From assembly GCA_019635285.1 (NCBI GenBank), contig JAHBZS010000020.1:1-64000 (forward strand): a stretch of DNA of 64,000 bases, read 5' to 3'. Both the position numbers and the translations under genes were made by a program. This document shows, piece after piece, positions 1-64,000 of the stretch. Position 1 is the stretch's first letter, and each line of letters starts with the position of its first letter. The notes beneath the pieces were generated by a model. The model saw only the letters and a list, made by a program, of their open reading frames with translations, was not told where the DNA came from and ran no database searches. The DNA comes from Rubrivivax sp. (GTDB lineage: Bacteria > Pseudomonadota > Gammaproteobacteria > Burkholderiales > Burkholderiaceae_C).

Positions 1-943
1 CGCAGATGAAGTCCATCTTCACCGCGAAGCGCGTGCAGCCGTGCAGCGAGGCACGCTCGAGGAAGCCCGAGCCGACGTTGAACTTGTTGGCCTGCTCGAG
101 GTTGCCGTGCATGAACACGTCTTCCCAGGGGATGAAGACGTTGTCGAGCACGAGGATGGCGTCGTTTTCGTCCAGGCGCGAAGACAGCGGGTAGTCGAAG
201 GGGCTGCCGAGCACGGCGGCGCGGTACTCGTTGGAGACGCGGCACAGCAGCTTCACGCCCGGCGCGTTGGTGGGCACGATGAAGACCGGCGCGAACTTCG
301 GGTCGGCGATCGGCACCTGCGCGATGTGCGCGATGAAGGTGAAGTGCGTCAGCGCCGAACCGGTGGCGACGACCTTCGCGCCACTGACGTAGATGCCGGC
401 GTCGGTCTCCTTGACCACCTGCACATAGACATCAGAGCCATCGGCGGTGGGCAGATCGCGGTCTACTGGCGGATGCATGATGGCGTGGTTGACGTACCAG
501 GTGCGTTCCTGCGCCTTGCGGTACCAGCGCTTGGCGTTGGCCTCGTAGCCCTTGTAGAAGCCGGCGTTGGCACCCAGAGTGCCGAGGAAGCTGCCCTTGT
601 AGTCGGGCGAGCGGCCCATCCAGCCCCAGGCGCAGCGCTGCCATTCGGCGATGGCGTCGCGCTGCGCGACCTGCTCCTCGACCGAATGCGGTGCCCGGAA
701 AAAACGCTGCGTGAAGCCGCCCCATTCGGTGGGCATGGTCAACACCTCGCGCCGCTTCGGGTCGTGCAGTGCGTCGTACATACGCGCAATCATGCGTGCC
801 GAGTTGCGGAAGGCCGGGTGCTCGGTGATCTTCTTGACGCGCTCGCCGTAGATCCACACCTCGCGGCCGTCGTCCAGGCTGTCGAGGTACTCCTTGCCGG
901 TGAAGGGGGCGAAGCGCGCGTCGGTCGCGGAAGGTGTGGTCAT
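1..943 (-). CDS. HpaB-family flavin-dependent aromatic hydroxylase, oxygenase component (3' end outside window)
   Basis: The first ~314 codons are present and the C-terminus lies left of base 1. The protein starts [20 protein letters not shown] and aligns without gaps to the complete paralogue at 2422-3963, sharing [20 protein letters not shown]-type blocks, [29 protein letters not shown] and [11 protein letters not shown]. These are hallmarks of the 4-hydroxyphenylacetate 3-monooxygenase large subunit family, FADH2-using enzymes that hydroxylate phenolic rings and need a separate flavin reductase. It is the last gene in the window of a leftward operon and follows the RidA gene by 41 bases. 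Family assignment is firm. The substrate is unknown, because this family also contains chlorophenol and nitrophenol monooxygenases. No HpaC-type reductase is visible in the window. Confidence 0.88.
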
Positions 944-984
944 GGTCGGGTGTCCTGTAAAACGATGCTGAGAGCCGTCGACGT

Positions 985-1419
985 TCAGGCCTCGGGGTCG
1001 ATCGACTTGTAGCCCTTGCGGCTGCCTGCTACAGCCTGGCACTGGATCTCTAGCTTGATCTCCGGGTTGGCCAGACCCTTGATCTCGATCAGCGTCGAGC
1101 ACGGGAAGTCGCCCTTGAAGAACTCCTGGCGCGCGCGCCAGATGCCCTTGTTGTCGGCCATGTCGACGACGAAGATCGTCATGTTGACAACGTCGCCCAT
1201 CTCGGCGCCTGCGCCCTCGAGACAGTCCTTGATCTTCTGGAAAATGACCTTGGCCTGGCCGTAGGCATCGTTCGGGTGCTGGATCGACTTCAGGTCGTTG
1301 GCGCGCGCGGTAAAGCCCGACAGCCAGACGTGGTCGCCGACGCGGATGCAGTTCGACCAGTGGCCCGGTGGGTATTCGGCGACTTTGGGGGTGATGAAGC
1401 GTTGCTGTTGCAGTGCCAT
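985..1419 (-). CDS. RidA/YjgF/Rid family protein
   Basis: 144 residues, the usual length for this trimeric family of enamine/imine hydrolases and related deaminases such as 2-aminomuconate deaminase. The family core is visible as VWLSGFTAR (31-39), a [13 protein letters not shown] helix and a C-terminal LEIQCQAV strand. The start at 1419 is chosen because GGAGA lies 4-5 bases upstream; an upstream in-frame ATG at 1431 would have no such site. The segment FPCSTLIEI near residue 105 lacks the arginine that canonical RidA uses to bind the carboxylate of 2-aminoacrylate, so simple housekeeping RidA activity is doubtful. Lying between ring-cleavage and hydroxylase genes, it more likely acts in the same catabolic pathway. 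That role is inference. Confidence 0.85.
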
Positions 1420-1446
1420 GAGGGTCTCCATTGAGGTTGGCGGGGG

Positions 1447-2388
1447 TTAGTCGAAGAAGGTTCGCGGCGGGTCCATGCCCCACTGCGTGGTGTCGTCGGC
1501 GGCTACCGCGTAGCGCACTGGTTGGTAGGCGTCGTTGGCGACGTCGCCGTCGGTGTAGTGCTCGACACGGTTGCCGAAGGGGTCGCGCCAGTAGTCGAAG
1601 ATCTGGCTGCCCACGAGGTGGCGGCCGACGCCGCACTCCAACTCTCGGCCGCGCGCCAGCAGGTGATCGTGCGCGCCGAACAGCTCGTCGATGTCCTGCA
1701 TCTCGTAGCTGTGGTGGTGCACGCCGGTGTCGCGCGCATCCTTAGACTGCGTGATCAGCATCGAGTGGTGGTCCACCAGCGCAGCACCGCGGTCGAAGCG
1801 CAGGAAGGTGCCGACCACGCGGCTCTCGTCGCCAGGCACGCAAAGGTAGTCGGAATCGACCATGCCGAAACGCTCTCGAAACCAGGCCACGCTCTGGCCG
1901 TGGTCGCTGACGCGCAGGCCGAAGTGGCCCAGTCGCATCACCAACCCAGGCGCGCGCTTCGGGCGCAACGAGGCGTTGACGCGGTTCTTCGCCGTGCCCC
2001 AGTTGTAGGGGTTCGGCGCGCGCAGCGCGATCGGCGGCGCCGGCTCGCGGCCCCAGACGGCATCGATGGGCACGCCGTCGGGCGTCGTCATGCGCACGCG
2101 TTGGCCGCCACCTGGGCCGGGGTTGGGCTCGACCGCCGAAGCGCCGGGCAGCCTGGCGACGGCGTCGAGATCCTCGCGCCGCGCCATGTCCAGCGCTGCG
2201 CCGGCGAAACCGTCGCGCGCAGCCCGCCGCGCCACGTACAGATAGGGTACGGTACCGGCGCCGCGCATGTACAGCATCTCGGACGTGCGCTCGGCCGTCA
2301 CCAGGCCGAAGTCCTGCATGAAGGCCTCGGTCTGGTCGAGGTCGGTCGAGTCGTAGACGACGTAGGAAATCTCGATGCCTTGGGGCAT
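1447..2388 (-). CDS. VOC-family (type I) extradiol ring-cleavage dioxygenase
   Basis: 313 residues forming two vicinal-oxygen-chelate modules, as in 2,3-dihydroxybiphenyl 1,2-dioxygenase and catechol 2,3-dioxygenase. The C-terminal module keeps the metal ligands: H155 in RLGHFGLRV, one of H224-H226 in [10 protein letters not shown], and E276 in RVEHYTDGD. Such enzymes use Fe(II), occasionally Mn(II), to open catecholic rings next to the two hydroxyls. It lies between the two HpaB-type hydroxylase genes, so it would naturally cleave the catechol they make. The gap to the upstream HpaB gene is 33 bases and to the RidA gene 27, consistent with one transcript. Family is clear; substrate is not. 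Confidence 0.88.
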
Positions 2389-2421
2389 GGCTTAAGGCTC
2401 CTGGATGTGGGTCTTCGGTGC

Positions 2422-3963
2422 CTACGGCCGGCGCAGCACGCTGACGTCGTCGTTGTTGATCAGGTCGGGCACGGTCCAGCCGTTGATGTCGTATTCGCCC
2501 ATGCACTTGTCGACCAGGTGCTTCATGCGCTCCATCTCGCCCAGTGAGTACGACTCCCACAGGTTCTGCAGCCGAGTCAGGTCGTTCGAGCCGAGGTAGT
2601 TGATTTCGTACAGCTCGCTGCGCCCGCCGAACTCGGTACCGATGCAGTCCCACAGCAGCTTCATCACCTTGACGCGGCCCTCGGCATCGACGCCCCCGGT
2701 GCCGCGCATATAGCGGTCCATGTGCGCGCGCAGCTCCGGCACCTTGAAGTCGTCGGCGTGCGAGTTCAGGTAGATCAGGCCCGAGGTGACGCTGGCCTCG
2801 ATGATTTGCTTGATCGCCGGGTAGGCGATCTGCGAGATCGTGCGGTAGGCGGTGCCAAAACGCGCGTCGGGCTGCACCATGCCGTGCCACGGGATGTTGC
2901 TCTTTGCCATCGCGTCGGACAGCCCCCACATCGTGTTGCGCCAGGCGACGACCTCGCCGAAGCGCGACTGCACGCCGTGGAAGCTGGAGGTGCCGGTGAT
3001 GTCCAGCGCCTTGGCGAGCACGCCGCAGATGAAGTCGAGCTTGACTGCCAGTCGCGTGCAGCCGTGCATCGCGGCGCGCGCGTTGAAGCCCGAGCCCGGC
3101 GCGAAGTCGTTGGCCTGGTTGACGTCGCCGTGCATGAACACGTTCTCCCAGGGCACGAAGACGTTGTCCAGCACCAGCACCGCGTCGTTCTCGTCCATTC
3201 GCGACGACAGCGGGTAGTCGAAGGGGCTGCCGAGCACCGCGGCGCGCTGCTCGTTGGAGACGCGCGAGATCATCTTCACGCCCGGCGTGCCGGTGGGCAC
3301 GATGAACACCGGGGCGTAGGCCGGGTCCTTGATCGGCACCTGGCCGGCGTGGGCGACGAAGGTGTAGTTGGTCAGCGCCGACGCGGTGGCCACGACCTTG
3401 GCGCCGCTGACATAGATGCCGGCGTCGGTCTCCTTGGTGACGTGCACGTAGACGTCGGAGGTGTCGGCGGTGGGTTTGTTGCGGTCCACCGGCGGGTTCA
3501 TGATCGCGTGGTTGATGTACCAGGTGCGCTCCTGCGCCTTGCGGTACCAGGCGGTGGCGTTGTGCTCGTAGCCGCGGTAGTAGGCGGCATTGGCGCCCAG
3601 CGTCGCCAGGAAGCTGCCCTTGTAGTCGGGCGAGCGGCCCATCCAGCCGTAGGAGATGCGCTGCGACTCGGCCACCGCGTCGCGTGCCGCCACCTGTTCC
3701 TCCACCGTCTTCGGCGCGCGGAAGTAGCGGTGCGTGAAGCCGCCCCACTCGGTTTCGGTGGTCAGCACGCTCTTGCGCGCCGGGTCGTGCATGGCGTCGT
3801 AGAAGCGCGCCACCATGCGCGCCGAGTTGCGGAAGGCCGGGTGCTCGGTGATCTTCTTGACCCGCTTGCCGTAGATCCAGACCTCGCGGTCGTCGTCCAG
3901 GCTGTCGAGGTATTCCTGGCCGGTCATGGGGATCAGCGCGGTCTGGTTCAGCGGTGCATTCAT
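2422..3963 (-). CDS. HpaB-family flavin-dependent aromatic hydroxylase, oxygenase component
   Basis: 513 residues from ATG at 3963 (MNAPLNQTALIPMTGQEYL), close to the usual ~520 of HpaB. Characteristic blocks are [63 protein letters not shown] and the C-terminal GRSELYEINYLGSNDLTR. Members use FADH2 supplied by a partner reductase to ortho-hydroxylate phenols. This is the paralogue of the gene at 1-943. By eye the two are very similar over the shared part, which suggests a tandem duplication followed by divergence, with two genes inserted between. It follows the ABC permease gene by 56 bases. A substrate-specific name would be over-annotation. Confidence 0.9.
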   Translation of the reverse strand: MNAPLNQTALIPMTGQEYLDSLDDDREVWIYGKRVKKITEHPAFRNSARMVARFYDAMHDPARKSVLTTETEWGGFTHRYFRAPKTVEEQVAARDAVAESQRISYGWMGRSPDYKGSFLATLGANAAYYRGYEHNATAWYRKAQERTWYINHAIMNPPVDRNKPTADTSDVYVHVTKETDAGIYVSGAKVVATASALTNYTFVAHAGQVPIKDPAYAPVFIVPTGTPGVKMISRVSNEQRAAVLGSPFDYPLSSRMDENDAVLVLDNVFVPWENVFMHGDVNQANDFAPGSGFNARAAMHGCTRLAVKLDFICGVLAKALDITGTSSFHGVQSRFGEVVAWRNTMWGLSDAMAKSNIPWHGMVQPDARFGTAYRTISQIAYPAIKQIIEASVTSGLIYLNSHADDFKVPELRAHMDRYMRGTGGVDAEGRVKVMKLLWDCIGTEFGGRSELYEINYLGSNDLTRLQNLWESYSLGEMERMKHLVDKCMGEYDINGWTVPDLINNDDVSVLRRP

Positions 3964-4019
3964 CGCGGGCTTCCGGTTGGTGGGTGTGGGATGTCGTGGC
4001 TTCATTTAAATGACGCGTG

Positions 4020-5024
4020 TCAATGGCGGGCGAGTGCCATCGCAAAGATCAGGATCGCGCCGATGGCCATGGTCTGGGCGTAGGCGCCGACCTGCATCAG
4101 GTTCAGGCCGTTCTGCACCAGCATGATCAGCAGCGTGCCCAGCAAAACCGCCAGCGTGCGCCCCTGACCGCCGGCCAAGCTGACGCCGGCGATGACGCAG
4201 GCGGCGATCGACTCCAGCGGCAGGCTGGCGCCGATGTTCGATTCGCCAGTGTCCAGCCGCGCCGTCAGCAGCAGGCCGGACAGCGCGGCCATCACGCTGG
4301 ACAACATGAAGGCGGTGACGATCACGCGGCCTGTGCGCACGCCTGACAGCTCGGCCGCGCGCTGGTTGCCGCCAGTGGCGTAGAGGTGACGGCCGAAGCG
4401 GGTCCACTCGAGCAGCACGTAGGTGCCGACCACCAGCACCGCTGCCACCAGCGCCGGCACAGGGATGCCGGCAATTTCGCCGAAGCCGAAGACCTTGCCG
4501 AGTTCGGGCGGCAGGCCGTAGATGGGCACGCCGCCGCTGACCAGCAGCGTGACACCGAAGAGCACAGAGGACATACCCAACGTCATCATGAATGGCGGGA
4601 TGCGCAGCCAGGTCGTGCCCAGGCCGTTGATGCCGCCGACGATGACGCCGATCAGCAGCCCGGACAGCAGCCCGGCGCCGATGGCCAGTCCCGGCGACTC
4701 GGGCATCGCGGCATAGACCGCGGCCATGACGGTGGCGCTGACCACCGAGGTCAGCGACACCACGGTGCCTACCGACAGGTCGAGCCCGCCGCAGACCAGC
4801 ACGATCAGCTGGCCGAGCGCGACAATCAGCAGGTACACCGACTGGCGCGCGATGTTGGTCAGGTTGTCGCTGCCGAGGAAGCCCGGTGCATGCGCCGAGA
4901 ACAACAGCACGGCGGCCACGAACATCACCGGCAGCGCCAGCGCCTGGCGGTTGCGGCGCAGCCAGGGCAGCAGTTCGAAGGCGGGCTCGGTGGGCACGGT
5001 GGCCGTGTGAGCGGGGGTGTTCAT
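4020..5024 (-). CDS. CUT2-type ABC transporter permease (RbsC-like)
   Basis: 334 residues, mostly hydrophobic, with about nine to ten predicted membrane segments. It contains the family signatures VLVCGGLDLSVGTVVSLTSV (about 77-96) and NGLGTTWLRIPPFMMTLG. The RbsC/BPD_transp_2 family forms the inner-membrane channel of ribose, xylose and similar importers. In E. coli-type systems one permease dimerises and works with one double-ATPase chain and one periplasmic protein, and that complete set is present here (4020-7664). The following genes are aromatic-catabolic, so the cargo need not be a sugar. The permease start lies 18 bases after the ATPase stop. Confidence 0.92.
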   Translation of the reverse strand: MNTPAHTATVPTEPAFELLPWLRRNRQALALPVMFVAAVLLFSAHAPGFLGSDNLTNIARQSVYLLIVALGQLIVLVCGGLDLSVGTVVSLTSVVSATVMAAVYAAMPESPGLAIGAGLLSGLLIGVIVGGINGLGTTWLRIPPFMMTLGMSSVLFGVTLLVSGGVPIYGLPPELGKVFGFGEIAGIPVPALVAAVLVVGTYVLLEWTRFGRHLYATGGNQRAAELSGVRTGRVIVTAFMLSSVMAALSGLLLTARLDTGESNIGASLPLESIAACVIAGVSLAGGQGRTLAVLLGTLLIMLVQNGLNLMQVGAYAQTMAIGAILIFAMALARH

Positions 5025-5042
5025 GGGCGTCGGCGTGGAGGG

Positions 5043-6566
5043 TCAGAAGAACTGCTCGAGGATGCGGTGCTCGTCGTAGTCGCCGCGCTGGAACTCGCAA
5101 GCGATGCGGCCGTTGTTCATCACCAGCAGGCGGTGCGTCATGCCCATCAGTTCGGGCAGGTCCGAGGAGACGAGCAGGATGGCGGCGCCGGCGGCGCTCA
5201 ACTCAGCCAGACAGTGATAAATCGCCAGCCGCGCGCCGATGTCCACGCCTACGGTCGGTTCGTCGAAGACGTAGACACCGATGTCCTGCGCCAGCCCCTT
5301 GGCGAGCAGCACCTTCTGCTGGTTGCCGCCGGAGAAGCTGTCCACCGGCTCGCGCAGCCGCGGCGCCGGAAACTCGACGCGGCGCGACATCTCACCGAGC
5401 GCCGCCGCCTCGCGCCGCGGGCGCAGCCAGCGGCTGCGCAGCCTGCCCCAGCGCAGGCCCGACAGCGACATGTTCTCGCGCGCCGGCCGGCCCAGCGCCA
5501 GGCCGTCGTGCTTGCGGTCGGCGGGGCTGTACCACAGGCCCTTGGCGATGGCGTCGGCCGGGTGCTTGAAGCTCACTTCGCGGCCGTCGAGCACGACGCG
5601 CCCGCTTTGCAGCCGGCGCAGGCCAAAGCAGGCCTGGGCCAGCTCGCTCTTGCCGCAGCCGACCAGTCCGGCGATGCCGACGATTTCGCCGGCGCGCACT
5701 TCGAGGCTTGCGTCGCTGACCGTGACCGACCCGGCTTCGGGCTCGAGGTTCAGGCCTTCGATCGCCAACCGCACCGCGCCCAGCGTCCGGCCCGGCTGCG
5801 GATAGATCTTGGCCAGCGTGCGCCCGGTCATCAGCTCGATCAGCCGGTTCTCCGGCGTGTCGGCCGACACGGTGGCGACGAACTGGCCGTCGCGCAGCAC
5901 CGTCACCTGATCGCCCAGCGCCGGAATCTCGTGCATGCGGTGGGTGATGTAGATGATCGCCGTGCCCTGCTCCTTGAGCTTGCGCACCAGGCCGAACAGC
6001 GCCTGCGCGTCGTGCTCTGACAGCGAGGCCGTCGGCTCGTCGAGGATGAGCACACGCGGCGGCCGGCGCAGCGCCTTGCAGATCTCGACCATCTGTTGTT
6101 TGCCGCGCGGCAGCGAGGCCACCTTGGCATCGGCGTCGAGCGCGAAGCCGAGTTCGTCGATCAGCCGCCGCGCCTCGTCGCGCGCCGCCGATTTCGACAG
6201 CAGCCGCGCGGCGCCGACCGGCTCCTCGCCGAGCGTAATGTTCTCGGCCACGCTCAGCTGCGGCACCAGTGAGAACTCCTGGAACACCGCGCGCACGCCA
6301 TGCTCACGCGCCTGCGCAACCGAGCGGAAGGCACCGCGGTGCCCGCCAATTTCAATCCCCCCGGCGCTGGGTTCGCGCGCACCGGCAAGCATCGAGATCA
6401 GCGTCGACTTGCCCGCGCCGTTCTCGCCAAAGAGGACGTGCACTTGGCCGGGATGCACGTCGAGGCTGACGCCGTCCAGCGCCAGGTTGTTGCCGTAGCG
6501 CTTGGACAGGCCGACCGCCCGCAGCACCGGCGCTGCGGCAGTCGGTGAAGTCACGAGTGTCTGCAT
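5043..6566 (-). CDS. CUT2-type ABC transporter ATP-binding protein, two fused ATPase domains (RbsA-like)
   Basis: 507 residues from the ATG at 6566; a TTG at 6578 is possible but less likely. Domain 1 has Walker A FGENGAGKST, a degenerate signature LPRGKQQMVEI and Walker B VLILDEPTAS followed by ITHRMHEI. Domain 2 has a degenerate Walker A GLVGCGKSEL, an intact signature FSGGNQQKVLLAKGL and Walker B VYVFDEPTVGVD. This asymmetry, with one composite ATP site weakened, is normal for the RbsA/MglA/XylG family. It energises the neighbouring permease. The 30-base gap to the binding-protein gene and 18-base gap to the permease gene indicate one operon. Confidence 0.92.
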   Translation of the reverse strand: MQTLVTSPTAAAPVLRAVGLSKRYGNNLALDGVSLDVHPGQVHVLFGENGAGKSTLISMLAGAREPSAGGIEIGGHRGAFRSVAQAREHGVRAVFQEFSLVPQLSVAENITLGEEPVGAARLLSKSAARDEARRLIDELGFALDADAKVASLPRGKQQMVEICKALRRPPRVLILDEPTASLSEHDAQALFGLVRKLKEQGTAIIYITHRMHEIPALGDQVTVLRDGQFVATVSADTPENRLIELMTGRTLAKIYPQPGRTLGAVRLAIEGLNLEPEAGSVTVSDASLEVRAGEIVGIAGLVGCGKSELAQACFGLRRLQSGRVVLDGREVSFKHPADAIAKGLWYSPADRKHDGLALGRPARENMSLSGLRWGRLRSRWLRPRREAAALGEMSRRVEFPAPRLREPVDSFSGGNQQKVLLAKGLAQDIGVYVFDEPTVGVDIGARLAIYHCLAELSAAGAAILLVSSDLPELMGMTHRLLVMNNGRIACEFQRGDYDEHRILEQFF

Positions 6567-6596
6567 GGTCCAAGGCAAATGGTGCGAGCTGCGGGC

Positions 6597-7664
6597 TTAC
6601 TTGCCGAACTTGAACACCGGCTTGAAGCCGTCCGGCGCCAGCACCGTGCTGCGGTCCAGCGTGCCGATGTTCTCCGGCGTGTAGACTTGGCCGAGCGTAT
6701 AGATGTCGGTGTACTCGACCTTCTTTTCCAGCAGGCGCACGGCAGTGTCGATGGTGATGCGTGCGGTCAGTACCACCGGGGCGCTGCCGGCGGCGTCGAT
6801 CGACTTGGTCTTCAAGTGCTGGTAGACGCCGGGCGTCATATAGACCGAGACGAGCCTGACCTTGTCCTGCAGTTTGCGTGCGCGCAGCAGCGGCACCGCG
6901 GCCTCGGCCATGACTGCGGTGCCGGCCAGGTAGTCCAGATCCTTGTGCGTCTGCAGCAGATCCTCGACCAGGCGCGCCTGGACTTCCTTGCCGACATCGC
7001 CGTGTTTGGTCTCGGCGACCACGACCGCGCTGTCCTTGATGCCGTCCTGGAAACCTGCGTTGAAGGCCTCGACGAAGCCGGCGCCGGCCGGGCCCGGCAG
7101 CCAGGCCACCTTGACGGGTTTGCTGCCCTTCGGATGCTTCTGCGCCAGATAGGCGCCGGCGCGGTAGCCCTCGTCGCGCGGGCTGGTCAACACGCGCGCG
7201 CCGGTGTCCTTGGACGACACACCGTTGACGGCATCGACCACCGGGATGTTCTTCTTCTTCAGTTCGGCGAGCAGGTTGTTCATGCCGTCGCGCGCGATGG
7301 CCACCATGACCACCGCATTGGCGCCGCCGGCCACGCAGTTCTCGATCTGCGAAACCTGCGTGCTCAGCTGCGTGTAGCCGCCGGCGTCCAGTGTCTGCAC
7401 GCGCACGCCCAGACGCTTGGCCTCCTCGACCACGCCGTAGTTGGCGGCCAGGAAGAAAGGATCCTTCATGTGCGGGAAGGAGACGCAGATCGACCAGTCC
7501 TTGCTCGCCTTGGGCAGCGGCGTGTACTCGGCCAGCGTGGCTTTGCCGTCGGCGCCGACCGAGTTGAACTTCAGCGGGAACCAGTCCGCGGCTTGCGCTG
7601 TCGCGCCGAAACCGAGCAGAAGGGCCAGACTGCCTTGGCGGGTGATGGCGGTGAGGATCGACAT
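6597..7664 (-). CDS. TorT-like periplasmic substrate-binding protein of the ABC importer
   Basis: 355 residues with a cleavable signal peptide ending near ATAQAADW. The fold is a type 1 periplasmic-binding protein. It resembles TorT, the periplasmic TMAO sensor of E. coli, more than RbsB: HMKDPFFLAANYGVVEEAKR, LDAGGYTQLSTQVSQIENC, WLPGPAGAGFVEAFNAGF and the C-terminal APDGFKPVFKF all have close counterparts in E. coli TorT as I remember it. No TorS/TorR genes are adjacent. It is instead the first gene of an operon with a CUT2 ATPase and permease, so here it most likely delivers a ligand for import. The ligand is unknown; small amines or aromatic compounds are guesses. The ATG at 7664 is the only sensible start. 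Confidence 0.85.
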   Translation of the reverse strand: MSILTAITRQGSLALLLGFGATAQAADWFPLKFNSVGADGKATLAEYTPLPKASKDWSICVSFPHMKDPFFLAANYGVVEEAKRLGVRVQTLDAGGYTQLSTQVSQIENCVAGGANAVVMVAIARDGMNNLLAELKKKNIPVVDAVNGVSSKDTGARVLTSPRDEGYRAGAYLAQKHPKGSKPVKVAWLPGPAGAGFVEAFNAGFQDGIKDSAVVVAETKHGDVGKEVQARLVEDLLQTHKDLDYLAGTAVMAEAAVPLLRARKLQDKVRLVSVYMTPGVYQHLKTKSIDAAGSAPVVLTARITIDTAVRLLEKKVEYTDIYTLGQVYTPENIGTLDRSTVLAPDGFKPVFKFGK

Positions 7665-7813
7665 GTTGCCTACGGGTATGTTGGAAAGACCGAAACGTTC
7701 TTTGTGGAGAGCGCCGCTATGGTCGGCTCAGAGGCGCATAACGTCCATTGACTTTCTGATCGACCTATCATGCCGATCCGGTTATCTGGCTTAAGGGTTA
7801 ACCCGCCTCGCAC
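7665..7813. promoter_or_regulatory. Divergent promoter region with candidate LysR operators
   Basis: 149 bases separate the binding-protein gene (left) from the LysR gene (right), the classical layout for autoregulated LysR control. Three inverted repeats are visible: AAAGA-N9-TCTTT at 7685-7703, GATCG-N11-CGATC at 7758-7778, and the perfect palindrome GGGTTAACCC at 7795-7804, which ends ten bases before the LysR start. The N11 spacing of the second fits the interrupted-palindrome style of LysR sites. Which of them is the real operator cannot be told from sequence. Confidence 0.5.
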
Positions 7814-8770
7814 ATGGCACGACTGGATTGGTACATCCGCGCCAACCTCAAGTTGCGCCATCTGCAGCTGCTGGTTGCGCTCGACGAACTGCGCAACGTC
7901 GGGCGCGTGGCCAGCTATCTGCACGTCAGCCAACCGGCGGTGTCGAAGTCGCTGGCGGCACTGGAGTCGGGCATGCGGCTGACGCTCTTCGAGCGCACCG
8001 CACGCGGCATGGAGCCCACCGAGCACGGTGCCTGTCTGATCCGCCACGCGCGCGACATCCTCGCCAGCCTGTCGAGGGTCAATGACGAGCTGCGCGACCT
8101 GAGCGAAGGCCGCGTCGTGCGCGTCACGCTGGGTGTGCTCCCGTCCGCATCGGTGGCGCTGGTCCCGCGTTTCATCGTCCGGCTCGAGGCCGAACACACC
8201 GACGTAGCGGCAACAGTCCGGGAAGGCACCATGGACACACTGCTGCCCGCGCTGCGCGCGGGGGATATCGACCTGACGGTGGGTGTGCTGCCGGAGCGAC
8301 CGCTCGGTATCGAGTTCGGCACCGAGATCCTTTATGAGGATCCGATCGTCGCGGTGGTGCGCCGAGACCATGCACTCAGCCGCCGAAGAAGCCTGCGCTG
8401 GGAAATGCTGGCCGAATTTCCGATGGTGCTGCCGCCCGCAAACACCTATACGCGCGGCGCAATCGACACCTTGCTGGCTGCGCACGGCGTCGGTGTGCCG
8501 CGGCGCCACGTCGAGTCGGTGTCGACGATGACCAACGTGGGAACGCTGCAGTTCACCGATTCGGTGGGCTTCCTGTCACGTGACCTGGCGCGACATTTCG
8601 ACCACCTGGGGGTGCTGTCGATCCTGGCGCTGGACGTGCCGAACGTGACGATGCGCGTCGGCCTGATCTGGATGGTCGAACGGCGGCACACGGCGGCGCA
8701 GGAGCTTGTGCGATCGGTGTTCCGGCAGTTGCGCGATGAGTCTCATGCCACGGAACCGGCGAGCTCATAG
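7814..8770 (+). CDS. LysR-type transcriptional regulator of the HpaB/ABC operon
   Basis: 318 residues. The N-terminal winged helix-turn-helix spans about 14-75 (LRHLQLLVALDELRNVGRVASYL, VSQPAVSKSLAALES), followed by the linker helix and a two-lobe periplasmic-binding-like effector domain from about residue 95. Layout resembles the GbpR-like subset, with AGDIDLTVGVLPE in the effector domain. It is divergent from the aromatic catabolic/transport operon at 1-7664 and so is its probable regulator. The inducer is unknown. The start at 7814 is supported by the HTH beginning about 15 residues in, as usual. Confidence 0.88.
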   Translation: MARLDWYIRANLKLRHLQLLVALDELRNVGRVASYLHVSQPAVSKSLAALESGMRLTLFERTARGMEPTEHGACLIRHARDILASLSRVNDELRDLSEGRVVRVTLGVLPSASVALVPRFIVRLEAEHTDVAATVREGTMDTLLPALRAGDIDLTVGVLPERPLGIEFGTEILYEDPIVAVVRRDHALSRRRSLRWEMLAEFPMVLPPANTYTRGAIDTLLAAHGVGVPRRHVESVSTMTNVGTLQFTDSVGFLSRDLARHFDHLGVLSILALDVPNVTMRVGLIWMVERRHTAAQELVRSVFRQLRDESHATEPASS

Positions 8771-8908
8771 GTTGCGACAGACCCCGCTCGTCGATCGAAG
8801 GTTTCACCATGCCGCCGAACGCAGCCGGGATATGCTCGTGCGAACTTCGAGCGGCAGTTGTCGGCGTAGCTGCACCTTAATACCCGCTCCAAGGTGAAGG
8901 GGGTGAAG

Positions 8909-9865
8909 TCAGCACGAAGGCAAGTTCGCTTCGATCCCCACTCCTCCCACCCACCGACCCGGCCAGGCCCCCGTCGTCACCATCCCGCGGATGACCTCGA
9001 CCGCCAGATCGATCACCGCCGCGCAGGCGGCTGTCGTCGGCCGCGTCACGCTGGTCGCGCAGACGATGCGCCGGCTCATGTGCGGGCTGGCGATGCGCGA
9101 CGCCGCCAGCCGCTGGGCCGCAACTTCCTCGGCCACCGCGCCCAGCGGCAGGATGGTGCAGCCGATGCCGTCCTCGACCGCGCGCTTGACGCTGTTCAGC
9201 GATTCCATCTCGGCGACGATGTCGAGTTCGATGCCCAGCGGCGCGATGGCCTCGTCGATGATGCGCCGCAGCCCATGCTCCTTGCCCGGCAGGATCAGCG
9301 GCCAGCGCGCCAGCGCCGACAGCGCCATGCGCCGCGGTGCGGTCGCGCCGCGCACGCCGGTGATGAAGGACAGCCGGTCTTCCAGCAGCGGCCGCCGCGC
9401 CAGCGCCGGGTCTGACCTGTCGTCAAACAGCAGCGCCAGGTCCAGCCGGCCCGACACCAGCCACTCGCGCAGGAAGCCGCTGTAGGCCTCGACCACCTTC
9501 AGCCGCACCTGTGGCAGCCGCTCGCGGCAGGCGCGCAGGATCGGCACCGTCGCCACCAGCCCGACGGTGGTGGTCAGGCCAATGCTGACGTCGCCGCTGG
9601 GCACCGCGGCCGACTCGCGCACCGCGGTCCGCGCGCGCTCGACGTCGCTGAGCACGACGCGCGCATGTTCGAGGAAGACCTTGCCGGCCTCGGTCAGTGT
9701 CACGCCGCGGCTGGAGCGGTGGAACAGGCGCGCGCCGACCTCGGCTTCGAGTGCCGCCATCTGCTGGCCCAGCGCGGGCTGGGCCACATGCAGCCGGGTC
9801 GAGGCCTTGAGCAGGCTGCCGGCTTCCTGGATGCCGACGAAATAGCGCAGCTGGCGCAGTTCCAT
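8909..9865 (-). CDS. itcR: LysR-type regulator divergent from the itaconate-type operon (ItcR-like)
   Basis: 318 residues. The winged HTH is at 1-60 (MELRQLRYFVGIQEAGSLLK, VAQPALGQQMAALE), with RSSRGVTLTEAGKVFLEHA following. The effector domain starts near residue 93 (DVSIGLTTTVGLVATVPIL). It is a Nac/CynR-like LysR protein. The start is 115 bases from ich and points away from it, the layout reported for the LysR regulator of itaconate degradation genes in Pseudomonas (ItcR). The symbol rests on this context, not on a diagnostic residue. The 138-base gap to the preceding LysR gene (8771-8908) shows nothing recognisable. Confidence 0.75.
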   Translation of the reverse strand: MELRQLRYFVGIQEAGSLLKASTRLHVAQPALGQQMAALEAEVGARLFHRSSRGVTLTEAGKVFLEHARVVLSDVERARTAVRESAAVPSGDVSIGLTTTVGLVATVPILRACRERLPQVRLKVVEAYSGFLREWLVSGRLDLALLFDDRSDPALARRPLLEDRLSFITGVRGATAPRRMALSALARWPLILPGKEHGLRRIIDEAIAPLGIELDIVAEMESLNSVKRAVEDGIGCTILPLGAVAEEVAAQRLAASRIASPHMSRRIVCATSVTRPTTAACAAVIDLAVEVIRGMVTTGAWPGRWVGGVGIEANLPSC

Positions 9866-9979
9866 GATGCGTTTCCCGTTATGTGTGTCAGGTCTAGCGG
9901 CTAGCCGAAATCAGTATTTCACAGCTAGCCCGATGGGCCACAGAATGCGGCTCACACCTCGGATGAAGGAGACAAGGCG
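9866..9979. promoter_or_regulatory. Divergent LysR-controlled promoter region of the itaconate-type operon
   Basis: This gap is strikingly structured. It contains the perfect palindrome CGGCTAGCCG (9898-9907), then GAAAT-CAGT-ATTTC (9907-9920), and two direct copies of GCTAGCC (9900-9906 and 9924-9930) whose starts are 24 bases apart. CTAG is rare in such GC-rich DNA, and three copies fall within 35 bases. The AT-rich GAAATCAGTATTTC element would suit a regulator site overlapping a promoter. A ribosome-binding site AAGGAGA lies just before the ich start. Operator function is inferred. Confidence 0.6.
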
Positions 9980-10831
9980 ATGGCCCTCGACATCGACCCT
10001 CTGCGCAGCTGGATCGGCCGCACCGAGGTGCTCGCCGACATGGCAACCGCCGTGCCGCCGCGCGCGCTGTCGGCCACGCTGGACCGCGACGACGCACCGT
10101 TGCAGCCCGGCGATGTGCTGCCACCGTGTTGGCACTGGCTGTACTTTCTGCCGCTGGCGCGGCAGTCGCAGATCGGCGCCGACGGACACCCCAAGCGCGG
10201 CGGCTTCCTGCCGCCGGTGCCGCTGCCGCGGCGCATGTGGGCCGGCAGCCGCATCCAGTTCCACACGCCGTTGCGCATCGGGCAGTCGCTGGAGCGCACG
10301 TCGCACATCGAAGACGTGCGGCTGAAAGAGGGACGGACCGGTCCGCTAGTCTTCGTCAACGTGCGCCACGAGGTCCGCGCCGAGGGGCAACTGGCCATTA
10401 CCGACCGCCATAACATCGTCTACCGCGACATGCCGCAGCCAGGTGAACCGGCGCCGGCCGGCGTGCCGGCCCCCGAGGGCGCGATGTGGACACGCTGCAT
10501 CGAGCCCGACGACGTGCTGCTGTTCCGCTATTCGGCGCTGACCTTCAACGGCCACCGCATCCACTACGACCGCCGCTACGTCACCGAGGTCGAGGGCTAC
10601 CCGGGCCTGGTGGTGCACGGGCCGCTGATCGCGACACTGCTGCTCGACCTGTTGCGCCGCGAGCTGCCTGGCGCGACGGTGACGCAGTTCAGCTTCAAGG
10701 CGGTGAGCCCGATCTTCGACATCGCGCCGTTCCACGTCTGCGGTCGCCGCGAGGACGCGCACACGGTGAAGCTGTGGGCGGTTACGCCCGAGGGACATCT
10801 GGCGATGGATGCCAGCGTCACGCTCGCCTGA
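9980..10831 (+). CDS. ich: Itaconyl-CoA/mesaconyl-C4-CoA hydratase-type MaoC-like protein
   Basis: 283 residues of the hotdog-fold FAS1-type dehydratase/MaoC group (HTD2-like). Typical blocks are the N-terminal DIDPLRSWIGRTE, HWLYFLP, GGFLPPVPLPRRMWAGSR and the C-terminal hotdog FNGHRIHYDRRY-x7-GYPGLVVHGPL, in which the conserved Asp/His pair of R-hydratases is replaced by the NGHRIHYD arrangement normal for this family. Known members hydrate mesaconyl-C4-CoA or itaconyl-CoA to citramalyl-CoA. With the CoA-transferase (12008) and lyase (13206) downstream, the itaconate route is the best reading: itaconate to itaconyl-CoA to (S)-citramalyl-CoA to acetyl-CoA and pyruvate. A strong SD precedes the start. 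Confidence 0.8.
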   Translation: MALDIDPLRSWIGRTEVLADMATAVPPRALSATLDRDDAPLQPGDVLPPCWHWLYFLPLARQSQIGADGHPKRGGFLPPVPLPRRMWAGSRIQFHTPLRIGQSLERTSHIEDVRLKEGRTGPLVFVNVRHEVRAEGQLAITDRHNIVYRDMPQPGEPAPAGVPAPEGAMWTRCIEPDDVLLFRYSALTFNGHRIHYDRRYVTEVEGYPGLVVHGPLIATLLLDLLRRELPGATVTQFSFKAVSPIFDIAPFHVCGRREDAHTVKLWAVTPEGHLAMDASVTLA

Positions 10832-10845
10832 ACAAGGAGTCAACG

Positions 10846-12006
10846 ATGTACAACGAAACCGACGAACACCAGGAAATCCGCGACGCGGTGCGGCAGCTGT
10901 GCCGCCAGTTCCCCGACGAATACTTCCGCAAGGTCGATGCGCAGGCCGCCTACCCGGAGGCCTTCGTCGACGCGCTGATCGAAGCCGGCTGGCTGGCAGC
11001 AATGATCCCCGAGGAGTACGGCGGCACGGGTCTCGGCCTGACCGCGGCCACGGTGATCATGGAAGAGATCAACCGCAGCGGCGGTAACGCCGGCGCGGTG
11101 CACGGCCAGATGTACAACATGGGCACGCTGCTGCGCAACGGCAGCAAGGCGCAGAAGGACAAGTACCTGCCGCCGATCGCCGCCGGCAAGCTGCGCATCC
11201 AGTCGATGGCGGTGACCGAGCCGACCACCGGCACCGACACCACGAAGATCAAGACCACTGCGCAAAGGAAGGGCGACCGCTATGTCGTCAACGGCCAGAA
11301 GGTGTGGATCTCGCGCGTGCAGCACTCGGATCTCATGATCCTGCTGGCGCGCACCACGCCGCTGGCTGACGTGAAGAAGAAGAGCGAGGGCATGTCGATC
11401 TTCATCGTCGACCTGCACCAGGCGATCGGCAAGGGGCTTGAGGTGCGGCCGATTCCCAACCTGGTCAACCACGAGACCAACGAGCTGTTCTTCGACAACC
11501 TGGAGATTCCCGCGGAGAACCTGATCGGCGAGGAAGGCCAAGGCTTCAAGTACATCCTTGACGGTCTGAACGCCGAGCGCACGCTGATCGCCGCAGAATG
11601 CATCGGCGACGGCTACTGGTTCATCGATCGCGCCACCAAGTACGCCAACGAGCGCGTCGTCTTCGACCGGCCGATCGGCAAGAACCAGGGCGTGCAGTTC
11701 CCGATCGCCGACGCCTTCATCGAGGTCGAGGCCGCGAACCTGATGCGCTTCGAGGCGGCGCGGCTGTTCGATGCCCAACAGCCCTGCGGCGCGCAGGCCA
11801 ACATGGCCAAGTACCTGGCGGCCAAGGCGTCCTGGGAAGCGGCCAACGTGTGCATGCAGACGCACGGCGGCTTCGGCTTCGCCAACGAATACGACATCGA
11901 GCGCAAGTTCCGCGAGACGCGGCTCTATCAGGTGGCGCCAATCTCGACCAACCTGATCTATGCCTACGTGGCCGAGCACATCCTCGGCCTATCCAGGAGT
12001 TTTTGA
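10846..12006 (+). CDS. Acyl-CoA dehydrogenase of the itaconate-type operon
   Basis: 386 residues with AAGGAG seven bases before the ATG. It has the ACAD N-terminal helical, middle beta (QSMAVTEPTTGTDTTKIKTTA, KVWISR) and C-terminal helical domains (YANERVVFDRPIGKNQGVQFPIAD). A dehydrogenase of this kind also lies beside ich in the P. aeruginosa operon, where its step is not part of the minimal three-enzyme pathway. The C-terminal motif where most family members carry the catalytic glutamate (IYEGT) reads LYQVAPISTN, so the usual base appears to be Gln. Some ACADs place the base elsewhere in the fold, so this does not prove inactivity. Confidence 0.87.
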   Translation: MYNETDEHQEIRDAVRQLCRQFPDEYFRKVDAQAAYPEAFVDALIEAGWLAAMIPEEYGGTGLGLTAATVIMEEINRSGGNAGAVHGQMYNMGTLLRNGSKAQKDKYLPPIAAGKLRIQSMAVTEPTTGTDTTKIKTTAQRKGDRYVVNGQKVWISRVQHSDLMILLARTTPLADVKKKSEGMSIFIVDLHQAIGKGLEVRPIPNLVNHETNELFFDNLEIPAENLIGEEGQGFKYILDGLNAERTLIAAECIGDGYWFIDRATKYANERVVFDRPIGKNQGVQFPIADAFIEVEAANLMRFEAARLFDAQQPCGAQANMAKYLAAKASWEAANVCMQTHGGFGFANEYDIERKFRETRLYQVAPISTNLIYAYVAEHILGLSRSF

Positions 12007-12007
12007 G

Positions 12008-13189
12008 ATGAGCCGCCCTCTGGACGGCATCACCGTCGTCACTCTCGAACACGCGATTGCCGCGCCCTTCTGCACGCGCCAGCTCGCCGACCTGGGCGCG
12101 CGTGTCATCAAGGTCGAACGCCCGGGCAGCGGCGACTTCGCCCGTGCCTACGACGAGCGGGTCAAGGGCATGGCCTCGCACTTCGTCTGGAGCAACCGCT
12201 CGAAGGAAAGCCTCACGCTGGACGTCAAGCACCCCGACGCGCAGAAGGTGCTGGCGCAGTTGCTGGAAGGCGCCGACGTGCTGGTGCAAAACCTGGCGCC
12301 CGGCGCCGCGGCTCGCCTCGGCCTTTCGTTCGACGCGCTGCACGACAAGCACCCGAGCCTGATCGTCTGCGACATTTCCGGCTACGGCGACGACGGCCCC
12401 TACCGCGACAAGAAGGCCTACGACCTGCTGATCCAGAGCGAATCGGGTTTCCTGTCGATCACCGGCTCACCCGACGAGCCGGCCAAGGCCGGCTGCTCGA
12501 TCGCCGACATCGCAGCAGGCATGTACGCCTACAGCAGCATCCTCGCGGCGCTGATCCAGCGCGGCAAGACCGGCAAGGGCTGCCGCATCGACGTGTCGAT
12601 GCTGGAGAGCATGATCGAGTGGATGAGCTACCCGCTGTACTACGCCTACGACGGCGCCACGCCGCCGCCGCGCGCCGGGGCGGCGCACGCCACGATCTAC
12701 CCCTACGGCCCGTTCCCGGCCGGCGACGGCAAGACGGTGATGCTCGGGCTGCAGAACGAACGCGAGTGGGCTGCCTTCTGCACGCAAGTGCTGCAACGGC
12801 CCGAGCTGGCCGCCGATGAACGTTTTGCATCGAACTCCAGGCGCGTCGCCAACCGGCAGGCGCTGCGCGTGCAGATCGACGAGGTCTTCCTCGGCTTGAG
12901 CGCGGAACAACTGATCGCGCGTCTGGAGGAAGCGCAGATCGCCAACGCCCGCATGAACGACATGCACGACGTGTGGCAGCACCCGCAGCTGAAGGCGCGC
13001 GCTCGCTGGACCGAAGTCAGCACGCCGGCCGGGCCGATCCCGGCGCTGCTGCCACCCGGCGCGAGCGATGCGTTCACGCCGCGCATGGATGCCGTGCCGG
13101 CGCTGGGCCAGCATAGCCAGAGCATCCTCGACGAACTGGGCTTCGATCACGCCGCGATCGAAGCGCTGCGCCTTGACGGCGCGATCTGA
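12008..13189 (+). CDS. ict: CaiB/BaiF class III CoA-transferase, probable itaconate CoA-transferase
   Basis: 393 residues starting two bases after the dehydrogenase stop. Family III CoA-transferase features are LDGITVVTLEHAIAAPFCTR at the N-terminus, ADLGARVIKVERPG, and SIADIAAGMYA, in which D167 corresponds to the aspartate that forms the acyl/CoA adduct in formyl-CoA transferase; GCRIDVSMLES follows. The enzymes move CoA from a donor such as succinyl-CoA to a carboxylic acid. The neighbouring hydratase and citramalyl-CoA lyase point to itaconate or a related C5 dicarboxylate as acceptor. The gene symbol depends on that context. Confidence 0.82.
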   Translation: MSRPLDGITVVTLEHAIAAPFCTRQLADLGARVIKVERPGSGDFARAYDERVKGMASHFVWSNRSKESLTLDVKHPDAQKVLAQLLEGADVLVQNLAPGAAARLGLSFDALHDKHPSLIVCDISGYGDDGPYRDKKAYDLLIQSESGFLSITGSPDEPAKAGCSIADIAAGMYAYSSILAALIQRGKTGKGCRIDVSMLESMIEWMSYPLYYAYDGATPPPRAGAAHATIYPYGPFPAGDGKTVMLGLQNEREWAAFCTQVLQRPELAADERFASNSRRVANRQALRVQIDEVFLGLSAEQLIARLEEAQIANARMNDMHDVWQHPQLKARARWTEVSTPAGPIPALLPPGASDAFTPRMDAVPALGQHSQSILDELGFDHAAIEALRLDGAI

Positions 13190-13205
13190 GCACGAGGCCC
13201 AGGCC

Positions 13206-14060
13206 ATGACAACGGGTCCTTCGACGCACGCGGCGTTGGCGCGGGCGCGCACCCTCCTCTTTGTGCCCGGCGACCGGGCGGAGCGCTTCGACAAGGCGCT
13301 TCACAGCGGTGCCGATGCCGTGGTGCTCGACCTCGAGGACGCGGTGGCGGCCGCCGCTAAGGCTGCGGCGCGCGAGGCCATCGGCGCCGCATGGCCGAGG
13401 CTGCGTTCGAAGGCGGTACCGCTGGTGGTCCGCATGAACGACGCTCGAACCGACGCCGGCCGCACCGACCTCGACTGGCTGGCGCGCCTGGCAGCGCCCG
13501 CCGCCGTGATCGTGCCCAAAGCCGACGCGGTGGGCACGCTGAGCGCGGTCGCCGAGCGGCTGCCTGGCATCGCCATCGTGCCGCTTATCGAATCCGCGGC
13601 CGGCTACGCCGCGTTGCCGGCCATTGCTGCTGCCCACGGCGTGCTGAGGCTGGCAGTCGGACACATCGACTTCATGGCCGACACGGGGCTGCAATGTTCG
13701 GACGACGAGCGCGAGTTGGTTCCTCTGCGCTTTGCCGTAGCGATGGCGACCCGCCTCGCCGGGCTGGCACCGGCGGTCGACGGTGTGACGGCCGCCTTCG
13801 ACAACGACGAGCGCTTGCGCGCCGACACGCTTCGCGCTCTGCATTTCGGCTTCGGGGCGAAGCTGTGCATTCATCCGCGCCAGATCGCCGTCGTGCACCG
13901 GGCGCTTGCGCCGAGCGAAGGAGAGCTCGATTGGGCCCGGCGCGTGGTCGCCGCTGATGCAGCGGCCGGTGGCGCTGCGGTACAGCTGGACGGACGCATG
14001 GTCGACGCCCCTGTCGTGTTGCAAGCGCGTCGCACGCTCGCCCGAACCCTGGTCCCATAG
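13206..14060 (+). CDS. ccl: CitE-like (S)-citramalyl-CoA lyase (HpcH/HpaI family)
   Basis: 284 residues with the TIM-barrel citrate-lyase beta-like layout: RTLLFVPGDRAERFDKAL, DAVVLDLEDAV, VVRMND, IVPKAD, VPLIESAAGYAALP and KLCIHPRQIAVVH. The conserved acidic and arginine residues that hold Mg2+ and the CoA thioester substrate are present. These stand-alone CitE proteins split (S)-citramalyl-CoA, malyl-CoA or HMG-CoA. As the last gene of the ich-ACAD-ict-ccl operon it would make acetyl-CoA and pyruvate. It starts 16 bases after ict. The 177 bases between this gene and the converging monooxygenase gene (14061-14237) show no gene. Confidence 0.82.
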   Translation: MTTGPSTHAALARARTLLFVPGDRAERFDKALHSGADAVVLDLEDAVAAAAKAAAREAIGAAWPRLRSKAVPLVVRMNDARTDAGRTDLDWLARLAAPAAVIVPKADAVGTLSAVAERLPGIAIVPLIESAAGYAALPAIAAAHGVLRLAVGHIDFMADTGLQCSDDERELVPLRFAVAMATRLAGLAPAVDGVTAAFDNDERLRADTLRALHFGFGAKLCIHPRQIAVVHRALAPSEGELDWARRVVAADAAAGGAAVQLDGRMVDAPVVLQARRTLARTLVP

Positions 14061-14237
14061 AGCTGACGGATCCTCGGCCGAATCGACCGGCCTGTTGAAG
14101 GTTAGAGCCCCTGCTGGTGCGAACTACCGGGTCATAGCAGAAGATCAGTTCCCGACTCGTCGAGTGGCCACGTACGGGCTTTGAACGCCACCTCGCCTAC
14201 GCAGCCGTTCGGCGCGAGGACGGCTGACCGCTCGCGG

Positions 14238-16157
14238 CTACTTGCGATCGAGTAGGAACCCCGCGAAGAAGGCGGCGAGTTCGTCGTGTGCGTCCAGAGG
14301 CAAGACGTTTGCGATGTACTGGTCCGGACGGACCACCACCATGCATCCGGTGTCCCGGTCGATGCCGCGCATGTCGAAGATGTCGCCGACCCCCTTGTGA
14401 TCGACGCAGAAGACCTTCTCGTGGTCCTGCAGGCCCAGCTTGCCGGTTTTCGGCTTCAGCAGCGACGGCATGTTCTCGTAGGCGAGCTGATCGAAGGTCT
14501 GCTGGAACACGGCTCGGAAGTCGATCACCGCGTCGATGTCCTCGTCCTGGCGGGTGTGCCTGACGACCGGCGATTTCGGGTCTGCCTCCAGCCAGTCCGC
14601 GAGCCTGTGCACCGCCGAACCGGGGTTCGAGCTGTCCGCCTTTCCGGCGAAAGCATAGATGCACCAGCGCGCGTCGGCCTCTGCGGCGTGGCCGAGTTGC
14701 ATCTGCTTGGCGTCGGACAGCCGCACCACCGGCGCAGAGTGGAAGCGGCGGCCGATTTCTTCCCCCTTCGCGAGCGCTTGATGCGTCCCCGATCCGAAGA
14801 GCGTTGACCGGTCGTACTTGACGGCGGTGCCGCCGGTGAACTCCAGGTTCTGCTTGAACTGACGAATGATGCGCGGCTCTTCGCTGCCGTCGCGCTCGGC
14901 CTGGGTGGTCGGCGCCGACATGATCCGAGCCCATTCGTGGTCGGTCTCGACCAGCCGTTTGGCTTCGGTCAGGCGCTCCCGCGAGTAGCTGCGCAGCAGG
15001 CTGGCGTCCGACCTGCCTTGCAGCACATGCACCAGCTTCCAGCCCAGGTTGAACGTGTCCTGCATCGAGACGTTCATCCCCTGCCCCGCCTTGGGCGAGT
15101 GGGTGTGGCAGGCATCACCGGCGGTGAACACCCGGGGATTGCGGTCCGAGCCCTCGGGCACGTCGTCGAACTTGTCGGTGATGCTGTGCCCGATATCGTA
15201 GATCGACCACCAGACCACCTCCTTCACGTCGAGCGTGTAGGGCCGGATGATGCGGTTCGCCGCCGCGATCATGTCTTCCTGGGTGAACTTGCGGCTCGCC
15301 GCCTTCTCGTCGGGCCTGAGCTTGTCGAGTTCGACGTACATCCGGAACACGTAGCCGCCCTCGCGCGGCAGGATCAGGACATTGCCTTCGTTCGCCGACG
15401 AGATCAGGCACTTCTGGCGCACGTCCGGAAAGTCGGTGTTGGCGAGGATGTCCATCACGCCCCAGGCCTGGTGCGCGGCGTCGCCGTGCAGTGCGCCGCC
15501 GATCGCCTTGCGCACGGCAGAGTGGGCGCCGTCGCAGCCGACCACATAGTTCGCCCGCACCGTCCGCGTGGCCCACCAGTTCACGCCGCTGGCGTCCTTG
15601 AGTGTCACCGTCACCGGGTGATCGTTGGTCGTGGGGTCGATCGTCAGGCCCACGACCTCCGAGCTGTAGTCGGGCTCGAGGCGCGACGGCGAGTTCTTCA
15701 TCACTTCGAGGAAGAGCTCGTGCAGCCGAGCCTGGTTGATCAGGATGTGCGGCATTTCCGAGCTGTCGTCGGCCACGTCCTGCACGCGACCGACCCGCTT
15801 GATGTGCGCGGGGTTGGCCGGGTCCGGCATCCAGAACGCGGTCTGGTTCACCCAGTAGGTTTCGCGCTTGACCTTCTCGGCGAAGCCGAAGGCCTGGAAC
15901 ATCTCCATCGTGCGCGTGTTGATGCCGTCGGCCTTGCCCTTGATGATGTTGCTGGGCATGCGCTCGACGATCATCGTCTCGATCTCGGGGAACTGCGCCA
16001 GCTGCGCGGCCAGGCAAAGGCCGGCCGGGCCCGTGCCGGCAATCAGCACGTCGACCTTCTCAGGCAGCGGTTCGTTGGTGCCCCGGTTGCGCCGGTTGGG
16101 GGCAGCCTGCCTGACGTCGGGGTTGCCTCCACGGAAACCATCCTTGTAGAACTGCAT
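14238..16157 (-). CDS. mobA: 3-hydroxybenzoate 4-monooxygenase-like FAD monooxygenase
   Basis: 639 residues, the length I recall for Comamonas MobA, with strong similarity throughout: the start MQFYKDGFRGGNP, FAD-binding GTGPAGLCLAAQLAQFPEIE (42-61), DG fingerprint YVVGCDGAHSAVRKAIG, and GD motif FTAGDACHTHSPKAGQGMN. The C-terminal thioredoxin-like domain ends in GIDRDTGCMVVVRPDQYIA. The phenol-hydroxylase-type class uses NADPH and O2. MobA converts 3-hydroxybenzoate to protocatechuate. The gene stands alone on this strand, converging on the itaconate-type operon, and the remnant of an amidohydrolase gene follows its promoter. A related phenol 2-monooxygenase activity cannot be ruled out. Confidence 0.85.
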   Translation of the reverse strand: MQFYKDGFRGGNPDVRQAAPNRRNRGTNEPLPEKVDVLIAGTGPAGLCLAAQLAQFPEIETMIVERMPSNIIKGKADGINTRTMEMFQAFGFAEKVKRETYWVNQTAFWMPDPANPAHIKRVGRVQDVADDSSEMPHILINQARLHELFLEVMKNSPSRLEPDYSSEVVGLTIDPTTNDHPVTVTLKDASGVNWWATRTVRANYVVGCDGAHSAVRKAIGGALHGDAAHQAWGVMDILANTDFPDVRQKCLISSANEGNVLILPREGGYVFRMYVELDKLRPDEKAASRKFTQEDMIAAANRIIRPYTLDVKEVVWWSIYDIGHSITDKFDDVPEGSDRNPRVFTAGDACHTHSPKAGQGMNVSMQDTFNLGWKLVHVLQGRSDASLLRSYSRERLTEAKRLVETDHEWARIMSAPTTQAERDGSEEPRIIRQFKQNLEFTGGTAVKYDRSTLFGSGTHQALAKGEEIGRRFHSAPVVRLSDAKQMQLGHAAEADARWCIYAFAGKADSSNPGSAVHRLADWLEADPKSPVVRHTRQDEDIDAVIDFRAVFQQTFDQLAYENMPSLLKPKTGKLGLQDHEKVFCVDHKGVGDIFDMRGIDRDTGCMVVVRPDQYIANVLPLDAHDELAAFFAGFLLDRK

Positions 16158-16201
16158 GTCGTTGTCCTAGGTTGAGTGCTGTCAGACGGTGCGGGTGGGC
16201 C

Positions 16202-16450
16202 TCAGGCCGGTTGCTGCACATCCAGGTTCAGCAGGCGCATCGCGTTGTTCTTGAGAATCAGCGGCTTGACCGCGTCCTTGAAGCCGGCCTCTTCGAAGTC
16301 GGCCAGCCAGCGGTCGGGCGTGATCAGCAGGGAAGTCGCTGCCGAACAGGATGTGATCGCGCAAAAGCGTGTTGGCATACTGCACGAGCTGCGGCATGTC
16401 GGGGAAGGGGATGGCCACGTCCTCGAGCAGCATCGGGCTTGAGTTCTGCA
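16202..16450 (-). pseudogene. Amidohydrolase (ACMSD-like) C-terminal remnant with frameshift
   Basis: The minus strand encodes the end of an amidohydrolase-2 family protein: LVQYANTLLRDHILFGSDFP in one frame, then after one extra base near 16334 LITPDRWLADFEEAGFKDAV and ILKNNAMRLLNLD to a TGA at 16202-16204. The family's invariant metal-binding aspartate is the D of GSDFP. The N-terminal three quarters, including the HxH motif, are missing. The gene is therefore both truncated and frameshifted and cannot be active. It begins 44 bases from the mobA start and may have been part of an aromatic pathway. Confidence 0.8.
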
Positions 16451-16870
16451 GCCTCAGTGCGCCGCCGCAGCGCATGCCCGAGCCGATACCCGAGGGGCCG
16501 CTGTGGAAGATCGCCGGCATCGCGGTACTCGACGTGCTGGTCGCCGACGCTGCGCGCGACATCTCCGCATATGCGGCGGTCGTGATCGCAAGCAATACGC
16601 CTACGCCCCAGTGCGACTTGCCGCTGAAGAATTGCTCGAACCGCATGGCGCCGATAAAATTCGCGCATGTGGTCCAACCGTGTTTCAGCCGCTTCCTGCG
16701 GTGCGTCGAGCAAAGCAGCCTTGCATGCTGCGGCGCTGCCGTGCACGCCGCGCCTGCGTGCGGGGATGGGGACACACACCCGTCAGCCGGCCGCACATCC
16801 CTAGGCCCGGCGATCACTTCCACCCCATTTTTTGCGCAAACCACAGATCGCCGGGCGCTCAGCCCGCGCG
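16451..16870. other. Non-coding/degenerate stretch between the amidohydrolase remnant and the rnk-like gene
   Basis: No convincing gene is seen on either strand. Open frames exist on both strands but have the low-complexity composition typical of out-of-frame GC-rich DNA, and no known domain. The segment may be decayed upstream sequence of the amidohydrolase gene plus the promoter region of the rnk-like gene, including the AT-rich patch around 16826-16836. Confidence 0.4.
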
Positions 16871-17347
16871 ATGGGGCGTGTCCACGATCGATGGATGCGC
16901 GCCCTGCTGTCGAAGGAATGCATCGTGGAAGTGTTGACGCTGGAGCGCACGCTCACTGAACTGGACCATGTCCGCCTGCTGAATCTGCTGCGCCGCGAGG
17001 CGCCGCTCGGCGGGTCGCCCGCACCGCTGCGGACCATCGAGAACGTGCTGGACGCCTGTGCACTCGTGCCTTCGCGCGAGGTGGCACCCGACGTCGTGAC
17101 GATGTACTCGCAGGTGCTGCTGCAGGACCTCCGCAACGGCCAGCGCAGCACGCTGACGCTGTGCTACCCCGCGGATGCCGAGCCCGCCCTGGGCTTCGTG
17201 TCGGTGCTGTCGCCGGTCGGCAGCGCGCTGCTCGGGCTGCAGGTCGGCAGCATGGCCCGCTGGTCCACCCCGTCCGGCGAGGAAAAGACGGCCGAGATCC
17301 TGGCCATCCTGTTCCAGCCCGAGTCCAGCGGCGACTACGCGATGTAG
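16871..17347 (+). CDS. rnk: Rnk/GreA-GreB-type nucleoside diphosphate kinase regulator
   Basis: About 158 residues from ATG 16871; TTG at 16832 and ATG at 16895 are alternatives and none has a clear ribosome site. The N-terminal coiled-coil stub contains TLTELDHVRLLNLL. The C-terminal FKBP-like domain reads DVVTMYSQVLLQDLRNGQ, LGFVSVLSPVGSALLGLQVG and ends EILAILFQPESSGDYAM, all diagnostic for Rnk. Rnk binds RNA polymerase near the secondary channel and affects NTP balance and osmotic responses. It is followed by a universal-stress gene, which suits a stress role. Confidence 0.82.
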   Translation: MGRVHDRWMRALLSKECIVEVLTLERTLTELDHVRLLNLLRREAPLGGSPAPLRTIENVLDACALVPSREVAPDVVTMYSQVLLQDLRNGQRSTLTLCYPADAEPALGFVSVLSPVGSALLGLQVGSMARWSTPSGEEKTAEILAILFQPESSGDYAM

Positions 17348-17470
17348 CCGCCGCGTGCAGCCTGCGCGCTGCACCTGAGCCTGTGGCGGCGATGCGCCCG
17401 GAAACCCCGGCTGCGCTGCGATGTATCGCACGGCGCCTCCCGGAACACGACGGTCATGAGGACAACGCAA

Positions 17471-18515
17471 ATGACGACGTTCAAATCGCTGATGGCGGCC
17501 ACCGACTTTTCGGTCGATGGCAACAACGCGGTACGCCGCGCAGCCCTGCTGGCGCACGAGCATGGCGCCGGCCTGCGCATCCTGCACGTGCTGAAGGCCG
17601 CGGGCCGCCAGCCGCTGCGCGACTGGTTCTCGCCGACAATCGACATCGATCTCAAGGCCGCACAGTCGCGCGAGGCCTTGCGGCGCGTGGCGGTCGAGAT
17701 CTCCAGCGCCTACGACCTGACCCCTCGTGTCGAGGTGGTGGTCGGCGATCCCTTCGAAGCCCTGCTGCAGGCGTCGCAGTCGGCGGACCTGGTGGTGCTC
17801 GGACAGCGCGGCCACAGCCGGCTCGAGGCCCTGCGGGTCGGCGGCACGGTCGATCGCATGCTCAGAACCTGCCAGCGCCCGGTGCTCGTCGTCAAGACGC
17901 CCGCCACGCAGCCGTACCGCCGGATCCTGGTGCCGATCGACTTCACGGCGTACTCCGAGGCCGCGGTCGAGGTCGCGGCGCGCTTGCGGCGCGGGGCCGG
18001 CATGCATGTCTTTCACGCCTTCAAGTCGCAGCGCGAGGCGGTGTTGCGCGATGCAGGCGTGCACCGAACACATCATCCGCGAGACGCGCATGATGGAAGA
18101 GGCCGGTATCGACGCGCGCATGCGCCGCAAGGTCGCCAAGCTCGGCCTGGACGGCATGTCGATGAGCTTTGCGCCGACCCAGGGGCCCGCCGTGCGGTCG
18201 ACCCTGCTCCACGCCCAGGCCATCGGCGCCGACCTCATCGTCGCCGGGAAGCAAGGCCGGTCGACTCTGGGCGAGTTTCTGCTCGGCAGCGTCAGCCGCC
18301 GCGTCCTGTACGGCTCGGGGTGCGACGTACTGATCGTTCCCCGGCCCCAGGGCGCACCTGCACCCTCTGCGGCAACCGAGCGGGTGCCGCGGGTGGTCTC
18401 TGAGGCACGCCCGGACAACGCCGCGCTTGCCCGGACTGCGGCCGCCCTTGGCGTCGCGTCATCGGCGAACTGGATCCACAACACGACACGCTTCATGTCG
18501 CGGAGAACCTCATGA
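17471..18515 (+). pseudogene. Double-domain universal stress protein gene with a frameshift
   Basis: A first complete USP domain (TTFKSLMAATDFSVDGNNAVRR down to VVLGQRGHSRLEALRVGGTV and RPVLVVK) is joined to the start of a second (YRRILVPIDFTAYSEAAVEVAARL). Near 18045-18060, at GCGATGCAGGCGTGCACC, the frame is lost. The coding signal continues one base later as CTEHIIRETRMMEEAGIDAR through DLIVAGKQGRSTLGEFLLGSVSRRVL and DVLIVPRPQG to TGA at 18513. Either a one-base insertion has inactivated the second domain or the base is an assembly error. GAGGA lies nine bases before the ATG at 17471. The intact first domain could still make a single-domain protein. Confidence 0.75.
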
Positions 18516-18688
18516 ACATGCTTGGCATGCCCTGGATCGACCTGGCGCCGCTGACGACACAGAGGTGCTACCACTTCGCCTGGTTCATGTACGGCTGGAT
18601 CGAGCGCGAGCATGTCCTTAACCTGAACGCATGTGCGGCCTGGTGGCTTCAGCTCATGGAGCCTCGCTGGGCAGCTCGCCGCAGATGA
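18512..18688 (+). CDS. Small Trp-rich protein, ATGA-coupled to the universal stress gene
   Basis: This 58-residue frame starts at the ATG that overlaps the USP stop codon (ATGA at 18512-18515), with GGAGAACC six to seven bases upstream. It begins MNMLGMPWIDLAPLTTQRC and contains CYHFAWFMYGWIEREHVLNL, with five Trp in all. No known family is recognised. The stop-start overlap, good ribosome site and non-random composition support real translation. The last residues (ARRR) and the lack of a visible homologue are reasons for caution. Confidence 0.5.
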   Translation: MNMLGMPWIDLAPLTTQRCYHFAWFMYGWIEREHVLNLNACAAWWLQLMEPRWAARRR

Positions 18689-18746
18689 GCCCGAGTCGTG
18701 CGATATCGTCCTGTCGTGACACACCGCAGGGCTTCGCCCCGTGCCC

Positions 18747-20324
18747 ATGCCCGAGATACGCCGCTTCATCCGCTTGGTGGCCACGCTGCTCGCGATCACG
18801 GTCGTGGCCGCCTGCGCGACCCTGCCCGAGCCCGCGCCGATGCCGCCAACGCGCGCGGTCGTCGCGAGCGAGCGCACTGATCTCGGCCGGATCGCCCTCG
18901 CCGCAAGGCCCGAAGTCGAATTGACCGGCTTTCGCCTTCTGCCGGCGGGCGACGACGCGCTTGCCACGCGCCTGGAGCTCGTGCGCCGCGCCGAAGTCTC
19001 GCTGGACGTCCAGTACTACCAGATCGTCGACGACGCCACCGGCCGCAGCTTTCTGCGCGCTCTTCGTGACGCCGCGCTGCGCGGCGTGCGCGTCCGCCTG
19101 CTGATCGACGACCTGTACACCGCGGGCGAAGACGAGTTGCTGCTGGGCCTCGCGGCGACGCCGAATCTCGAGCTGCGCCTGTTCAACCCCTTCCCGGCCG
19201 GGCGCGGCGGCTTCGCCTCGCGCTTCGCCGCATCGCTGTTCGACTTCGATCGGGTCAACCGGCGCATGCACAACAAGCTGTTCGTGGCCGACGGCGCGAT
19301 CGCCGTGGTCGGCGGGCGCAACATCGGCGACGCCTACTTCAAGCAGTCGCGGGGCGACAACTTCGTCGACCTCGACGTCGCCGTCGTCGGTGCCCTGGTG
19401 CCGCGTCTGGGCGTCCTGTTCGACCGGTACTGGAACAGCGAGTTCGTCCGTCCGATCGGCACGGTCGTGCGCCATGACGCGAGCCCTGTCGAGCTCGCGC
19501 ATCGTTTCGACCGCGCAACCGACCCGGCGACGCGCCCGCCCGCGCCCGACGACGCGCCCGGCGACGGCCGTTTCGTGGACGAGTTGTGCTCGGGCCGCCT
19601 CGACCTGATCTGGGCCGTCGCCGAAGCCTGGGCGGACGACCCCGGCCGCGTCGTCGGCCGCCAGGTGTCGTACGGTGGCGTGCCGCTGCTCGATGTCGAG
19701 AGCGTCCGCTACAACGTGCGCGAGCGCATGCGCCGCGCACGCTCGGAAGTCACCCTGGTCTCGCCGTACCTGATTCCCGGCCGCGAAGGCCTCGAAGCGA
19801 TCGACGAGGTGCGGGGACGCGGCGTGCGGCTGGCACTGGTCACCAACTCGCTGGCGTCGACCGACGAGCCGCTGGTCTACGGCGCCTATCGTCGCCATCG
19901 GCCCGACCTGCTGCGCCACGGCGTCGACATTTGGGAGGTCAGCGCCACGCGCACCACCCAGAGCGTGCGCCTCGGCCTGCTCGGGTCGCGCACCGGCCGC
20001 CTGCACTCCAAACTGGCGGTGTTCGACCGCGAGGCGTTTTTCATCGGCTCGATGAACCTCGACCCGCGCTCGGACGCGCACAACACCGAGATCGGCGTGT
20101 TCGTCGACAGCCGCCCGCTGGCAGCCGAAGTGATGCGGCTCATCGACACGCTCAAGCAACAGGGCAGCTACCACGTCCGCCTGGCCGCCGATGGCCACGG
20201 CATCGAGTGGGTCGACGGCAAGGGCGACACGCAGCGCGTGCTGACCAGCGATCCGGACGCCGACGCCTGGACGCGCTTCAAGGTCGACCTGCTGTCGCCG
20301 CTGATCCCCGAAAGCCTTCTCTGA
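18747..20324 (+). CDS. Phospholipase D-family lipoprotein (cardiolipin synthase-like, ClsC type)
   Basis: 525 residues from ATG 18747; a GTG two codons earlier is possible. The lipobox VVAAC puts the lipidated cysteine at residue 23, so the protein is probably membrane-anchored in the periplasm. Two HKD motifs are complete: H175/K177/D182 in HNKLFVADGAIAVVGGRN and H420/K422/D427 in HSKLAVFDREAFFIGSMNLD. Both halves are needed for the phosphatidyl-enzyme mechanism. Related proteins transfer phosphatidyl groups to make cardiolipin or hydrolyse phosphodiesters. Its end is 10 bases from the converging YceI gene. Confidence 0.88.
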   Translation: MPEIRRFIRLVATLLAITVVAACATLPEPAPMPPTRAVVASERTDLGRIALAARPEVELTGFRLLPAGDDALATRLELVRRAEVSLDVQYYQIVDDATGRSFLRALRDAALRGVRVRLLIDDLYTAGEDELLLGLAATPNLELRLFNPFPAGRGGFASRFAASLFDFDRVNRRMHNKLFVADGAIAVVGGRNIGDAYFKQSRGDNFVDLDVAVVGALVPRLGVLFDRYWNSEFVRPIGTVVRHDASPVELAHRFDRATDPATRPPAPDDAPGDGRFVDELCSGRLDLIWAVAEAWADDPGRVVGRQVSYGGVPLLDVESVRYNVRERMRRARSEVTLVSPYLIPGREGLEAIDEVRGRGVRLALVTNSLASTDEPLVYGAYRRHRPDLLRHGVDIWEVSATRTTQSVRLGLLGSRTGRLHSKLAVFDREAFFIGSMNLDPRSDAHNTEIGVFVDSRPLAAEVMRLIDTLKQQGSYHVRLAADGHGIEWVDGKGDTQRVLTSDPDADAWTRFKVDLLSPLIPESLL

Positions 20325-20334
20325 AGACACGCGC

Positions 20335-20988
20335 TCAGCGCGGCTGCGCGACGATCGCCTCGACCTGGATCAGCAGCTCGACCTCGTCCTCGAAACCGAC
20401 ATCCAGGCCCCACGTAATGCCGAAGTCGCTGCGCCGGATCTTCGCAGCGAAGTCGCCGCCGCAGATCTGGCGGTCGAGCATCGGGCTGCGGTAGCAGTTG
20501 AAGCGCTTGGCAACGAGCGTCAGCGGCCGCATCGCGCCGCGAAGCTCGAGGGTGCCGACGGCAGTGGTGATCCTGCCGTGTGTGATGGCGGCGCGCTCGG
20601 CGACGAAGCGCGCGACCGGCCATCGCGCGACGTCGAGGAAATCCTTGCTGAGCAGGTGCCGGTTCAAGGCGTCGACGCCGGTGTGGACGGAGGCGATGTC
20701 CATCGTGATGTCGATACGCGCGCTGGCACCGTCGGCCGCGACGCGTACCGAGCCGTCCCGCGTGCTGAAGCGGCCCCGGTTCGTGCTCGTGCCGTAGTGC
20801 CCGATCTCGTAGAGGACGAAGGTGTGCGTCGGATCGATCGTGTACGTCGCGCCAGCCACCGGCCCGGGTGATGGCGCGGCAGGCGCCTCGGCCGCCGTTT
20901 GAGCACGGGCCTGCGCAACGAAGGAGGCGTAGACGATGCCAGCGGCGAGCCAGATCGGATAGCCGCGACCGGAACGCAGAGCTGCCAT
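20335..20988 (-). CDS. YceI-family periplasmic lipid-binding protein
   Basis: 217 residues from ATG 20988, with a signal peptide ending near QARAQTAAEA. The mature part has the YceI lipocalin-like pattern: ATYTIDPTHTFVLYEIGHYG, GRFSTRDGSV, DITMDIASVHTGVDALNRHL, SKDFLDVARWPVARF and DFGITWG near the end. YceI proteins bind isoprenoid-like ligands in the periplasm and are often stress- or pH-responsive. The mature part carries several cysteines (CYRS, RQICGGD). It stands alone, convergent with the phospholipase D-like gene. The gap 20989-21136 on its promoter side has no gene. Confidence 0.88.
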   Translation of the reverse strand: MAALRSGRGYPIWLAAGIVYASFVAQARAQTAAEAPAAPSPGPVAGATYTIDPTHTFVLYEIGHYGTSTNRGRFSTRDGSVRVAADGASARIDITMDIASVHTGVDALNRHLLSKDFLDVARWPVARFVAERAAITHGRITTAVGTLELRGAMRPLTLVAKRFNCYRSPMLDRQICGGDFAAKIRRSDFGITWGLDVGFEDEVELLIQVEAIVAQPR

Positions 20989-21136
20989 GACTCGATGATG
21001 CCCGATGCGACCGCGCAACCAGCGTGTTGCGGATGACGTCGCTAGGCGCCGTAGTTCGGTCTCCATACCCTGCAGGTATGCCAACGAACCAAGACGATAT
21101 TGGACGGCGGAAGCCGCTGCAACGAACATTCGGGCC

Positions 21137-21773
21137 ATGGACTCGAACCCCCGCATGACCTCGATCGACGCGCAGCCGCGCTCGCCGAGACCGAACGTCG
21201 AAGTGCATCGCACCCTGGACGAACCACAGCTGAGGATTGCGTTGCAGGGGCCGGACAAACGGTGGTGTTGAGCCACGCGCTCGGCCTGGACCTGACCATG
21301 TGGGATGCCTTGGCCGAGCAGCTGGCGACGACGCACCGGGTCCTCCGCCATGACCATCGCGGCCATGGCGGTTCGGCCGCACCTCCGGGCCCCTACACGA
21401 TGGACCTGCTGGTCGACGACGCCGCGCGCCTGGTGCGCCAATGGGGACACGGGCCCGTGATCTGGATCGGTCTGTCGATGGGCGCGATGGTCGGACAGGG
21501 GCTCGCCATCCGACACCCCGAACTCGTGAAGGCGCTGGTGCTGGCCAACACGACGGCCAGGTATCCGCAGGCGGCGCGAGCCGGATGGGCGCAGCGCATT
21601 GCGGCCGTCGAAGCCGGGGGGATGGCGGCGGTCGCAGATGCGGTGGTAGATCGCTACCTGAGTTCGGAATTCCGTGCAGCGCATCCGATACATCCCACCT
21701 GAGCGTCGCCGAGATGCCCGGGGATTTCGAAGAAGCGGTGCGCTCGTTCATCGAGCGCACCCACACACACTGA
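21137..21773 (+). pseudogene. Broken alpha/beta hydrolase, 3-oxoadipate enol-lactonase (PcaD)-like
   Basis: Three pieces of one hydrolase lie in different frames. The N-terminus (MTSIDAQPRSPRPNVEVHRT, PQLRIALQGPDKR) runs into a stop. One base away the core continues as QTVVLSHALGLDLTMWDALA, RGHGGSAAPPGPYTMDLLVD and the nucleophile elbow WIGLSMGAMVGQGLA, then YLSSEFRAAHP and a premature stop at 21702. The expected ending (HLSVAEMPGDFEEAVRSFI) reappears in another frame just before 21773. The region between elbow and end is too short, so about 100 residues, including the acid and probably the histidine, seem deleted. The gene is inactive. Its former job would suit protocatechuate catabolism next to mobA. 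Confidence 0.72.
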
Positions 21774-21780
21774 GGCTCAC

Positions 21781-22764
21781 ATGATTCGTCGAACCCTTCT
21801 CGCCAGCGGCGGCGCCGCGCTCTGCATCCTCGGCGTCGCGGGCGCCGCATTCGCGCAATCGACCGCGTATCCCGCCAAGCCGATCAAATGGGTCGTGCCC
21901 TTCCCGCCCGCGGGCGCCATGGACACGATCGCGCGGACGCTTGGCGAACACATGGGCCATACGCTCGGCCAGACCTTCGTCATCGAGAACCGCCCGGGCG
22001 CCGGCGGAAACATCGGCGTGGACGCGGTCGCACGCGCCGCGCCGGACGGCTACACGATGATGATCGTCGCCAACGGCATGGCGGTGAACAAGTTCCTCTA
22101 CGGCAAGCTGAGCTACGACCCGGTCAAGGAGTTCGCCCCCGTCTCGTTGGTCGCGGTTGTGCCCAACGTGCTGGTCACCAACGCCACGCGCTCGAAGACC
22201 GGGACCGTGGCCGACCTGATCGCCGAGGCCAAGGCGCATCCCGGCAAGGTCACGTATGCGTCGGCCGGCAACGGCACGTCGATCCACCTCGCCGGTGAAC
22301 TGTTCGCCTCGCTGGCCCGCGTCGACATGCTGCACGTCCCGTACAAGGGCAGCGGCCCTGCCGTCAGCGACCTGATCGGTGGCCAGGTCGACACGATGTT
22401 CGACAGCATCACGTCCGCGGCGCCCCACATCAAGTCCGGCAAGCTGCGCGCGCTGGGCGTGACCACCGCCAAGCGATCCTCGGTGCTGCCGGACGTGCCG
22501 ACGATCGCCGAAGCGGGCCTGCCCGGATACGAGTTGACGCCCTGGTTCGCTGTCTACATGCCGGCCGGCACGCCGCAGCCCATCGTCGACAAAATCAACG
22601 CGGCATTGCTCCAGGCCATGAAGACGCCCGAGGTCAAGTCGCGTTTTGCCGCGATCGGCGCCGAGCCCATCGGCAGCACGCCGCAGCAGCTGGCGGCCCA
22701 TCTGGCCGCCGAGACGGACAAGTGGGGTGCGATCATCAAGGAACGAGGCATTCGGGCCGACTGA
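21781..22764 (+). CDS. Bug/TctC-family tripartite tricarboxylate-type substrate-binding protein
   Basis: 327 residues. The signal peptide ends near GAAFAQSTAYP, then comes the family start YPAKPIKWVVPFPPAGAMDT, followed by VIENRPGAGGNIGVDAVARA, PDGYTMMI, ASAGNGTSIHLAGELFA and LHVPYKGSGPAVSDLIGGQV. Bug proteins are very numerous in Burkholderiales and bind carboxylates or small aromatics in the periplasm. Most, like this one, lack linked TctA/TctB membrane genes. GAGG lies seven bases before the ATG. The start is seven bases after the end of the broken hydrolase, so the two may once have formed an operon. Confidence 0.92.
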   Translation: MIRRTLLASGGAALCILGVAGAAFAQSTAYPAKPIKWVVPFPPAGAMDTIARTLGEHMGHTLGQTFVIENRPGAGGNIGVDAVARAAPDGYTMMIVANGMAVNKFLYGKLSYDPVKEFAPVSLVAVVPNVLVTNATRSKTGTVADLIAEAKAHPGKVTYASAGNGTSIHLAGELFASLARVDMLHVPYKGSGPAVSDLIGGQVDTMFDSITSAAPHIKSGKLRALGVTTAKRSSVLPDVPTIAEAGLPGYELTPWFAVYMPAGTPQPIVDKINAALLQAMKTPEVKSRFAAIGAEPIGSTPQQLAAHLAAETDKWGAIIKERGIRAD

Positions 22765-22922
22765 TGGAACAAGCCGGACCCGGGCGCATGCTCAGATTCC
22801 GCGCCCGCCAAAGCGGACGAGCCGGAGCTCAACTGGAAGCGAGGATCCGCAAGCCGCTGACGATTGCTGACGATCGGTCAACCCGTGGGCATCGATTCAG
22901 CGGCCACCACGGACAGCCGGTC

Positions 22923-23150
22923 TCAAAACATCGAGTTCGGATTTTTCGAGTTCTCAGTCACGATCTGCAGCACGTCCCAATGCTCGACGACTCTTCCGTT
23001 TTCTTCGACGCGGAAGATATCGATTCCCGCCCAGTCCCGGTTCTTGTCTCCCGGCCACTGCTGGTGACAGTGCAGAACGACGAAGCTGCCTTCGGAAATC
23101 ACGCGCTTGACTCGATGCTGGTCGGGCGGGCAATGTTCGACCAGACGCGC
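22923..23150 (-). pseudogene. SnoaL-like (NTF2-fold) protein fragment
   Basis: One minus-strand frame ending at TGA 22923 encodes HCPPDQHRVKRVISEGSFVV, then GIDIFRVEENGRVVEHWDVL and a tail ENSKNPNSMF. This is the C-terminal half of SnoaL-like polyketide-cyclase/aldol-condensation family proteins, where DIFR-x4-G-xIVEHWDV is highly conserved. No start codon or N-terminal half is found; a fragment of a different gene replaces it. The piece is a remnant. The 158 bases between the Bug gene and this fragment (22765-22922) contain nothing recognisable. Confidence 0.68.
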
Positions 23151-23350
23151 TTTGCAAGCCGTGGGTCGAACAGTGCGTGATAACCACCGGTATGCCAGAA
23201 GACCACAGGCCCCTTCAGCTCCTTCCTGGCAGCCAGATCAACGATGGCGGCGGCGGCTTTTGCGCTGTACACCGGATGGGACCATGGAATCGTCTCGATG
23301 ATGTCCAAGCTCCACGAGCTTGCCCGCTTCGCCGCGGAATGGGTCGTAGA
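23140..23350 (-). pseudogene. D-cysteine desulfhydrase/ACC-deaminase-like C-terminal fragment
   Basis: The minus strand reads SHPVYSAKAAAAIVDLAARK, then GPVVFWHTGGYHALFD. This matches the end of PLP-dependent desulfhydrase/ACC-deaminase proteins (DPVYTGKAMAGLI-type block, then VLFWHTGG). Without a stop it runs directly into the frame next to the SnoaL-like fragment. The catalytic N-terminal part, including the PLP lysine, is missing. The assignment rests on these two short blocks only. Confidence 0.5.
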
Positions 23351-23628
23351 ACGCAGTCGACCTGCCCGGCGAACTGGCGCTCGCTGACTGTGGGCATGAA
23401 GTTGCCTTCGCGGTCCTGGGCCGCCGCTCGGCCCCCTTGCGCAAGGCACCATGTACAGAACGAGCTGTGGCGTCCAGTTGACCGCAGACGATGTTGCAGC
23501 GGTCATCAGAGCTCGCCGCATTCGAACGACCGGTGATCGTGGCAGCAGTCGTTCGGCTCGGAGCTGTGAGCGACTCGGATCAGTCTGAAGCGGGTGCTCG
23601 ATTGCCCGATCGCCGCCGCTGGTGCGCT
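23351..23628. other. Degenerate sequence upstream of the desulfhydrase-like fragment
   Basis: Short stretches on the minus strand look gene-like (for example STAFYDPFRGEAGKLVELG around 23300-23400) but change frame and cannot be joined into one protein. I see no intact gene, RNA or repeat. It probably belongs to the same decayed gene block as the two neighbouring fragments. Confidence 0.4.
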
Positions 23629-25962
23629 TCAACATGAAGCCGTGCACACAGCTTTGGAAATGCGCGCCGTCGCGCTACCCCCCGGGCAAGGAAGGTCGAC
23701 ACTCCACCAAGTCGGCAGCAACCGCAGAACTTCAGGCTTGGCGAAACGATCGTCGATCAGATGCAGCACGCCACGATCCGACGGAGTCCGGATCACGCGC
23801 CCCGCGGCTTGCACCACCTTGCGGATGCCGGGGAATAGATAGGTGTAGTCGTAGCCCGCGCCGAACTCCGCGTCGAGCCGCCGTCGAAGCTCCTCGTTCA
23901 CCGGGTTCAGCTGCGGCAGCCCCAATGTCGCAACAAAGGCGCCGATCAATCGCGTCCCGGCCAAATCGATGCCCTCCGCAAACGCACCGCCCAGCACGGC
24001 GAAGCCCACCCCACAGCCATCGACGGCGAACCGCGCGAGAAAGGCTTCGCGCGCGCCCTGATCCATGCGTCGTCCTTGCTGCCATGTCGGGATGCCGGGA
24101 TGCCGTTCGCACAGTTCGCCCACCGCCTGTTCGAGGTAGTCGAAGCTGCTGAAGAAGGCGATGTAGTTGCCGGGCGCCGCTTCGTACTGCGCCGCGATCA
24201 GCCGCGCGATCGGTGCCAACGACCTGTCGCGGTGCCGGTAGCGCGTCGACACATCGGATGCGATGTGCACCGACAACTGCTCTGCCTTGAACGGAGCCGC
24301 CACGTCCAGCCACGCGGTGTCGTCGGGCAGGCCCAGCGTGTCGCTGTAGAAATGCCACGGCGTCAGCGTGGCCGAGAACAGCACGGCCGACCGGGCCGCC
24401 TCGAAGCGCGGCTTCAGGAACGGCGCCGGCAACAGGTTGCGTACGCACAATGCAGAACCTGCATGGCGCCGCCCCGGTCCCAGGTCCGAATCGAGGGTGA
24501 CGTCGAACAGCGAGTGCGTCCCGAAGCTGTCGAGCAGCCGGATGAACTGAAGCGCCTCGAAGTAGAACTGCAGCGAGGCGCCGTCGACGGCGGTCGGGCT
24601 GTCCGCCAGCCGCTCCGAGATTGCCCTGGTCGCGTCCTGCAACGCCGAAGCCAATGCCTTCGGCGGCGCGTCGAGCACGGTGTAGGGCTGGCTCAGCGGC
24701 TTTGTCAGTCGGCTCCAACTGCGTTGCAGGCGATCCAGTGGCTTCTTGAGACTGGCCGGCGCTGCCGAGCGCACCCGCCGTAACTGCGCCGAGTGCAGGC
24801 TCGCGGTGTACATCGCCCGCGCACGGTCGACGAGGTTGTGCGCTTCGTCGATGAGCACGGCCACGCGCCAGGCGTTGGCCAGCGTCAAGCCGTGCAGCAT
24901 CGCGGCACCGTCGAAGTAGTGGTTGTAGTCGCCGACGACCACGTCGCACCAGCGCGCGAGCTCCTGGCCGAGGTAGTACGGGCACACCGCATGCGCGAGG
25001 GCCACCTCGCGCAGCGACTTGCGGGTGAGCATGCCCGCTTCGACGGCCGCGGTGCGGGCGGCAGGCAAGCGATCGTAGAAGCCCCGGGCCAGCGGACACG
25101 AGTCGCCGTGGCACACCTTGTCCGGATGCTCGCAGGCCTTCTCGCGGGCCACGAGTTCGATCACTCTCAGCGGCATGGCGGGTTTGCTGCGACCAAGGGT
25201 CCGTAGCGCGTCCAGGGCAAGCGCCCGGCCGGTGCCCTTGGCCGTCAGATAGAAGATCTTGTCCAGTTCCCGCACCGGGCAGGCCTTGAGCATCGGGAAC
25301 AGCGTGGCCACGGTCTTGCCGATGCCGGTGGGGGCTTGTGCCAGCAGGCAGCGCCCGAGTCGGGCGGCGTTGAACACGGCCTTCGCCAGGTCGCGCTGCC
25401 CTGCCCGGAACTCGTCGTGCGGGAAGCGCAGATGCGTCAGCGCGGCGTCGCGCTGCTCGCGGTGGGCGAGTTCATTGTCTGCCCATGCGATGAAGCGCTC
25501 GCACAGCGCCTCGAAGAAGGCCTGCAGTTCGGCGGCGGTGCAGTGCCGTGTCATCGCAGGCGCCTGTTGCTGCCTGCCGATGTCGAAGTAGACCAGCGAC
25601 ACGGTCAGCTCGGCCAGGTCGTACTGCCGGCACAGCAGCGCGCCGTAGACCTGGGCCTGCGCCCAGTGCAGCTGCCGATGGTTCTCGGGCATCAGCCCGA
25701 GGTCGCCCTTGAAGGTCTTGACCTCCTCCAGCAGATGCCGATCGGGGTCGTAACCATCGGCGCGGCCGCGCACGACCAGGCGCCGGTACTCGCCGCTCAA
25801 CCGGACTTCGCTGCGGTAGGACGCCGAACGGCTCGCGGCAACGGTCCGGTGGCCGGCGATGCCTTGCTGCGAAGTCGGCGATGGCGTGAAGCGCAGGTCG
25901 AGGTCGACCCGCTTGGCGGCGAACTCGCACAGCGCACGCACGGCGACGGTGTAGGTCTTCAT
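23629..25962 (-). CDS. DinG/XPD-type Fe-S DNA helicase with N-terminal RecB-like nuclease-type domain
   Basis: 777 residues. The N-terminal region has a PD-(D/E)xK-like pattern (D69 in GRADGYD, E80-V-K82 in LLEEVKTFKG) followed by HWAQAQVYGALL, resembling the QxxxY motif of RecB-family nucleases. The superfamily 2 helicase part has Walker A APTGIGKT (210-217), four cysteines C277, C284, C289 and C327 placed to hold a 4Fe-4S cluster, and DEAH at 372-375. The C-terminal motor includes VLFSATLTPWHFY, GGAFAEGIDLAG and QAAGRVIRTPSDRG. It probably unwinds damaged or structured DNA 5'-3'. Its ATG overlaps the preceding stop (ATGA at 25959-25962), making it the last gene of the mutasome operon. Confidence 0.87.
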   Translation of the reverse strand: MKTYTVAVRALCEFAAKRVDLDLRFTPSPTSQQGIAGHRTVAASRSASYRSEVRLSGEYRRLVVRGRADGYDPDRHLLEEVKTFKGDLGLMPENHRQLHWAQAQVYGALLCRQYDLAELTVSLVYFDIGRQQQAPAMTRHCTAAELQAFFEALCERFIAWADNELAHREQRDAALTHLRFPHDEFRAGQRDLAKAVFNAARLGRCLLAQAPTGIGKTVATLFPMLKACPVRELDKIFYLTAKGTGRALALDALRTLGRSKPAMPLRVIELVAREKACEHPDKVCHGDSCPLARGFYDRLPAARTAAVEAGMLTRKSLREVALAHAVCPYYLGQELARWCDVVVGDYNHYFDGAAMLHGLTLANAWRVAVLIDEAHNLVDRARAMYTASLHSAQLRRVRSAAPASLKKPLDRLQRSWSRLTKPLSQPYTVLDAPPKALASALQDATRAISERLADSPTAVDGASLQFYFEALQFIRLLDSFGTHSLFDVTLDSDLGPGRRHAGSALCVRNLLPAPFLKPRFEAARSAVLFSATLTPWHFYSDTLGLPDDTAWLDVAAPFKAEQLSVHIASDVSTRYRHRDRSLAPIARLIAAQYEAAPGNYIAFFSSFDYLEQAVGELCERHPGIPTWQQGRRMDQGAREAFLARFAVDGCGVGFAVLGGAFAEGIDLAGTRLIGAFVATLGLPQLNPVNEELRRRLDAEFGAGYDYTYLFPGIRKVVQAAGRVIRTPSDRGVLHLIDDRFAKPEVLRLLPTWWSVDLPCPGGSATARISKAVCTASC

Positions 25963-26798
25963 GCGTCGTCCGCTGCGGCACCATCACGCGCCGCTGACGT
26001 GTCGCCCAACTCCTGCTGCACCGCTTCACTGTCGAGCCCAGACGGTGTGGCCTGGGCGAGCGCCATCCACACGGAGAACGGCAGCTTGCACGGCACATGC
26101 CGCGGCGGGCGGGCGAGCTCGAGCGATCCGGAGTCGAACGGACCGTGCAGCAGCCAGACGCCGAAGGGCTCCGGGATCTCGTGCGGCTCGGCCACTCCCA
26201 GCGGCAGGACGTAGAAGGTCTCGCAGGATAACCACCGATAGGACTCACGCTTGGCGGCATGGCGCAGGTCGGACAGCAGGTCGGCGCGGCTGACCTTGAT
26301 CTCGTGGACCATCGGCTGCAGATAGTCCTCGACCGAGGTCCGGCGCACGGAAAACACGTCGGGCCGAGCCATGCGCCAGGAGGATGGACCCGGACGGTGC
26401 GATCGCGGGATCGTCTCATCGTCCAGCCGCAGGGCTTCGTCGAAGCTTGAAGTCGTGCCGACGGCTGGTTCATCGGGGCTCGTGATCCGCGCGCGAACGG
26501 GCAGTTCGCGCCAGACGATCCGCCCCGCGGCCATCAGCTGGGCAGCGACACGGGCCGCGAGCTGATCGTGCGCACTGAGCGAGCGCTGGTTGCGACGGCG
26601 CGCCTCGGCCAGCAGGCGGATGCCGGCGGCGGTCAACCGAATCGTCTCGCGTCCGTCGGCATCCTGGACAAGCGCTGCCCAGCCGGCCGCAAGCAGATCG
26701 AGTTCGACCGCATCTCGGCAGGGCCATCCGGCCGATCGCCAGATCGACATCAGGCGCGTCAGATGAATGCGGCGGGCGGTGATCGGCGCAGCGGTCAT
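25959..26798 (-). CDS. MmcB-like PD-(D/E)xK nuclease-type protein of the SOS operon
   Basis: 279 residues. The first 70 look like a winged helix (HLTRLMSIWRSAGWPCRDAV, LTAAGIRLLAEARRR). The C-terminal half has a nuclease-type core: RPDVFSVRRTS with D147, MVHEIKVSRADLLSDLRH with E166 and K168, then YRWLSCETFYVLPLGV. This D...ExK pattern followed by an aromatic FYVLP strand resembles the MmcB DNA-repair protein linked to SOS and mitomycin resistance in Caulobacter. The start overlaps the dnaE2 stop by one base (TGATG) and the stop overlaps the helicase start, so translation is coupled. Nuclease activity is inferred from the motif. Confidence 0.75.
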   Translation of the reverse strand: MTAAPITARRIHLTRLMSIWRSAGWPCRDAVELDLLAAGWAALVQDADGRETIRLTAAGIRLLAEARRRNQRSLSAHDQLAARVAAQLMAAGRIVWRELPVRARITSPDEPAVGTTSSFDEALRLDDETIPRSHRPGPSSWRMARPDVFSVRRTSVEDYLQPMVHEIKVSRADLLSDLRHAAKRESYRWLSCETFYVLPLGVAEPHEIPEPFGVWLLHGPFDSGSLELARPPRHVPCKLPFSVWMALAQATPSGLDSEAVQQELGDTSAARDGAAADDA

Positions 26799-29700
26799 CA
26801 GCGGAACTCCCGGGTCGTCGTGGCCAGACCACCCAGCAGCGCGGACAGATCCTCGACATGTCCTGCAATCAGGTTGCGCACGTCCCCTTCGCGCTGCCAG
26901 GTGCCCTTCACTGCCATCAACCGTGATCTGAGCAGCGGAATGCGCCACTTGGTCTTCACCTTCGGCCAGACGATGATCTGCACGTTGCCGGTCTCGTCCT
27001 CCAGCGACACGAACATCACTCCCTTGGCCGTCTCCGGCTGCTGCCGCACCGTGACGATGCCGCAGGCCCGCGCCAGCCGCCCGGTCGGCAGGTCGTGCAG
27101 TTCGGCCGCGGTCTTCCAGCCCAGTGCAGACAGCTTCGGCCGCAGAATCGCGAGAGGATGCCGGCGCAGTGTGAGGCCGGTGGCCGCGTAGTCCCACACT
27201 ACCTCTTCGCCCTCGCCCGCCGCCGGCAATTCCAGCGGCTCTTCGTCGACCGGCGCTTCGCGCAGCAGCTGCGGCGCAGACCGCAATCCGGCTGCTTCCC
27301 AGACCTGCTGACGCCGGTGTCCGGCCAGGCTCATCAGCGCATCGGCGCTGGCCAGCTGCGTCATCTCGTGCTGCTCGAGCCGGGCGCGCCGCGCCAGGTC
27401 CTCTGCGCTGTCGAACGGTGCCTCGCGCCGCTCAGCGACGATGCGCTGGCCAGACTCCAGCTTCAGACCGGACACCAGTCGCAATCCCAAGCGCACGGCC
27501 GGCGGATGCGGCAGGCCTTCGAGGGTGCAGTCCCAGTCGCTGTGCATAACGTCCACACGCCGCACCTCCACGCCATGGCGCTTTGCGTCCTGCACCAGCT
27601 GGCTCGGCGAATAGAAGCCCAGCGGCTGGCTGTTGAGCATCGCCGCGAGGAACTCGCCCGGGTGGTGGCACTTGATCCAGCACGAGGCGTACACCAGCAG
27701 CGCGAAGCTGGCGGCATGGCTCTCCGGGAAGCCGTATTCGCTGAAGCCCTTGATCTGCTCGAAGATCGCCTCGGCAAAGGAGCGTTCGTAGCCCCGCGAA
27801 GTCATGCCGTCGACGATGCGGGCGTGGTATTGCTGCAGCCCGCCCTTGCGCTTCCACGCCGCCATCGCGCGCCGCAGTTGATCGGCCTCCCCGGCCGTGA
27901 AACCCGCCGCCAGCATGGCCACCTGCATCACCTGTTCCTGGAACACCGGCACGCCCAGCGTGCGGCCCAGCGCCTGCTCCAATGCCTTGCTCGGGTAGCT
28001 GACCGGTTCCTTGCCCTGCCGCCGGTTCAGGTACGGATGCACCATGCCGCCTTGGATCGGCCCGGGGCGCACGATCGCCACCTCGATCACCAGGTCGTAG
28101 AAGCAGCGCGGCCTCAAGCGCGGCAACATGCTCATCTGGGCTCGACTCTCGATCTGGAACACGCCGACGGTGTCGGCCTGGCAGATCATGTCGTAGGTGG
28201 TCTGGTCCTCGGCCGGGATGTCCTGCATCGAAAACGCGTGGCCCTTGCGCTGGCCGATGAAGTCGAGGCTCTTGCGAATCGCGGTCAGCATGCCCAACGC
28301 CAACACGTCGACCTTGAGCAGGCCGAGCGCATCGATGTCGTCCTTGTCCCATTGGATGACGGTGCGGTCGGGCATCGCCGCGTTCTCGATCGGCACCATG
28401 CGCGACAGCGGCCCCTTGGTCAGCACGAAGCCGCCAGGGTGCTGTGACAGGTGCCGCGGCAGGTTGATGAGCTGGCCGGTGAGATGCACCAGCTGCCGGA
28501 TGACCAGATCGTCGAGCGACAGGCCAAGTTCGGCGATTCGCTCGGGCATCACACCCACGCCGTCCCACCAGCTGTGGTTCTCGGCCAGCGCGTCGATGGT
28601 CGCGGTATCGATGCCCAGCGCCTTGCCGACATCGCGGATGGCGGACTTCGGCCGGTAGCTGATGGCCACAGCCGTCAGCGCGGCACGGCTACGGCCGTAC
28701 TTGTCATACAGGTACTGGATCACCTCCTCGCGCCGCTCGTGCTCGAAGTCAACGTCGATGTCGGGGGGCTCGTTGCGCTCGCGGCTGATGAAGCGCTCGA
28801 AGAGCACGCTCATCCGCGCCGGGTCAACCTCGGTCACGCCCAGGCAGTAGCAGACCACCGAGTTGGCGGCGGAACCGCGGCCCTGGCACAGGATGTGGCG
28901 CGAGCGTGCGAAGGCGACGATGTCGTAGACGGTGAGGAAGTAGTGCTCGTACTTCAGCTCTGCGATGAGCTCCAGCTCGTGTTCGATCTGGGACTGCACC
29001 TTGGCCGGGGCGCCGTCCGGCCAGCGCCGCCCTGCCCCTTCGTAGGTGATGCGCCGCAGGTACGAGCTGGGCGTCTCGCCCGAAGGCACCACCTCGTCGG
29101 GGTACTGGTACTTGAGTTCGTCCAGCGAGAAGGTGCAGCGCTCGGCCACCTGCAGCGTCTGCGCCAGCAGGTCTGTAGGGAAGGTCTGCGACAGCCGCAA
29201 GCGCGTGCGCAGATGCCGCTCGGCATTGACTTGCAGTTCCAGTCCGCACTCGGTCAGCGGCTTGCCAATGCGGGTGGCCGTCATCACGTCGAGCAGCGGC
29301 TTGCGCGAACGCACGTGCATATAGACATCGCCGACCGCCACCAGCGGGATGGCAGACAGGTCGCTGGCCTCACGCAGCCGGTACAGCCACATCTCGTCGT
29401 CCAGCTGGCGCAGCAGTTCGACGCCCAGCCAGCAGCGGCCGGTGAAGCGCGCGAGCAGCCACCGGGCCAAGCCCAGCAGCTGCGCTGGCGTGGCGCCGCG
29501 CAGCGGCGAGGCAACGACCACGCAGTCGTCCAGGACGGCGGTCGCCAGGTCCTGCAGACACAGCCGGTAGGTGCCCTTCGGCGCATTGCGGCGCAGTGCG
29601 GTGATGAACTCGCACAGGTTGCCGTAGCCGTTCAGGTTGCGCGCCAGCACCACGAGGTCGAACGGGCTTGGCTCATCACCTTCCTGGACCTGGACCCGGA

Positions 29701-29926
29701 ACTGGCTGCCGACCAGCAGCTTCAGGCCCACGCGCTGGGCGGCCACATGGGCGCGCACGATGCCGGCCATCGAGCATTCGTCGGTCAGCGCCAGTGCGCT
29801 GTAGCCCATGGTCTTCGCGCGCTCGATCAGTTCCTCCGGCTGGCTGGCGCCGAGCAGGAAGCTGAAGGTGCTGACACATCTGAGTTCAGCATAGGCCGGC
29901 AGTCCTGGAGTCGGTTCCACGGCCAC
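26798..29926 (-). CDS. dnaE2: Error-prone DNA polymerase III alpha subunit DnaE2 (ImuC)
   Basis: 1042 residues. The N-terminal PHP domain contains ELRCVSTFSFLLGASQPEEL and LALTDECSMAGIVRAH. The catalytic C-family polymerase motif PPDIDVDFEHERREE lies at 387-401, and HPGGFVLT, a helix-hairpin-helix region and an OB-fold (GIVTVRQQPETAKGVMFVSL) follow. The length and absence of the long DnaE1 C-terminus identify the DnaE2 branch, which performs translesion synthesis with ImuA and ImuB after DNA damage. The start is GTG, adjoining the imuB stop (TGAGTG). Expression should depend on the LexA site upstream of imuA. Confidence 0.95.
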   Translation of the reverse strand: MAVEPTPGLPAYAELRCVSTFSFLLGASQPEELIERAKTMGYSALALTDECSMAGIVRAHVAAQRVGLKLLVGSQFRVQVQEGDEPSPFDLVVLARNLNGYGNLCEFITALRRNAPKGTYRLCLQDLATAVLDDCVVVASPLRGATPAQLLGLARWLLARFTGRCWLGVELLRQLDDEMWLYRLREASDLSAIPLVAVGDVYMHVRSRKPLLDVMTATRIGKPLTECGLELQVNAERHLRTRLRLSQTFPTDLLAQTLQVAERCTFSLDELKYQYPDEVVPSGETPSSYLRRITYEGAGRRWPDGAPAKVQSQIEHELELIAELKYEHYFLTVYDIVAFARSRHILCQGRGSAANSVVCYCLGVTEVDPARMSVLFERFISRERNEPPDIDVDFEHERREEVIQYLYDKYGRSRAALTAVAISYRPKSAIRDVGKALGIDTATIDALAENHSWWDGVGVMPERIAELGLSLDDLVIRQLVHLTGQLINLPRHLSQHPGGFVLTKGPLSRMVPIENAAMPDRTVIQWDKDDIDALGLLKVDVLALGMLTAIRKSLDFIGQRKGHAFSMQDIPAEDQTTYDMICQADTVGVFQIESRAQMSMLPRLRPRCFYDLVIEVAIVRPGPIQGGMVHPYLNRRQGKEPVSYPSKALEQALGRTLGVPVFQEQVMQVAMLAAGFTAGEADQLRRAMAAWKRKGGLQQYHARIVDGMTSRGYERSFAEAIFEQIKGFSEYGFPESHAASFALLVYASCWIKCHHPGEFLAAMLNSQPLGFYSPSQLVQDAKRHGVEVRRVDVMHSDWDCTLEGLPHPPAVRLGLRLVSGLKLESGQRIVAERREAPFDSAEDLARRARLEQHEMTQLASADALMSLAGHRRQQVWEAAGLRSAPQLLREAPVDEEPLELPAAGEGEEVVWDYAATGLTLRRHPLAILRPKLSALGWKTAAELHDLPTGRLARACGIVTVRQQPETAKGVMFVSLEDETGNVQIIVWPKVKTKWRIPLLRSRLMAVKGTWQREGDVRNLIAGHVEDLSALLGGLATTTREFR

Positions 29927-31243
29927 TCACGCGAAGATGCCGTGCAGATACCAGGCGGTCTCGTCGCCGCCCAGTCGCTGCTGGAAGATCCACAGCACGC
30001 CGGCATGCTCGCTGAGCGCGACCCAGTAGTCGCGCTCGACGTGGGCGGTGGTGGCTTCTTCACCTTGCCCGATGCGATGCCACCAGCCGCCTTCGACCCG
30101 GTGCGGGCCGGTGACCAGCAACAGCACGCCCTGGTACATCGGCCGGTGGCCGCGCGTGGCCAGCTTCAGCGGCTGCGCCAGCACCCAGGTCGGCTGCGGC
30201 ATCTGGGATGCCGGCGATGACTTGCGAGTCTGCCTCGGCTGCGGCAGCGGCTGCCACATCTGCATCCACTCCAGCCGATGGTCATCGGTCAGCACCGGAC
30301 GCAGCACATGCTCCGGGCCGATGCGCGCGGCGATGCGTTCCAGCACCAGTTGCAGCGACTCGCCGTCGTTGGCCGGGTCGGGCAGCAACGAGGCGCTCTT
30401 CTCGTCCAGCGCGACGATTTCGGTGGCGACGATCCGCAGTTCGCCGGCGGGTGCCTGCAACTCCAGCTTGGCCAGGTGTTCGGCCAGCAGCCGGCACAGG
30501 TGTTCGAGGTTGCGGCTGGGCTCGGCGGCGCGGATGCACAGTTCGCCGCCCTCGCCTGCCGAGCGCGAACGCATGGCGTCGTGAGCCCACTGCAGCGTGA
30601 AGGCACTGACACCACTGTGCCGTGCCGCCAGCCAGCCGCACATCTGCAACAGAAGTCGTCTGGCGCCGAAGAGCAGCGCCGGCGCCATCTCCACCCGCGA
30701 CAACAACTCCAGCCGGGCCTCGAAGGTCTCGGGCATCTCGATCCAGGTGTGGGCCTCGGGCTGCAAGCCGTAGGCCTGGTCCAGCGCCAGCAGCAGCGAC
30801 TTGTCGAAGCGGCGGCTCAGGCCACCGCGCGGCAGGCGGCGCACGTCACCCAGCGTGCGGCAGCCGAGGCGTGCCAACGTGGCTTCGTGTGCGTGCACGT
30901 CACTGAGCACCTTCAGCGGCAGCCGGTCAAGCAATTCCTCCAACGGCCGCTTGAAGCCGTTCTCCAGTCCAGCCCGCGCAAAGGCCTGGGCGGCCAGGCT
31001 GTTGACGGCCCAGGCGACGCTGACGACGCCGAGGTCGCGGCTTTCCTGGACCACGCGGTCGCGCAGCGCGCGCTTGCCCTCGAAGAGCCGCGCGCTGGCC
31101 TCGACCTCCATCAGCACGGCGTCCTCGCTGACGGCGACCCGGGGCGTGAACTGCAGGGCCCAGATCGCGACGGAGCGCAGGGCCTCAGCGGACGGCAGCG
31201 CTTCGTCGGGGCGCGGCGGCAGGAGCATTGCTGCCCAGAGCAT
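29927..31243 (-). CDS. imuB: ImuB, Y-family polymerase-like mutasome protein
   Basis: 438 residues. It has the finger/palm-derived Y-polymerase fold (VLMEVEASARLFEG, VAWAVNSLAAQAFARAG, LPLKVLSDVHAHEATLARLG for the HhH region) but not the acidic residues needed for nucleotide transfer. ImuB proteins are inactive polymerases that tether DnaE2 and the sliding clamp. The C-terminal part carries YQGVLLLVTGPHRVEGGWW and ERDYWVALSEHAGVLWIFQQ, typical for ImuB. The start overlaps the end of imuA by 59 bases, and dnaE2 follows immediately. Confidence 0.92.
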   Translation of the reverse strand: MLWAAMLLPPRPDEALPSAEALRSVAIWALQFTPRVAVSEDAVLMEVEASARLFEGKRALRDRVVQESRDLGVVSVAWAVNSLAAQAFARAGLENGFKRPLEELLDRLPLKVLSDVHAHEATLARLGCRTLGDVRRLPRGGLSRRFDKSLLLALDQAYGLQPEAHTWIEMPETFEARLELLSRVEMAPALLFGARRLLLQMCGWLAARHSGVSAFTLQWAHDAMRSRSAGEGGELCIRAAEPSRNLEHLCRLLAEHLAKLELQAPAGELRIVATEIVALDEKSASLLPDPANDGESLQLVLERIAARIGPEHVLRPVLTDDHRLEWMQMWQPLPQPRQTRKSSPASQMPQPTWVLAQPLKLATRGHRPMYQGVLLLVTGPHRVEGGWWHRIGQGEEATTAHVERDYWVALSEHAGVLWIFQQRLGGDETAWYLHGIFA

Positions 31244-32033
31244 GGACAGGTTCCCGTGGGAGCGTGCGGGCGGCCAGCAGCTGGCTCGGCCGCAGCAGCC
31301 GTGGCGTGAGGATGGTCTGCAGGCCGCCGGGCACGGAGGGCAGCGTGACCACCCCGTCGTGCGCCGGGCCGCGGCGCTTCAGCACCTGGACCTGCAGCGC
31401 CCAGTCGATGCCGAAGGTCGTGAAGACGCGCAGCGGCGCGGCCGAGGCTTCGTGCTGTGCGGCTGCGGGGCGGAACAGGAACACCGGGCCTTCGCAGGAC
31501 TGGGCGCAGACCTGCAGCCGCCGGATCTGCTCCGGCCGGGCCTGCGGCAGCCAGGACACGATGGCACCGCAGGCGCCGGACTTGATCAGTTGCTCAGTGC
31601 ACCACAGCCGTTCGGCCGGGGCATCGGCCTGCACCCAGACCAGGTGGCGTTCGTCGATGCCGCAGTGGCGAAGGCCCGGTAGGTGCGGCGTCTTCGGCGG
31701 GCCGATGACGACGATGTGGCCGCCGGCGGCGACGATGCCCTGCAGGGCCGGGCCGATCAGCCGCCACTCCAGCACCGAGGGCTGCGGGCTGAGGACCTCG
31801 GTCAGGCCCCGCGTGGGCCAACCACCGCCCGGCAGTTCGGCATCCAGGGCCGCGAAGCCGCTGGACACGACGGTGCCGGACGCATGCCCCAGGTCGCTGC
31901 CGCGCCAGACAGCCTGCTCCACTTCAGGCGGCAGTTCACCCGGCGCCGAGCGGCGCGGGCGTGATCGTGAGGCGTGAACGAAGCTCTGGGCCGGCAGCCC
32001 GTCGTCTGCAGCCCATGACAGAACGGCGGACAT
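31185..32033 (-). CDS. imuA: ImuA, RecA-like mutasome protein
   Basis: 282 residues related to the RecA/SulA-like fold: SSGFAALDAELPGGGWPTRG, TEVLSPQPSVLEWRLIGP, HIVVIGPPKTPHLPGL and WVQADAPAERLWCTEQLI. The would-be P-loop (GPPKTPH) is degenerate, as usual in ImuA. In SOS mutagenesis ImuA links the mutasome to RecA. It is the first gene of the leftward five-gene operon. The ATG lies 11 bases from the LexA box at 32045-32064, which fixes both the start and the regulation. Confidence 0.92.
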   Translation of the reverse strand: MSAVLSWAADDGLPAQSFVHASRSRPRRSAPGELPPEVEQAVWRGSDLGHASGTVVSSGFAALDAELPGGGWPTRGLTEVLSPQPSVLEWRLIGPALQGIVAAGGHIVVIGPPKTPHLPGLRHCGIDERHLVWVQADAPAERLWCTEQLIKSGACGAIVSWLPQARPEQIRRLQVCAQSCEGPVFLFRPAAAQHEASAAPLRVFTTFGIDWALQVQVLKRRGPAHDGVVTLPSVPGGLQTILTPRLLRPSQLLAARTLPREPVHALGSNAPAAAPRRSAAVR

Positions 32034-32044
32034 CGTGCGACCTA

Positions 32045-32064
32045 AGCTGTATGGATATCCAGTA
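32045..32064. promoter_or_regulatory. LexA (SOS) box shared by imuA and the DUF3268 gene
   Basis: AGCTGTATGGATATCCAGTA matches the enterobacterial/beta-proteobacterial LexA consensus TACTGTATATATATACAGTA at 15 of 20 positions, with the CTGT and CAG half-sites in register. It lies 11 bases upstream of imuA (left) and 67 bases upstream of the DUF3268 gene (right). Genes leave it in both directions, so one LexA dimer could repress both. Confidence 0.85.
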
Positions 32065-32131
32065 TTACACTACCTGCCATCGGCTGCCAAGTGGGGACGA
32101 GATTCCGAGACGAGCAGTCGTTCACTCGAAC

Positions 32132-32626
32132 ATGGCCACGCCTCCGATCTGCTCCTGCTGCGGCGCCACTGCGTCACTGGTAACCGGTGCTCGCCTCTAT
32201 CCGCATCGGCCCGAGTTGGCCGAGCGCAGCTTCTGGGAGTGCGCCGCTTGCCAGGCTTGGGTCGGCTGCCACACGCCGCGCGGCAATGACGATCCCGAGT
32301 GCCCGCGGCCGCTGGGCACGCTGGCCGATGCGTCGCTGCGGCGCTGGCGCAATTCGGCGCACGCGCTCTTCGATCCGCTGTGGCAGTCTGGCCGGATGAG
32401 CCGCGGCCAGGCCTATGAATGGCTGGCAGCGAAGATGGGGCTGCCGAGGGCGCAGTGCTTCATCGGCGGCCTCAGCGAGGCGCAGTGCAAAGCCGTGGTG
32501 GAGATCTGCGCACGGGCTCCGGGCGACGAAGCACCGGTCAGCGCAGACGACATGCAGGCCATGCGCGAGTTCGCAGCCGAAGTCGCGCGCACGGGCAGCG
32601 TGCCGAAGAAGCCCTCGCTGCTCTGA
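32132..32626 (+). CDS. DUF3268 zinc-finger-containing protein
   Basis: 164 residues from ATG 32132; an upstream in-frame ATG at 32051 would lie inside the LexA box. The N-terminal zinc-binding part has C7-x2-C10 and C37-x2-C40 (ICSCCG, WECAACQAWVGCH). Then come GTLADASLRRWRNSAHALFD and SRGQAYEWLAAKMGLPRAQC, the helical part typical of this family. The fold hints at nucleic-acid or protein binding, but no function is established as far as I know. It reads away from imuA across the LexA site, so SOS induction is a fair inference. It converges on the SRAP gene. Confidence 0.8.
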   Translation: MATPPICSCCGATASLVTGARLYPHRPELAERSFWECAACQAWVGCHTPRGNDDPECPRPLGTLADASLRRWRNSAHALFDPLWQSGRMSRGQAYEWLAAKMGLPRAQCFIGGLSEAQCKAVVEICARAPGDEAPVSADDMQAMREFAAEVARTGSVPKKPSLL

Positions 32627-32650
32627 GCCGAGCCGTTCGTTCGGAGCTGT

Positions 32651-33610
32651 CTACGCCGCCAGGCGGTGCTCGTAGTACGGGCGCTCGCGGTCGTCGAGGA
32701 TGGCGTACTGCGCCGCCAGATTGCGCGGATCGGGGTTGAGCCACTCGTCGAGCCGCTCCCGGCGCAGCGGGATGATGCAGCGGTCGTGGCCAGCGGCCGC
32801 CACTTCGGGCGGTGGCTCGTCGGTGATGGCTGCCACGGAATCCAGGTCGGGCTCGTCCTTGCCAGTCCAGTGCGACCAGACGCAGGCGACGAGCATCGGC
32901 TCCCTACCGTGCGGGCGGAACTCGAGGATGACGTCCTCGGGCTCCTCGCCGGGCCGCAGCTCGCGGCCTTCCATCTTGTGCCGGCCGACGTGCTCGTAAA
33001 AGGCTTCGGCCAACATCACGCCGTGATGGCGGCCGAACTGGCCCCGCCAGAATCCTTCGAGGTTGTCGCGGCGAGCGTTGTAGCAGCCGGGGAACTTCTG
33101 GTCGTAGAAGGCGGGCTTGCCGGCCGGACGGCATTGGTAGCGCATCAGGCGGACGACGCGCTGGCCGTTCTCGACGACCATGACCGGGGCGTAGGTGCCG
33201 GGGTAGATGCGGTCGTCTTCAGGCAAGGCCTCGGTGCGCTGCAGGTCGGCGAGCTTGTCCCGGGCCCAGTCGATCTTCTTCTGGGCGATGCGTTGGTCCT
33301 CGCTGTACTTCTTGGTGAACTTGAGCTGCAGCTGCTTGTCGGCTTCGACGAGCCGGGTGCGCTGTTCGAACAGGGTGCGCTGATGAACCCGGGCCTCGCG
33401 CTCGCGGTGTTCGGCGATGAGCCTCTGGATCTGGCGCTCTTCGTCGGTGACCGGGTGGTCGAAGGCAGCCTCAACCCCTCGCGCGATCAGCAACTTGCGG
33501 TTGTTGTGGCGGCGCCAGAAGGCGTCGTAGAACTGCTTGAGGTCGACGGTGGCACCGAACAGGCGCACGTAGGCTCGGTAGTCGGCGACGACCTTGGCGG
33601 AGTAGCACAT
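32651..33610 (-). CDS. yedK: SRAP-family abasic-site protein (YedK/HMCES-like)
   Basis: 319 residues starting MCYSA. The catalytic cysteine is C2, exposed after Met removal, which forms a thiazolidine link to abasic sites in single-stranded DNA. Other family blocks are CYNARRDNLE, GVMLAEAFYEH (conserved Glu) and AAGHDRCIIPLRRERLDEWL (conserved His). The protein is longer than E. coli YedK (~220), because about 90 residues of charged helix (HREREARVHQRTLFEQRTRL and onward) are inserted near the N-terminus. It shields abasic sites during replication. It lies beside the SOS mutasome and converges with the DUF3268 gene. A weak LexA-like site precedes it. Confidence 0.9.
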   Translation of the reverse strand: MCYSAKVVADYRAYVRLFGATVDLKQFYDAFWRRHNNRKLLIARGVEAAFDHPVTDEERQIQRLIAEHREREARVHQRTLFEQRTRLVEADKQLQLKFTKKYSEDQRIAQKKIDWARDKLADLQRTEALPEDDRIYPGTYAPVMVVENGQRVVRLMRYQCRPAGKPAFYDQKFPGCYNARRDNLEGFWRGQFGRHHGVMLAEAFYEHVGRHKMEGRELRPGEEPEDVILEFRPHGREPMLVACVWSHWTGKDEPDLDSVAAITDEPPPEVAAAGHDRCIIPLRRERLDEWLNPDPRNLAAQYAILDDRERPYYEHRLAA

Positions 33611-33618
33611 TCAGTAAG

Positions 33619-33634
33619 GTGTGTTGGCCCACAG
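33619..33634 (-). promoter_or_regulatory. Weak candidate LexA site upstream of the SRAP gene
   Basis: Read on the minus strand, CTGTGGGCCAACACAC agrees with CTGT-N8-ACAG at 7 of 8 half-site positions and ends 9 bases before the SRAP start. The centre is GC-rich, unlike good LexA sites, so it could be chance. It is listed because SRAP genes are often SOS-regulated and a clear LexA site is 1.6 kb away. Confidence 0.25.
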
Positions 33635-33828
33635 ACGGGCGGACTTTACGCTGTGAAGGTTCAGCGGATGGTTGATGGATCGGAACAGTGGTGTGCGCAG
33701 TGCGCCAGTTCCCTATCGATGATTCGCCGGGAAAAGTCATCGCACCGCGATCAGCCCGGCTGGCCTACGCTTTCCGGAAGTGGGGACACCGTTGATGCGT
33801 GGCGCGCTCTCGTCACCAACTTCCGCCT

Positions 33829-34161
33829 ATGCAGACATTGACGCTCAGCGAAGCCGCAGCCTTCCTAAAGATGCATCCCGAGGAAGTGCGCAGCCGTGCC
33901 AAACGGGGGGTACTTCCGGCCTGCAAGCCCGGGCGCCGCTGGGTCTTCATAGACGATGACCTTGCAGCCTTCCTCCGTGATCGATACTCTTCTCAGCGGC
34001 AAGCGTTGCGAGTGGCCTCCGAGAAAGGAAGGTCAGTATGGCCATACGCAAGCGAGGCGCCGTCTGGTGGATCGACTTCACAACCCCATCGGGCGAGCGC
34101 ATACGAAGAAGCGCTGAAACCGGCGACAAGACCGAGGCGCAGGAGTACCACGATCGGCTGA
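33829..34161 (+). CDS. Excisionase-like helix-turn-helix protein
   Basis: 110 residues. The first ~55 form an HTH_17/excisionase-type domain: TLTLSEAAAFLKMHPEEVRS, AKRGVLPACKPGRRWVFIDD, DLAAFLRDRY. The remaining tail (RASEKGRSVWPYASEAP and on) overlaps the integrase gene by 124 bases in another frame and is low in complexity, so the functional protein may be just the HTH part. Such small proteins upstream of tyrosine integrases usually act as recombination directionality factors. The start ATG at 33829 is the first one with the full domain. The 218 bases upstream (33611-33828) hold no gene. Confidence 0.65.
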   Translation: MQTLTLSEAAAFLKMHPEEVRSRAKRGVLPACKPGRRWVFIDDDLAAFLRDRYSSQRQALRVASEKGRSVWPYASEAPSGGSTSQPHRASAYEEALKPATRPRRRSTTIG

Positions 34162-35105
34162 AGGCCGAGGCGTGGCGGCAAGACAAGCTCGATGAGGGCC
34201 CAAGGCGCACCTGGAACGACGCCGTCGTCCGATGGTGTGCGGAACAGTCCCACAAGGCGACTGCCGAGGAAGACAAGGCAAAGCTGCGTTGGCTTGATCG
34301 CTACCTAGGCAACAAGCTGCTCGACAGCATCAACCGCGACATGATCGAACAAGTCATACGAGCAAAGCAAGCGGACAGGTGCAGCAATGCCACCGTCAAC
34401 CGCACGCTCGCCCTCGTGCGCTCGATCTTGCGCAAGTGCGCGCGCGAGTGGCAATGGCTGGACCGCGCGCCGGCGGTGCGGATGCTAAAGGAGCCGACGC
34501 GACGCATTCGCTACCTGACACACGAGGAAGCTGATCGGCTGCTGGCCGAGCTGCCCACGCACCTGCGCGACATGGCGGCCTTCAGTCTCGAGTCGGGCCT
34601 TCGCGCGGCCAACGTCACGGGTCTGCGCTGGTCAGCGGTGGACCTTAACCGCAGACTGGCCTGGGTGCATCCCGACGAAGCAAAGGCGCGAAAGGCGATA
34701 CCGGTGCCGTTAAATGGCGAAGCCGTGTCGATCCTGCAAAAGCAGATCGGCAAGCACCTGGATCACGTGTTCACGTTCAAGGGTCAACCTGTCGAACAAT
34801 TGAGCACGGCCGCCTGGTACAAGGCGCTGAAGCGTGCTGGCATCGAGAACTTCCGCTGGCACGACCTGCGTCACACTTGGGCTAGCTGGCATGTTCAGAG
34901 CGGCACGCCACTGCACGTGTTGCAGGAGCTGGGAGGCTGGGCGAGCTACGCGATGGTTCAGCGCTACGCCCATCTCGCCGCCGACCATCTCGCGCCTTGG
35001 GCCGAGCGCCTGGCGCGGTCGCGTGGAGATCGCGGCACAAATCCGTCACAACCGACGGAAAGCGGCAACGACTCGCGTGTGCTTGCATCACGCAAGTCGT
35101 TGTGA
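34038..35105 (+). CDS. Tyrosine-type site-specific integrase
   Basis: 355 residues. The N-terminal arm-type/core-binding SAM-like region spans about 1-150. The catalytic domain has R189 in SLESGLRAANVTGLRW, H275-x2-R278 in WHDLRHTWASW, W301 in LGGWASYAMV, and the nucleophile Y310 in QRYAHLA, with a likely lysine in EAKARKAIPVP. All conserved catalytic positions are therefore filled and the enzyme looks intact. The stop lies only 14 bases from the 3' end of a tRNA-Lys gene, the classical attachment site. Base composition is noticeably less GC-rich than in its neighbours. No phage structural gene is seen, which suggests an integrative island rather than a prophage. Confidence 0.93.
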   Translation: MAIRKRGAVWWIDFTTPSGERIRRSAETGDKTEAQEYHDRLKAEAWRQDKLDEGPRRTWNDAVVRWCAEQSHKATAEEDKAKLRWLDRYLGNKLLDSINRDMIEQVIRAKQADRCSNATVNRTLALVRSILRKCAREWQWLDRAPAVRMLKEPTRRIRYLTHEEADRLLAELPTHLRDMAAFSLESGLRAANVTGLRWSAVDLNRRLAWVHPDEAKARKAIPVPLNGEAVSILQKQIGKHLDHVFTFKGQPVEQLSTAAWYKALKRAGIENFRWHDLRHTWASWHVQSGTPLHVLQELGGWASYAMVQRYAHLAADHLAPWAERLARSRGDRGTNPSQPTESGNDSRVLASRKSL

Positions 35106-35119
35106 ACACAGAGAAAATT

Positions 35120-35195
35120 TGGTGGGCCCTGAAGGATTCGAACCTTCGACCAACGGATTAAGAGTCCGCTGCTCTACCAACTGAGCTAAGGACCC
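35120..35195 (-). tRNA. tRNA-Lys (anticodon CTT)
   Basis: 76 bases on the minus strand from GGGTCCT to the encoded CCA. The acceptor stem GGGTCCT/AGGGCCC pairs with one G-T. The D-arm is AGCTCAGTTGGTAGAGC, the anticodon loop is ACTCTTAATC giving CTT, and the T-arm is GGTTCGAATCC. It is the second gene of a tRNA-Lys pair. Its 3' end faces the integrase gene 14 bases away and probably contains the attachment core. Confidence 0.95.
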
Positions 35196-35210
35196 GCTCG
35201 ATGACTCGAG

Positions 35211-35286
35211 TGGTGGGTTGTGCAGGATTCGAACCTGCGACCAACGGATTAAAAGTCCGCTGCTCTACCGACTGAGCTAACAACCC
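35211..35286 (-). tRNA. tRNA-Lys (anticodon TTT)
   Basis: 76 bases on the minus strand with encoded CCA. Acceptor stem GGGTTGT/ACAACCC is perfect. The anticodon loop ACTTTTAATC gives TTT, and the T-loop is GGTTCGAATCC. It lies 15 bases upstream of the tRNA-Lys(CTT) gene. The two are likely transcribed together from the promoter at 35303-35308. Confidence 0.96.
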
Positions 35287-35302
35287 GTCTGTAGAGGCGC
35301 GC

Positions 35303-35308
35303 ATTATA
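35303..35308 (-). promoter_or_regulatory. -10 box of the tRNA-Lys operon promoter
   Basis: On the minus strand the sequence is TATAAT, a perfect sigma-70 -10 hexamer preceded by GGC and followed by the GC-rich discriminator GCGCGCC. It lies 16 bases before the first tRNA. The discriminator is the type linked to stringent control of stable RNA genes. A -35 element is poor (GGAACC at 17 bases). Confidence 0.7.
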
Positions 35309-35318
35309 GCCACGCCAT

Positions 35319-36092
35319 TCAGCCCGGTTCCGGCAGGCCCGCCATCAGTTGTGCCAGAGCCTCGCCGGCCGCCACCAGACCGAAGGTCGCCGTGACGGTC
35401 ACGCTCGATCCATAGCCGGCGCAGTTAAGCGTGCCGTCGCTGGCACAGGCGTCAGCCGGCGATGACACCGCTTCGCGCGAGAACACGCAACGCAGCCCGA
35501 TGCGCCCCTGCCGCGCCGCGCCGTACGTGCGACGCAGGCGCTGGCGCAGCGACGCCAGCAGCGGGTCGTGGGTGACCTCGGCCAGGTCCTGCACGTCCAC
35601 GCGCTGCGCCTGGCGCTTGCCGCCGGCCGCGCCCACGGTGACGAAAGCGTGTTGGCCCGCCAGTGCCCAGGCGGCCAGCGCCGTCTTCGCCTTCGCCTGG
35701 TCGCAGGCGTCGATGACCACGTCGATGCCGGGCGGCAGCAGCGCGGGCCAGTTGTGCTCGTCGACGAACTCCTCGACCGGCATCACTTCGCAGCCGGGGT
35801 GGATGTCGGCGATGCGCTCGCGCAGCGCCAGCACCTTGGCCTGGCCCAGCGTGCGGCCCAGCGCCTGCACCTGGCGGTTGACGTTGCTTTCGGCCACGTG
35901 GTCCAGGTCGATCAGCGCCAGCGCGGCGACGCCGCTGCGCGCCAGCGCCTCGGCTGCCCAGGAGCCGACGCCGCCCACGCCGACCACGGCCACGCGCGCG
36001 GCCCGCAGCCGCGCGTAGCCCGCATCGCCGTACAGGCGGCGCAGCCCACCGAAGCGGCGCTCCAGATCGGCGTCGAGCGTGTCGCTGTGCAT
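35319..36092 (-). CDS. tcdA: tRNA threonylcarbamoyladenosine dehydratase (TcdA/CsdL)
   Basis: 257 residues from ATG 36092; an in-frame GTG at 36119 would add nine residues. E1/ThiF-like adenylating fold: VAVVGVGGVGSWAAEALARSG (nucleotide loop), ALIDLDHVAESNVNRQVQAL, DVVIDACDQAKAKTALAAW. The C-terminal part includes RCVFSREAVSSPADA. TcdA uses ATP to cyclise the t6A modification next to the anticodon to ct6A. It stands as its own unit between the tRNA genes and cpoB. Confidence 0.93.
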   Translation of the reverse strand: MHSDTLDADLERRFGGLRRLYGDAGYARLRAARVAVVGVGGVGSWAAEALARSGVAALALIDLDHVAESNVNRQVQALGRTLGQAKVLALRERIADIHPGCEVMPVEEFVDEHNWPALLPPGIDVVIDACDQAKAKTALAAWALAGQHAFVTVGAAGGKRQAQRVDVQDLAEVTHDPLLASLRQRLRRTYGAARQGRIGLRCVFSREAVSSPADACASDGTLNCAGYGSSVTVTATFGLVAAGEALAQLMAGLPEPG

Positions 36093-36141
36093 CACAGGCT
36101 GCGCTGCGGCAGCGTCCACGTTGCAGCGGCCGAAGGCCGGC

Positions 36142-36918
36142 TCACTTCAACGCCGCCAGCCGCTCCTTGCCGGCGATCGCCGCCTCGGACTTGGGGTAGG
36201 CCTTGATCAGTTCGTCCAGCGTCTTGCGCGCGCCGGCCTTGTCTTTCATCTCTGCCTGGCTGTTGGCGATGGCCAGCATTGCCTCGCTCGCACGCTCGTT
36301 GTCCGGCGCCTTGGCCAGGAAGGCGCGGAAGGCGTCGATGGCGCCTTTGTAGTCGCGCTTGCCGTACAGCGCATTGCCTTGCCAGTAGCGCGCCGACGCG
36401 CCATAGCCGCTGGCCGGCCAGCGGGCCTGGAAGGCGCCGAAGGCCATCGCCGCCTTGTCGAAGTCCCCCGCGCGCAGCTGCGCCAGCGCGGCTTCGTACT
36501 GCCGCTTCTCTTCGGGGTCGGCATCGAACTCGCGGCCGTCGACCGACACCTTCTGCGGCTCCATCTTGCGCAGCCGGTCGTCCACCGCCTGGGCCAGGTC
36601 GCGCTGCTTGCGCTGCAGTTCGGACACGTCGCGCAGCAGCTGCTCGTTGCTGCCGCGCAAGCGGGCCATCTCGGCGCGGGCGGACTCCAGCTGGCCGTTG
36701 AGCTCGAGCAGGCTGCGGCGCAGCGTCTGCAGCTGCTCGTTCAACTCGGCCTGCCGCACCTTGGCCTGCTCGTCGCTGGCCGCGAGCCGCGTGCGCAACT
36801 CGAGGATGGCCTTGCGCGCGTCGTCGTCGGCGAACAGCTGCGCGTGGGCAGGCAGCAGCCAGCAGCCGACGACCAGCGCCGCGAACGCCAGGCGCAACCC
36901 ACGCAGCCGAGCGGCCAT
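36142..36918 (-). CDS. cpoB: Cell division coordinator CpoB (tol-pal system protein YbgF)
   Basis: 258 residues. The signal peptide ends near LLPAHAQLFADDD, then a coiled coil spans about 30-120 (heptads such as LRRSLLELNGQLESARAEMA), followed by TPR repeats (QYEAALAQLRAGDFDKAAMA, YWQGNALYGKRDYKGAIDAF). CpoB is periplasmic, trimerises through the coiled coil, and links Tol-Pal constriction to peptidoglycan synthesis by PBP1B. It follows pal by 3 bases, so the two are one transcript with tolB. Confidence 0.93.
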   Translation of the reverse strand: MAARLRGLRLAFAALVVGCWLLPAHAQLFADDDARKAILELRTRLAASDEQAKVRQAELNEQLQTLRRSLLELNGQLESARAEMARLRGSNEQLLRDVSELQRKQRDLAQAVDDRLRKMEPQKVSVDGREFDADPEEKRQYEAALAQLRAGDFDKAAMAFGAFQARWPASGYGASARYWQGNALYGKRDYKGAIDAFRAFLAKAPDNERASEAMLAIANSQAEMKDKAGARKTLDELIKAYPKSEAAIAGKERLAALK

Positions 36919-36921
36919 GGC

Positions 36922-37482
36922 CTACCGGTCCTTCAGCTCGACGCGGCGGTTCTTGGCCCAGGCGGCCTCGTCGCTGCCCTGCACCGCCGGCTTCTCTTCG
37001 CCGAAGCTCACCGCTTCGAGCTGGTTGTCCTGCACGCCCAGCAGCACCAGTGTGCGCAGCACCGCATCGGCGCGCTTCTGACCCAGCGCCAGGTTGTATT
37101 CACGGCCGCCGCGCTCGTCGGTGTGGCCCTCCAGCATCATGCGCTTGCTGCGATTGGCGCTCAGCGCCTTGGCATGCGCCTCGAGCATCGGCCGGTATTC
37201 GTCCTTGACGACGAAGCTGTCGAAGTCGAAGAGCACCACGCGCTGCGCCAGCAAGCCGGTGGCCGCGCCAGCGCCCGCACCGGACTTGGACAGGTCCACC
37301 GTGGCGACGCCGGATTGCGAGGTGCCGCTGCCGGCGGCACCGCCAGCGCCAGCGCCCGCGCCGGCGGCCGGCACGTTGCGGCTTTCGACAGGCGCCTCGT
37401 CCAGCTTGGTCGAGCTGCAGCCGGCCAGCAGCACGGACAACGCCAAGGCGCTGCCGGCAAGGATGCGGTGGGTTCTGGACAT
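36922..37482 (-). CDS. pal: Peptidoglycan-associated lipoprotein Pal
   Basis: 186 residues from ATG 37482, preceded by AGGAGGAAG. The lipoprotein signal is SVLLAGCSS, with the lipidated Cys at about residue 22. A Gly/Ala-rich linker (AAGAGAGAGGAAGSGTSQ) leads to the OmpA-like domain: FDFDSFVVKDEY, RMMLEGHTDERGGREYNLAL, QKRADAVLRTL. Pal is anchored in the outer membrane and grips peptidoglycan. It binds TolB (next gene upstream) during constriction. Confidence 0.95.
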   Translation of the reverse strand: MSRTHRILAGSALALSVLLAGCSSTKLDEAPVESRNVPAAGAGAGAGGAAGSGTSQSGVATVDLSKSGAGAGAATGLLAQRVVLFDFDSFVVKDEYRPMLEAHAKALSANRSKRMMLEGHTDERGGREYNLALGQKRADAVLRTLVLLGVQDNQLEAVSFGEEKPAVQGSDEAAWAKNRRVELKDR

Positions 37483-37521
37483 GATGCTTCCTCCTGTCAA
37501 AGTTGATTTGCTGCGCCGCCT

Positions 37522-38862
37522 TCAGCGGCCGAACGGGCCCCAGGCCGGCTCGCGCATGTCGGCGCCGGTGGTCAGCAAGCGGCTCTTGATCTTGCCGTCC
37601 AGCGTGGTCGTCATCAGCACGTCGCGGCCGCCGGCGCGGCTGGTATAGACCAGCAGGCGGCCGTTGGGCGCAAAGCTGGGGCTCTCGTCGTCGTTGGTGT
37701 CGGTGATCATGGTCGGCGAGCCGCCCGCCAGTTCCTGCACCGTGAGCTTGAAGGCCGAGCCGCCCTGGCGCGTGATGTAGGCCAGCATGCGGCCGTCGGG
37801 GCTGATCGCCGGGCTGATGTTGTAGCTGCCCGAGAAGGTCACGCGCTCGGCATTGCCGCCGGCCACCGGCATGCGGTAGATCTGCGGGCCGCCGCCGCGG
37901 TCGCTGACGAAGTAGATCTGCCGGCCATCGGGCGTGAACACCGGCTCGGTGTCGATGGACGGGCTGTTGGTCAGCCGGCGCGGCGTGCCGCCGTCGCGCG
38001 ACATCAGGTACAGCTGGGCCACCGCATCGCGCGACAGCGTCAGCGCCAGGTCGCGGCCGTCCGGCGACCAGGCCGGCGCGCTGTTCGAGCCACGGAAATC
38101 GGCCAGCTTGCGGCGCTGGCCGCTGCTGATGTCCTGCACCCAGACCACGGCCTTCTGGCTCTCGAAGGACACGTAGGCCAGTTCCTTGCCGTTGGGCGAC
38201 CAGGCCGGCGAGATGATCGGGTCGGGGCTCGCCAGCGCGACTTGCCCGCCCTCGCCGTCGGCGTCGGTGACGTGCAGCGAAAAGCGGTTGCCGGCCTTGG
38301 TGACGTAGGCGATGCGCGTGGAGAACACGCCGCGCTCGCCGGTCAGGTTCTGGTAGATGGAGTCGGCGATGCGGTGCGCCGCCAGGCGCATGTCGGCCGG
38401 CAGCGCGGCGTGGCTCTGGCCTAGCAGTTCTTCGCCGCGCACCAGGTCCCACAGCTTGAAGCGCACGTCGAAGCGGCCGTCGGCCAGGCGCGACACCGAG
38501 CCCACCGCCAGCGCATCGGCGCCGCGGCCGCGCCACTCGGCCAGGTTGATGCGGCTGCTTTCGTCCAGGTTGCCGGGCAAGTCCACGATGCGGAACAGGC
38601 CGCTGCGCTGCAGGTCGGCGCGGATCACCGAGGCCACGGCCACCGGCGAGGCGCCTTCGTCGCGGAAGGTGGCCACGGCCACGGGAATCTGCGTGCCGCC
38701 GATGCCGGTGATTTCGACGCGGAACTGTGCGGCAGCCGGTGCGGCCGCTGCGGCGGCCACCGCGCCGATGAAGCGGCGGCGCGGCCAGGCGGGGGAAATA
38801 TCGGGTCGCGTGCTTCGGGTCACTGAGCAGACAGTCGGTTGTTCATCGGTGGCGCATTGCAT
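37522..38862 (-). CDS. tolB: Tol-Pal system beta-propeller protein TolB
   Basis: 446 residues. The N-terminal signal contains PRRRFIGAVAAAAAAPAAAQ, a twin-arginine-like pattern. Then come the TolB N-domain (FRVEITGIGGTQIPVAVATF, FRIVDLPGNLD) and a six-bladed propeller with repeats such as ISPAWSPNGKELAYVSFES, APAWSPDGRDLALTLS and TEPVFTPDGRQIYFVSDRGG. TolB is periplasmic and cycles between Pal and TolA. The start at 38862 is the only ATG upstream of the signal. tolQRA do not lie upstream, where a divergent msbA gene starts instead. Confidence 0.94.
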   Translation of the reverse strand: MQCATDEQPTVCSVTRSTRPDISPAWPRRRFIGAVAAAAAAPAAAQFRVEITGIGGTQIPVAVATFRDEGASPVAVASVIRADLQRSGLFRIVDLPGNLDESSRINLAEWRGRGADALAVGSVSRLADGRFDVRFKLWDLVRGEELLGQSHAALPADMRLAAHRIADSIYQNLTGERGVFSTRIAYVTKAGNRFSLHVTDADGEGGQVALASPDPIISPAWSPNGKELAYVSFESQKAVVWVQDISSGQRRKLADFRGSNSAPAWSPDGRDLALTLSRDAVAQLYLMSRDGGTPRRLTNSPSIDTEPVFTPDGRQIYFVSDRGGGPQIYRMPVAGGNAERVTFSGSYNISPAISPDGRMLAYITRQGGSAFKLTVQELAGGSPTMITDTNDDESPSFAPNGRLLVYTSRAGGRDVLMTTTLDGKIKSRLLTTGADMREPAWGPFGR

Positions 38863-39005
38863 AGAGCGCGGCGCGCGGCCACAGTTCCCTCGGCAGGCGC
38901 CTCACCAGCCCTGGCGGCCGATTGTAGGCAAGCCCGGCAGGCCGCCCTCCAGCCAGCACGCGATAATCATGGGTACGAGCTGCGCAGCGCGGCCTGTCGC
39001 ACCCC

Positions 39006-40762
<1,757 letters not shown>

Positions 40763-40766
<4 letters not shown>

Positions 40767-41350
40767 AACCCACGATCAGCCGCTACCCCGTGCCCGAGCT
40801 GAAGGACCTGCCCGAGGACCTGCGCACGCGCATCCTCGAGGTGCAGGACAAGGCCGGCTTCGTGCCCAACGTGTTCCTGGCGCTGGCCCACCGTCCGGCC
40901 GAATGGCGCGCCTTCATGGCCTACCACGACGCGCTGCTGCTCAAGGACACCGGGTCCTTGAGCAAGGGCGAGCGCGAGATGATCATCGTCGCCACCTCGG
41001 CCGCCAACCAGTGCCTGTACTGCGTGGTCGCGCACGGCGCGATCCTGCGCGTCTACGAGAAGAAACCGCTGATCGCCGACCAGCTGGCCACCAACTACCG
41101 CAAGGCCGACATCACGCCGCGCCAGCGCGCCATGCTCGACTTCGCGATGAAGGTCTGCACGAACTCGGCCGCCGTCGAGGAAGCCGACTTCGAAGCGCTG
41201 CGCGCCCACGGCTTCGACGACGAGGACATCTGGGACATCGGCGCGATCACTGCCTTCTTCGGGCTGAGCAACCGCATCGCCAACCTGAGCGGCATGCGCC
41301 CGAACGACGAGTTCTACCTGATGGGCCGCGTGCCGAGAGAAAAGAAGTAG
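40763..41350 (+). CDS. AhpD-family peroxidase-related protein
   Basis: 195 residues. The CxxC redox pair C84/C87 with H91 (ANQCLYCVVAHG) and a preceding acidic residue E71 in KGEREMIIVAT form the AhpD/CMD catalytic signature. The protein is the longer peroxidase-related type, with RKADITPRQRAMLDFAMKVC and a C-terminal DEFYLMGRVPREKK. AhpD-like proteins reduce peroxides or disulphides. Translation is coupled to msbA by the ATGA overlap, a pairing with no obvious functional reason. Confidence 0.87.
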
Positions 41351-41372
41351 CCGCAGGCAATGCGGCATTCAT

Positions 41373-41497
41373 CCCCCGGGGGAAACGTCGCCGCAGGCGA
41401 CGAGGGGGCGCGGCGGTGAGAAGCGGGCCGAACCCGATCCGGGTCCCCCGGTCGGGTTCGGTGCCCCCTCGGGGGGCGGCCGCCAGGCGGCCGGGGG
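41373..41497. repeat. Tail-to-tail GC-rich hairpin repeats between converging genes
   Basis: Three palindromic blocks lie between the AhpD-like and class II aldolase stops: CCCCCGGGGG with GTCGCCGCAGGCGAC (41373-41411), a 10-base stem CCGAACCCGA/TCGGGTTCGG (41428-41461), and GGTGCCCCCT followed by GGCCGCCAGGCGGCC and GGGGG (41460-41497). The last block has a relative after hemF at 49098-49137. They lie directly after stop codons and can form strong hairpins, so a bidirectional terminator or REP-like element is likely. Confidence 0.7.
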
Positions 41498-41498
41498 C

Positions 41499-42254
41499 TC
41501 AGGTCTTGTAGCTGGGATCCATGCGATCCAGCTTGCGCAGCAGCGCCGGCCACGCCAGGTTCGCGCCCATGCCCGCGGTGGCGGTCTTCATCACCTGCGA
41601 CAGGCCCTGCAGGATCGCCGGATTCACCTGCACCAGCTCGCCGCCGGCCTGCGCGTCGATCTGGATGTGGCAGGTGTTCTCGAAGGTGTACATGTGCAGG
41701 AAGGCGTCGGGGATGGTGCGGCCGACGGTCAGCAGACCGTGGTTGCGCAGCATCAGGTAGTTGGCCGTGCCCAGGTCGGCCTGCAGGCGCGGCTTCTCGT
41801 CGTCGCGCAACGCCACGCCTTCGTAGTCGTGATAGCCCAGCGACGAAAGCACGAAGGTGCTCTGCTGGCTGATCGGCAGCACGCCGCACTTCTGCGCGCT
41901 GACGGCGACGCCGGCTCGCGAATGCGTGTGCAGCACGCAGCCGGCATCGTCGCGCACCGCATGGATGGCGCTGTGGATGACGAAGCCCGCAGGATTCACC
42001 GGGAACGGCGACTCGCTGAGCTTGTTGCAGTGCTGGTCGACCTTGACCAACGACGACGCGGTGATCTCGTCGAACATCAGGCCGTAGGGGTTGATCAGGA
42101 AGTGGTGCTCGGGCCCGGGGATGCGCGCGCTGACGTGCGTGAACACCAGGTCGCTCCAGCCGTAGGCGGCCACCAGGCGGTAGCAGGCGGCGAGGTCACA
42201 GCGCAGCTGCCATTCCTCGGCGCTGACGACTTCCTTCATCGAGGCAATATGCAT
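41499..42254 (-). CDS. Class II aldolase/adducin-family protein
   Basis: 251 residues. The family core includes ACYRLVAAYGWSDLVFTHVS, PEHHFLINPYGLMFDEITAS, the zinc-ligand pair in CVLHTHSRAGVAVSAQ and a third histidine in LMLRNHGLLTVG. Members include fuculose-phosphate aldolase-like enzymes and decarboxylases. The real substrate of this large, broadly distributed subgroup is unknown. It starts 43 bases after the universal stress gene upstream and ends in a hairpin repeat. Confidence 0.87.
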   Translation of the reverse strand: MHIASMKEVVSAEEWQLRCDLAACYRLVAAYGWSDLVFTHVSARIPGPEHHFLINPYGLMFDEITASSLVKVDQHCNKLSESPFPVNPAGFVIHSAIHAVRDDAGCVLHTHSRAGVAVSAQKCGVLPISQQSTFVLSSLGYHDYEGVALRDDEKPRLQADLGTANYLMLRNHGLLTVGRTIPDAFLHMYTFENTCHIQIDAQAGGELVQVNPAILQGLSQVMKTATAGMGANLAWPALLRKLDRMDPSYKT

Positions 42255-42297
42255 GGCGGTCTCCTGGATGGAAGGGCGAAGTGTAGGCCCGACACCC

Positions 42298-42720
42298 TCA
42301 GCGGATGAAGAGCAGCGGCGTCTTGCAGCGCGCCAGCACGCCCTGCGCCACCGAGCCGAGCACGGCGCTGCCCAGCGCCGAATGGCCGTGCGACCCCATG
42401 ACGATCAGCGCGGGCCGCTCGCGCGCTGCTACCCGCGCGATCTGCTCCGCCGCGTGGCCCGGGGCATAGGCGCTGCGCACCGACCAGCCCTGCTTCTGCG
42501 CAAAGGCCAGCGGCGCGCGCAGCACGCCCTGCGCCTCTTCCTGGTAGTAGCCCAGCAGCGTCTTGCGGTCGACGAAGGCCGCCGCCCGCCCCGACAGCGC
42601 CGGCACCGCGGTGAACAGCAGGTAGTCGTGCCCGCTGCCCAGCAGTTCGTCGTGCGCGGCGATGTAGCTGAGCATGCGCCGGGTGTACTTGCTGCCGTCC
42701 ACCGGAAGCAGGATCTTCAT
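42298..42720 (-). CDS. Universal stress protein (UspA family)
   Basis: 140 residues, a single USP domain: MKILLPVDGSKYTRRMLSYI at the start and the ATP-binding motif VMGSHGHSALGSAVLGSVAQ (G-x2-G-x9-G-S) near the end. USPs of this class bind ATP and respond to starvation or redox stress. It lies 22 bases after the rng stop and may be read from rng. The sequence differs clearly from the double-domain USP at 17471. Confidence 0.92.
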   Translation of the reverse strand: MKILLPVDGSKYTRRMLSYIAAHDELLGSGHDYLLFTAVPALSGRAAAFVDRKTLLGYYQEEAQGVLRAPLAFAQKQGWSVRSAYAPGHAAEQIARVAARERPALIVMGSHGHSALGSAVLGSVAQGVLARCKTPLLFIR

Positions 42721-42742
42721 CGTCTCTCCCTTTCGTGGTTGT

Positions 42743-44206
42743 CTACATCAGCACGATGTCGTATTGCTCCGGGTTCATCGACGGCTCGGTGCTCAACGAG
42801 ATCGGCTTGCCGATGAATTCGCTCAGGCCCGCCAGGTGCACGCTCTCTTCGTCCAGGAACATCTCCACCACCGCCGCGCTGGCGACGATGCGGAACTCCT
42901 TCGGGTTGAACTGCCGCGCCTCGCGCAGGATCTCGCGCAGGATGTCGTAGCACACGCTGCGCGCCGTCTTCACCTGGCCGCGCCCTTCGCAGGTGGGGCA
43001 CGGCTCGCACAGCATGTGCGCCAGGCTCTCGCGCGTGCGCTTGCGCGTCAGCTCCACCAAGCCCAGCTGCGAAAAGCCGCTGACGGTGGTGCGCGTGCGG
43101 TCGCGCGCCAGCTGCTTGCGGAACTCGGCCAGCACCGCCTGCTGGTGCTCCTCGCGCGTCATGTCGATGAAGTCGACGATGACCATGCCGCCCAGGTTGC
43201 GCAGGCGCAGCTGCCGCGCGATGGCACCGGCCGCCTCGAGGTTGGTCTTGAACACCGTGTCCTCGAAGTTGCGCGCGCCGACGAAGCCGCCGGTGTTGAC
43301 GTCGATCGTCGTCATCGCCTCGGTCTGGTCGATGACCAGCGTGCCGCCGCTCTTCAGCTCCACGCGGCGCGACAGCGCGCGCACGATCTCCTCCTCGATG
43401 CCGAACAGGTCGAAGATCGGCCGTTCGCCGCGGTACAGCTCCAGCTTCGCGGCGCTGCGCGGCATGAAGGTCTCGCCGAACTGCTTGAGCTTGTCGTGCT
43501 GCAGCCCGGAGTCGATGCGGATGGCATGCGTCGCGTCGTTGGCCAGGTCGCGCAGCACGCGCTCGGCCAGGCTCAGGTCCTGGTGCAGCAGCGTGCCCGG
43601 CGGCGACGCCTGCGCGCGCTCGCGGATGCCGGCCCAGGTCTTGCGCAGGTAGGCGATGTCGTCGGCCAGCTCGGTGTCGGACGCTTCCTCGGCATTGGTG
43701 CGCAGGATGAAGCCGCCCGGCTGCTCGCCCACCAGCGCGTGCATGCGCGCGCGCAGCTGCTCGCGCGCCTCGGCCGAGCCGATCTTCTGCGAGATGCCGA
43801 TGTGCTTGTCGTGCGGCAGGAAGACCAGCATGCGCCCGGCGATGGAGATCTGCGCCGACAGCCGCGCGCCCTTGGTGCCGATCGGGTCCTTGATGACCTG
43901 CACGGTCAGCGACTGGCCTTCGAAGATCTGCCGTTCGATGGGCACCGCCGCGGCGTCGCGGCCGGGCGCGTTGGGCGGCGGGTTCAGGTCGGCCACGTGC
44001 AGGAAGGCGGCGCGGTCCAGCCCGACGTCGATGAACGCGCTCTGCATGCCCGGCAGCACACGCGCCACCTTGCCCAGGTAGACGTTGCCCACCAGGCCTC
44101 GCTCCAGCGCGCGCTCGATGTGCAGCTCCTGCACCGCGCCGTTCTCGACGATGGCCACGCGCGTCTCCTGCGGGGCCCAGTTGATGAGGATGTCCTGGCT
44201 GGCCAT
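42743..44206 (-). CDS. rng: Ribonuclease G
   Basis: 487 residues from ATG 44206 (MASQDILINWAPQETRVAIV). Features are the S1-like domain (GNVYLGKVARVLPGMQSAFI), the RNase E/G catalytic core (GGFVGARNFEDTVFKTN, GGMVIVDFIDMTREEH with Mg-binding aspartates) and the zinc-link CPTCEGRGQ. Length and lack of a long C-terminal scaffold identify RNase G rather than RNase E. It matures 16S rRNA 5' ends and processes mRNA. It lies 13 bases after maf, the usual order in Burkholderiales. Confidence 0.94.
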   Translation of the reverse strand: MASQDILINWAPQETRVAIVENGAVQELHIERALERGLVGNVYLGKVARVLPGMQSAFIDVGLDRAAFLHVADLNPPPNAPGRDAAAVPIERQIFEGQSLTVQVIKDPIGTKGARLSAQISIAGRMLVFLPHDKHIGISQKIGSAEAREQLRARMHALVGEQPGGFILRTNAEEASDTELADDIAYLRKTWAGIRERAQASPPGTLLHQDLSLAERVLRDLANDATHAIRIDSGLQHDKLKQFGETFMPRSAAKLELYRGERPIFDLFGIEEEIVRALSRRVELKSGGTLVIDQTEAMTTIDVNTGGFVGARNFEDTVFKTNLEAAGAIARQLRLRNLGGMVIVDFIDMTREEHQQAVLAEFRKQLARDRTRTTVSGFSQLGLVELTRKRTRESLAHMLCEPCPTCEGRGQVKTARSVCYDILREILREARQFNPKEFRIVASAAVVEMFLDEESVHLAGLSEFIGKPISLSTEPSMNPEQYDIVLM

Positions 44207-44219
44207 GTGGATGCGGAGT

Positions 44220-44843
44220 CTAGGCGACGGCCACGCCGGCGCGGCGCAGCAGCACGGCGGTTTCGTACAGCGGCAGCCCGACGATGCCGGAGTGGCTGCC
44301 GTCGATGTGCGCGATCCAGGCGGCGATGGCGCCCTGGATGGCATAGGCGCCCGCCTTGCCGAAGGGCTCGCCGCCGGCCACGTAGGCGTCGATCGCGGCG
44401 TCCGGCATCGGCGCCATGCGCACATGCGAGCTGCTCAGCGCCGCCAGCGTGCGCCGGCCGTCGTGCACGGCCACCGCGGTGAGCACCCGGTGCGTGCGCC
44501 CCGACAGCGCGCGCAGCATCGCGCGCGCGTCGGCGGCGTCGGCCGGCTTGCCCAGGATGCGCCGGCCCAGCGCCACCGTGGTGTCGGCGCAGAGGATCGG
44601 CGCCGGCGCGGCGCCGTGCCGCCGCAGCCGGGCCACCGCCGCCTGCAGCTTGGCGCGCGTCACGCGCTGCACGTAGTGCGCCGGCAGCTCGCCGGGGCGT
44701 TCGGCCTCCAGCGCCTCGGCATCCTCGTCGGCATCGGGCGGCAGCAGCCGGAAGGCCACGCCGATCTGCTGCAGCAACTGCGCGCGGCGCGGGCTCTGCG
44801 AGGCCAGGTACAGCGGCGTGGACAACAAGGGCGGTGCGGGCAT
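44220..44843 (-). CDS. maf: Maf-family nucleotide pyrophosphatase (YhdE type)
   Basis: 207 residues from ATG 44843; the frame extends further upstream but [18 protein letters not shown] fits the normal N-terminus. Other family motifs are [51 protein letters not shown] and [11 protein letters not shown]. Maf proteins hydrolyse dTTP/UTP or methylated nucleotides to monophosphates and help limit misincorporation. It normally follows rlmH directly in this group; here a tannase gene and a MarR gene lie between. Confidence 0.93.
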
Positions 44844-44882
44844 CGCGCCATTGTGGCGGCGCCCGCCGCTCCCCTGCGCCAA

Positions 44883-46670
44883 TCAGTCGTCGTGGTCGCG
44901 GTCGTCGTCGCGGTCGTCGTGTCCGCGGCCCGCGCCCTTGGGACCGACGCACTTCCAGCTGGCAGCGCTCTCCACGTCGCCGCGGCCGGCATAACGCGCC
45001 ACCTGCGGGTAGGCACACAAGGGCCGCGTGCGCGCAGCGGCCCAATCCGCGGGCACGTCGGCGTTGGCGCCGCCGCGGTTGCCCGTGCCGCGCGCCTGCG
45101 CCACCAGCGCCCCCGGCTCGACGCCTTGCTCCACCCACGCCACCAGCGGCGTCAGCGGGTCGAACTGGTCGGTCGCCGGCCCGCCCGAGCAGTGGCCCAT
45201 GCCGGGCACGCGGTACAGGCGCGCAAAGTCCTCGGCGCGATGGCCGCTGCTGCGGTCGATGCCGCGGTACCAGCGCTCGGTGTCGGCCACCGAGAAGATC
45301 GGGTCGCTGACGCCGTGGTAGACGATGATCTTGGCGCCGCGCTCGCGCACCGCGTTCATGTTGCGCGCGTCGGGCGGCGTCATGAAGGACATCGCCGCTT
45401 CCGTATAGGTGGCGTCGGTGGCGAACAACTGCGCATAGGCGGTGTCGATGTTCAGGCCCAGGCTGAAGGCCGGCCCGTTGGTCAGCGCGTCGACGCTAGG
45501 CGGCACCTTGAAGATCGCGCCCACCGCGCCGGAATCCAGCACCAGCGGCGCGGTGAACTCCCAGAACGGAATGCCGCCGCCGCCAATGCCGCCGTCGAAG
45601 GGGAACGGCGCATAGAAGCGGCGGCCGTCGCTCAGCGTGGCGCCGCTGAAGATCGGCGCGATGGCGGCCTTCTGCGCCGCGGACAGGCAGCTGCCGTCGC
45701 GCGCGCCGGCGCAGGTGGGCACGTCGCGCTCCAGGTCGAAGACACGCTGGCAGGTGCGGGTGTTCTGCACCAGGCCGTCGGCCGCGCCGTCCAGGCGGTC
45801 GCAGCGCGCCAGCACGGCATTGGCCAGCACGCGCCGCTCGGCAGCCGTGAAGGCGCTTTCCAGCCCCGGCGGCGTGGCCGGGTTGCCGGTGGCCACCGTG
45901 GCGTAGCGTTGCGCGCCGAAGATGTTGGCCAGCGCGGCCAGCGGCAGGTTGTAGCCCGGCGCACCGGCCAGGTAGCCGTCGTAGTCGGGCGTGTAGCGCG
46001 CCGCCGTCACCAGCGTGTGGCGGCCTCCGTTGGAGCAGCCGCCGAAGTACGAGCGGTCCGGCCCCTTGCCGTAGGCCAGGCCGATGGCCTGCTTGGCCAT
46101 CGGCGTCAGCTTGCCGACGGCCTGGTAGCCATAGTCGAGCCGCGCCTGCGGGTCCAGGCCGAAGGCCGGACCGCCCTGTGCGTTGCTGTGGCCAGCGTCG
46201 GAGGACAGCACGGCAAAGCCCTGCAGCAGCGGCGTCGTCAGTGCGCCCCCGCCGAAGCCTGCATTGGCCGTCACCACGCTGCCGTCGATGCCGCCATTGC
46301 CCTGGTGGAAGAAGCGTCCGTTCCAGGCCACCGGCAGGCGCATCTCGAACTGGATCGAATAGGTCTTGCCGTCGACCGGACTGACCCGCTGGTACATGAA
46401 GCCGGTGACACGGCAGTGCACGGGCACCGGCGTGCCGGCCACCGACAGCGTGCCCGCCGCCACGGTGGTGGCGGTGGTGATCGTCGTGTGGTCCAGGCCG
46501 GACAAGCGTCCCAGCAGCGACTCGCAGGTGCCGATCAGCGTGCCAGGGGTGGCCGGCGTGAGCTGGGGCAGTTGGCGATCGCGGCCGTGGGCCTGGGCGC
46601 CGACGGCCAGCAGAAGCGTCAGCGCGCCGACGCCTGCGCGCGCCGCGAAGCGGACATGGGAAACTCGCAT
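44883..46670 (-). CDS. Tannase/feruloyl esterase-family secreted esterase
   Basis: 595 residues from ATG 46670, chosen because GGAGGACACC precedes it. A signal peptide ends near VGAQAHGR. The alpha/beta hydrolase core has the nucleophile S213 in GGCSNGGRHT, an acid in VYHGVSDPIFS and the histidine in GMGHCSGG. The cysteines beside Ser and His form the CS-D-HC arrangement of this family. Such enzymes release gallate or hydroxycinnamates from plant esters. The last ~14 residues are almost only Asp, Arg and His (HDDRDDDRDHDD). It is divergent from a MarR-type regulator. Confidence 0.88.
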   Translation of the reverse strand: MRVSHVRFAARAGVGALTLLLAVGAQAHGRDRQLPQLTPATPGTLIGTCESLLGRLSGLDHTTITTATTVAAGTLSVAGTPVPVHCRVTGFMYQRVSPVDGKTYSIQFEMRLPVAWNGRFFHQGNGGIDGSVVTANAGFGGGALTTPLLQGFAVLSSDAGHSNAQGGPAFGLDPQARLDYGYQAVGKLTPMAKQAIGLAYGKGPDRSYFGGCSNGGRHTLVTAARYTPDYDGYLAGAPGYNLPLAALANIFGAQRYATVATGNPATPPGLESAFTAAERRVLANAVLARCDRLDGAADGLVQNTRTCQRVFDLERDVPTCAGARDGSCLSAAQKAAIAPIFSGATLSDGRRFYAPFPFDGGIGGGGIPFWEFTAPLVLDSGAVGAIFKVPPSVDALTNGPAFSLGLNIDTAYAQLFATDATYTEAAMSFMTPPDARNMNAVRERGAKIIVYHGVSDPIFSVADTERWYRGIDRSSGHRAEDFARLYRVPGMGHCSGGPATDQFDPLTPLVAWVEQGVEPGALVAQARGTGNRGGANADVPADWAAARTRPLCAYPQVARYAGRGDVESAASWKCVGPKGAGRGHDDRDDDRDHDD

Positions 46671-46818
46671 GGTGTCCTCCAATGGCTGCCGATGGGGCTG
46701 GATGAAAGGCGGTTCAGACCCGCCTGTTAGGTATGCTAATGAACGGTTATGCCGGCCAGGATGAGGTGATTCCCTGAGGATCTCGGAATCCAGATCGATC
46801 ACACACTGAACGAATTAC
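46671..46818. promoter_or_regulatory. Divergent tannase/marR promoter region with candidate MarR operator
   Basis: 148 bases, markedly more AT-rich than the flanking genes. The inverted repeat TTAG-GTATG-CTAA lies at 46727-46739, about 57 bases from the tannase start, and GGTATGCTAAT-N5-GGTTATGCC repeats part of it. MarR proteins bind short palindromes in such divergent regions. Operator function is inferred. Confidence 0.45.
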
Positions 46819-47313
46819 ATGCCGACTCCTCCGCGCAAGCCACCCGTGCCGCTGTCCGACCGTACCCCCGCCGGGGCGCTGGGCGAAGGCGCGTTGCTGG
46901 GCATCACCGGGTACCAGGTGGCGCAGGTGACGGTGGTCACCGACCGTGTGTTCGACGAACAGGTCGGGGGTCCGCGCCAGTTGCGCCGGCTGGAGTTCAC
47001 GCTGCTGGCGCTATTGCACGGCAACCCCGGCGCAACGGCACGCCAGCTGGCGCGCGCGCTGGCCGTGACGCCGCCGCACATCGCTGCCGCGGTCGAGCGG
47101 CTGGCGCAACGCGGGCTGCTGTCCCGCGAGCGCGGCGAGCAGGACGCCCGGCTGCAGCACCTGACGCTGACGCGTGAAGGCGCTGACGTGGTGGCGACCG
47201 CGGTCCCCGCGCTGCAGCGCGGCGAGTCCGAGGCGTTTGCGGCGCTGAGTCCTGCCGAGCGGGCGATGCTGGTCGAGCTGCTGCACAAGGCGGCGCGCAG
47301 CCGCCGCACCTGA
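46819..47313 (+). CDS. MarR-family transcriptional regulator
   Basis: 164 residues. The winged helix-turn-helix covers about 55-125: LEFTLLALLHGNPGATARQL, TPPHIAAAVERLAQRGLLSR, and the wing ERGEQDARLQHLTLTREGAD. The N-terminal helix is ITGYQVAQVTVVTDRVFDE. It is divergent from the tannase gene and probably represses it until a phenolic acid product binds, as known for several MarR regulators of hydroxycinnamate genes. That ligand is a guess. Confidence 0.88.
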   Translation: MPTPPRKPPVPLSDRTPAGALGEGALLGITGYQVAQVTVVTDRVFDEQVGGPRQLRRLEFTLLALLHGNPGATARQLARALAVTPPHIAAAVERLAQRGLLSRERGEQDARLQHLTLTREGADVVATAVPALQRGESEAFAALSPAERAMLVELLHKAARSRRT

Positions 47314-47338
47314 TGCGGGCCCGCCGGCCGCGCCGGCG

Positions 47339-47806
47339 CTATTCGCGGTGGTAAGGGTGGCCCTGCAGCAGCGTCCAGGCGCGGTACAGCGCCTCGGCCA
47401 GCAGCACGCGCACGAAGGCATGCGGCAAGGTTAGGTCCGACAGGCGCAGCGTCTCGTCGGCACCCGCCTTCAAGGCCGGGTCCAGGCCGTCGGGGCCGCC
47501 AATCAGGAAGGCCACGTCGCGCCCGTCGCCGCGCCAGCGCTGCAGGCGCTCGGCGAGTTGCGCGGTGGTGACGGACGCGCCGCGCTCGTCGAGCACGACG
47601 CGGCGCGCGCCCTTGGGCAGCGCGGCTTCGAGGCGCTGGGCCTCGGCAGCCATGCACTGCGCCTCGCTGCGCTGGCCGCGCGGCTCGGCCTTCAGCGCCT
47701 TCAGCTCCAGCCGCATCTCGGGCGGGAAGCGCTTCGCAAAATCATCCCAGGCGGCTTCGGCCCAGGCGGGCTGGCGCTGGCCGATGGCCAACACCAGCAG
47801 CTTCAT
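47339..47806 (-). CDS. rlmH: 23S rRNA pseudouridine-1915 N3-methyltransferase RlmH
   Basis: 155 residues, the usual length. SPOUT-fold motifs are [40 protein letters not shown] and the C-terminal [28 protein letters not shown], where the knot binds S-adenosylmethionine. It methylates m3Psi1915 in helix 69. The start overlaps the rsfS stop (ATGA at 47803-47806). Confidence 0.96.
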
Positions 47807-48408
47807 GGACGTCGCCGCGGGGCGGCCGCCTTGCCGCGCGATGCCCCCGCCTTCTTGGCTGCGGTCTTGCGTGCCGGCAGGCCGGCGACGACGGTGCGCA
47901 CGCCGCCCTTGGCCGCCGGCTGACGCGGCGTGGACGCGCGGCGCGGCGCGGGACGCGCCGTGGCACGCTGCTTCGGCGCATCGGCCTTGGCCGGCGCCGC
48001 CCGGCGCACCGGCGCGGCCTCTTCAGGGTCCTCGGCGGCCTTGACCAGGCCCTGCCCGGCCCGGCCGCCCATCTTCGTCTTCACCGCCTTGCCGCCCCAG
48101 ATCTCCTCCAGGTGGTAGTACTCGCGGATGGCCGGCTGCATGATGTGCACGACGGCGGCACCGCAGTCGACGATGATCCACTCGCCGTTCTCCTCGCCTT
48201 CGGTGCGCATCACCGGCAGGCCACGCTCGCGCACCTTGTCGCGCACGCTCGCCGCCAGGGCCCGCGTCTGCCGGTTGCTGGCGCCGGTGGCGACGATCAC
48301 GCGCTCGAACAGCGGCGACAGCGCTTCGGTGTTGAACACGGCGATGGCCTGGGCCTTCACGTCCTCCAGTCCATCGACGATGGCCCGTTGCAGTTTGCGG
48401 ATGTCCAT
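47803..48408 (-). CDS. rsfS: Ribosomal silencing factor RsfS with basic C-terminal tail
   Basis: 201 residues. The first ~115 are the RsfS/Iojap domain ([71 protein letters not shown]), which binds L14 and blocks subunit joining in starvation. After it comes a tail of about 80 residues made of Ala, Lys, Arg and Pro ([30 protein letters not shown]), absent from E. coli RsfS (~105 residues). It immediately follows nadD, and rlmH follows with overlap. Confidence 0.94.
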
Positions 48409-49008
48409 TCAGCTCCCGGTGGCGGCCCGGTACAGGCCCTGTTGGCGAATATAGAGTGCCACCGCCGGCGGCACCAGCGCGGCAATGTCCAGCCCCGCGG
48501 CGACACGCGCGCGGATGTCGCTGGCCGAGATCTGCAGGGCCGGCAGCGCCAGCGGCACCTGCGCCGCGGCGCGCACGCGCGCATCGACGTCGCCCGCGCC
48601 ACCGCCGGGCCGCTGCGCCACCGCCAGCGTGACACGCTGCAGCAGGTCCTCGAAGCCGTGCCAGGTGGGCAGGTTGTGATACTGGTCCTGGCCGATGACC
48701 AGGAACCATTGCGCGCCAGGCTGGGCCGCCTGCAGCTCGCGCACGGTGTCCAGCGTGTAGCTCGGTCCGGTGCGCTGCAGTTCACAGCGCTCGACGGCGA
48801 AGCGCGGCTCGCCGGCGATGGCCAGCTCCAGCATCGCCACGCGCTGCGCGGCCGGCGTCATCGGCCGTGTCTTCTGCCAGGGGTTGCCGGCAGGCACCCA
48901 GCGCAGCTCGTCCAGCCGCAACTCGTCGCGCGCCTGCCGTGCCAGCGCCAGGTGCGCGTTGTGCACCGGGTCGAAGCTGCCGCCGAACAGCCCGATGCGA
49001 TGCGTCAC
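48409..49008 (-). CDS. nadD: Nicotinate-nucleotide adenylyltransferase NadD
   Basis: 199 residues from a GTG start at 49008. The choice rests on the immediate start of the core THRIGLFGGSFDPVHNAHLA, the nucleotidyltransferase GGSFDPxHxxH motif. ISASDIRARVAAG near the end is the second conserved motif (ISxTxIR). The enzyme makes deamido-NAD from nicotinate mononucleotide. It abuts rsfS with no gap. Confidence 0.94.
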   Translation of the reverse strand: MTHRIGLFGGSFDPVHNAHLALARQARDELRLDELRWVPAGNPWQKTRPMTPAAQRVAMLELAIAGEPRFAVERCELQRTGPSYTLDTVRELQAAQPGAQWFLVIGQDQYHNLPTWHGFEDLLQRVTLAVAQRPGGGAGDVDARVRAAAQVPLALPALQISASDIRARVAAGLDIAALVPPAVALYIRQQGLYRAATGS

Positions 49009-49097
49009 CTCAGCGGCACCCCAAACGCGTGACGCGAGCCGCCTGACACCGACGCTTCGAGCGACCGCCGCGGATCCGGCTTCGCCGGTCCGCCAGC

Positions 49098-49137
49098 GGT
49101 GCCCCCTTGAGGGGGAGCGCCGCAGGCGCTTCGGGGG
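49098..49137 (-). repeat. GC-rich hairpin repeat after hemF (probable terminator)
   Basis: Read on the minus strand, CCCCCGAAGCGCCTGCGGCG is followed by CTCCCCCTCAAGGGGGCACC. This gives two nested hairpins starting four bases after the hemF stop. It shares the GGTGCCCCCT...AGGCG...GGGGG pattern with 41460-41497 in the same orientation relative to its gene. The rest of the gap to nadD (49009-49097) is also rich in short palindromes such as GGCTTCGCC. Confidence 0.68.
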
Positions 49138-49141
49138 TGGG

Positions 49142-50071
49142 TCACGCCACCCAATCCCGCACCGGCAGGAAGTGGGTGTACAGCCGCGCCTCGGGCGAGC
49201 CCGGCTCGGGCTGCCAGTCGTAGCGCCACTGCGCAAAAGGCGGCATCGACATCAGGATGCTCTCGGTGCGCCCGCCCGACTGCAGCCCGAAGTGCGTGCC
49301 ACGGTCGAACACCAGGTTGAACTCGACATAGCGGCCGCGGCGGTAGAGCTGAAAGTCGCGCTCGCGCTCGCCGTAGGCGGCGTCGCGGCGGCGCTGCACG
49401 ATCGGCAGGTAGGCCGGCACGAAGGCATCGCCCACCGCGCGCAGCATCGCGAAGCTGCGCTCGAAGCCCAGTTCGTTGAAGTCGTCGAAGAAGATGCCGC
49501 CGACGCCGCGGGCCTCGTTGCGGTGCTTCAGGAAGAAGTACTCGTCGCACCAGCGCTTGAAGCGCGGATACAGCTCGGCGCCGAAGGGCGCGAGCGCGTC
49601 GCGGCAGCTGCGGTGGAAGTGCACGGCATCGTCCTCGACGCCGTAGTACGGCGTCAGGTCCATGCCGCCGCCGAACCAGACCACCGGCGCCTGGCCTGCC
49701 GGTAATGCGGCGAAGGCGCGCACGTTCATGTGCACGGTGGGCACGTGCGGGTTGCGCGGGTGCATCACCAGCGACACGCCCAGCGCCTCGAAGGGCGCGC
49801 CCGCCAGCTCGGGGCGGTGCTGCGTGGCCGAAGGCGGCAGCGTGCGGCCCTTCACATGGCTGAAGTTGCAGCCGGCGCGCTCGAACACCTGGCCTTGCTC
49901 GACCAGGCGCGACACGCCGTCGCCTTCGAGCGCGCCGCCCGGCGGGCGCTGCCAGGCATCGCGGATGAACGGCCGGCCGTCCTCGGCCTCGAAGGCGCCG
50001 ACGATGCGCTGCTGCAGCCCCAGCAGGTACTCGCGCACCGGGGCGCTGTCGAAGTCAGCGCTTGATCGCAC
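49142..50071 (-). CDS. hemF: Oxygen-dependent coproporphyrinogen III oxidase HemF
   Basis: 309 residues from a GTG start at 50071, overlapping the purD end by 17 bases. Family blocks are [70 protein letters not shown] and [34 protein letters not shown]. HemF decarboxylates coproporphyrinogen III in haem synthesis, using O2. It ends in a hairpin repeat. Confidence 0.96.
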
Positions 50072-51335
50072 GATGGCCGATGTCGGTGCGGAACTGCGCC
50101 CCGTCCAGGCGCAGGCCCTGCAGCGCCTCGTAGGCCCGGGCCTGCGCCAGGCGGGTCTTGTCGCCCAGCGCGGTGACGCACAGCACGCGCCCGCCGCTGC
50201 TCAGCAGCCGGCCGTCCTGCCGCGTAGTGCCGGCGTGAAACACCTTCAGATCCTCGGCCGCCGCCGGCAGGCCGTCGATGGCGTCGCCCTTGCGCGGGTT
50301 CATCGGGTAGCCGGCCGCGGCCACGACCACGCCGAGCGCGACGCGCCGGTCCCAGTCGAGCCGCGCCTGGTCGAGCGTGCCGTCGGTCGCCTGCAGCAGC
50401 ACCTCCACCAGGTCGCTCTTCAGCCGCATCAGGATCGGCTGCGTCTCGGGGTCGCCGAGGCGGGCGTTGAATTCCACGGTGCGCGGCTGGCCCATCGCGT
50501 CGATCATCAGGCCGGCATAGAGAAAGCCGCTGAAGGGCACGCCGTCCTTGGCCATGCCGGCCACCGTGGGCAGGATGATCTCGTGCATCACGCGCGCATG
50601 CACGTTCGGCGTGACCACCGGCGCCGGCGAGTACGCGCCCATGCCGCCGGTGTTGGGGCCCTGGTCGCCGTCCTGCAGGCGCTTGTGGTCCTGGCTGGTG
50701 GCCAGCGGCAGCACGTTCTTGCCGTCGCACAGCACGATGAAGCTGGCTTCCTCGCCTTCGAGGAACTGCTCGATGACCACGCGCGCGCCGCCAGCGTTGT
50801 GCGCGACGCCCAGCCGGTTGTCCACCAGCATCCAGTCCACGGCCTCGTGCGCCTGGGCCAGGGTCGTGGCCACGACCACGCCCTTGCCGGCGGCCAGGCC
50901 GTCGGCCTTGATGACGACCGGCGCGCCCTGCGCGTCGATGAAGGCATGCGCCGCGGCCGCGTCGTCGAAAGTGGCGTAGGCCGCCGTGGGGATGCCGTGA
51001 CGCTGCATGAAGTCCTTGGCGAAGGCCTTGGAGCTCTCCAGTTGCGCCGCCGCCCGCGTCGGCCCGAAGATGCGCAGGCCGCGCTGGCGGAACAGGTCCA
51101 CCACGCCGGCGGCCAGCGGCCCCTCGGGGCCCACCACGGTCAGGCCGATCTTCTCGGCCGCCGCGAAGTCGGCCAGCGCCGCCGGGTCGGCGACATCGAC
51201 ATTGACGACGCCGGGTTCCGTGGCCGTGCCGCCGTTGCCCGGCGCGACATAGACCTTCTGCACGCGCTGCGACTGCGCCAGTTTCCAGGCCAGCGCATGC
51301 TCGCGCCCGCCGCCGCCGATCACCAGCACCTTCAT
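50055..51335 (-). CDS. purD: Phosphoribosylamine-glycine ligase PurD
   Basis: 426 residues, full length. The start [20 protein letters not shown] is the family's N-domain. ATP-grasp parts follow: [37 protein letters not shown]-type block, [20 protein letters not shown] and [16 protein letters not shown]. It joins glycine to phosphoribosylamine in purine synthesis. Its ATG overlaps the yebC stop (ATGA at 51332-51335). Confidence 0.96.
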
Positions 51336-52057
51336 TCGTCGATGGCGGCGTTGTGGTAGACGGCCTGGGTGTCGTCCAGGTCTTCCAGCACGTCCAGCAG
51401 CTTGCGCATGCGCGCCGCGTCCTCGCCGGTGAGTTCGACCTCGTTCTCGGGGCGCATCGTCACCTCGGCCACCTCGGGCTGCAGGCCGGCTGCCACCAGC
51501 GCGTCCTTGACCGCCTCGAAATCGGCCACCGCGCTGAGCACCTCCACCGCGCCGTCGTCGTCGCTGATGACGTCGTCGGCGCCGGCTTCCAGCGCCACTT
51601 CCATGACCTTGTCCTCGCTGGTGCCGGGCGCGAAGATCAGCTGCCCGCAGTGTTTGAACTGGAAGGCCACCGAGCCCTCGGTGCCCATGTTGCCGCCATA
51701 CTTGCTGAAGGCATGGCGCACCTCGGCCACGGTGCGCACGCGGTTGTCGGTCATGCAGTCGACGATGATCGCCGCGCCGCCGATGCCGTAGCCCTCGTAG
51801 CGGATTTCTTCGTAGCTCAGGCCTTCCAGCGCGCCCGAGGCCTTGTCGATGTTGTACTTGATGCGGTCGGCCGGCATGTTGGCCGCCTTGGCCTTGTCCA
51901 CCGCCAGCCTCAAGCGCGGGTTGGCGCTCAAGTCGCCGCCGCCCTGGCGCGCGGCCACGGTGATTTCACGGATGACGCGCGTCCAGATCTTGCCGCGCTT
52001 TTCGTCCTGGCGGCCCTTGCGGTGCTGGATGTTGGCCCATTTGGAATGTCCGGCCAT
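51332..52057 (-). CDS. yebC: YebC/PmpR-family protein
   Basis: 241 residues from ATG 52057 ([20 protein letters not shown]), the universal start of this family. Further blocks are [20 protein letters not shown], YGPxG-type [16 protein letters not shown] and [12 protein letters not shown]. YebC-type proteins act as regulators or, for some members, as helpers of translation at proline stretches. Lies at the head of the purD-hemF-nadD-rsfS-rlmH block. Confidence 0.95.
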
Positions 52058-52154
52058 GCACTGGCTCTCCTGCGGCCCCGGCAACGCAACGGGCGCGACG
52101 CTGTAGTTGGATAGACTGCCATTCTACTTTTGGCCACCCACAGGAGCCGAGCCG

Positions 52155-53693
52155 ATGGCCGATCCGATCCTCGTCGCCCGCCACGGCGACATCGAATGCT
52201 TCCTGCTGCCGGCCCTGGCCAACCGCCACGGCCTGATCACCGGGGCCACCGGCACCGGCAAGACCATCACGCTGCAGACGCTGGCCGAGAACTTCAGCCG
52301 CCTGGGCGTGCCGGTGTTCATGGCCGACGTCAAGGGCGACCTCACCGGCATCAGCCAGGCGGGCAGCATCCCGCCCAAGATGGCGGCGGTGCTCAAGGAG
52401 CGCGGCATCGATCCGCCACAGCCGATGGCCTGCCCCTGCACGCTGTGGGACGTGTTCGCCGACGGCACCAAGGCGCAGGGCCATCCGGTGCGGGCCACCA
52501 TCTCCGACATGGGCCCGCTGCTGCTGGCGCGCATGCTCGGGCTGAACGACACCCAGGCCGGCGTGCTCAGCCTGGTCTTCAAGATCGCCGACGACCACGG
52601 GCTGCTGCTGCTGGACCTGAAGGACCTGCGCGCCATGCTGCAGCACGTGGGCGACAACGCCGCGCAGTACAAGACCGAGTACGGCAACGTCAGCGCCGCC
52701 AGCATCGGCGCCATCCAGCGCGGGCTGCTGCAGATCGGCGAACAAGGCGGCGACCGCTTCTTCGGCGAGCCGATGCTCGACATCGCCGACTTCATGCAGA
52801 CCAGCGACGGCAAGGGGGTGGTCAACATCCTGGCGGCCGACCAGCTGATGAACGCGCCGCGGCTGTACGCCACCTTCCTGCTGTGGATGCTGAGCGAGCT
52901 GTTCGAGCAGCTGCCCGAGGTCGGCGACCTGGACAAGCCCAAGCTGGTGTTCTTCTTCGACGAGGCGCACCTGCTGTTCAACGACGCGCCGGCGGCGCTG
53001 ATCGAGCGCATCGAACTGGTGGTGCGGCTGGTGCGCAGCAAGGGCGTGGGCGTGTATTTCGTGACGCAGAACCCGCTGGACATTCCCGACACCGTGCTGG
53101 CGCAGCTGGGCAACCGCGTGCAGCACGCGCTGCGCGCCTTCACGCCGCGCGACCAGAAGGCGGTCAAGGCCGCGGCCAGCACCATGCGCGCCAACCCCAA
53201 GCTCGACGTCGAGACGGCCATCACCGAGCTGGCGGTGGGCGAGGCGCTGGTCAGCTTCCTCGACGAGAAGGGCCGGCCCAGCATCACCGAGCGCGTCTAC
53301 GTGCTGCCGCCGGGCAGCCAGATCGGGCCGATCACGGCGGAGCAGCGTGCCGCGCTGATCAAGGATTCGCTGGTCGCCGGCGTCTACGAGAAGACCCAGG
53401 ACCGCGAATCGGCCTACGAAAAGCTGAAGGGCCGCGCCGCGGCCACCGCCGACACGGCCGACGCGATGCAGGCGCCGGCCAAGCCGGGCGCGCCGGCCGC
53501 CGCCCAGGACGGCGGCATGATGGGCGAGCTGAAGGACATGCTCTTCGGCAGCACCGGGCCGCGCGGCGGCAAGCGCGAAGGCCTGGTCGAGAAGGCCGCC
53601 TCGTCGGCCATCCGCAGCATGGGCTCGGCGGCGGGCCGCGAGATCTTCCGCGGCGTGCTGGGCAGCCTGCTGGGCGGGTCGAAGCGGCGCTGA
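52155..53693 (+). CDS. HerA-like/DUF853 ATPase
   Basis: 512 residues from ATG 52155; CAGGAG precedes it. RecA-like hexameric ATPase motifs: Walker A GATGTGKT (30-37), [16 protein letters not shown], Walker [14 protein letters not shown] and [20 protein letters not shown] with [17 protein letters not shown]. This matches the HerA-like C-terminal (YjgR) group; the work it does in bacteria is not well defined. The C-terminus has a linker and [19 protein letters not shown]. It is divergent from yebC across a 97-base gap. Confidence 0.88.
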
Positions 53694-53903
53694 GCGGCGC
53701 GGCGCAGTGCGCCGGCATGGCGCGGCGCCCCTGCATCTGGCGGCGCCCTCGCGCCGCGTGACGGCACGCGCTGCGCATTGGGCGGTGCCGCGCTGCGCAG
53801 CTGGCCGGTCCTCAGCCCCGCATTTCGCGCCGCCGCCGGGGCGTTCGGCGCCGCGCCGTGGCCGCCGGTCGCAGGGCGCTGGGCGGGCGGTCCGAGGGCC
53901 GGC

Positions 53904-53918
53904 ACAGTGGCGCATCGC
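53904..53918 (+). promoter_or_regulatory. Repeated motif ACASTGGCGCATCGC (copy 1)
   Basis: ACAGTGGCGCATCGC lies 20 bases before the start of the membrane protein gene at 53939. A nearly identical copy (one base different) lies 26 bases before the 2TM gene at 56580. The two genes flank the LytS/LytTR pair, so the motif may be a promoter element or the site of that regulator. The rest of the 245-base gap (53694-53938) is extremely GC-rich and has no gene. Confidence 0.45.
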
Positions 53919-53938
53919 CTGAACCCGGAGCCCTCGCC

Positions 53939-54457
53939 ATGACCCCTCTCCTCTTCTTCTGGACCGTCCTGCAACACACCCCGTCCTGGGTCTGGGCGGT
54001 GTTCGCGCTGCTCGTGCTGCTGGGCCTGAAGCAGAGCCGGCCCAGCCAGGTCGGCCCCACCCGCGCCACCTTGCTGCCCGTGGCGATGCTGCTGCTGGCG
54101 CTGGCCGGCGTGCTGGGCGCCTTCGCGTCGGCCGCCGCGCTGCTGGCCTGGGCGGCGGCCACCGTGGCCGTGGCAACCTTGCGCGCCGAGCCGGCCGCGC
54201 GCGGCGCACGCTGGTCGCCGGCCGACGGCCGCTTCCACCTGCCCGGCAGCTGGACGCCGATGGCGCTGATGATGGGCATCTTCGCCACCAAGTTCGCCGT
54301 CGGCGTGGGTCTGGCGCTGCACCCTGAGCTGGCCCGGTCGGCCGGCTTCGCGCTGGGCATCTCGGCGCTGTACGGCGTGTTCAGCGGCAGCTTCGCGGCG
54401 CGCGCACTGGCGCTGCACCGGCTGCGCGGCCGGGCCGCGCAGGCCCAGCCGGCCTGA
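53939..54457 (+). CDS. DUF6622-like four-helix membrane protein
   Basis: 172 residues with about five hydrophobic segments: LFFWTVLQHTPSWVWAVFAL, VAMLLLALAGVLGAFASAAA, LMMGIFATKFAVGVGLAL and SAGFALGISALYGVFSGSFA. The N-terminal TPLLFFWTVLQHTPSWVW and the RPSQVGPTRATLLPVAM block resemble a small family of unknown function often seen beside sensor kinases. It starts 7 bases before the kinase gene's region and may be cotranscribed with it. No catalytic motif is visible. Confidence 0.75.
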   Translation: MTPLLFFWTVLQHTPSWVWAVFALLVLLGLKQSRPSQVGPTRATLLPVAMLLLALAGVLGAFASAAALLAWAAATVAVATLRAEPAARGARWSPADGRFHLPGSWTPMALMMGIFATKFAVGVGLALHPELARSAGFALGISALYGVFSGSFAARALALHRLRGRAAQAQPA

Positions 54458-54464
54458 ACGCAGA

Positions 54465-55544
54465 ATGCCGCCCATGCGCTTCACCGCCTGGGACCGCTTG
54501 CCCCGCGCCGCACGCCGCGGACTGTCCACGCTGGTGTTCAGCGCGGGCGTCGGTGGGGTCGTCAGCCTGCTGCTGGCGGCGCCGCTGGGCGAGTCGGTGG
54601 TCTATGCGGTATGCGTCTCGCTGGCCATCTGGGCCTGCATCGACGGCGGCCGGCTGCTCGCCGCACGCTGGGTGCGGCGCCACGAGGCCGCGCAGGCCGG
54701 CCCGCCCACCGGCTGGCCGGGCTGGGGCTGGATGGTGCCGATCCTGCTGCTGGGCACGCTGGTCGGTTACCTGCTGGGGCACACGCTGGCCGGCGTGCTG
54801 CTGGGCCGCGGGCTGGCCCACACGGCGTCGATGAACCCGCGCACTTTGGTGACGATCCTGCTGCTGTCGCTGCTGCCGGGCACCGCGGTCACCGGGCTCT
54901 TCTACACCCGCGCCCGGCTGGCCGGCATGCGGGCCACCGCCGAACGCGCCGAGCGCCTGGCCAGCGAGCAGCGGCTGGCCCTGCTGGCTTCGCAGCTCGA
55001 GCCCCACATGCTGTTCAACACGCTGGCCAACCTGCGCGTGCTGATCGGCGCCGACCCGCCGCGGGCGCAGGCCATGCTCGACCGGCTGATCCTGTTCCTG
55101 CGCGCCACGCTCGACGCGTCGCGCCAGGGCACGCACACGCTGGGCGCCGAGTTCGCACGCCTGCACGACTATCTGGAGCTGATGAAGGTGCGCATGGGCG
55201 CGCGCCTGGACACGCGCCTGGACCTGCCCGATGCGCTGGCCGCGCATCCGGTGCCGGCGCTGCTGCTGCAGCCGCTGGTGGAAAACGCCATCAAGCATGG
55301 CCTGGAGCCGCAGCCGCGCGGCGGGCAGTTGCGCGTCAGCGCGTCGGCCCAGGGCCCCCAGCTGGTGCTGCGCGTGCGCGACACCGGCCGCGGGCTGCCT
55401 GCGGCGCCCGGCGGAGGCGGCTTCGGGCTGAACCAGGTGCGCGAGCGGCTGCACGCGCTGTTCGGCGACGCGGCATCGTTGGAGGCCGTCGACGCGGCCG
55501 ACGCCGAGGGCGGCGCCCTGATCACCATCCGCCTACCGCTATGA
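54465..55544 (+). CDS. LytS/YehU-type sensor histidine kinase
   Basis: 359 residues. Four hydrophobic segments occupy about 20-150, then a linker helix and the His_kinase domain SQLEPHMLFNTLANLR with phosphorylation site H181. The ATPase part has LLLQPLVENAIKHGLEP (N274), VRDTGRGLP and GFGLNQVRERLHALFG. Normal LytS-type kinases read PHFLFN; here Met replaces Phe. No periplasmic sensor domain is present, so the signal is probably sensed in or at the membrane. The stop overlaps the regulator start (ATGA at 55541-55544). Confidence 0.93.
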   Translation: MPPMRFTAWDRLPRAARRGLSTLVFSAGVGGVVSLLLAAPLGESVVYAVCVSLAIWACIDGGRLLAARWVRRHEAAQAGPPTGWPGWGWMVPILLLGTLVGYLLGHTLAGVLLGRGLAHTASMNPRTLVTILLLSLLPGTAVTGLFYTRARLAGMRATAERAERLASEQRLALLASQLEPHMLFNTLANLRVLIGADPPRAQAMLDRLILFLRATLDASRQGTHTLGAEFARLHDYLELMKVRMGARLDTRLDLPDALAAHPVPALLLQPLVENAIKHGLEPQPRGGQLRVSASAQGPQLVLRVRDTGRGLPAAPGGGGFGLNQVRERLHALFGDAASLEAVDAADAEGGALITIRLPL

Positions 55545-56332
55545 GCCCACCCACGCCGACCGCGCTGATCGCCGAGGACGAGCCGCTGCTGGCCGCCGGC
55601 CTGCAGGCCGAGCTGGCCCAGGCCTGGCCCGAGCTGAAGGTCGTCGCGCTGGCCGGCGACGGCAACGCCGCCGTCGAGCAGGCGCTGGCGCTGCGGCCCG
55701 CGGTGTGCTTCCTGGACATCCGCATGCCGGGGCTCAGCGGCCTGGAGGCGGCGCGCGCGCTGGCCGAGGACTGGCCCGACGGCGTGCCCTTTCCGCTGCT
55801 GGTCTTCGTCACCGCCTACGACCAGCACGCGCTGGCCGCCTTCGACGCGCAGGCGGTGGACTATTTGCTCAAGCCGGTCACCCCGGAACGGCTGCAGGTG
55901 TGCGTGCAGCGGCTGCAGCGGCTGCTGGCGTCGCGCGGCGATGCGTCGCTGGACACGACGCTGGGCCAGCTGCGCGCGCTGCTCGGCACCCCGGCCCCCG
56001 CGGCGCCGCGGCTGGAGGTGATCCAGGCGCAGGTCGGCCACACCGTGCACCTGGTGCCGCTGGACGAGGTGCTGTACTTCGAGGCCGCCGACAAGTACGT
56101 GCGCGTGGTCACCGCCGATCGCGAGCACCTGATCCGCACCTCGCTGCGCGAGCTGCTGCCGCAGATCGACGCGGCGAAGTTCTGGCAGGTGCATCGCGGC
56201 ACGGTGGTGCAGGCGCGCTGCATCGCCAGCGCGCGGCGCGACGAATCGGGCAAGGTGTTCCTGAGCCTGCGCGGCCGCCGCGAGACGCTCACCGTCAGCC
56301 GGCTGTACGCGCACCTGTTCAAGGGCATGTAG
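55541..56332 (+). CDS. LytTR-family response regulator
   Basis: 263 residues. The receiver domain contains ALIAEDEPLLAAGL (acidic pocket), the phospho-acceptor D59 in CFLDIRMPGLSGLE, T91 in FVTAYDQHA and K111 in YLLKPVTPERL. The LytTR DNA-binding domain (about 160-263) has EVLYFEAADKYVRVVT, FWQVHRGTVVQ and the C-terminal RLYAHLFKGM. It forms a two-component pair with the preceding kinase, AlgR/LytR style. Its target may be the repeated motif before the two flanking genes. Confidence 0.93.
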   Translation: MSPPTPTALIAEDEPLLAAGLQAELAQAWPELKVVALAGDGNAAVEQALALRPAVCFLDIRMPGLSGLEAARALAEDWPDGVPFPLLVFVTAYDQHALAAFDAQAVDYLLKPVTPERLQVCVQRLQRLLASRGDASLDTTLGQLRALLGTPAPAAPRLEVIQAQVGHTVHLVPLDEVLYFEAADKYVRVVTADREHLIRTSLRELLPQIDAAKFWQVHRGTVVQARCIASARRDESGKVFLSLRGRRETLTVSRLYAHLFKGM

Positions 56333-56538
56333 CGCCGTTCGGGGCGGCACGAGCACCTACCGCCGGCCTGGCCCGCGCCAGGGCGAACGGCCACGGCAAG
56401 CGCTGGCATGGCCCGCAGGGCGGCCTGCGCGGTCTGGGCGCGCGGCCACACCGCACCCGCCACACGCGGCCCCAGTCACTTCGCGCGCGCGGGCGGCGCT
56501 TCGTCGCATCACGCTGGGCGGCGCCGCGGCCGCGGCCG

Positions 56539-56553
56539 ACACTGGCGCATCGC
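56539..56553 (+). promoter_or_regulatory. Repeated motif ACASTGGCGCATCGC (copy 2)
   Basis: ACACTGGCGCATCGC lies 26 bases before the 2TM protein gene at 56580, differing by one base from copy 1 at 53904-53918. In both gaps the block CGCTGGGCGG lies about 30 bases further upstream. The 247-base gap (56333-56579) has no gene. Confidence 0.45.
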
Positions 56554-56579
56554 TTCCCTGCACCGAAAGGCTCCCCACC

Positions 56580-56864
56580 ATGCGCCCCTCCGACATCGAG
56601 CTGCTGAAACAAGCGCGCCGCCGCGTCAAGCTCAAGACCGGCTTCTTCATCCACCTTGGCGTGTATGTGCTGGTCAACCTGGGCCTTGCCGCCGCCAACC
56701 TGGCGGCGGGGGGCCGGCCCTGGCACCTGTGGCCGCTGGCCGGCTGGGGGCTGGGCCTGGCGATCCATGGCCTGGTGACCTTCGCGGGGCTGCACGGCGA
56801 CGGCCTGCGCGAGCGCCTGTTGCAGCACGAACTGCGCAAGCTCAAGCGGCAGTCCGGCGCCTGA
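56580..56864 (+). CDS. 2TM-domain membrane protein
   Basis: 94 residues. The family pattern is RRRVKLKTGFFIHLGVYVLV (basic then first helix), WPLAGWGLGLAIHGLVTFAG (second helix) and a charged C-terminal helix RLLQHELRKLKRQ. 2TM-domain proteins are small inner-membrane proteins commonly found fused to or beside LytTR and LytS proteins. That fits the preceding two-component pair. Function is unknown. AAAGG with a short spacer lies before the start. Confidence 0.85.
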   Translation: MRPSDIELLKQARRRVKLKTGFFIHLGVYVLVNLGLAAANLAAGGRPWHLWPLAGWGLGLAIHGLVTFAGLHGDGLRERLLQHELRKLKRQSGA

Positions 56865-56917
56865 GCGCGCCGGCGCGGCCGCGTGGCAGCCAAGGGGCGG
56901 TCGATAGAATCGGACGC

Positions 56918-58759
<1,842 letters not shown>

Positions 58760-58780
58760 GCCCAGCCGGCCGCGCGGCGC

Positions 58781-59458
58781 TCAGTCGGCGGCGAAGCAGT
58801 ACAGCCGCCCCGAGCCGCCAGTGCGCACCAGCGCGTCCTGGCTGCAGCCGGCGCTCTGGTGCGAGAAGTTCCAGCTCTTGGCCCAAGGCTCGTTGACCAG
58901 GCCCGTGCGGTCATGGTGGCCGACCACCGCCGAACCCTCGCCGCTGCTCGTCCAGGCCTTGCAGGTGGTGTCGGTGGAGGGCGAGAACGCCGTCCCGTCG
59001 GAGCGCGAGCCCGTCAGGATGTCGTGTTCGATCGGGCTCGCGTCGCCGGAACCCTTGATGGTGTTGCCGCGCTCGTCCAGAGCCGTCGCCTTGCTGAGGT
59101 TGTTGCCGTCGTGCAGGTGCGTCAGGTCGCGCGCGATCAGTTCACCCTTGGCGTTGTACCAAGGGCCGGTCCCGATGCGGTCGCGCGCGTTCACCGTCGG
59201 CACCGCCTGAGGGTTGGCCGGCGTGGCGCGAACGCCGGGCACGCTCAAGTAGGCGCGCCAGGTCTTGTTGCCGGCGCCGGCCGCGGCGGCCAGCTTCTGG
59301 CACAGCGCGTCGGCGCCGGCCAGGCCGCCCAGGTCGGCCCCCTTGCCGCTGCCCGTGCTGCTGACGAAGAAGCTCATCGGCTCCTTGGCGGTCATCGAGG
59401 CGCAGGCGGTCAGCAGCACGGCGGCTGCGGTGGACGCCAGGACACGGGCTTGAGGCAT
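58781..59458 (-). CDS. Lipoprotein with endostatin/lectin-like domain
   Basis: 225 residues. The lipobox LLTACAS puts the lipidated cysteine at residue 19. The mature part begins with MSFFVSSTGSGKGADLGGLA and continues LCQKLAAAAGAGNKTWRAYL, GPWYNAKGELIARDLTHLHD and HQSAGCSQDALVRTGGSGRL-YCFA. This looks like the C-type-lectin/endostatin-like fold present in bacterial secreted proteins of unknown job. The four later cysteines may form disulphides. No functional partner is adjacent. Confidence 0.72.
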   Translation of the reverse strand: MPQARVLASTAAAVLLTACASMTAKEPMSFFVSSTGSGKGADLGGLAGADALCQKLAAAAGAGNKTWRAYLSVPGVRATPANPQAVPTVNARDRIGTGPWYNAKGELIARDLTHLHDGNNLSKATALDERGNTIKGSGDASPIEHDILTGSRSDGTAFSPSTDTTCKAWTSSGEGSAVVGHHDRTGLVNEPWAKSWNFSHQSAGCSQDALVRTGGSGRLYCFAAD

Positions 59459-59513
59459 CGGACTCTCCTGAGGTTTGAGGGGAGGAGTCGGTAGTACGCG
59501 CGAGGACCGCCGC

Positions 59514-60659
59514 TCATTCCTTGGGGTTTTCCGCTAGGGCGGCCCGCTGCAGCGCCGCGATGCGCTCCAGCAGCATCTCGCTGGCGCCGTCGACGAAGCA
59601 CGCGACACGTGCGCCGGCCAGGTGGCGGCCGAAGGGATGCTGCTCGCGCAAGCCCTCGGCGCCCATCGCCTGGGCCAGCGCCGGCAGCTGGCGCTCGGCC
59701 ATGCGCGTGGCGAAGAGCTTGGCCTGCGCCGCGGCCAGCTGCGCGTCGGCGCCGTTTTCGACGCGCTCGGCCGCCTGCGCCACCAGCCCGCGCGACGCTT
59801 CCAGCTCGGTCGCCGCTTCGGCCAGGCGCCAGCGCCAGCCCTGGTGCCCGGCCAGCGGCTGGCCGAAGCTGTGGCGCCGGCCGCCGTAGTCCAGCGCGAC
59901 GCGCAGCGCCTCGCCGACCATGCCGTTGCACATCGCCGCGATGTAGACGCGCGCGCCGTTGATCGAGCGCAGCGCCGACTTGAAGGCCTGCCCCGGCGGC
60001 TGCAGCAGTTCGTCGTCGCGCGCCAGATAGCCGTCGAGGCGGAAGCCGCCGGTGCCGATGGCATGCTGGCCGGTCAGCGCGAAGGCCGGCTCGCGCACGA
60101 AGCCGGCGCGCGTGGCCTCGACCAGGAAGCAGGCGATGCCGGGCGCGCCGCGGCCTGCGTCGGTCTGCGCATAGAGCACGATCAGCTCGGCCTCGGCGGC
60201 ATTCGTGATCCAGGCCTTGGCGCCGTCCAGGCGCCAGCCCTGCGGGGTGCGCGTGGCGCGCGTGACGATGGCCGCGAAGTCCGAGCCGGCGCCCGGCTCG
60301 GTCAGCGCGGTGCAGCCCAGGCGCCGGCCGGCCAGCAGGTCCGGCACGTGGCGGCGCGCCAGCGCGGCCGGCGCCTCGCGCGCCAGTTTGGCGGCGACGT
60401 TGTGGGTGTTCAGCAGCGACATGGTGAAGCCGAAGTCCGCCGCGCCCAGCAGCTCGGCCACCCGCGCCTTGACGCGGTAGCCCAGCCCCAGGCCGCCCTG
60501 CGCCACCGGCACCTCGATGCCGGTCAGGCCGATGGCGGCCGCGGCGCTGAGGGCCTCGCGCGCGATGCGGCGTTCGGTTTCCCAGCGCGGCGCGCCAGGC
60601 ATCACCACCTGGCGCGCGAAGGCCCGCGTGCGTTGCAGCAGTTCGTCACCCGCATCCAT
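59514..60659 (-). CDS. Acyl-CoA dehydrogenase-family protein
   Basis: 381 residues from ATG 60659, preceded by GGAGACGGCCG. Domain markers are FGFTMSLLNTHNVAAKLARE, CTALTEPGAGSDFAAIVTRA, GAKAWITNAAEAEL and the C-terminal helical part DYGGRRHSFGQPLAGHQGWR. The usual active-site motif IYEGTSE is here FVDGASE, so Asp replaces the catalytic Glu. Substrate unknown. It is divergent from the outer-membrane protein gene (72-base gap). Confidence 0.88.
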   Translation of the reverse strand: MDAGDELLQRTRAFARQVVMPGAPRWETERRIAREALSAAAAIGLTGIEVPVAQGGLGLGYRVKARVAELLGAADFGFTMSLLNTHNVAAKLAREAPAALARRHVPDLLAGRRLGCTALTEPGAGSDFAAIVTRATRTPQGWRLDGAKAWITNAAEAELIVLYAQTDAGRGAPGIACFLVEATRAGFVREPAFALTGQHAIGTGGFRLDGYLARDDELLQPPGQAFKSALRSINGARVYIAAMCNGMVGEALRVALDYGGRRHSFGQPLAGHQGWRWRLAEAATELEASRGLVAQAAERVENGADAQLAAAQAKLFATRMAERQLPALAQAMGAEGLREQHPFGRHLAGARVACFVDGASEMLLERIAALQRAALAENPKE

Positions 60660-60731
60660 CGGCCGTCTCCTTGCGTGAGCCATGTCACAGACTAGCGCAG
60701 GCCCGCGCCAGGCGGCGCTTAGCATCGGCGC

Positions 60732-61334
60732 ATGCAGATCCACACCCTCGCCGCGACCGCGCTGCTGGCGCTGGCCGCGGCCGCCCCGGCGGCGGCGCAG
60801 AGTTCCTTTGCGGTCTACGGCGGCTACCGCGGCGGTGGCAGCTTCGAGCAGGACAGCAACCCGTCGTCTTCCATCGACATGAAGAGCAGCGCCAGCGGTG
60901 CGCTGGCCTTCAACTTCGGCGTGGATGCGGCGCGGCAGGGACAGGTCTTCGTGTCCTACCAGTCCACCGACCTCGAGGCCAGCCCCAGCACGCCGAAGGT
61001 ACCGCTGAGCATCACCTACCTGCACTTCGGCGGCACCAACTACTTCGAAGGCGCGATCGGCCGCGGGGCCTACGTGGCCGGCGGCGTCGGCGCCACCTGG
61101 ATGTCGCCCAGCCTCAGCGGCCTGTCGTCCGAGGTACGGCCGTCGCTGAACCTGGGGCTGGGCTTCGAATGGCCGATCACCGGCGCGCTGTCGCTGAAGG
61201 CCGAGCTGCGCGGTTACTTCACGCTGATCAACAGCAACAGCAGCCTGTTCTGCTCGGGCGGCTGCGTGGTGGCCATCAAGGGCGACGGCCTGACGCAGGT
61301 GGAAGGGCTGGTCGGGCTGAACCTGGCCTTCTAG
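60732..61334 (+). CDS. Outer-membrane beta-barrel protein, OmpW/opacity-like
   Basis: 200 residues. The signal peptide is cleaved near AAPAAAQSSFAVYGGY. The mature part alternates hydrophobic and polar residues as in an eight-strand barrel (FAVYGGYRGGGSFEQ, GRGAYVAGGVGATWMS, SLKAELRGYFTLINS) and ends with F at VGLNLAF, the usual terminal aromatic for outer-membrane insertion. Two cysteines (SLFCSGGC) sit in a loop. The exact family is not identified. Confidence 0.8.
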   Translation: MQIHTLAATALLALAAAAPAAAQSSFAVYGGYRGGGSFEQDSNPSSSIDMKSSASGALAFNFGVDAARQGQVFVSYQSTDLEASPSTPKVPLSITYLHFGGTNYFEGAIGRGAYVAGGVGATWMSPSLSGLSSEVRPSLNLGLGFEWPITGALSLKAELRGYFTLINSNSSLFCSGGCVVAIKGDGLTQVEGLVGLNLAF

Positions 61335-61404
61335 GAGCCTGGGCGGCTCGGCGCAGGCCCAGTCCGACCCGGCGCTGGCCGCCGCGGCCAAGGAGCCGGG
61401 CGCC

Positions 61405-61740
61405 GTGGTCAAGCCCAGCGGCCTGGTGTTCCTGTCACAGCGCGAGGGCAGCGGCGCCAGCCCCGGCGCCACCGATACCGTCAAGGTCAACTACCGTGGC
61501 ACCTTCCCCGACGGCCGCGAGTTCGACAGCTCCTACAAGCGCGGCGAGGCCATCGAGTTCCCGCTCGACGGCGTCATCAAGTGCTGGACCGAAGGCGTGC
61601 AGCTGATGAAGGTGGGCGGCAAGGCGCGCTTCACCTGCCCGTCGGCCATCGCCTACGGTTCGCGCGGCGCCGGCAACGTGGTGCCGCCGAATGCCACGCT
61701 GGTGTTCGAGGTGGAACTGCTGGGCATCAAGGGCAAGTAG
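61405..61740 (+). CDS. FKBP-type peptidyl-prolyl isomerase, probably lacking its signal peptide
   Basis: The FKBP domain is complete: DTVKVNYRGTFPDGREFDSS, FPLDGVIKCWTEGVQLMKVG, CPSAIAYGSRGAGNVVPPNA and TLVFEVELLGIKG, with the usual aromatic pocket (Y, F, D, W, Y). The listed GTG at 61405 is only formal. The same frame is open back to 61339 and encodes LGGSAQAQSDPALAAAAKEP, which looks like the end of a signal peptide (AQA/QSD) plus linker. No ATG/GTG start and no hydrophobic signal core precede it, because the barrel gene ends there. The protein would therefore be untranslated, or cytoplasmic from the GTG. Confidence 0.75.
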   Translation: MVKPSGLVFLSQREGSGASPGATDTVKVNYRGTFPDGREFDSSYKRGEAIEFPLDGVIKCWTEGVQLMKVGGKARFTCPSAIAYGSRGAGNVVPPNATLVFEVELLGIKGK

Positions 61741-61741
61741 C

Positions 61742-61774
61742 CGCTGCGCCTGCGCTTGGCAGGCGCTCGCAGCG
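61742..61774. terminator. Hairpin between converging FKBP and sigma-factor genes
   Basis: CGCTGCG (61742-61748) pairs with CGCAGCG (61768-61774), and inner CCTGC (61749-61753) with GCAGG (61759-61763), a strong stem 2 bases after the FKBP stop. No T-run follows, as is common in GC-rich genomes. It could end transcripts from both sides. Confidence 0.45.
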
Positions 61775-61829
61775 CTCGGGCCGTTCGTGCCGCTTCAGGC
61801 CGTGCGCAGACGCGGCCTGAGGTCCCGAC

Positions 61830-62768
61830 TCAACCCCAGCGCGTGTCGCTGTCGACCTGCACGCGCGGCTCGGCGGCGGGCGGTGGGGGGATGGGCGACG
61901 GCGCGGCCAACGGGCGCGTCAGCGCGTCTTCCATCATGCGGCCCCAGGCGCCCTCGTCGGCGCGCATCGCCAGTTCCAGCTCGCGCTGCGCGATGCGCCG
62001 CTCGTAGGCGTCGGACGAACGGTCCGGCAGCCGGTCGAAGGCGCGCTTCGGGTCCTGGCCGAAGTGCTGCGCGGTGCGCTGCACCAGCGCCTTGAACATC
62101 TGCGACACGCGCGACGGCGTCACCTTCAGCTCGGCAGCCAGCTGGGCCGGCGTCAGCCCGACGCCCAGGTAGGCGTCGATCACCTGGCGGTCGCGTGCCG
62201 GCAGCGCGGCAAAGAAGCCTTCCAGCCGGCGCATGACGATGCTGGTGTCGACCCGCGCCTCGACCTCGTCGTGCGGCGTGGCCGCCCGGTATTCCACCGG
62301 CTCGTCGGTCTCGGCATCGACCACCGCGCCCTTGCCGCGGCCTTCCAGGTCGGCCTGCTCCAGCCGGGTCATCTGCTCGATGCTCATGCCGCACAGCTCG
62401 GCCAGCTGCGCCAGGCTCGGGTCGCTGCCGTGCGCGCCGCGCCAGCGCTCGCGCGCAATCTGCAGCGCCTTGAGCTTGCGGCGCTGGCCGCGGCCCAGGT
62501 GGTCCATCTGGCGCAGCTCGTCGAGCATCGCGCCCTTGACGCGGGCCCGCGCGTAGCGCACGAAGGCCTCGGTGGCTTCGGGCGTGTCGCGGTCGCCGTC
62601 CCAGACGAAGGCCAGCGAGGCCTGCGCCACGGCGATCAACCCCACCTGGATCAGGTCGGCTTTCTCGACGTTGGAAGGCAGGTGGCGCGCCAGCGCCTGG
62701 GCCTGCTTGCGCACCCAGGATTCGTTCCTCGCGATCAGCGAGGACGACACCCCTTGCATCGAAATCAT
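61830..62768 (-). CDS. Sigma-70 family factor, FliA/WhiG-like
   Basis: 312 residues from ATG 62768. Region 2 reads NVEKADLIQVGLIAVAQASL and FVRYARARVKGAMLDELRQM-D, the FliA-type DELR block. Region 3 follows (SLAQLAELCGMSIEQMTRLE) and region 4 is LPARDRQVIDAYLGVGLTPA plus the HTH LKVTPSRVSQMFKAL. After it comes an extra ~80-residue tail ending in Pro-rich SPIPPPPAAEPR, longer than E. coli FliA (~240). No flagellar gene lies in the window, so its regulon is open; a flagellar role is the default guess. Confidence 0.85.
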   Translation of the reverse strand: MISMQGVSSSLIARNESWVRKQAQALARHLPSNVEKADLIQVGLIAVAQASLAFVWDGDRDTPEATEAFVRYARARVKGAMLDELRQMDHLGRGQRRKLKALQIARERWRGAHGSDPSLAQLAELCGMSIEQMTRLEQADLEGRGKGAVVDAETDEPVEYRAATPHDEVEARVDTSIVMRRLEGFFAALPARDRQVIDAYLGVGLTPAQLAAELKVTPSRVSQMFKALVQRTAQHFGQDPKRAFDRLPDRSSDAYERRIAQRELELAMRADEGAWGRMMEDALTRPLAAPSPIPPPPAAEPRVQVDSDTRWG

Positions 62769-62841
62769 GCGCCCGATGCTATGCGCGCCGGCTTGCGCGA
62801 GGACCGCGAAAAATGCCGCATTCGCCGCACTGCAGCGGCTT

Positions 62842-63786
<945 letters not shown>

Positions 63787-63788
63787 GC

Positions 63789-64000
63789 CTAGCTGCGTCG
63801 GGCCGCGATGTAACGCTGCTGCAGCTGCAGCGTCTCGGCGTCGCCGTAGGCCGCCAGCAGGTCGTCGGCATCGCACACGCTGTCCAGCGCCGGGCACAGC
63901 GCCTCGTTGACCTGCGCGAAGCGCCGCTTGGTGGCGCGCAGCGCGGCCAGCGGCCGCGAGGCCAGGCGCGCCGCCCAGTCGCTGCCGCTGCCGGCCAGCG
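63789..64000 (-). CDS. Partial gene, enoyl-CoA hydratase/isomerase-like C-terminus
   Basis: Only the last ~70 residues are in the window, ending at TAG 63789-63791. The readable part is [20 protein letters not shown], then [20 protein letters not shown] and [12 protein letters not shown]. An A-x2[14 protein letters not shown] helix is common in the C-terminal part of crotonase-fold proteins. The evidence is thin and the rest lies beyond base 64000. Confidence 0.45.

Follow-up and report, generated by a model that had tools for sequence, protein, structure and literature searches.

A predicted mutasome operon continued by MmcB-like nuclease and EndoDinG-type helicase genes behind one LexA box in Rubrivivax

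The 64 kb stretch of Rubrivivax sp. DNA analyzed here (the window) carries five minus-strand genes in the order imuA, imuB, dnaE2, a predicted MmcB-like nuclease and a predicted nuclease-helicase, each of which overlaps or touches the next. The reading we cautiously favor is that of a five-gene operon under LexA control: a gene pair that elsewhere constitutes its own SOS operon now lies behind the mutasome, and the products of the five genes would cooperate on lesions. The features of the region are the following:

23629-25962, minus strand: EndoDinG-type nuclease-helicase (predicted), with a Cas4/EXO5-like N-terminal domain, an XPD/DinG motor and a four-cysteine Fe-S-type site
25959-26798, minus strand: MmcB-like PD-(D/E)xK nuclease (predicted), ATG start, with an extra N-terminal region (probably winged-helix); identified by invariant residues, hhalign and a fold match
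26798-29926, minus strand: dnaE2 (imuC), error-prone C-family polymerase, GTG start; NF004225 1482 bits (cut-off 939) and Pfam domains
29927-31243, minus strand: imuB, named by position and relatives, in which it occupies the same place; family models below cut-off
31185-32033, minus strand: imuA; NF033429 217 bits (cut-off 150)
32045-32064, minus strand: LexA box TACTGGATATCCATACAGCT, 11 bases before the imuA ATG; a box precedes imuA in 70 of 72 related loci
32061-32090, minus strand: sigma-70-like promoter TTGGCA-18-AATACT, its -10 element overlapping the LexA box
32132-32626, plus strand: zinc-finger gene (DUF3268), facing away from imuA with the LexA box between them; PF11672 109 bits (cut-off 28.4)
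32651-33610, minus strand: SRAP gene (HMCES/YedK-type), protein starting Met-Cys; PF02586 59 bits (cut-off 27.1)
33799-34161, plus strand: excisionase-like HTH_17 gene, start uncertain; PF12728 43.7 bits (cut-off 27)
34038-35105, plus strand: tyrosine integrase, ending 14 bp from tRNA-Lys; PF00589 113.5 bits (cut-off 27.1)
35120-35195, minus strand: tRNA-Lys(ctt), at the edge of a variable region

Layout and promoter of the block

The imuA and imuB genes overlap by 59 bases, imuB runs into dnaE2 at TGAGTG, TGATG is common to dnaE2 and the MmcB-like gene, and the latter shares ATGA with the helicase gene; all four junctions are as an earlier note on this DNA had read them. ImuA and DnaE2 match their family models at the scores given above. 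Of 14 members of the ImuB group, four match the Y-family domain IMS_C weakly (E 0.07 or poorer) and one matches DNA polymerase IV (E 0.003), and a search of the PDB for a Y-family match returned none; the place of the gene and the conserved C-terminal Trp of its product agree with ImuB. In gene order, in the LexA box before imuA and in the ImuA and DnaE2 matches, the first three genes resemble the imuA-imuB-dnaE2 (imuABC) cassettes of Caulobacter and Pseudomonas, from which the window operon differs in that it continues into the nuclease and the nuclease-helicase.

The LexA box, which the same note had placed 11 bases from imuA, is indeed there, with the promoter-like site overlapping it. It is the sole TACTG-N10-CAG site in the window, and also the sole CTG-N10-CAG site with at least six A/T in its core. 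Simple arithmetic from base composition predicts roughly one chance TACTG-N10-CAG in a window of this size, and hence the weight of the box rests on its position and conservation: a CTG-N10-CAG site with at least five A/T in the core occurs within 300 bp upstream of 70 of 72 related imuA genes, as against 531 of 15,400 random windows, which here and below include true boxes. These 72 genes come from 77 loci, the other five lacking imuA or upstream sequence; L111, a contig-end fragment, was excluded from the 77, and L113 ends inside dnaE2. The promoter-like site is the only one found in 23400-34200, and, as 0.5 are expected in shuffles, the scan alone proves little. A CTG-N10-CAG scan of the window found no LexA box before the mmcB-like gene. 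Co-regulation of the five genes is well supported by this arrangement, and we infer that they are transcribed as one unit.

The SRAP and DUF3268 genes, previously described as completing the block, are both present, but as neighbors: strand and order forbid their membership in the operon, as DUF3268 points away from imuA and SRAP is on its far side. The accessible part of one study describes SRAP beside imuABC (PMC3765255); SRAP also adjoins the window mutasome, although here it is parted from imuA by the divergent DUF3268 gene. The integrase gene by tRNA-Lys is an element that the earlier note does not mention.

The two distal gene products

The fourth protein had been proposed to be an MmcB-like PD-(D/E)xK enzyme, and the likeness stands, short of the Pfam threshold. 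None of the 24 members compared departs from D147, E166 or K168. The window protein does not match Pfam MmcB (PF06319), the best score among four scanned proteins being 19.0 bits (L025) against a cut-off of 22. In profile-profile comparison with 12 PF06319 members, hhalign gives 94.7% and E 5.6e-8 over 75 columns; the predicted structure aligns with 3dnx at a Foldseek E of 3e-6 (TM 0.66 by target, 0.36 by query), and a search with the PF06319 set itself retrieves 3dnx (E 9e-48). We hence assign it, by profile and modeled fold, as an MmcB-like PD-(D/E)xK protein falling below the Pfam cut-off. It shares the core with MmcB, a Caulobacter SOS gene product conferring mitomycin C resistance, and, as in that case, many members are under SOS control. 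It is distinguished by a region of about 130 residues N-terminal to the core, which may account for weak MarR-like fold matches of the model and is probably a winged-helix domain, by a C-terminal QxxL tail motif and by its coupling to EndoDinG. Another contig of the window genome carries a second mmcB, a short one; this shorter form is the common one in the genus and occurs without the helicase and without a LexA box (0 of 6; none in the 27 genus loci L049-L075). Distant MmcB-like proteins (27-33% identity) and the helicase also occur on plasmids.

The fifth protein matches the Finegoldia magna DinG structure 9kqh at E 2e-106 over residues 4-753, nearly its full length. A Fe-S helicase with a RecB-like N-terminus had been claimed here, and Fe-S-type cysteines and a RecB/Cas4-like N-terminus are indeed found. 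C277, C284, C289 and C327, the CCCC Fe-S-type site, are invariant in 15 of 15 members, as are H38, E52, D69, E80 and K82 of the N-terminal domain, whose model matches 9kqh, SSO0001, EXO5, RecE and Cas4; the motor scores 117.5 bits for Helicase_C_2 (cut-off 25.3) and 43.3 for DEAD_2 (cut-off 21). The protein thus belongs to an already named class of DinG proteins, EndoDinG, marked by a Cas4/EXO5-like domain, and its nuclease and helicase activities are predicted on this basis. 9kqh and the existence of the class rule out that this is a new fusion. The window protein shares with the class the Cas4/EXO5-like PD-(D/E)xK N-domain, the four-cysteine site and the XPD-like motor, and differs in adjoining an MmcB-like nuclease and a mutasome, a context not given in the available text of the review of the class (PMC11981726), which likewise offers nothing beyond prediction on the cellular role of EndoDinG. 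In ten further loci (chosen, not random), the helicase occurs without mmcB in every case, and none has a strict LexA box up to 400 bp away. A FAN1/VRR-NUC partner for EndoDinG elsewhere was considered and rejected, none being seen beside these ten helicases (translations judged by eye).

Recurrence, wiring and history

The adjacency of the two distal genes to the mutasome, which might have been peculiar to this genome, is not so. Three other genomes have the five genes in this order: L004 (the isolate Rhizobacter sp. Root404), L006 and L003, in which the contig ends within the helicase gene. Each has a LexA box before imuA (that of L004 read by eye) and none of the three has one before mmcB. 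The scan of genome contigs picks up only close relatives and might omit the genome of the window itself. Conversely, pairs of the fourth gene and the helicase standing alone in Burkholderiales have a LexA box of their own in 13 of 16 loci, as against 106 of 8,700 random windows; eight of the 16 are from Acidovorax and hence not independent. A further stand-alone pair, L048, is also boxed, and Roseateles too has strains in which the pair stands alone. In the 16 stand-alone pairs, the stop of the fourth gene overlaps the helicase in ATGA in eight cases and in GTGA in seven more. A third wiring is seen in L168, where the helicase gene faces away from imuA-imuB-dnaE2-mmcB and two LexA boxes occupy the gap. 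What is new is the wiring—own box, shared box or divergent boxes, with SOS control kept throughout—and we read the fused block as two SOS operons joined into one incise-unwind-bypass module.

The conservation is at the same time limited. Of the mutasome loci fetched, 69 include 3' sequence; three of these show the fused order and the other 66 lack the pair, and neither mmcB nor the helicase lies behind dnaE2 in the seven loci nearest in DnaE2 (81-85%; L101-L104, L110, L120 and L165, L110 showing only 1.4 kb). This rarity, the absence from the nearest DnaE2 relatives and a mmcB remnant in L033 are what one might expect of a chance juxtaposition under decay, soon to be lost. We regard this as highly improbable: none of the four fused genomes has a damaged fourth gene, the helicase is likewise intact wherever its gene is complete (three genomes), and the window junctions are tight.

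That the pair has its own LexA operon, and that most mutasomes lack it, also fits an account in which the five genes merely need the same SOS switch, the nuclease pair and the mutasome acting on different lesions and never cooperating. Since pair and mutasome are each found alone, neither seems to depend on the other. This account is possible but falls well short of probable; against it stand the union of the five genes in two layouts and the correlated distributions of the helicase and the window ImuB type. Among 349 family genomes, the helicase is present in 139, the window ImuB type in 60 and both in 41 (Fisher p 1.1e-6, phylogeny uncorrected). With the window genome set aside, the two are adjacent in only 2 of 40 genomes having both (P 0.03 at 15 kb; P 0.005 at 6 kb, a cut-off picked once the data had been seen), which counts against the favored reading.

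The trees accommodate more than one history. The helicase tree joins the window, L003 (partial), L004, L006 and L033 (100/100), and in the MmcB tree the stand-alone L005 groups with the fused L006 (99/95). The DnaE2 tree leans toward grouping the window with pair-less mutasomes (92/92, not starred by the tool). One capture with losses and repeated transfer are both compatible with these trees.

A further alternative is a mobile mutasome with exchangeable 3' cargo, of which the MmcB-like and EndoDinG genes would be one, perhaps directed against phage or plasmid DNA. The window genome carries a second mutasome (a contig-end fragment) in addition to its second short mmcB, both on other contigs, and the window ImuB type occurs in just 7 of 81 genus genomes, the window's included. 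The integrase lies beside tRNA-Lys, where the left side is variable: of 253 pairs of loci, 4 are alike left of the tRNA and 128 are alike right of it, a comparison from which two of the 25 loci were omitted for lying close to contig ends. Precedents on a plasmid and an ICE are given in the accessible portions of two papers (PMC4151985, PMC7466150). Behind dnaE2, PADLOC recognizes IetA-IetS in L101 and Mokosh MkoA-MkoB in L102; the L103 genes equal those of L101 in length and N-terminus. Such defense cargo was nevertheless seen in just three genomes, two of which, G067 and G082 (6-7% contamination), have near-identical loci, and ten further chosen cargo proteins gave a single weak PADLOC match; we hence reject the idea that cargo behind the mutasome is generally defensive. 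PADLOC gives no match for the fourth window protein, SRAP or DUF3268, and for the helicase it returns DinG-type helicase models only. Moreover, a search for an att repeat found no second, directly repeated copy of the 3' end of the tRNA in the window or the 89-contig draft genome, and the stand-alone pair is mostly LexA-boxed, as expected of repair. On balance, we deem the mobile-cargo account unlikely.

Proposed function of the five proteins

MmcB is an SOS endonuclease that protects from mitomycin C and has been hypothesized to work with translesion polymerases on crosslinks, according to the accessible text of PMC9578287. A 2026 survey of DnaE2 modules names ImuA, ImuB, Y-family, RecA and ImuB-C partners, and the words helicase and MmcB are absent from its main text as available (PMC12926913). 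Our literature search found no paper linking these genes. In the five-gene operon that we favor, LexA cleavage after damage would free the imuA promoter, and this single promoter, probably with coupled translation, would yield all five proteins together. EndoDinG might then unwind the DNA around a blocking lesion while its Cas4-like domain trims or nicks it; the MmcB-like nuclease would make or complete an incision beside the lesion, and ImuA-ImuB-DnaE2 would copy past the remainder. The likeliest substrate would be interstrand crosslinks. The activity of each enzyme, their joint action and the lesion type are here predictions from sequence.

A bolder version, to which we give little credence as yet, is that of a self-contained machine that unhooks and bypasses interstrand crosslinks or comparable blocks: EndoDinG and the MmcB-like nuclease would incise and unwind, and the mutasome polymerase, encoded on the same transcript, would fill in across the unhooked lesion. 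Such a machine would have come together on more than one occasion out of separate SOS operons and would spread as an accessory cassette; if true, cells would gain crosslink repair and mutagenesis together. The operon ties some EndoDinG helicases to the SOS response, and makes the existing idea of nuclease-polymerase cooperation directly testable. It hence offers a small genetic system for asking whether nuclease incision and error-prone bypass are one bacterial pathway.

Layout and regulation of the mutasome block

The window carries five leftward genes whose coordinates and overlaps bear out the description in the earlier note.

Features of the block and of its right-hand edge
23629-25962, leftward: helicase (gene 5, EndoDinG-type nuclease-helicase), last of the five genes
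25959-26798, leftward: MmcB-like PD-(D/E)xK gene (gene 4), sharing ATGA with the helicase
26798-29926, leftward: dnaE2, sharing TGATG with gene 4
29927-31243, leftward: imuB, joined to dnaE2 at TGAGTG
31185-32033, leftward: imuA, overlapping imuB by 59 bases
32045-32064: LexA box, a 20-mer 11 bases before imuA
33799-35195: excisionase-like gene, tyrosine integrase and tRNA-Lys(ctt), adjoining the mutasome block; the integrase abuts the tRNA

ImuA and DnaE2 exceed the curated NCBIfam cut-offs; ImuB, barely detected by family models, is named from its position and relatives. The LexA box overlaps the -10 element of the sole promoter-like site found in a scan of 23.4-34.2 kb (0.5 expected in shuffles), and the window has no further AT-rich CTG-N10-CAG site. 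Among 77 related mutasome loci (72 newly fetched places plus L101-L104 and L110), 72 have imuA with upstream sequence, and 70 of these carry a box with at least 5 A/T in the core within 300 bp before imuA, compared with 531 of 15,400 random 310-bp windows from the same loci. Read from its sequence, the block is one LexA-boxed unit of five open genes.

The neighbouring SRAP gene represents a known association with imuABC (PMC3765255). SRAP occurs near the mutasome in 14 of the 77 fetched loci and DUF3268 in three (L137, L152, L157); in L152 (G214, 2005-5053) the window's order of SRAP, divergent DUF3268 and imuA is found again.

The MmcB-like nuclease and the EndoDinG-type helicase

A Pfam scan of the gene 4 protein gave no match. 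Its EIK core aligns with 12 Pfam MmcB members, drawn from Pseudomonadota (probability 94.7%, E 5.6e-8), and the best match of its predicted structure (mean pLDDT 81.9) is 3dnx (E 3e-6, the sole match below 0.001), which the profile of the same 12 members finds at E 9e-48. D147, E166 and K168 are invariant in 24/24 aligned gene 4 proteins. The profile alignment, fold match and invariant residues together uphold the proposal that it is an MmcB-like PD-(D/E)xK protein with these three residues. Because the weaker structure matches are MarR-type regulators, we tentatively call the N-terminal part of the protein winged-helix-like. A Q-x-x-L motif (residues 261-264 in the window protein) sits in the variable acidic tail at the C-terminus of the MmcB-like proteins; it is present in all 24 aligned proteins and, loosely matched, in 22 of the 25 genus tails read (four more were not found); in L168, a more distant locus, it reads QDSL. 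This is possibly a binding motif, although the final hydrophobic position of the usual clamp motif is missing from it.

Residues 4-753 of the helicase align (E 2e-106) with 9kqh, the DinG structure solved from Finegoldia magna, and the model of its N-terminal domain (pLDDT 88.6) matches 9kqh, SSO0001, EXO5, RecE and Cas4. The residues listed for the EndoDinG class, namely H, E, D, E, K and four cysteines (PMC11981726), are invariant in 15/15 aligned proteins. These nuclease-fold matches and residues agree with the suggestion of an Fe-S helicase bearing a RecB-like N-terminal motif. In contrast to all 15 proteins, which keep Asp69, 9kqh has Ala at this position; our guess is that this may reflect an engineered inactive variant.

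Distribution of the pair and of the mutasome

Pattern-scanning 84,980 species genomes, a method limited to close relatives, recovered gene 4 at 31 loci, all from Burkholderiales taxa by name except one Gammaproteobacteria MAG. The mutasome directly precedes gene 4 in three, L003 and L004 (both Rhizobacter) and L006 (Burkholderiales MAG), the L003 sequence stopping within the helicase; hence, the gene order is not confined to the window genome. Of the remaining 28, 18 have the helicase next after gene 4. These include L033, where an mmcB remnant (1600-1830, residues 2-41 only) precedes a helicase 82% identical to that of the window, with no mutasome in the available 1.6 kb.

Sixteen stand-alone pairs, eight from Acidovorax, have upstream sequence. 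The gene 4 stop lies in an ATGA overlap in eight and in GTGA in seven, and a strict LexA box stands close before gene 4 in 13 (exceptions L008, L009 and L018; control 106/8,700 random windows). The three fused relatives have no strict box before gene 4 and instead one before imuA (that of L004 identified by eye); therefore, the fused pair sits under a different promoter, still under LexA. Where gene 4 lacks the helicase, a box occurs in L005, L020 and L024, with none in L007; the short form of mmcB common in the genus has it in 0/6 cases and in none of the 27 genus loci L049-L075. Judging from these boxes, the pair and some single gene 4s are under SOS control, but the family as a whole is not. 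All ten further helicases fetched are without mmcB and without a strict box.

Window-type ImuB (E <=1e-110) is present in 7/81 genus and 60/349 family genomes, the window genome being counted in both. The order imuA-imuB-dnaE2-mmcB-helicase proposed earlier does recur, yet among the 69 loci whose 3' sequence extends for at least 1.2 kb, just three place gene 4 within 400 bp downstream of dnaE2: L123 and L166, which by contig and position correspond to L004 and L006, and L168. The last is a distinct lineage (identity 51% in ImuB, 62% in DnaE2, 38% in gene 4 and 57% in the helicase), in which the helicase is divergent from imuA-imuB-dnaE2-mmcB with two LexA boxes in between. As far as sequence goes, this establishes that the same five genes recur under LexA boxes in two layouts. 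A further locus, L121 (G337:C4:851570-870895), is its genome's second imuA-imuB, with no dnaE2 match in the stretch fetched.

The helicase occurs in 139/349 family genomes, 41 of them with window-type ImuB (Fisher p 1.1e-6, uncorrected for phylogeny). By coordinates the two are close together in 3 of these 41, or 2/40 without the window genome. Chance would give 0.27 such cases within 15 kb (P 0.03), and P is 0.005 when the limit is set at 6 kb, a value picked after the data were seen. Neither gene 4 nor helicase stands behind dnaE2 in the seven loci fetched whose DnaE2 is nearest to that of the window (81-85% identical; L101-L104, L110, L120 and L165, L110 covering only 1.4 kb). Together with the lone helicases, these loci argue against a fixed partnership of the pair with the mutasome.

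History, mobility and proposed function

Directly 3' of dnaE2, L101 (G067) carries the IetA-IetS anti-phage pair and L102 (G075) Mokosh MkoA-MkoB; L103 (G082) resembles L101 by appearance, G067 and G082 having 6-7% contamination. The trees disagree on the history: those of the helicase and gene 4 join the window to L003 and L004, whereas in the DnaE2 tree it leans towards mutasomes without the pair (support 92/92). Other contigs of the window genome hold a second imuB-dnaE2 that runs off its contig (L105, G000:C23; 40% ImuB identity) and another gene 4 homologue, of the short form and lacking the helicase (L106, G000:C45).

The flanks of tRNA-Lys were compared across 23 of 25 genus loci, two having been dropped: the 940 bp on its left are alike in 4/253 pairs and the outer 940 bp on its right in 128/253. 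With the left side highly variable and the right more conserved, tRNA-Lys is where a variable region ends. A search of the window and the draft genome for a second att copy found none, nor did a scan of ten proteins further left yield any mobility gene. Mobile mutasomes have precedents on a symbiotic plasmid and on an ICE (PMC4151985, PMC7466150).

From their families, gene 4 would incise DNA, EndoDinG would unwind and trim it, and ImuA-ImuB-DnaE2 would carry out lesion bypass. Literature searches that reached few subscription papers, judged by the titles and opening abstract lines of the papers listed, turned up none that joins MmcB and a helicase to imuABC in one operon, and the main text of a 2026 polymerase survey contains neither "helicase" nor "MmcB" (PMC12926913). 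The arrangement observed in the earlier note is confirmed; its interpretation is supported in part, and joint action of the proteins is a proposal. Caulobacter MmcB is described in a review as an SOS endonuclease that protects from mitomycin C, and the same review puts forward the hypothesis that MmcB works with translesion polymerases on crosslinks (PMC9578287). The five-gene operon is what this hypothesis would predict.
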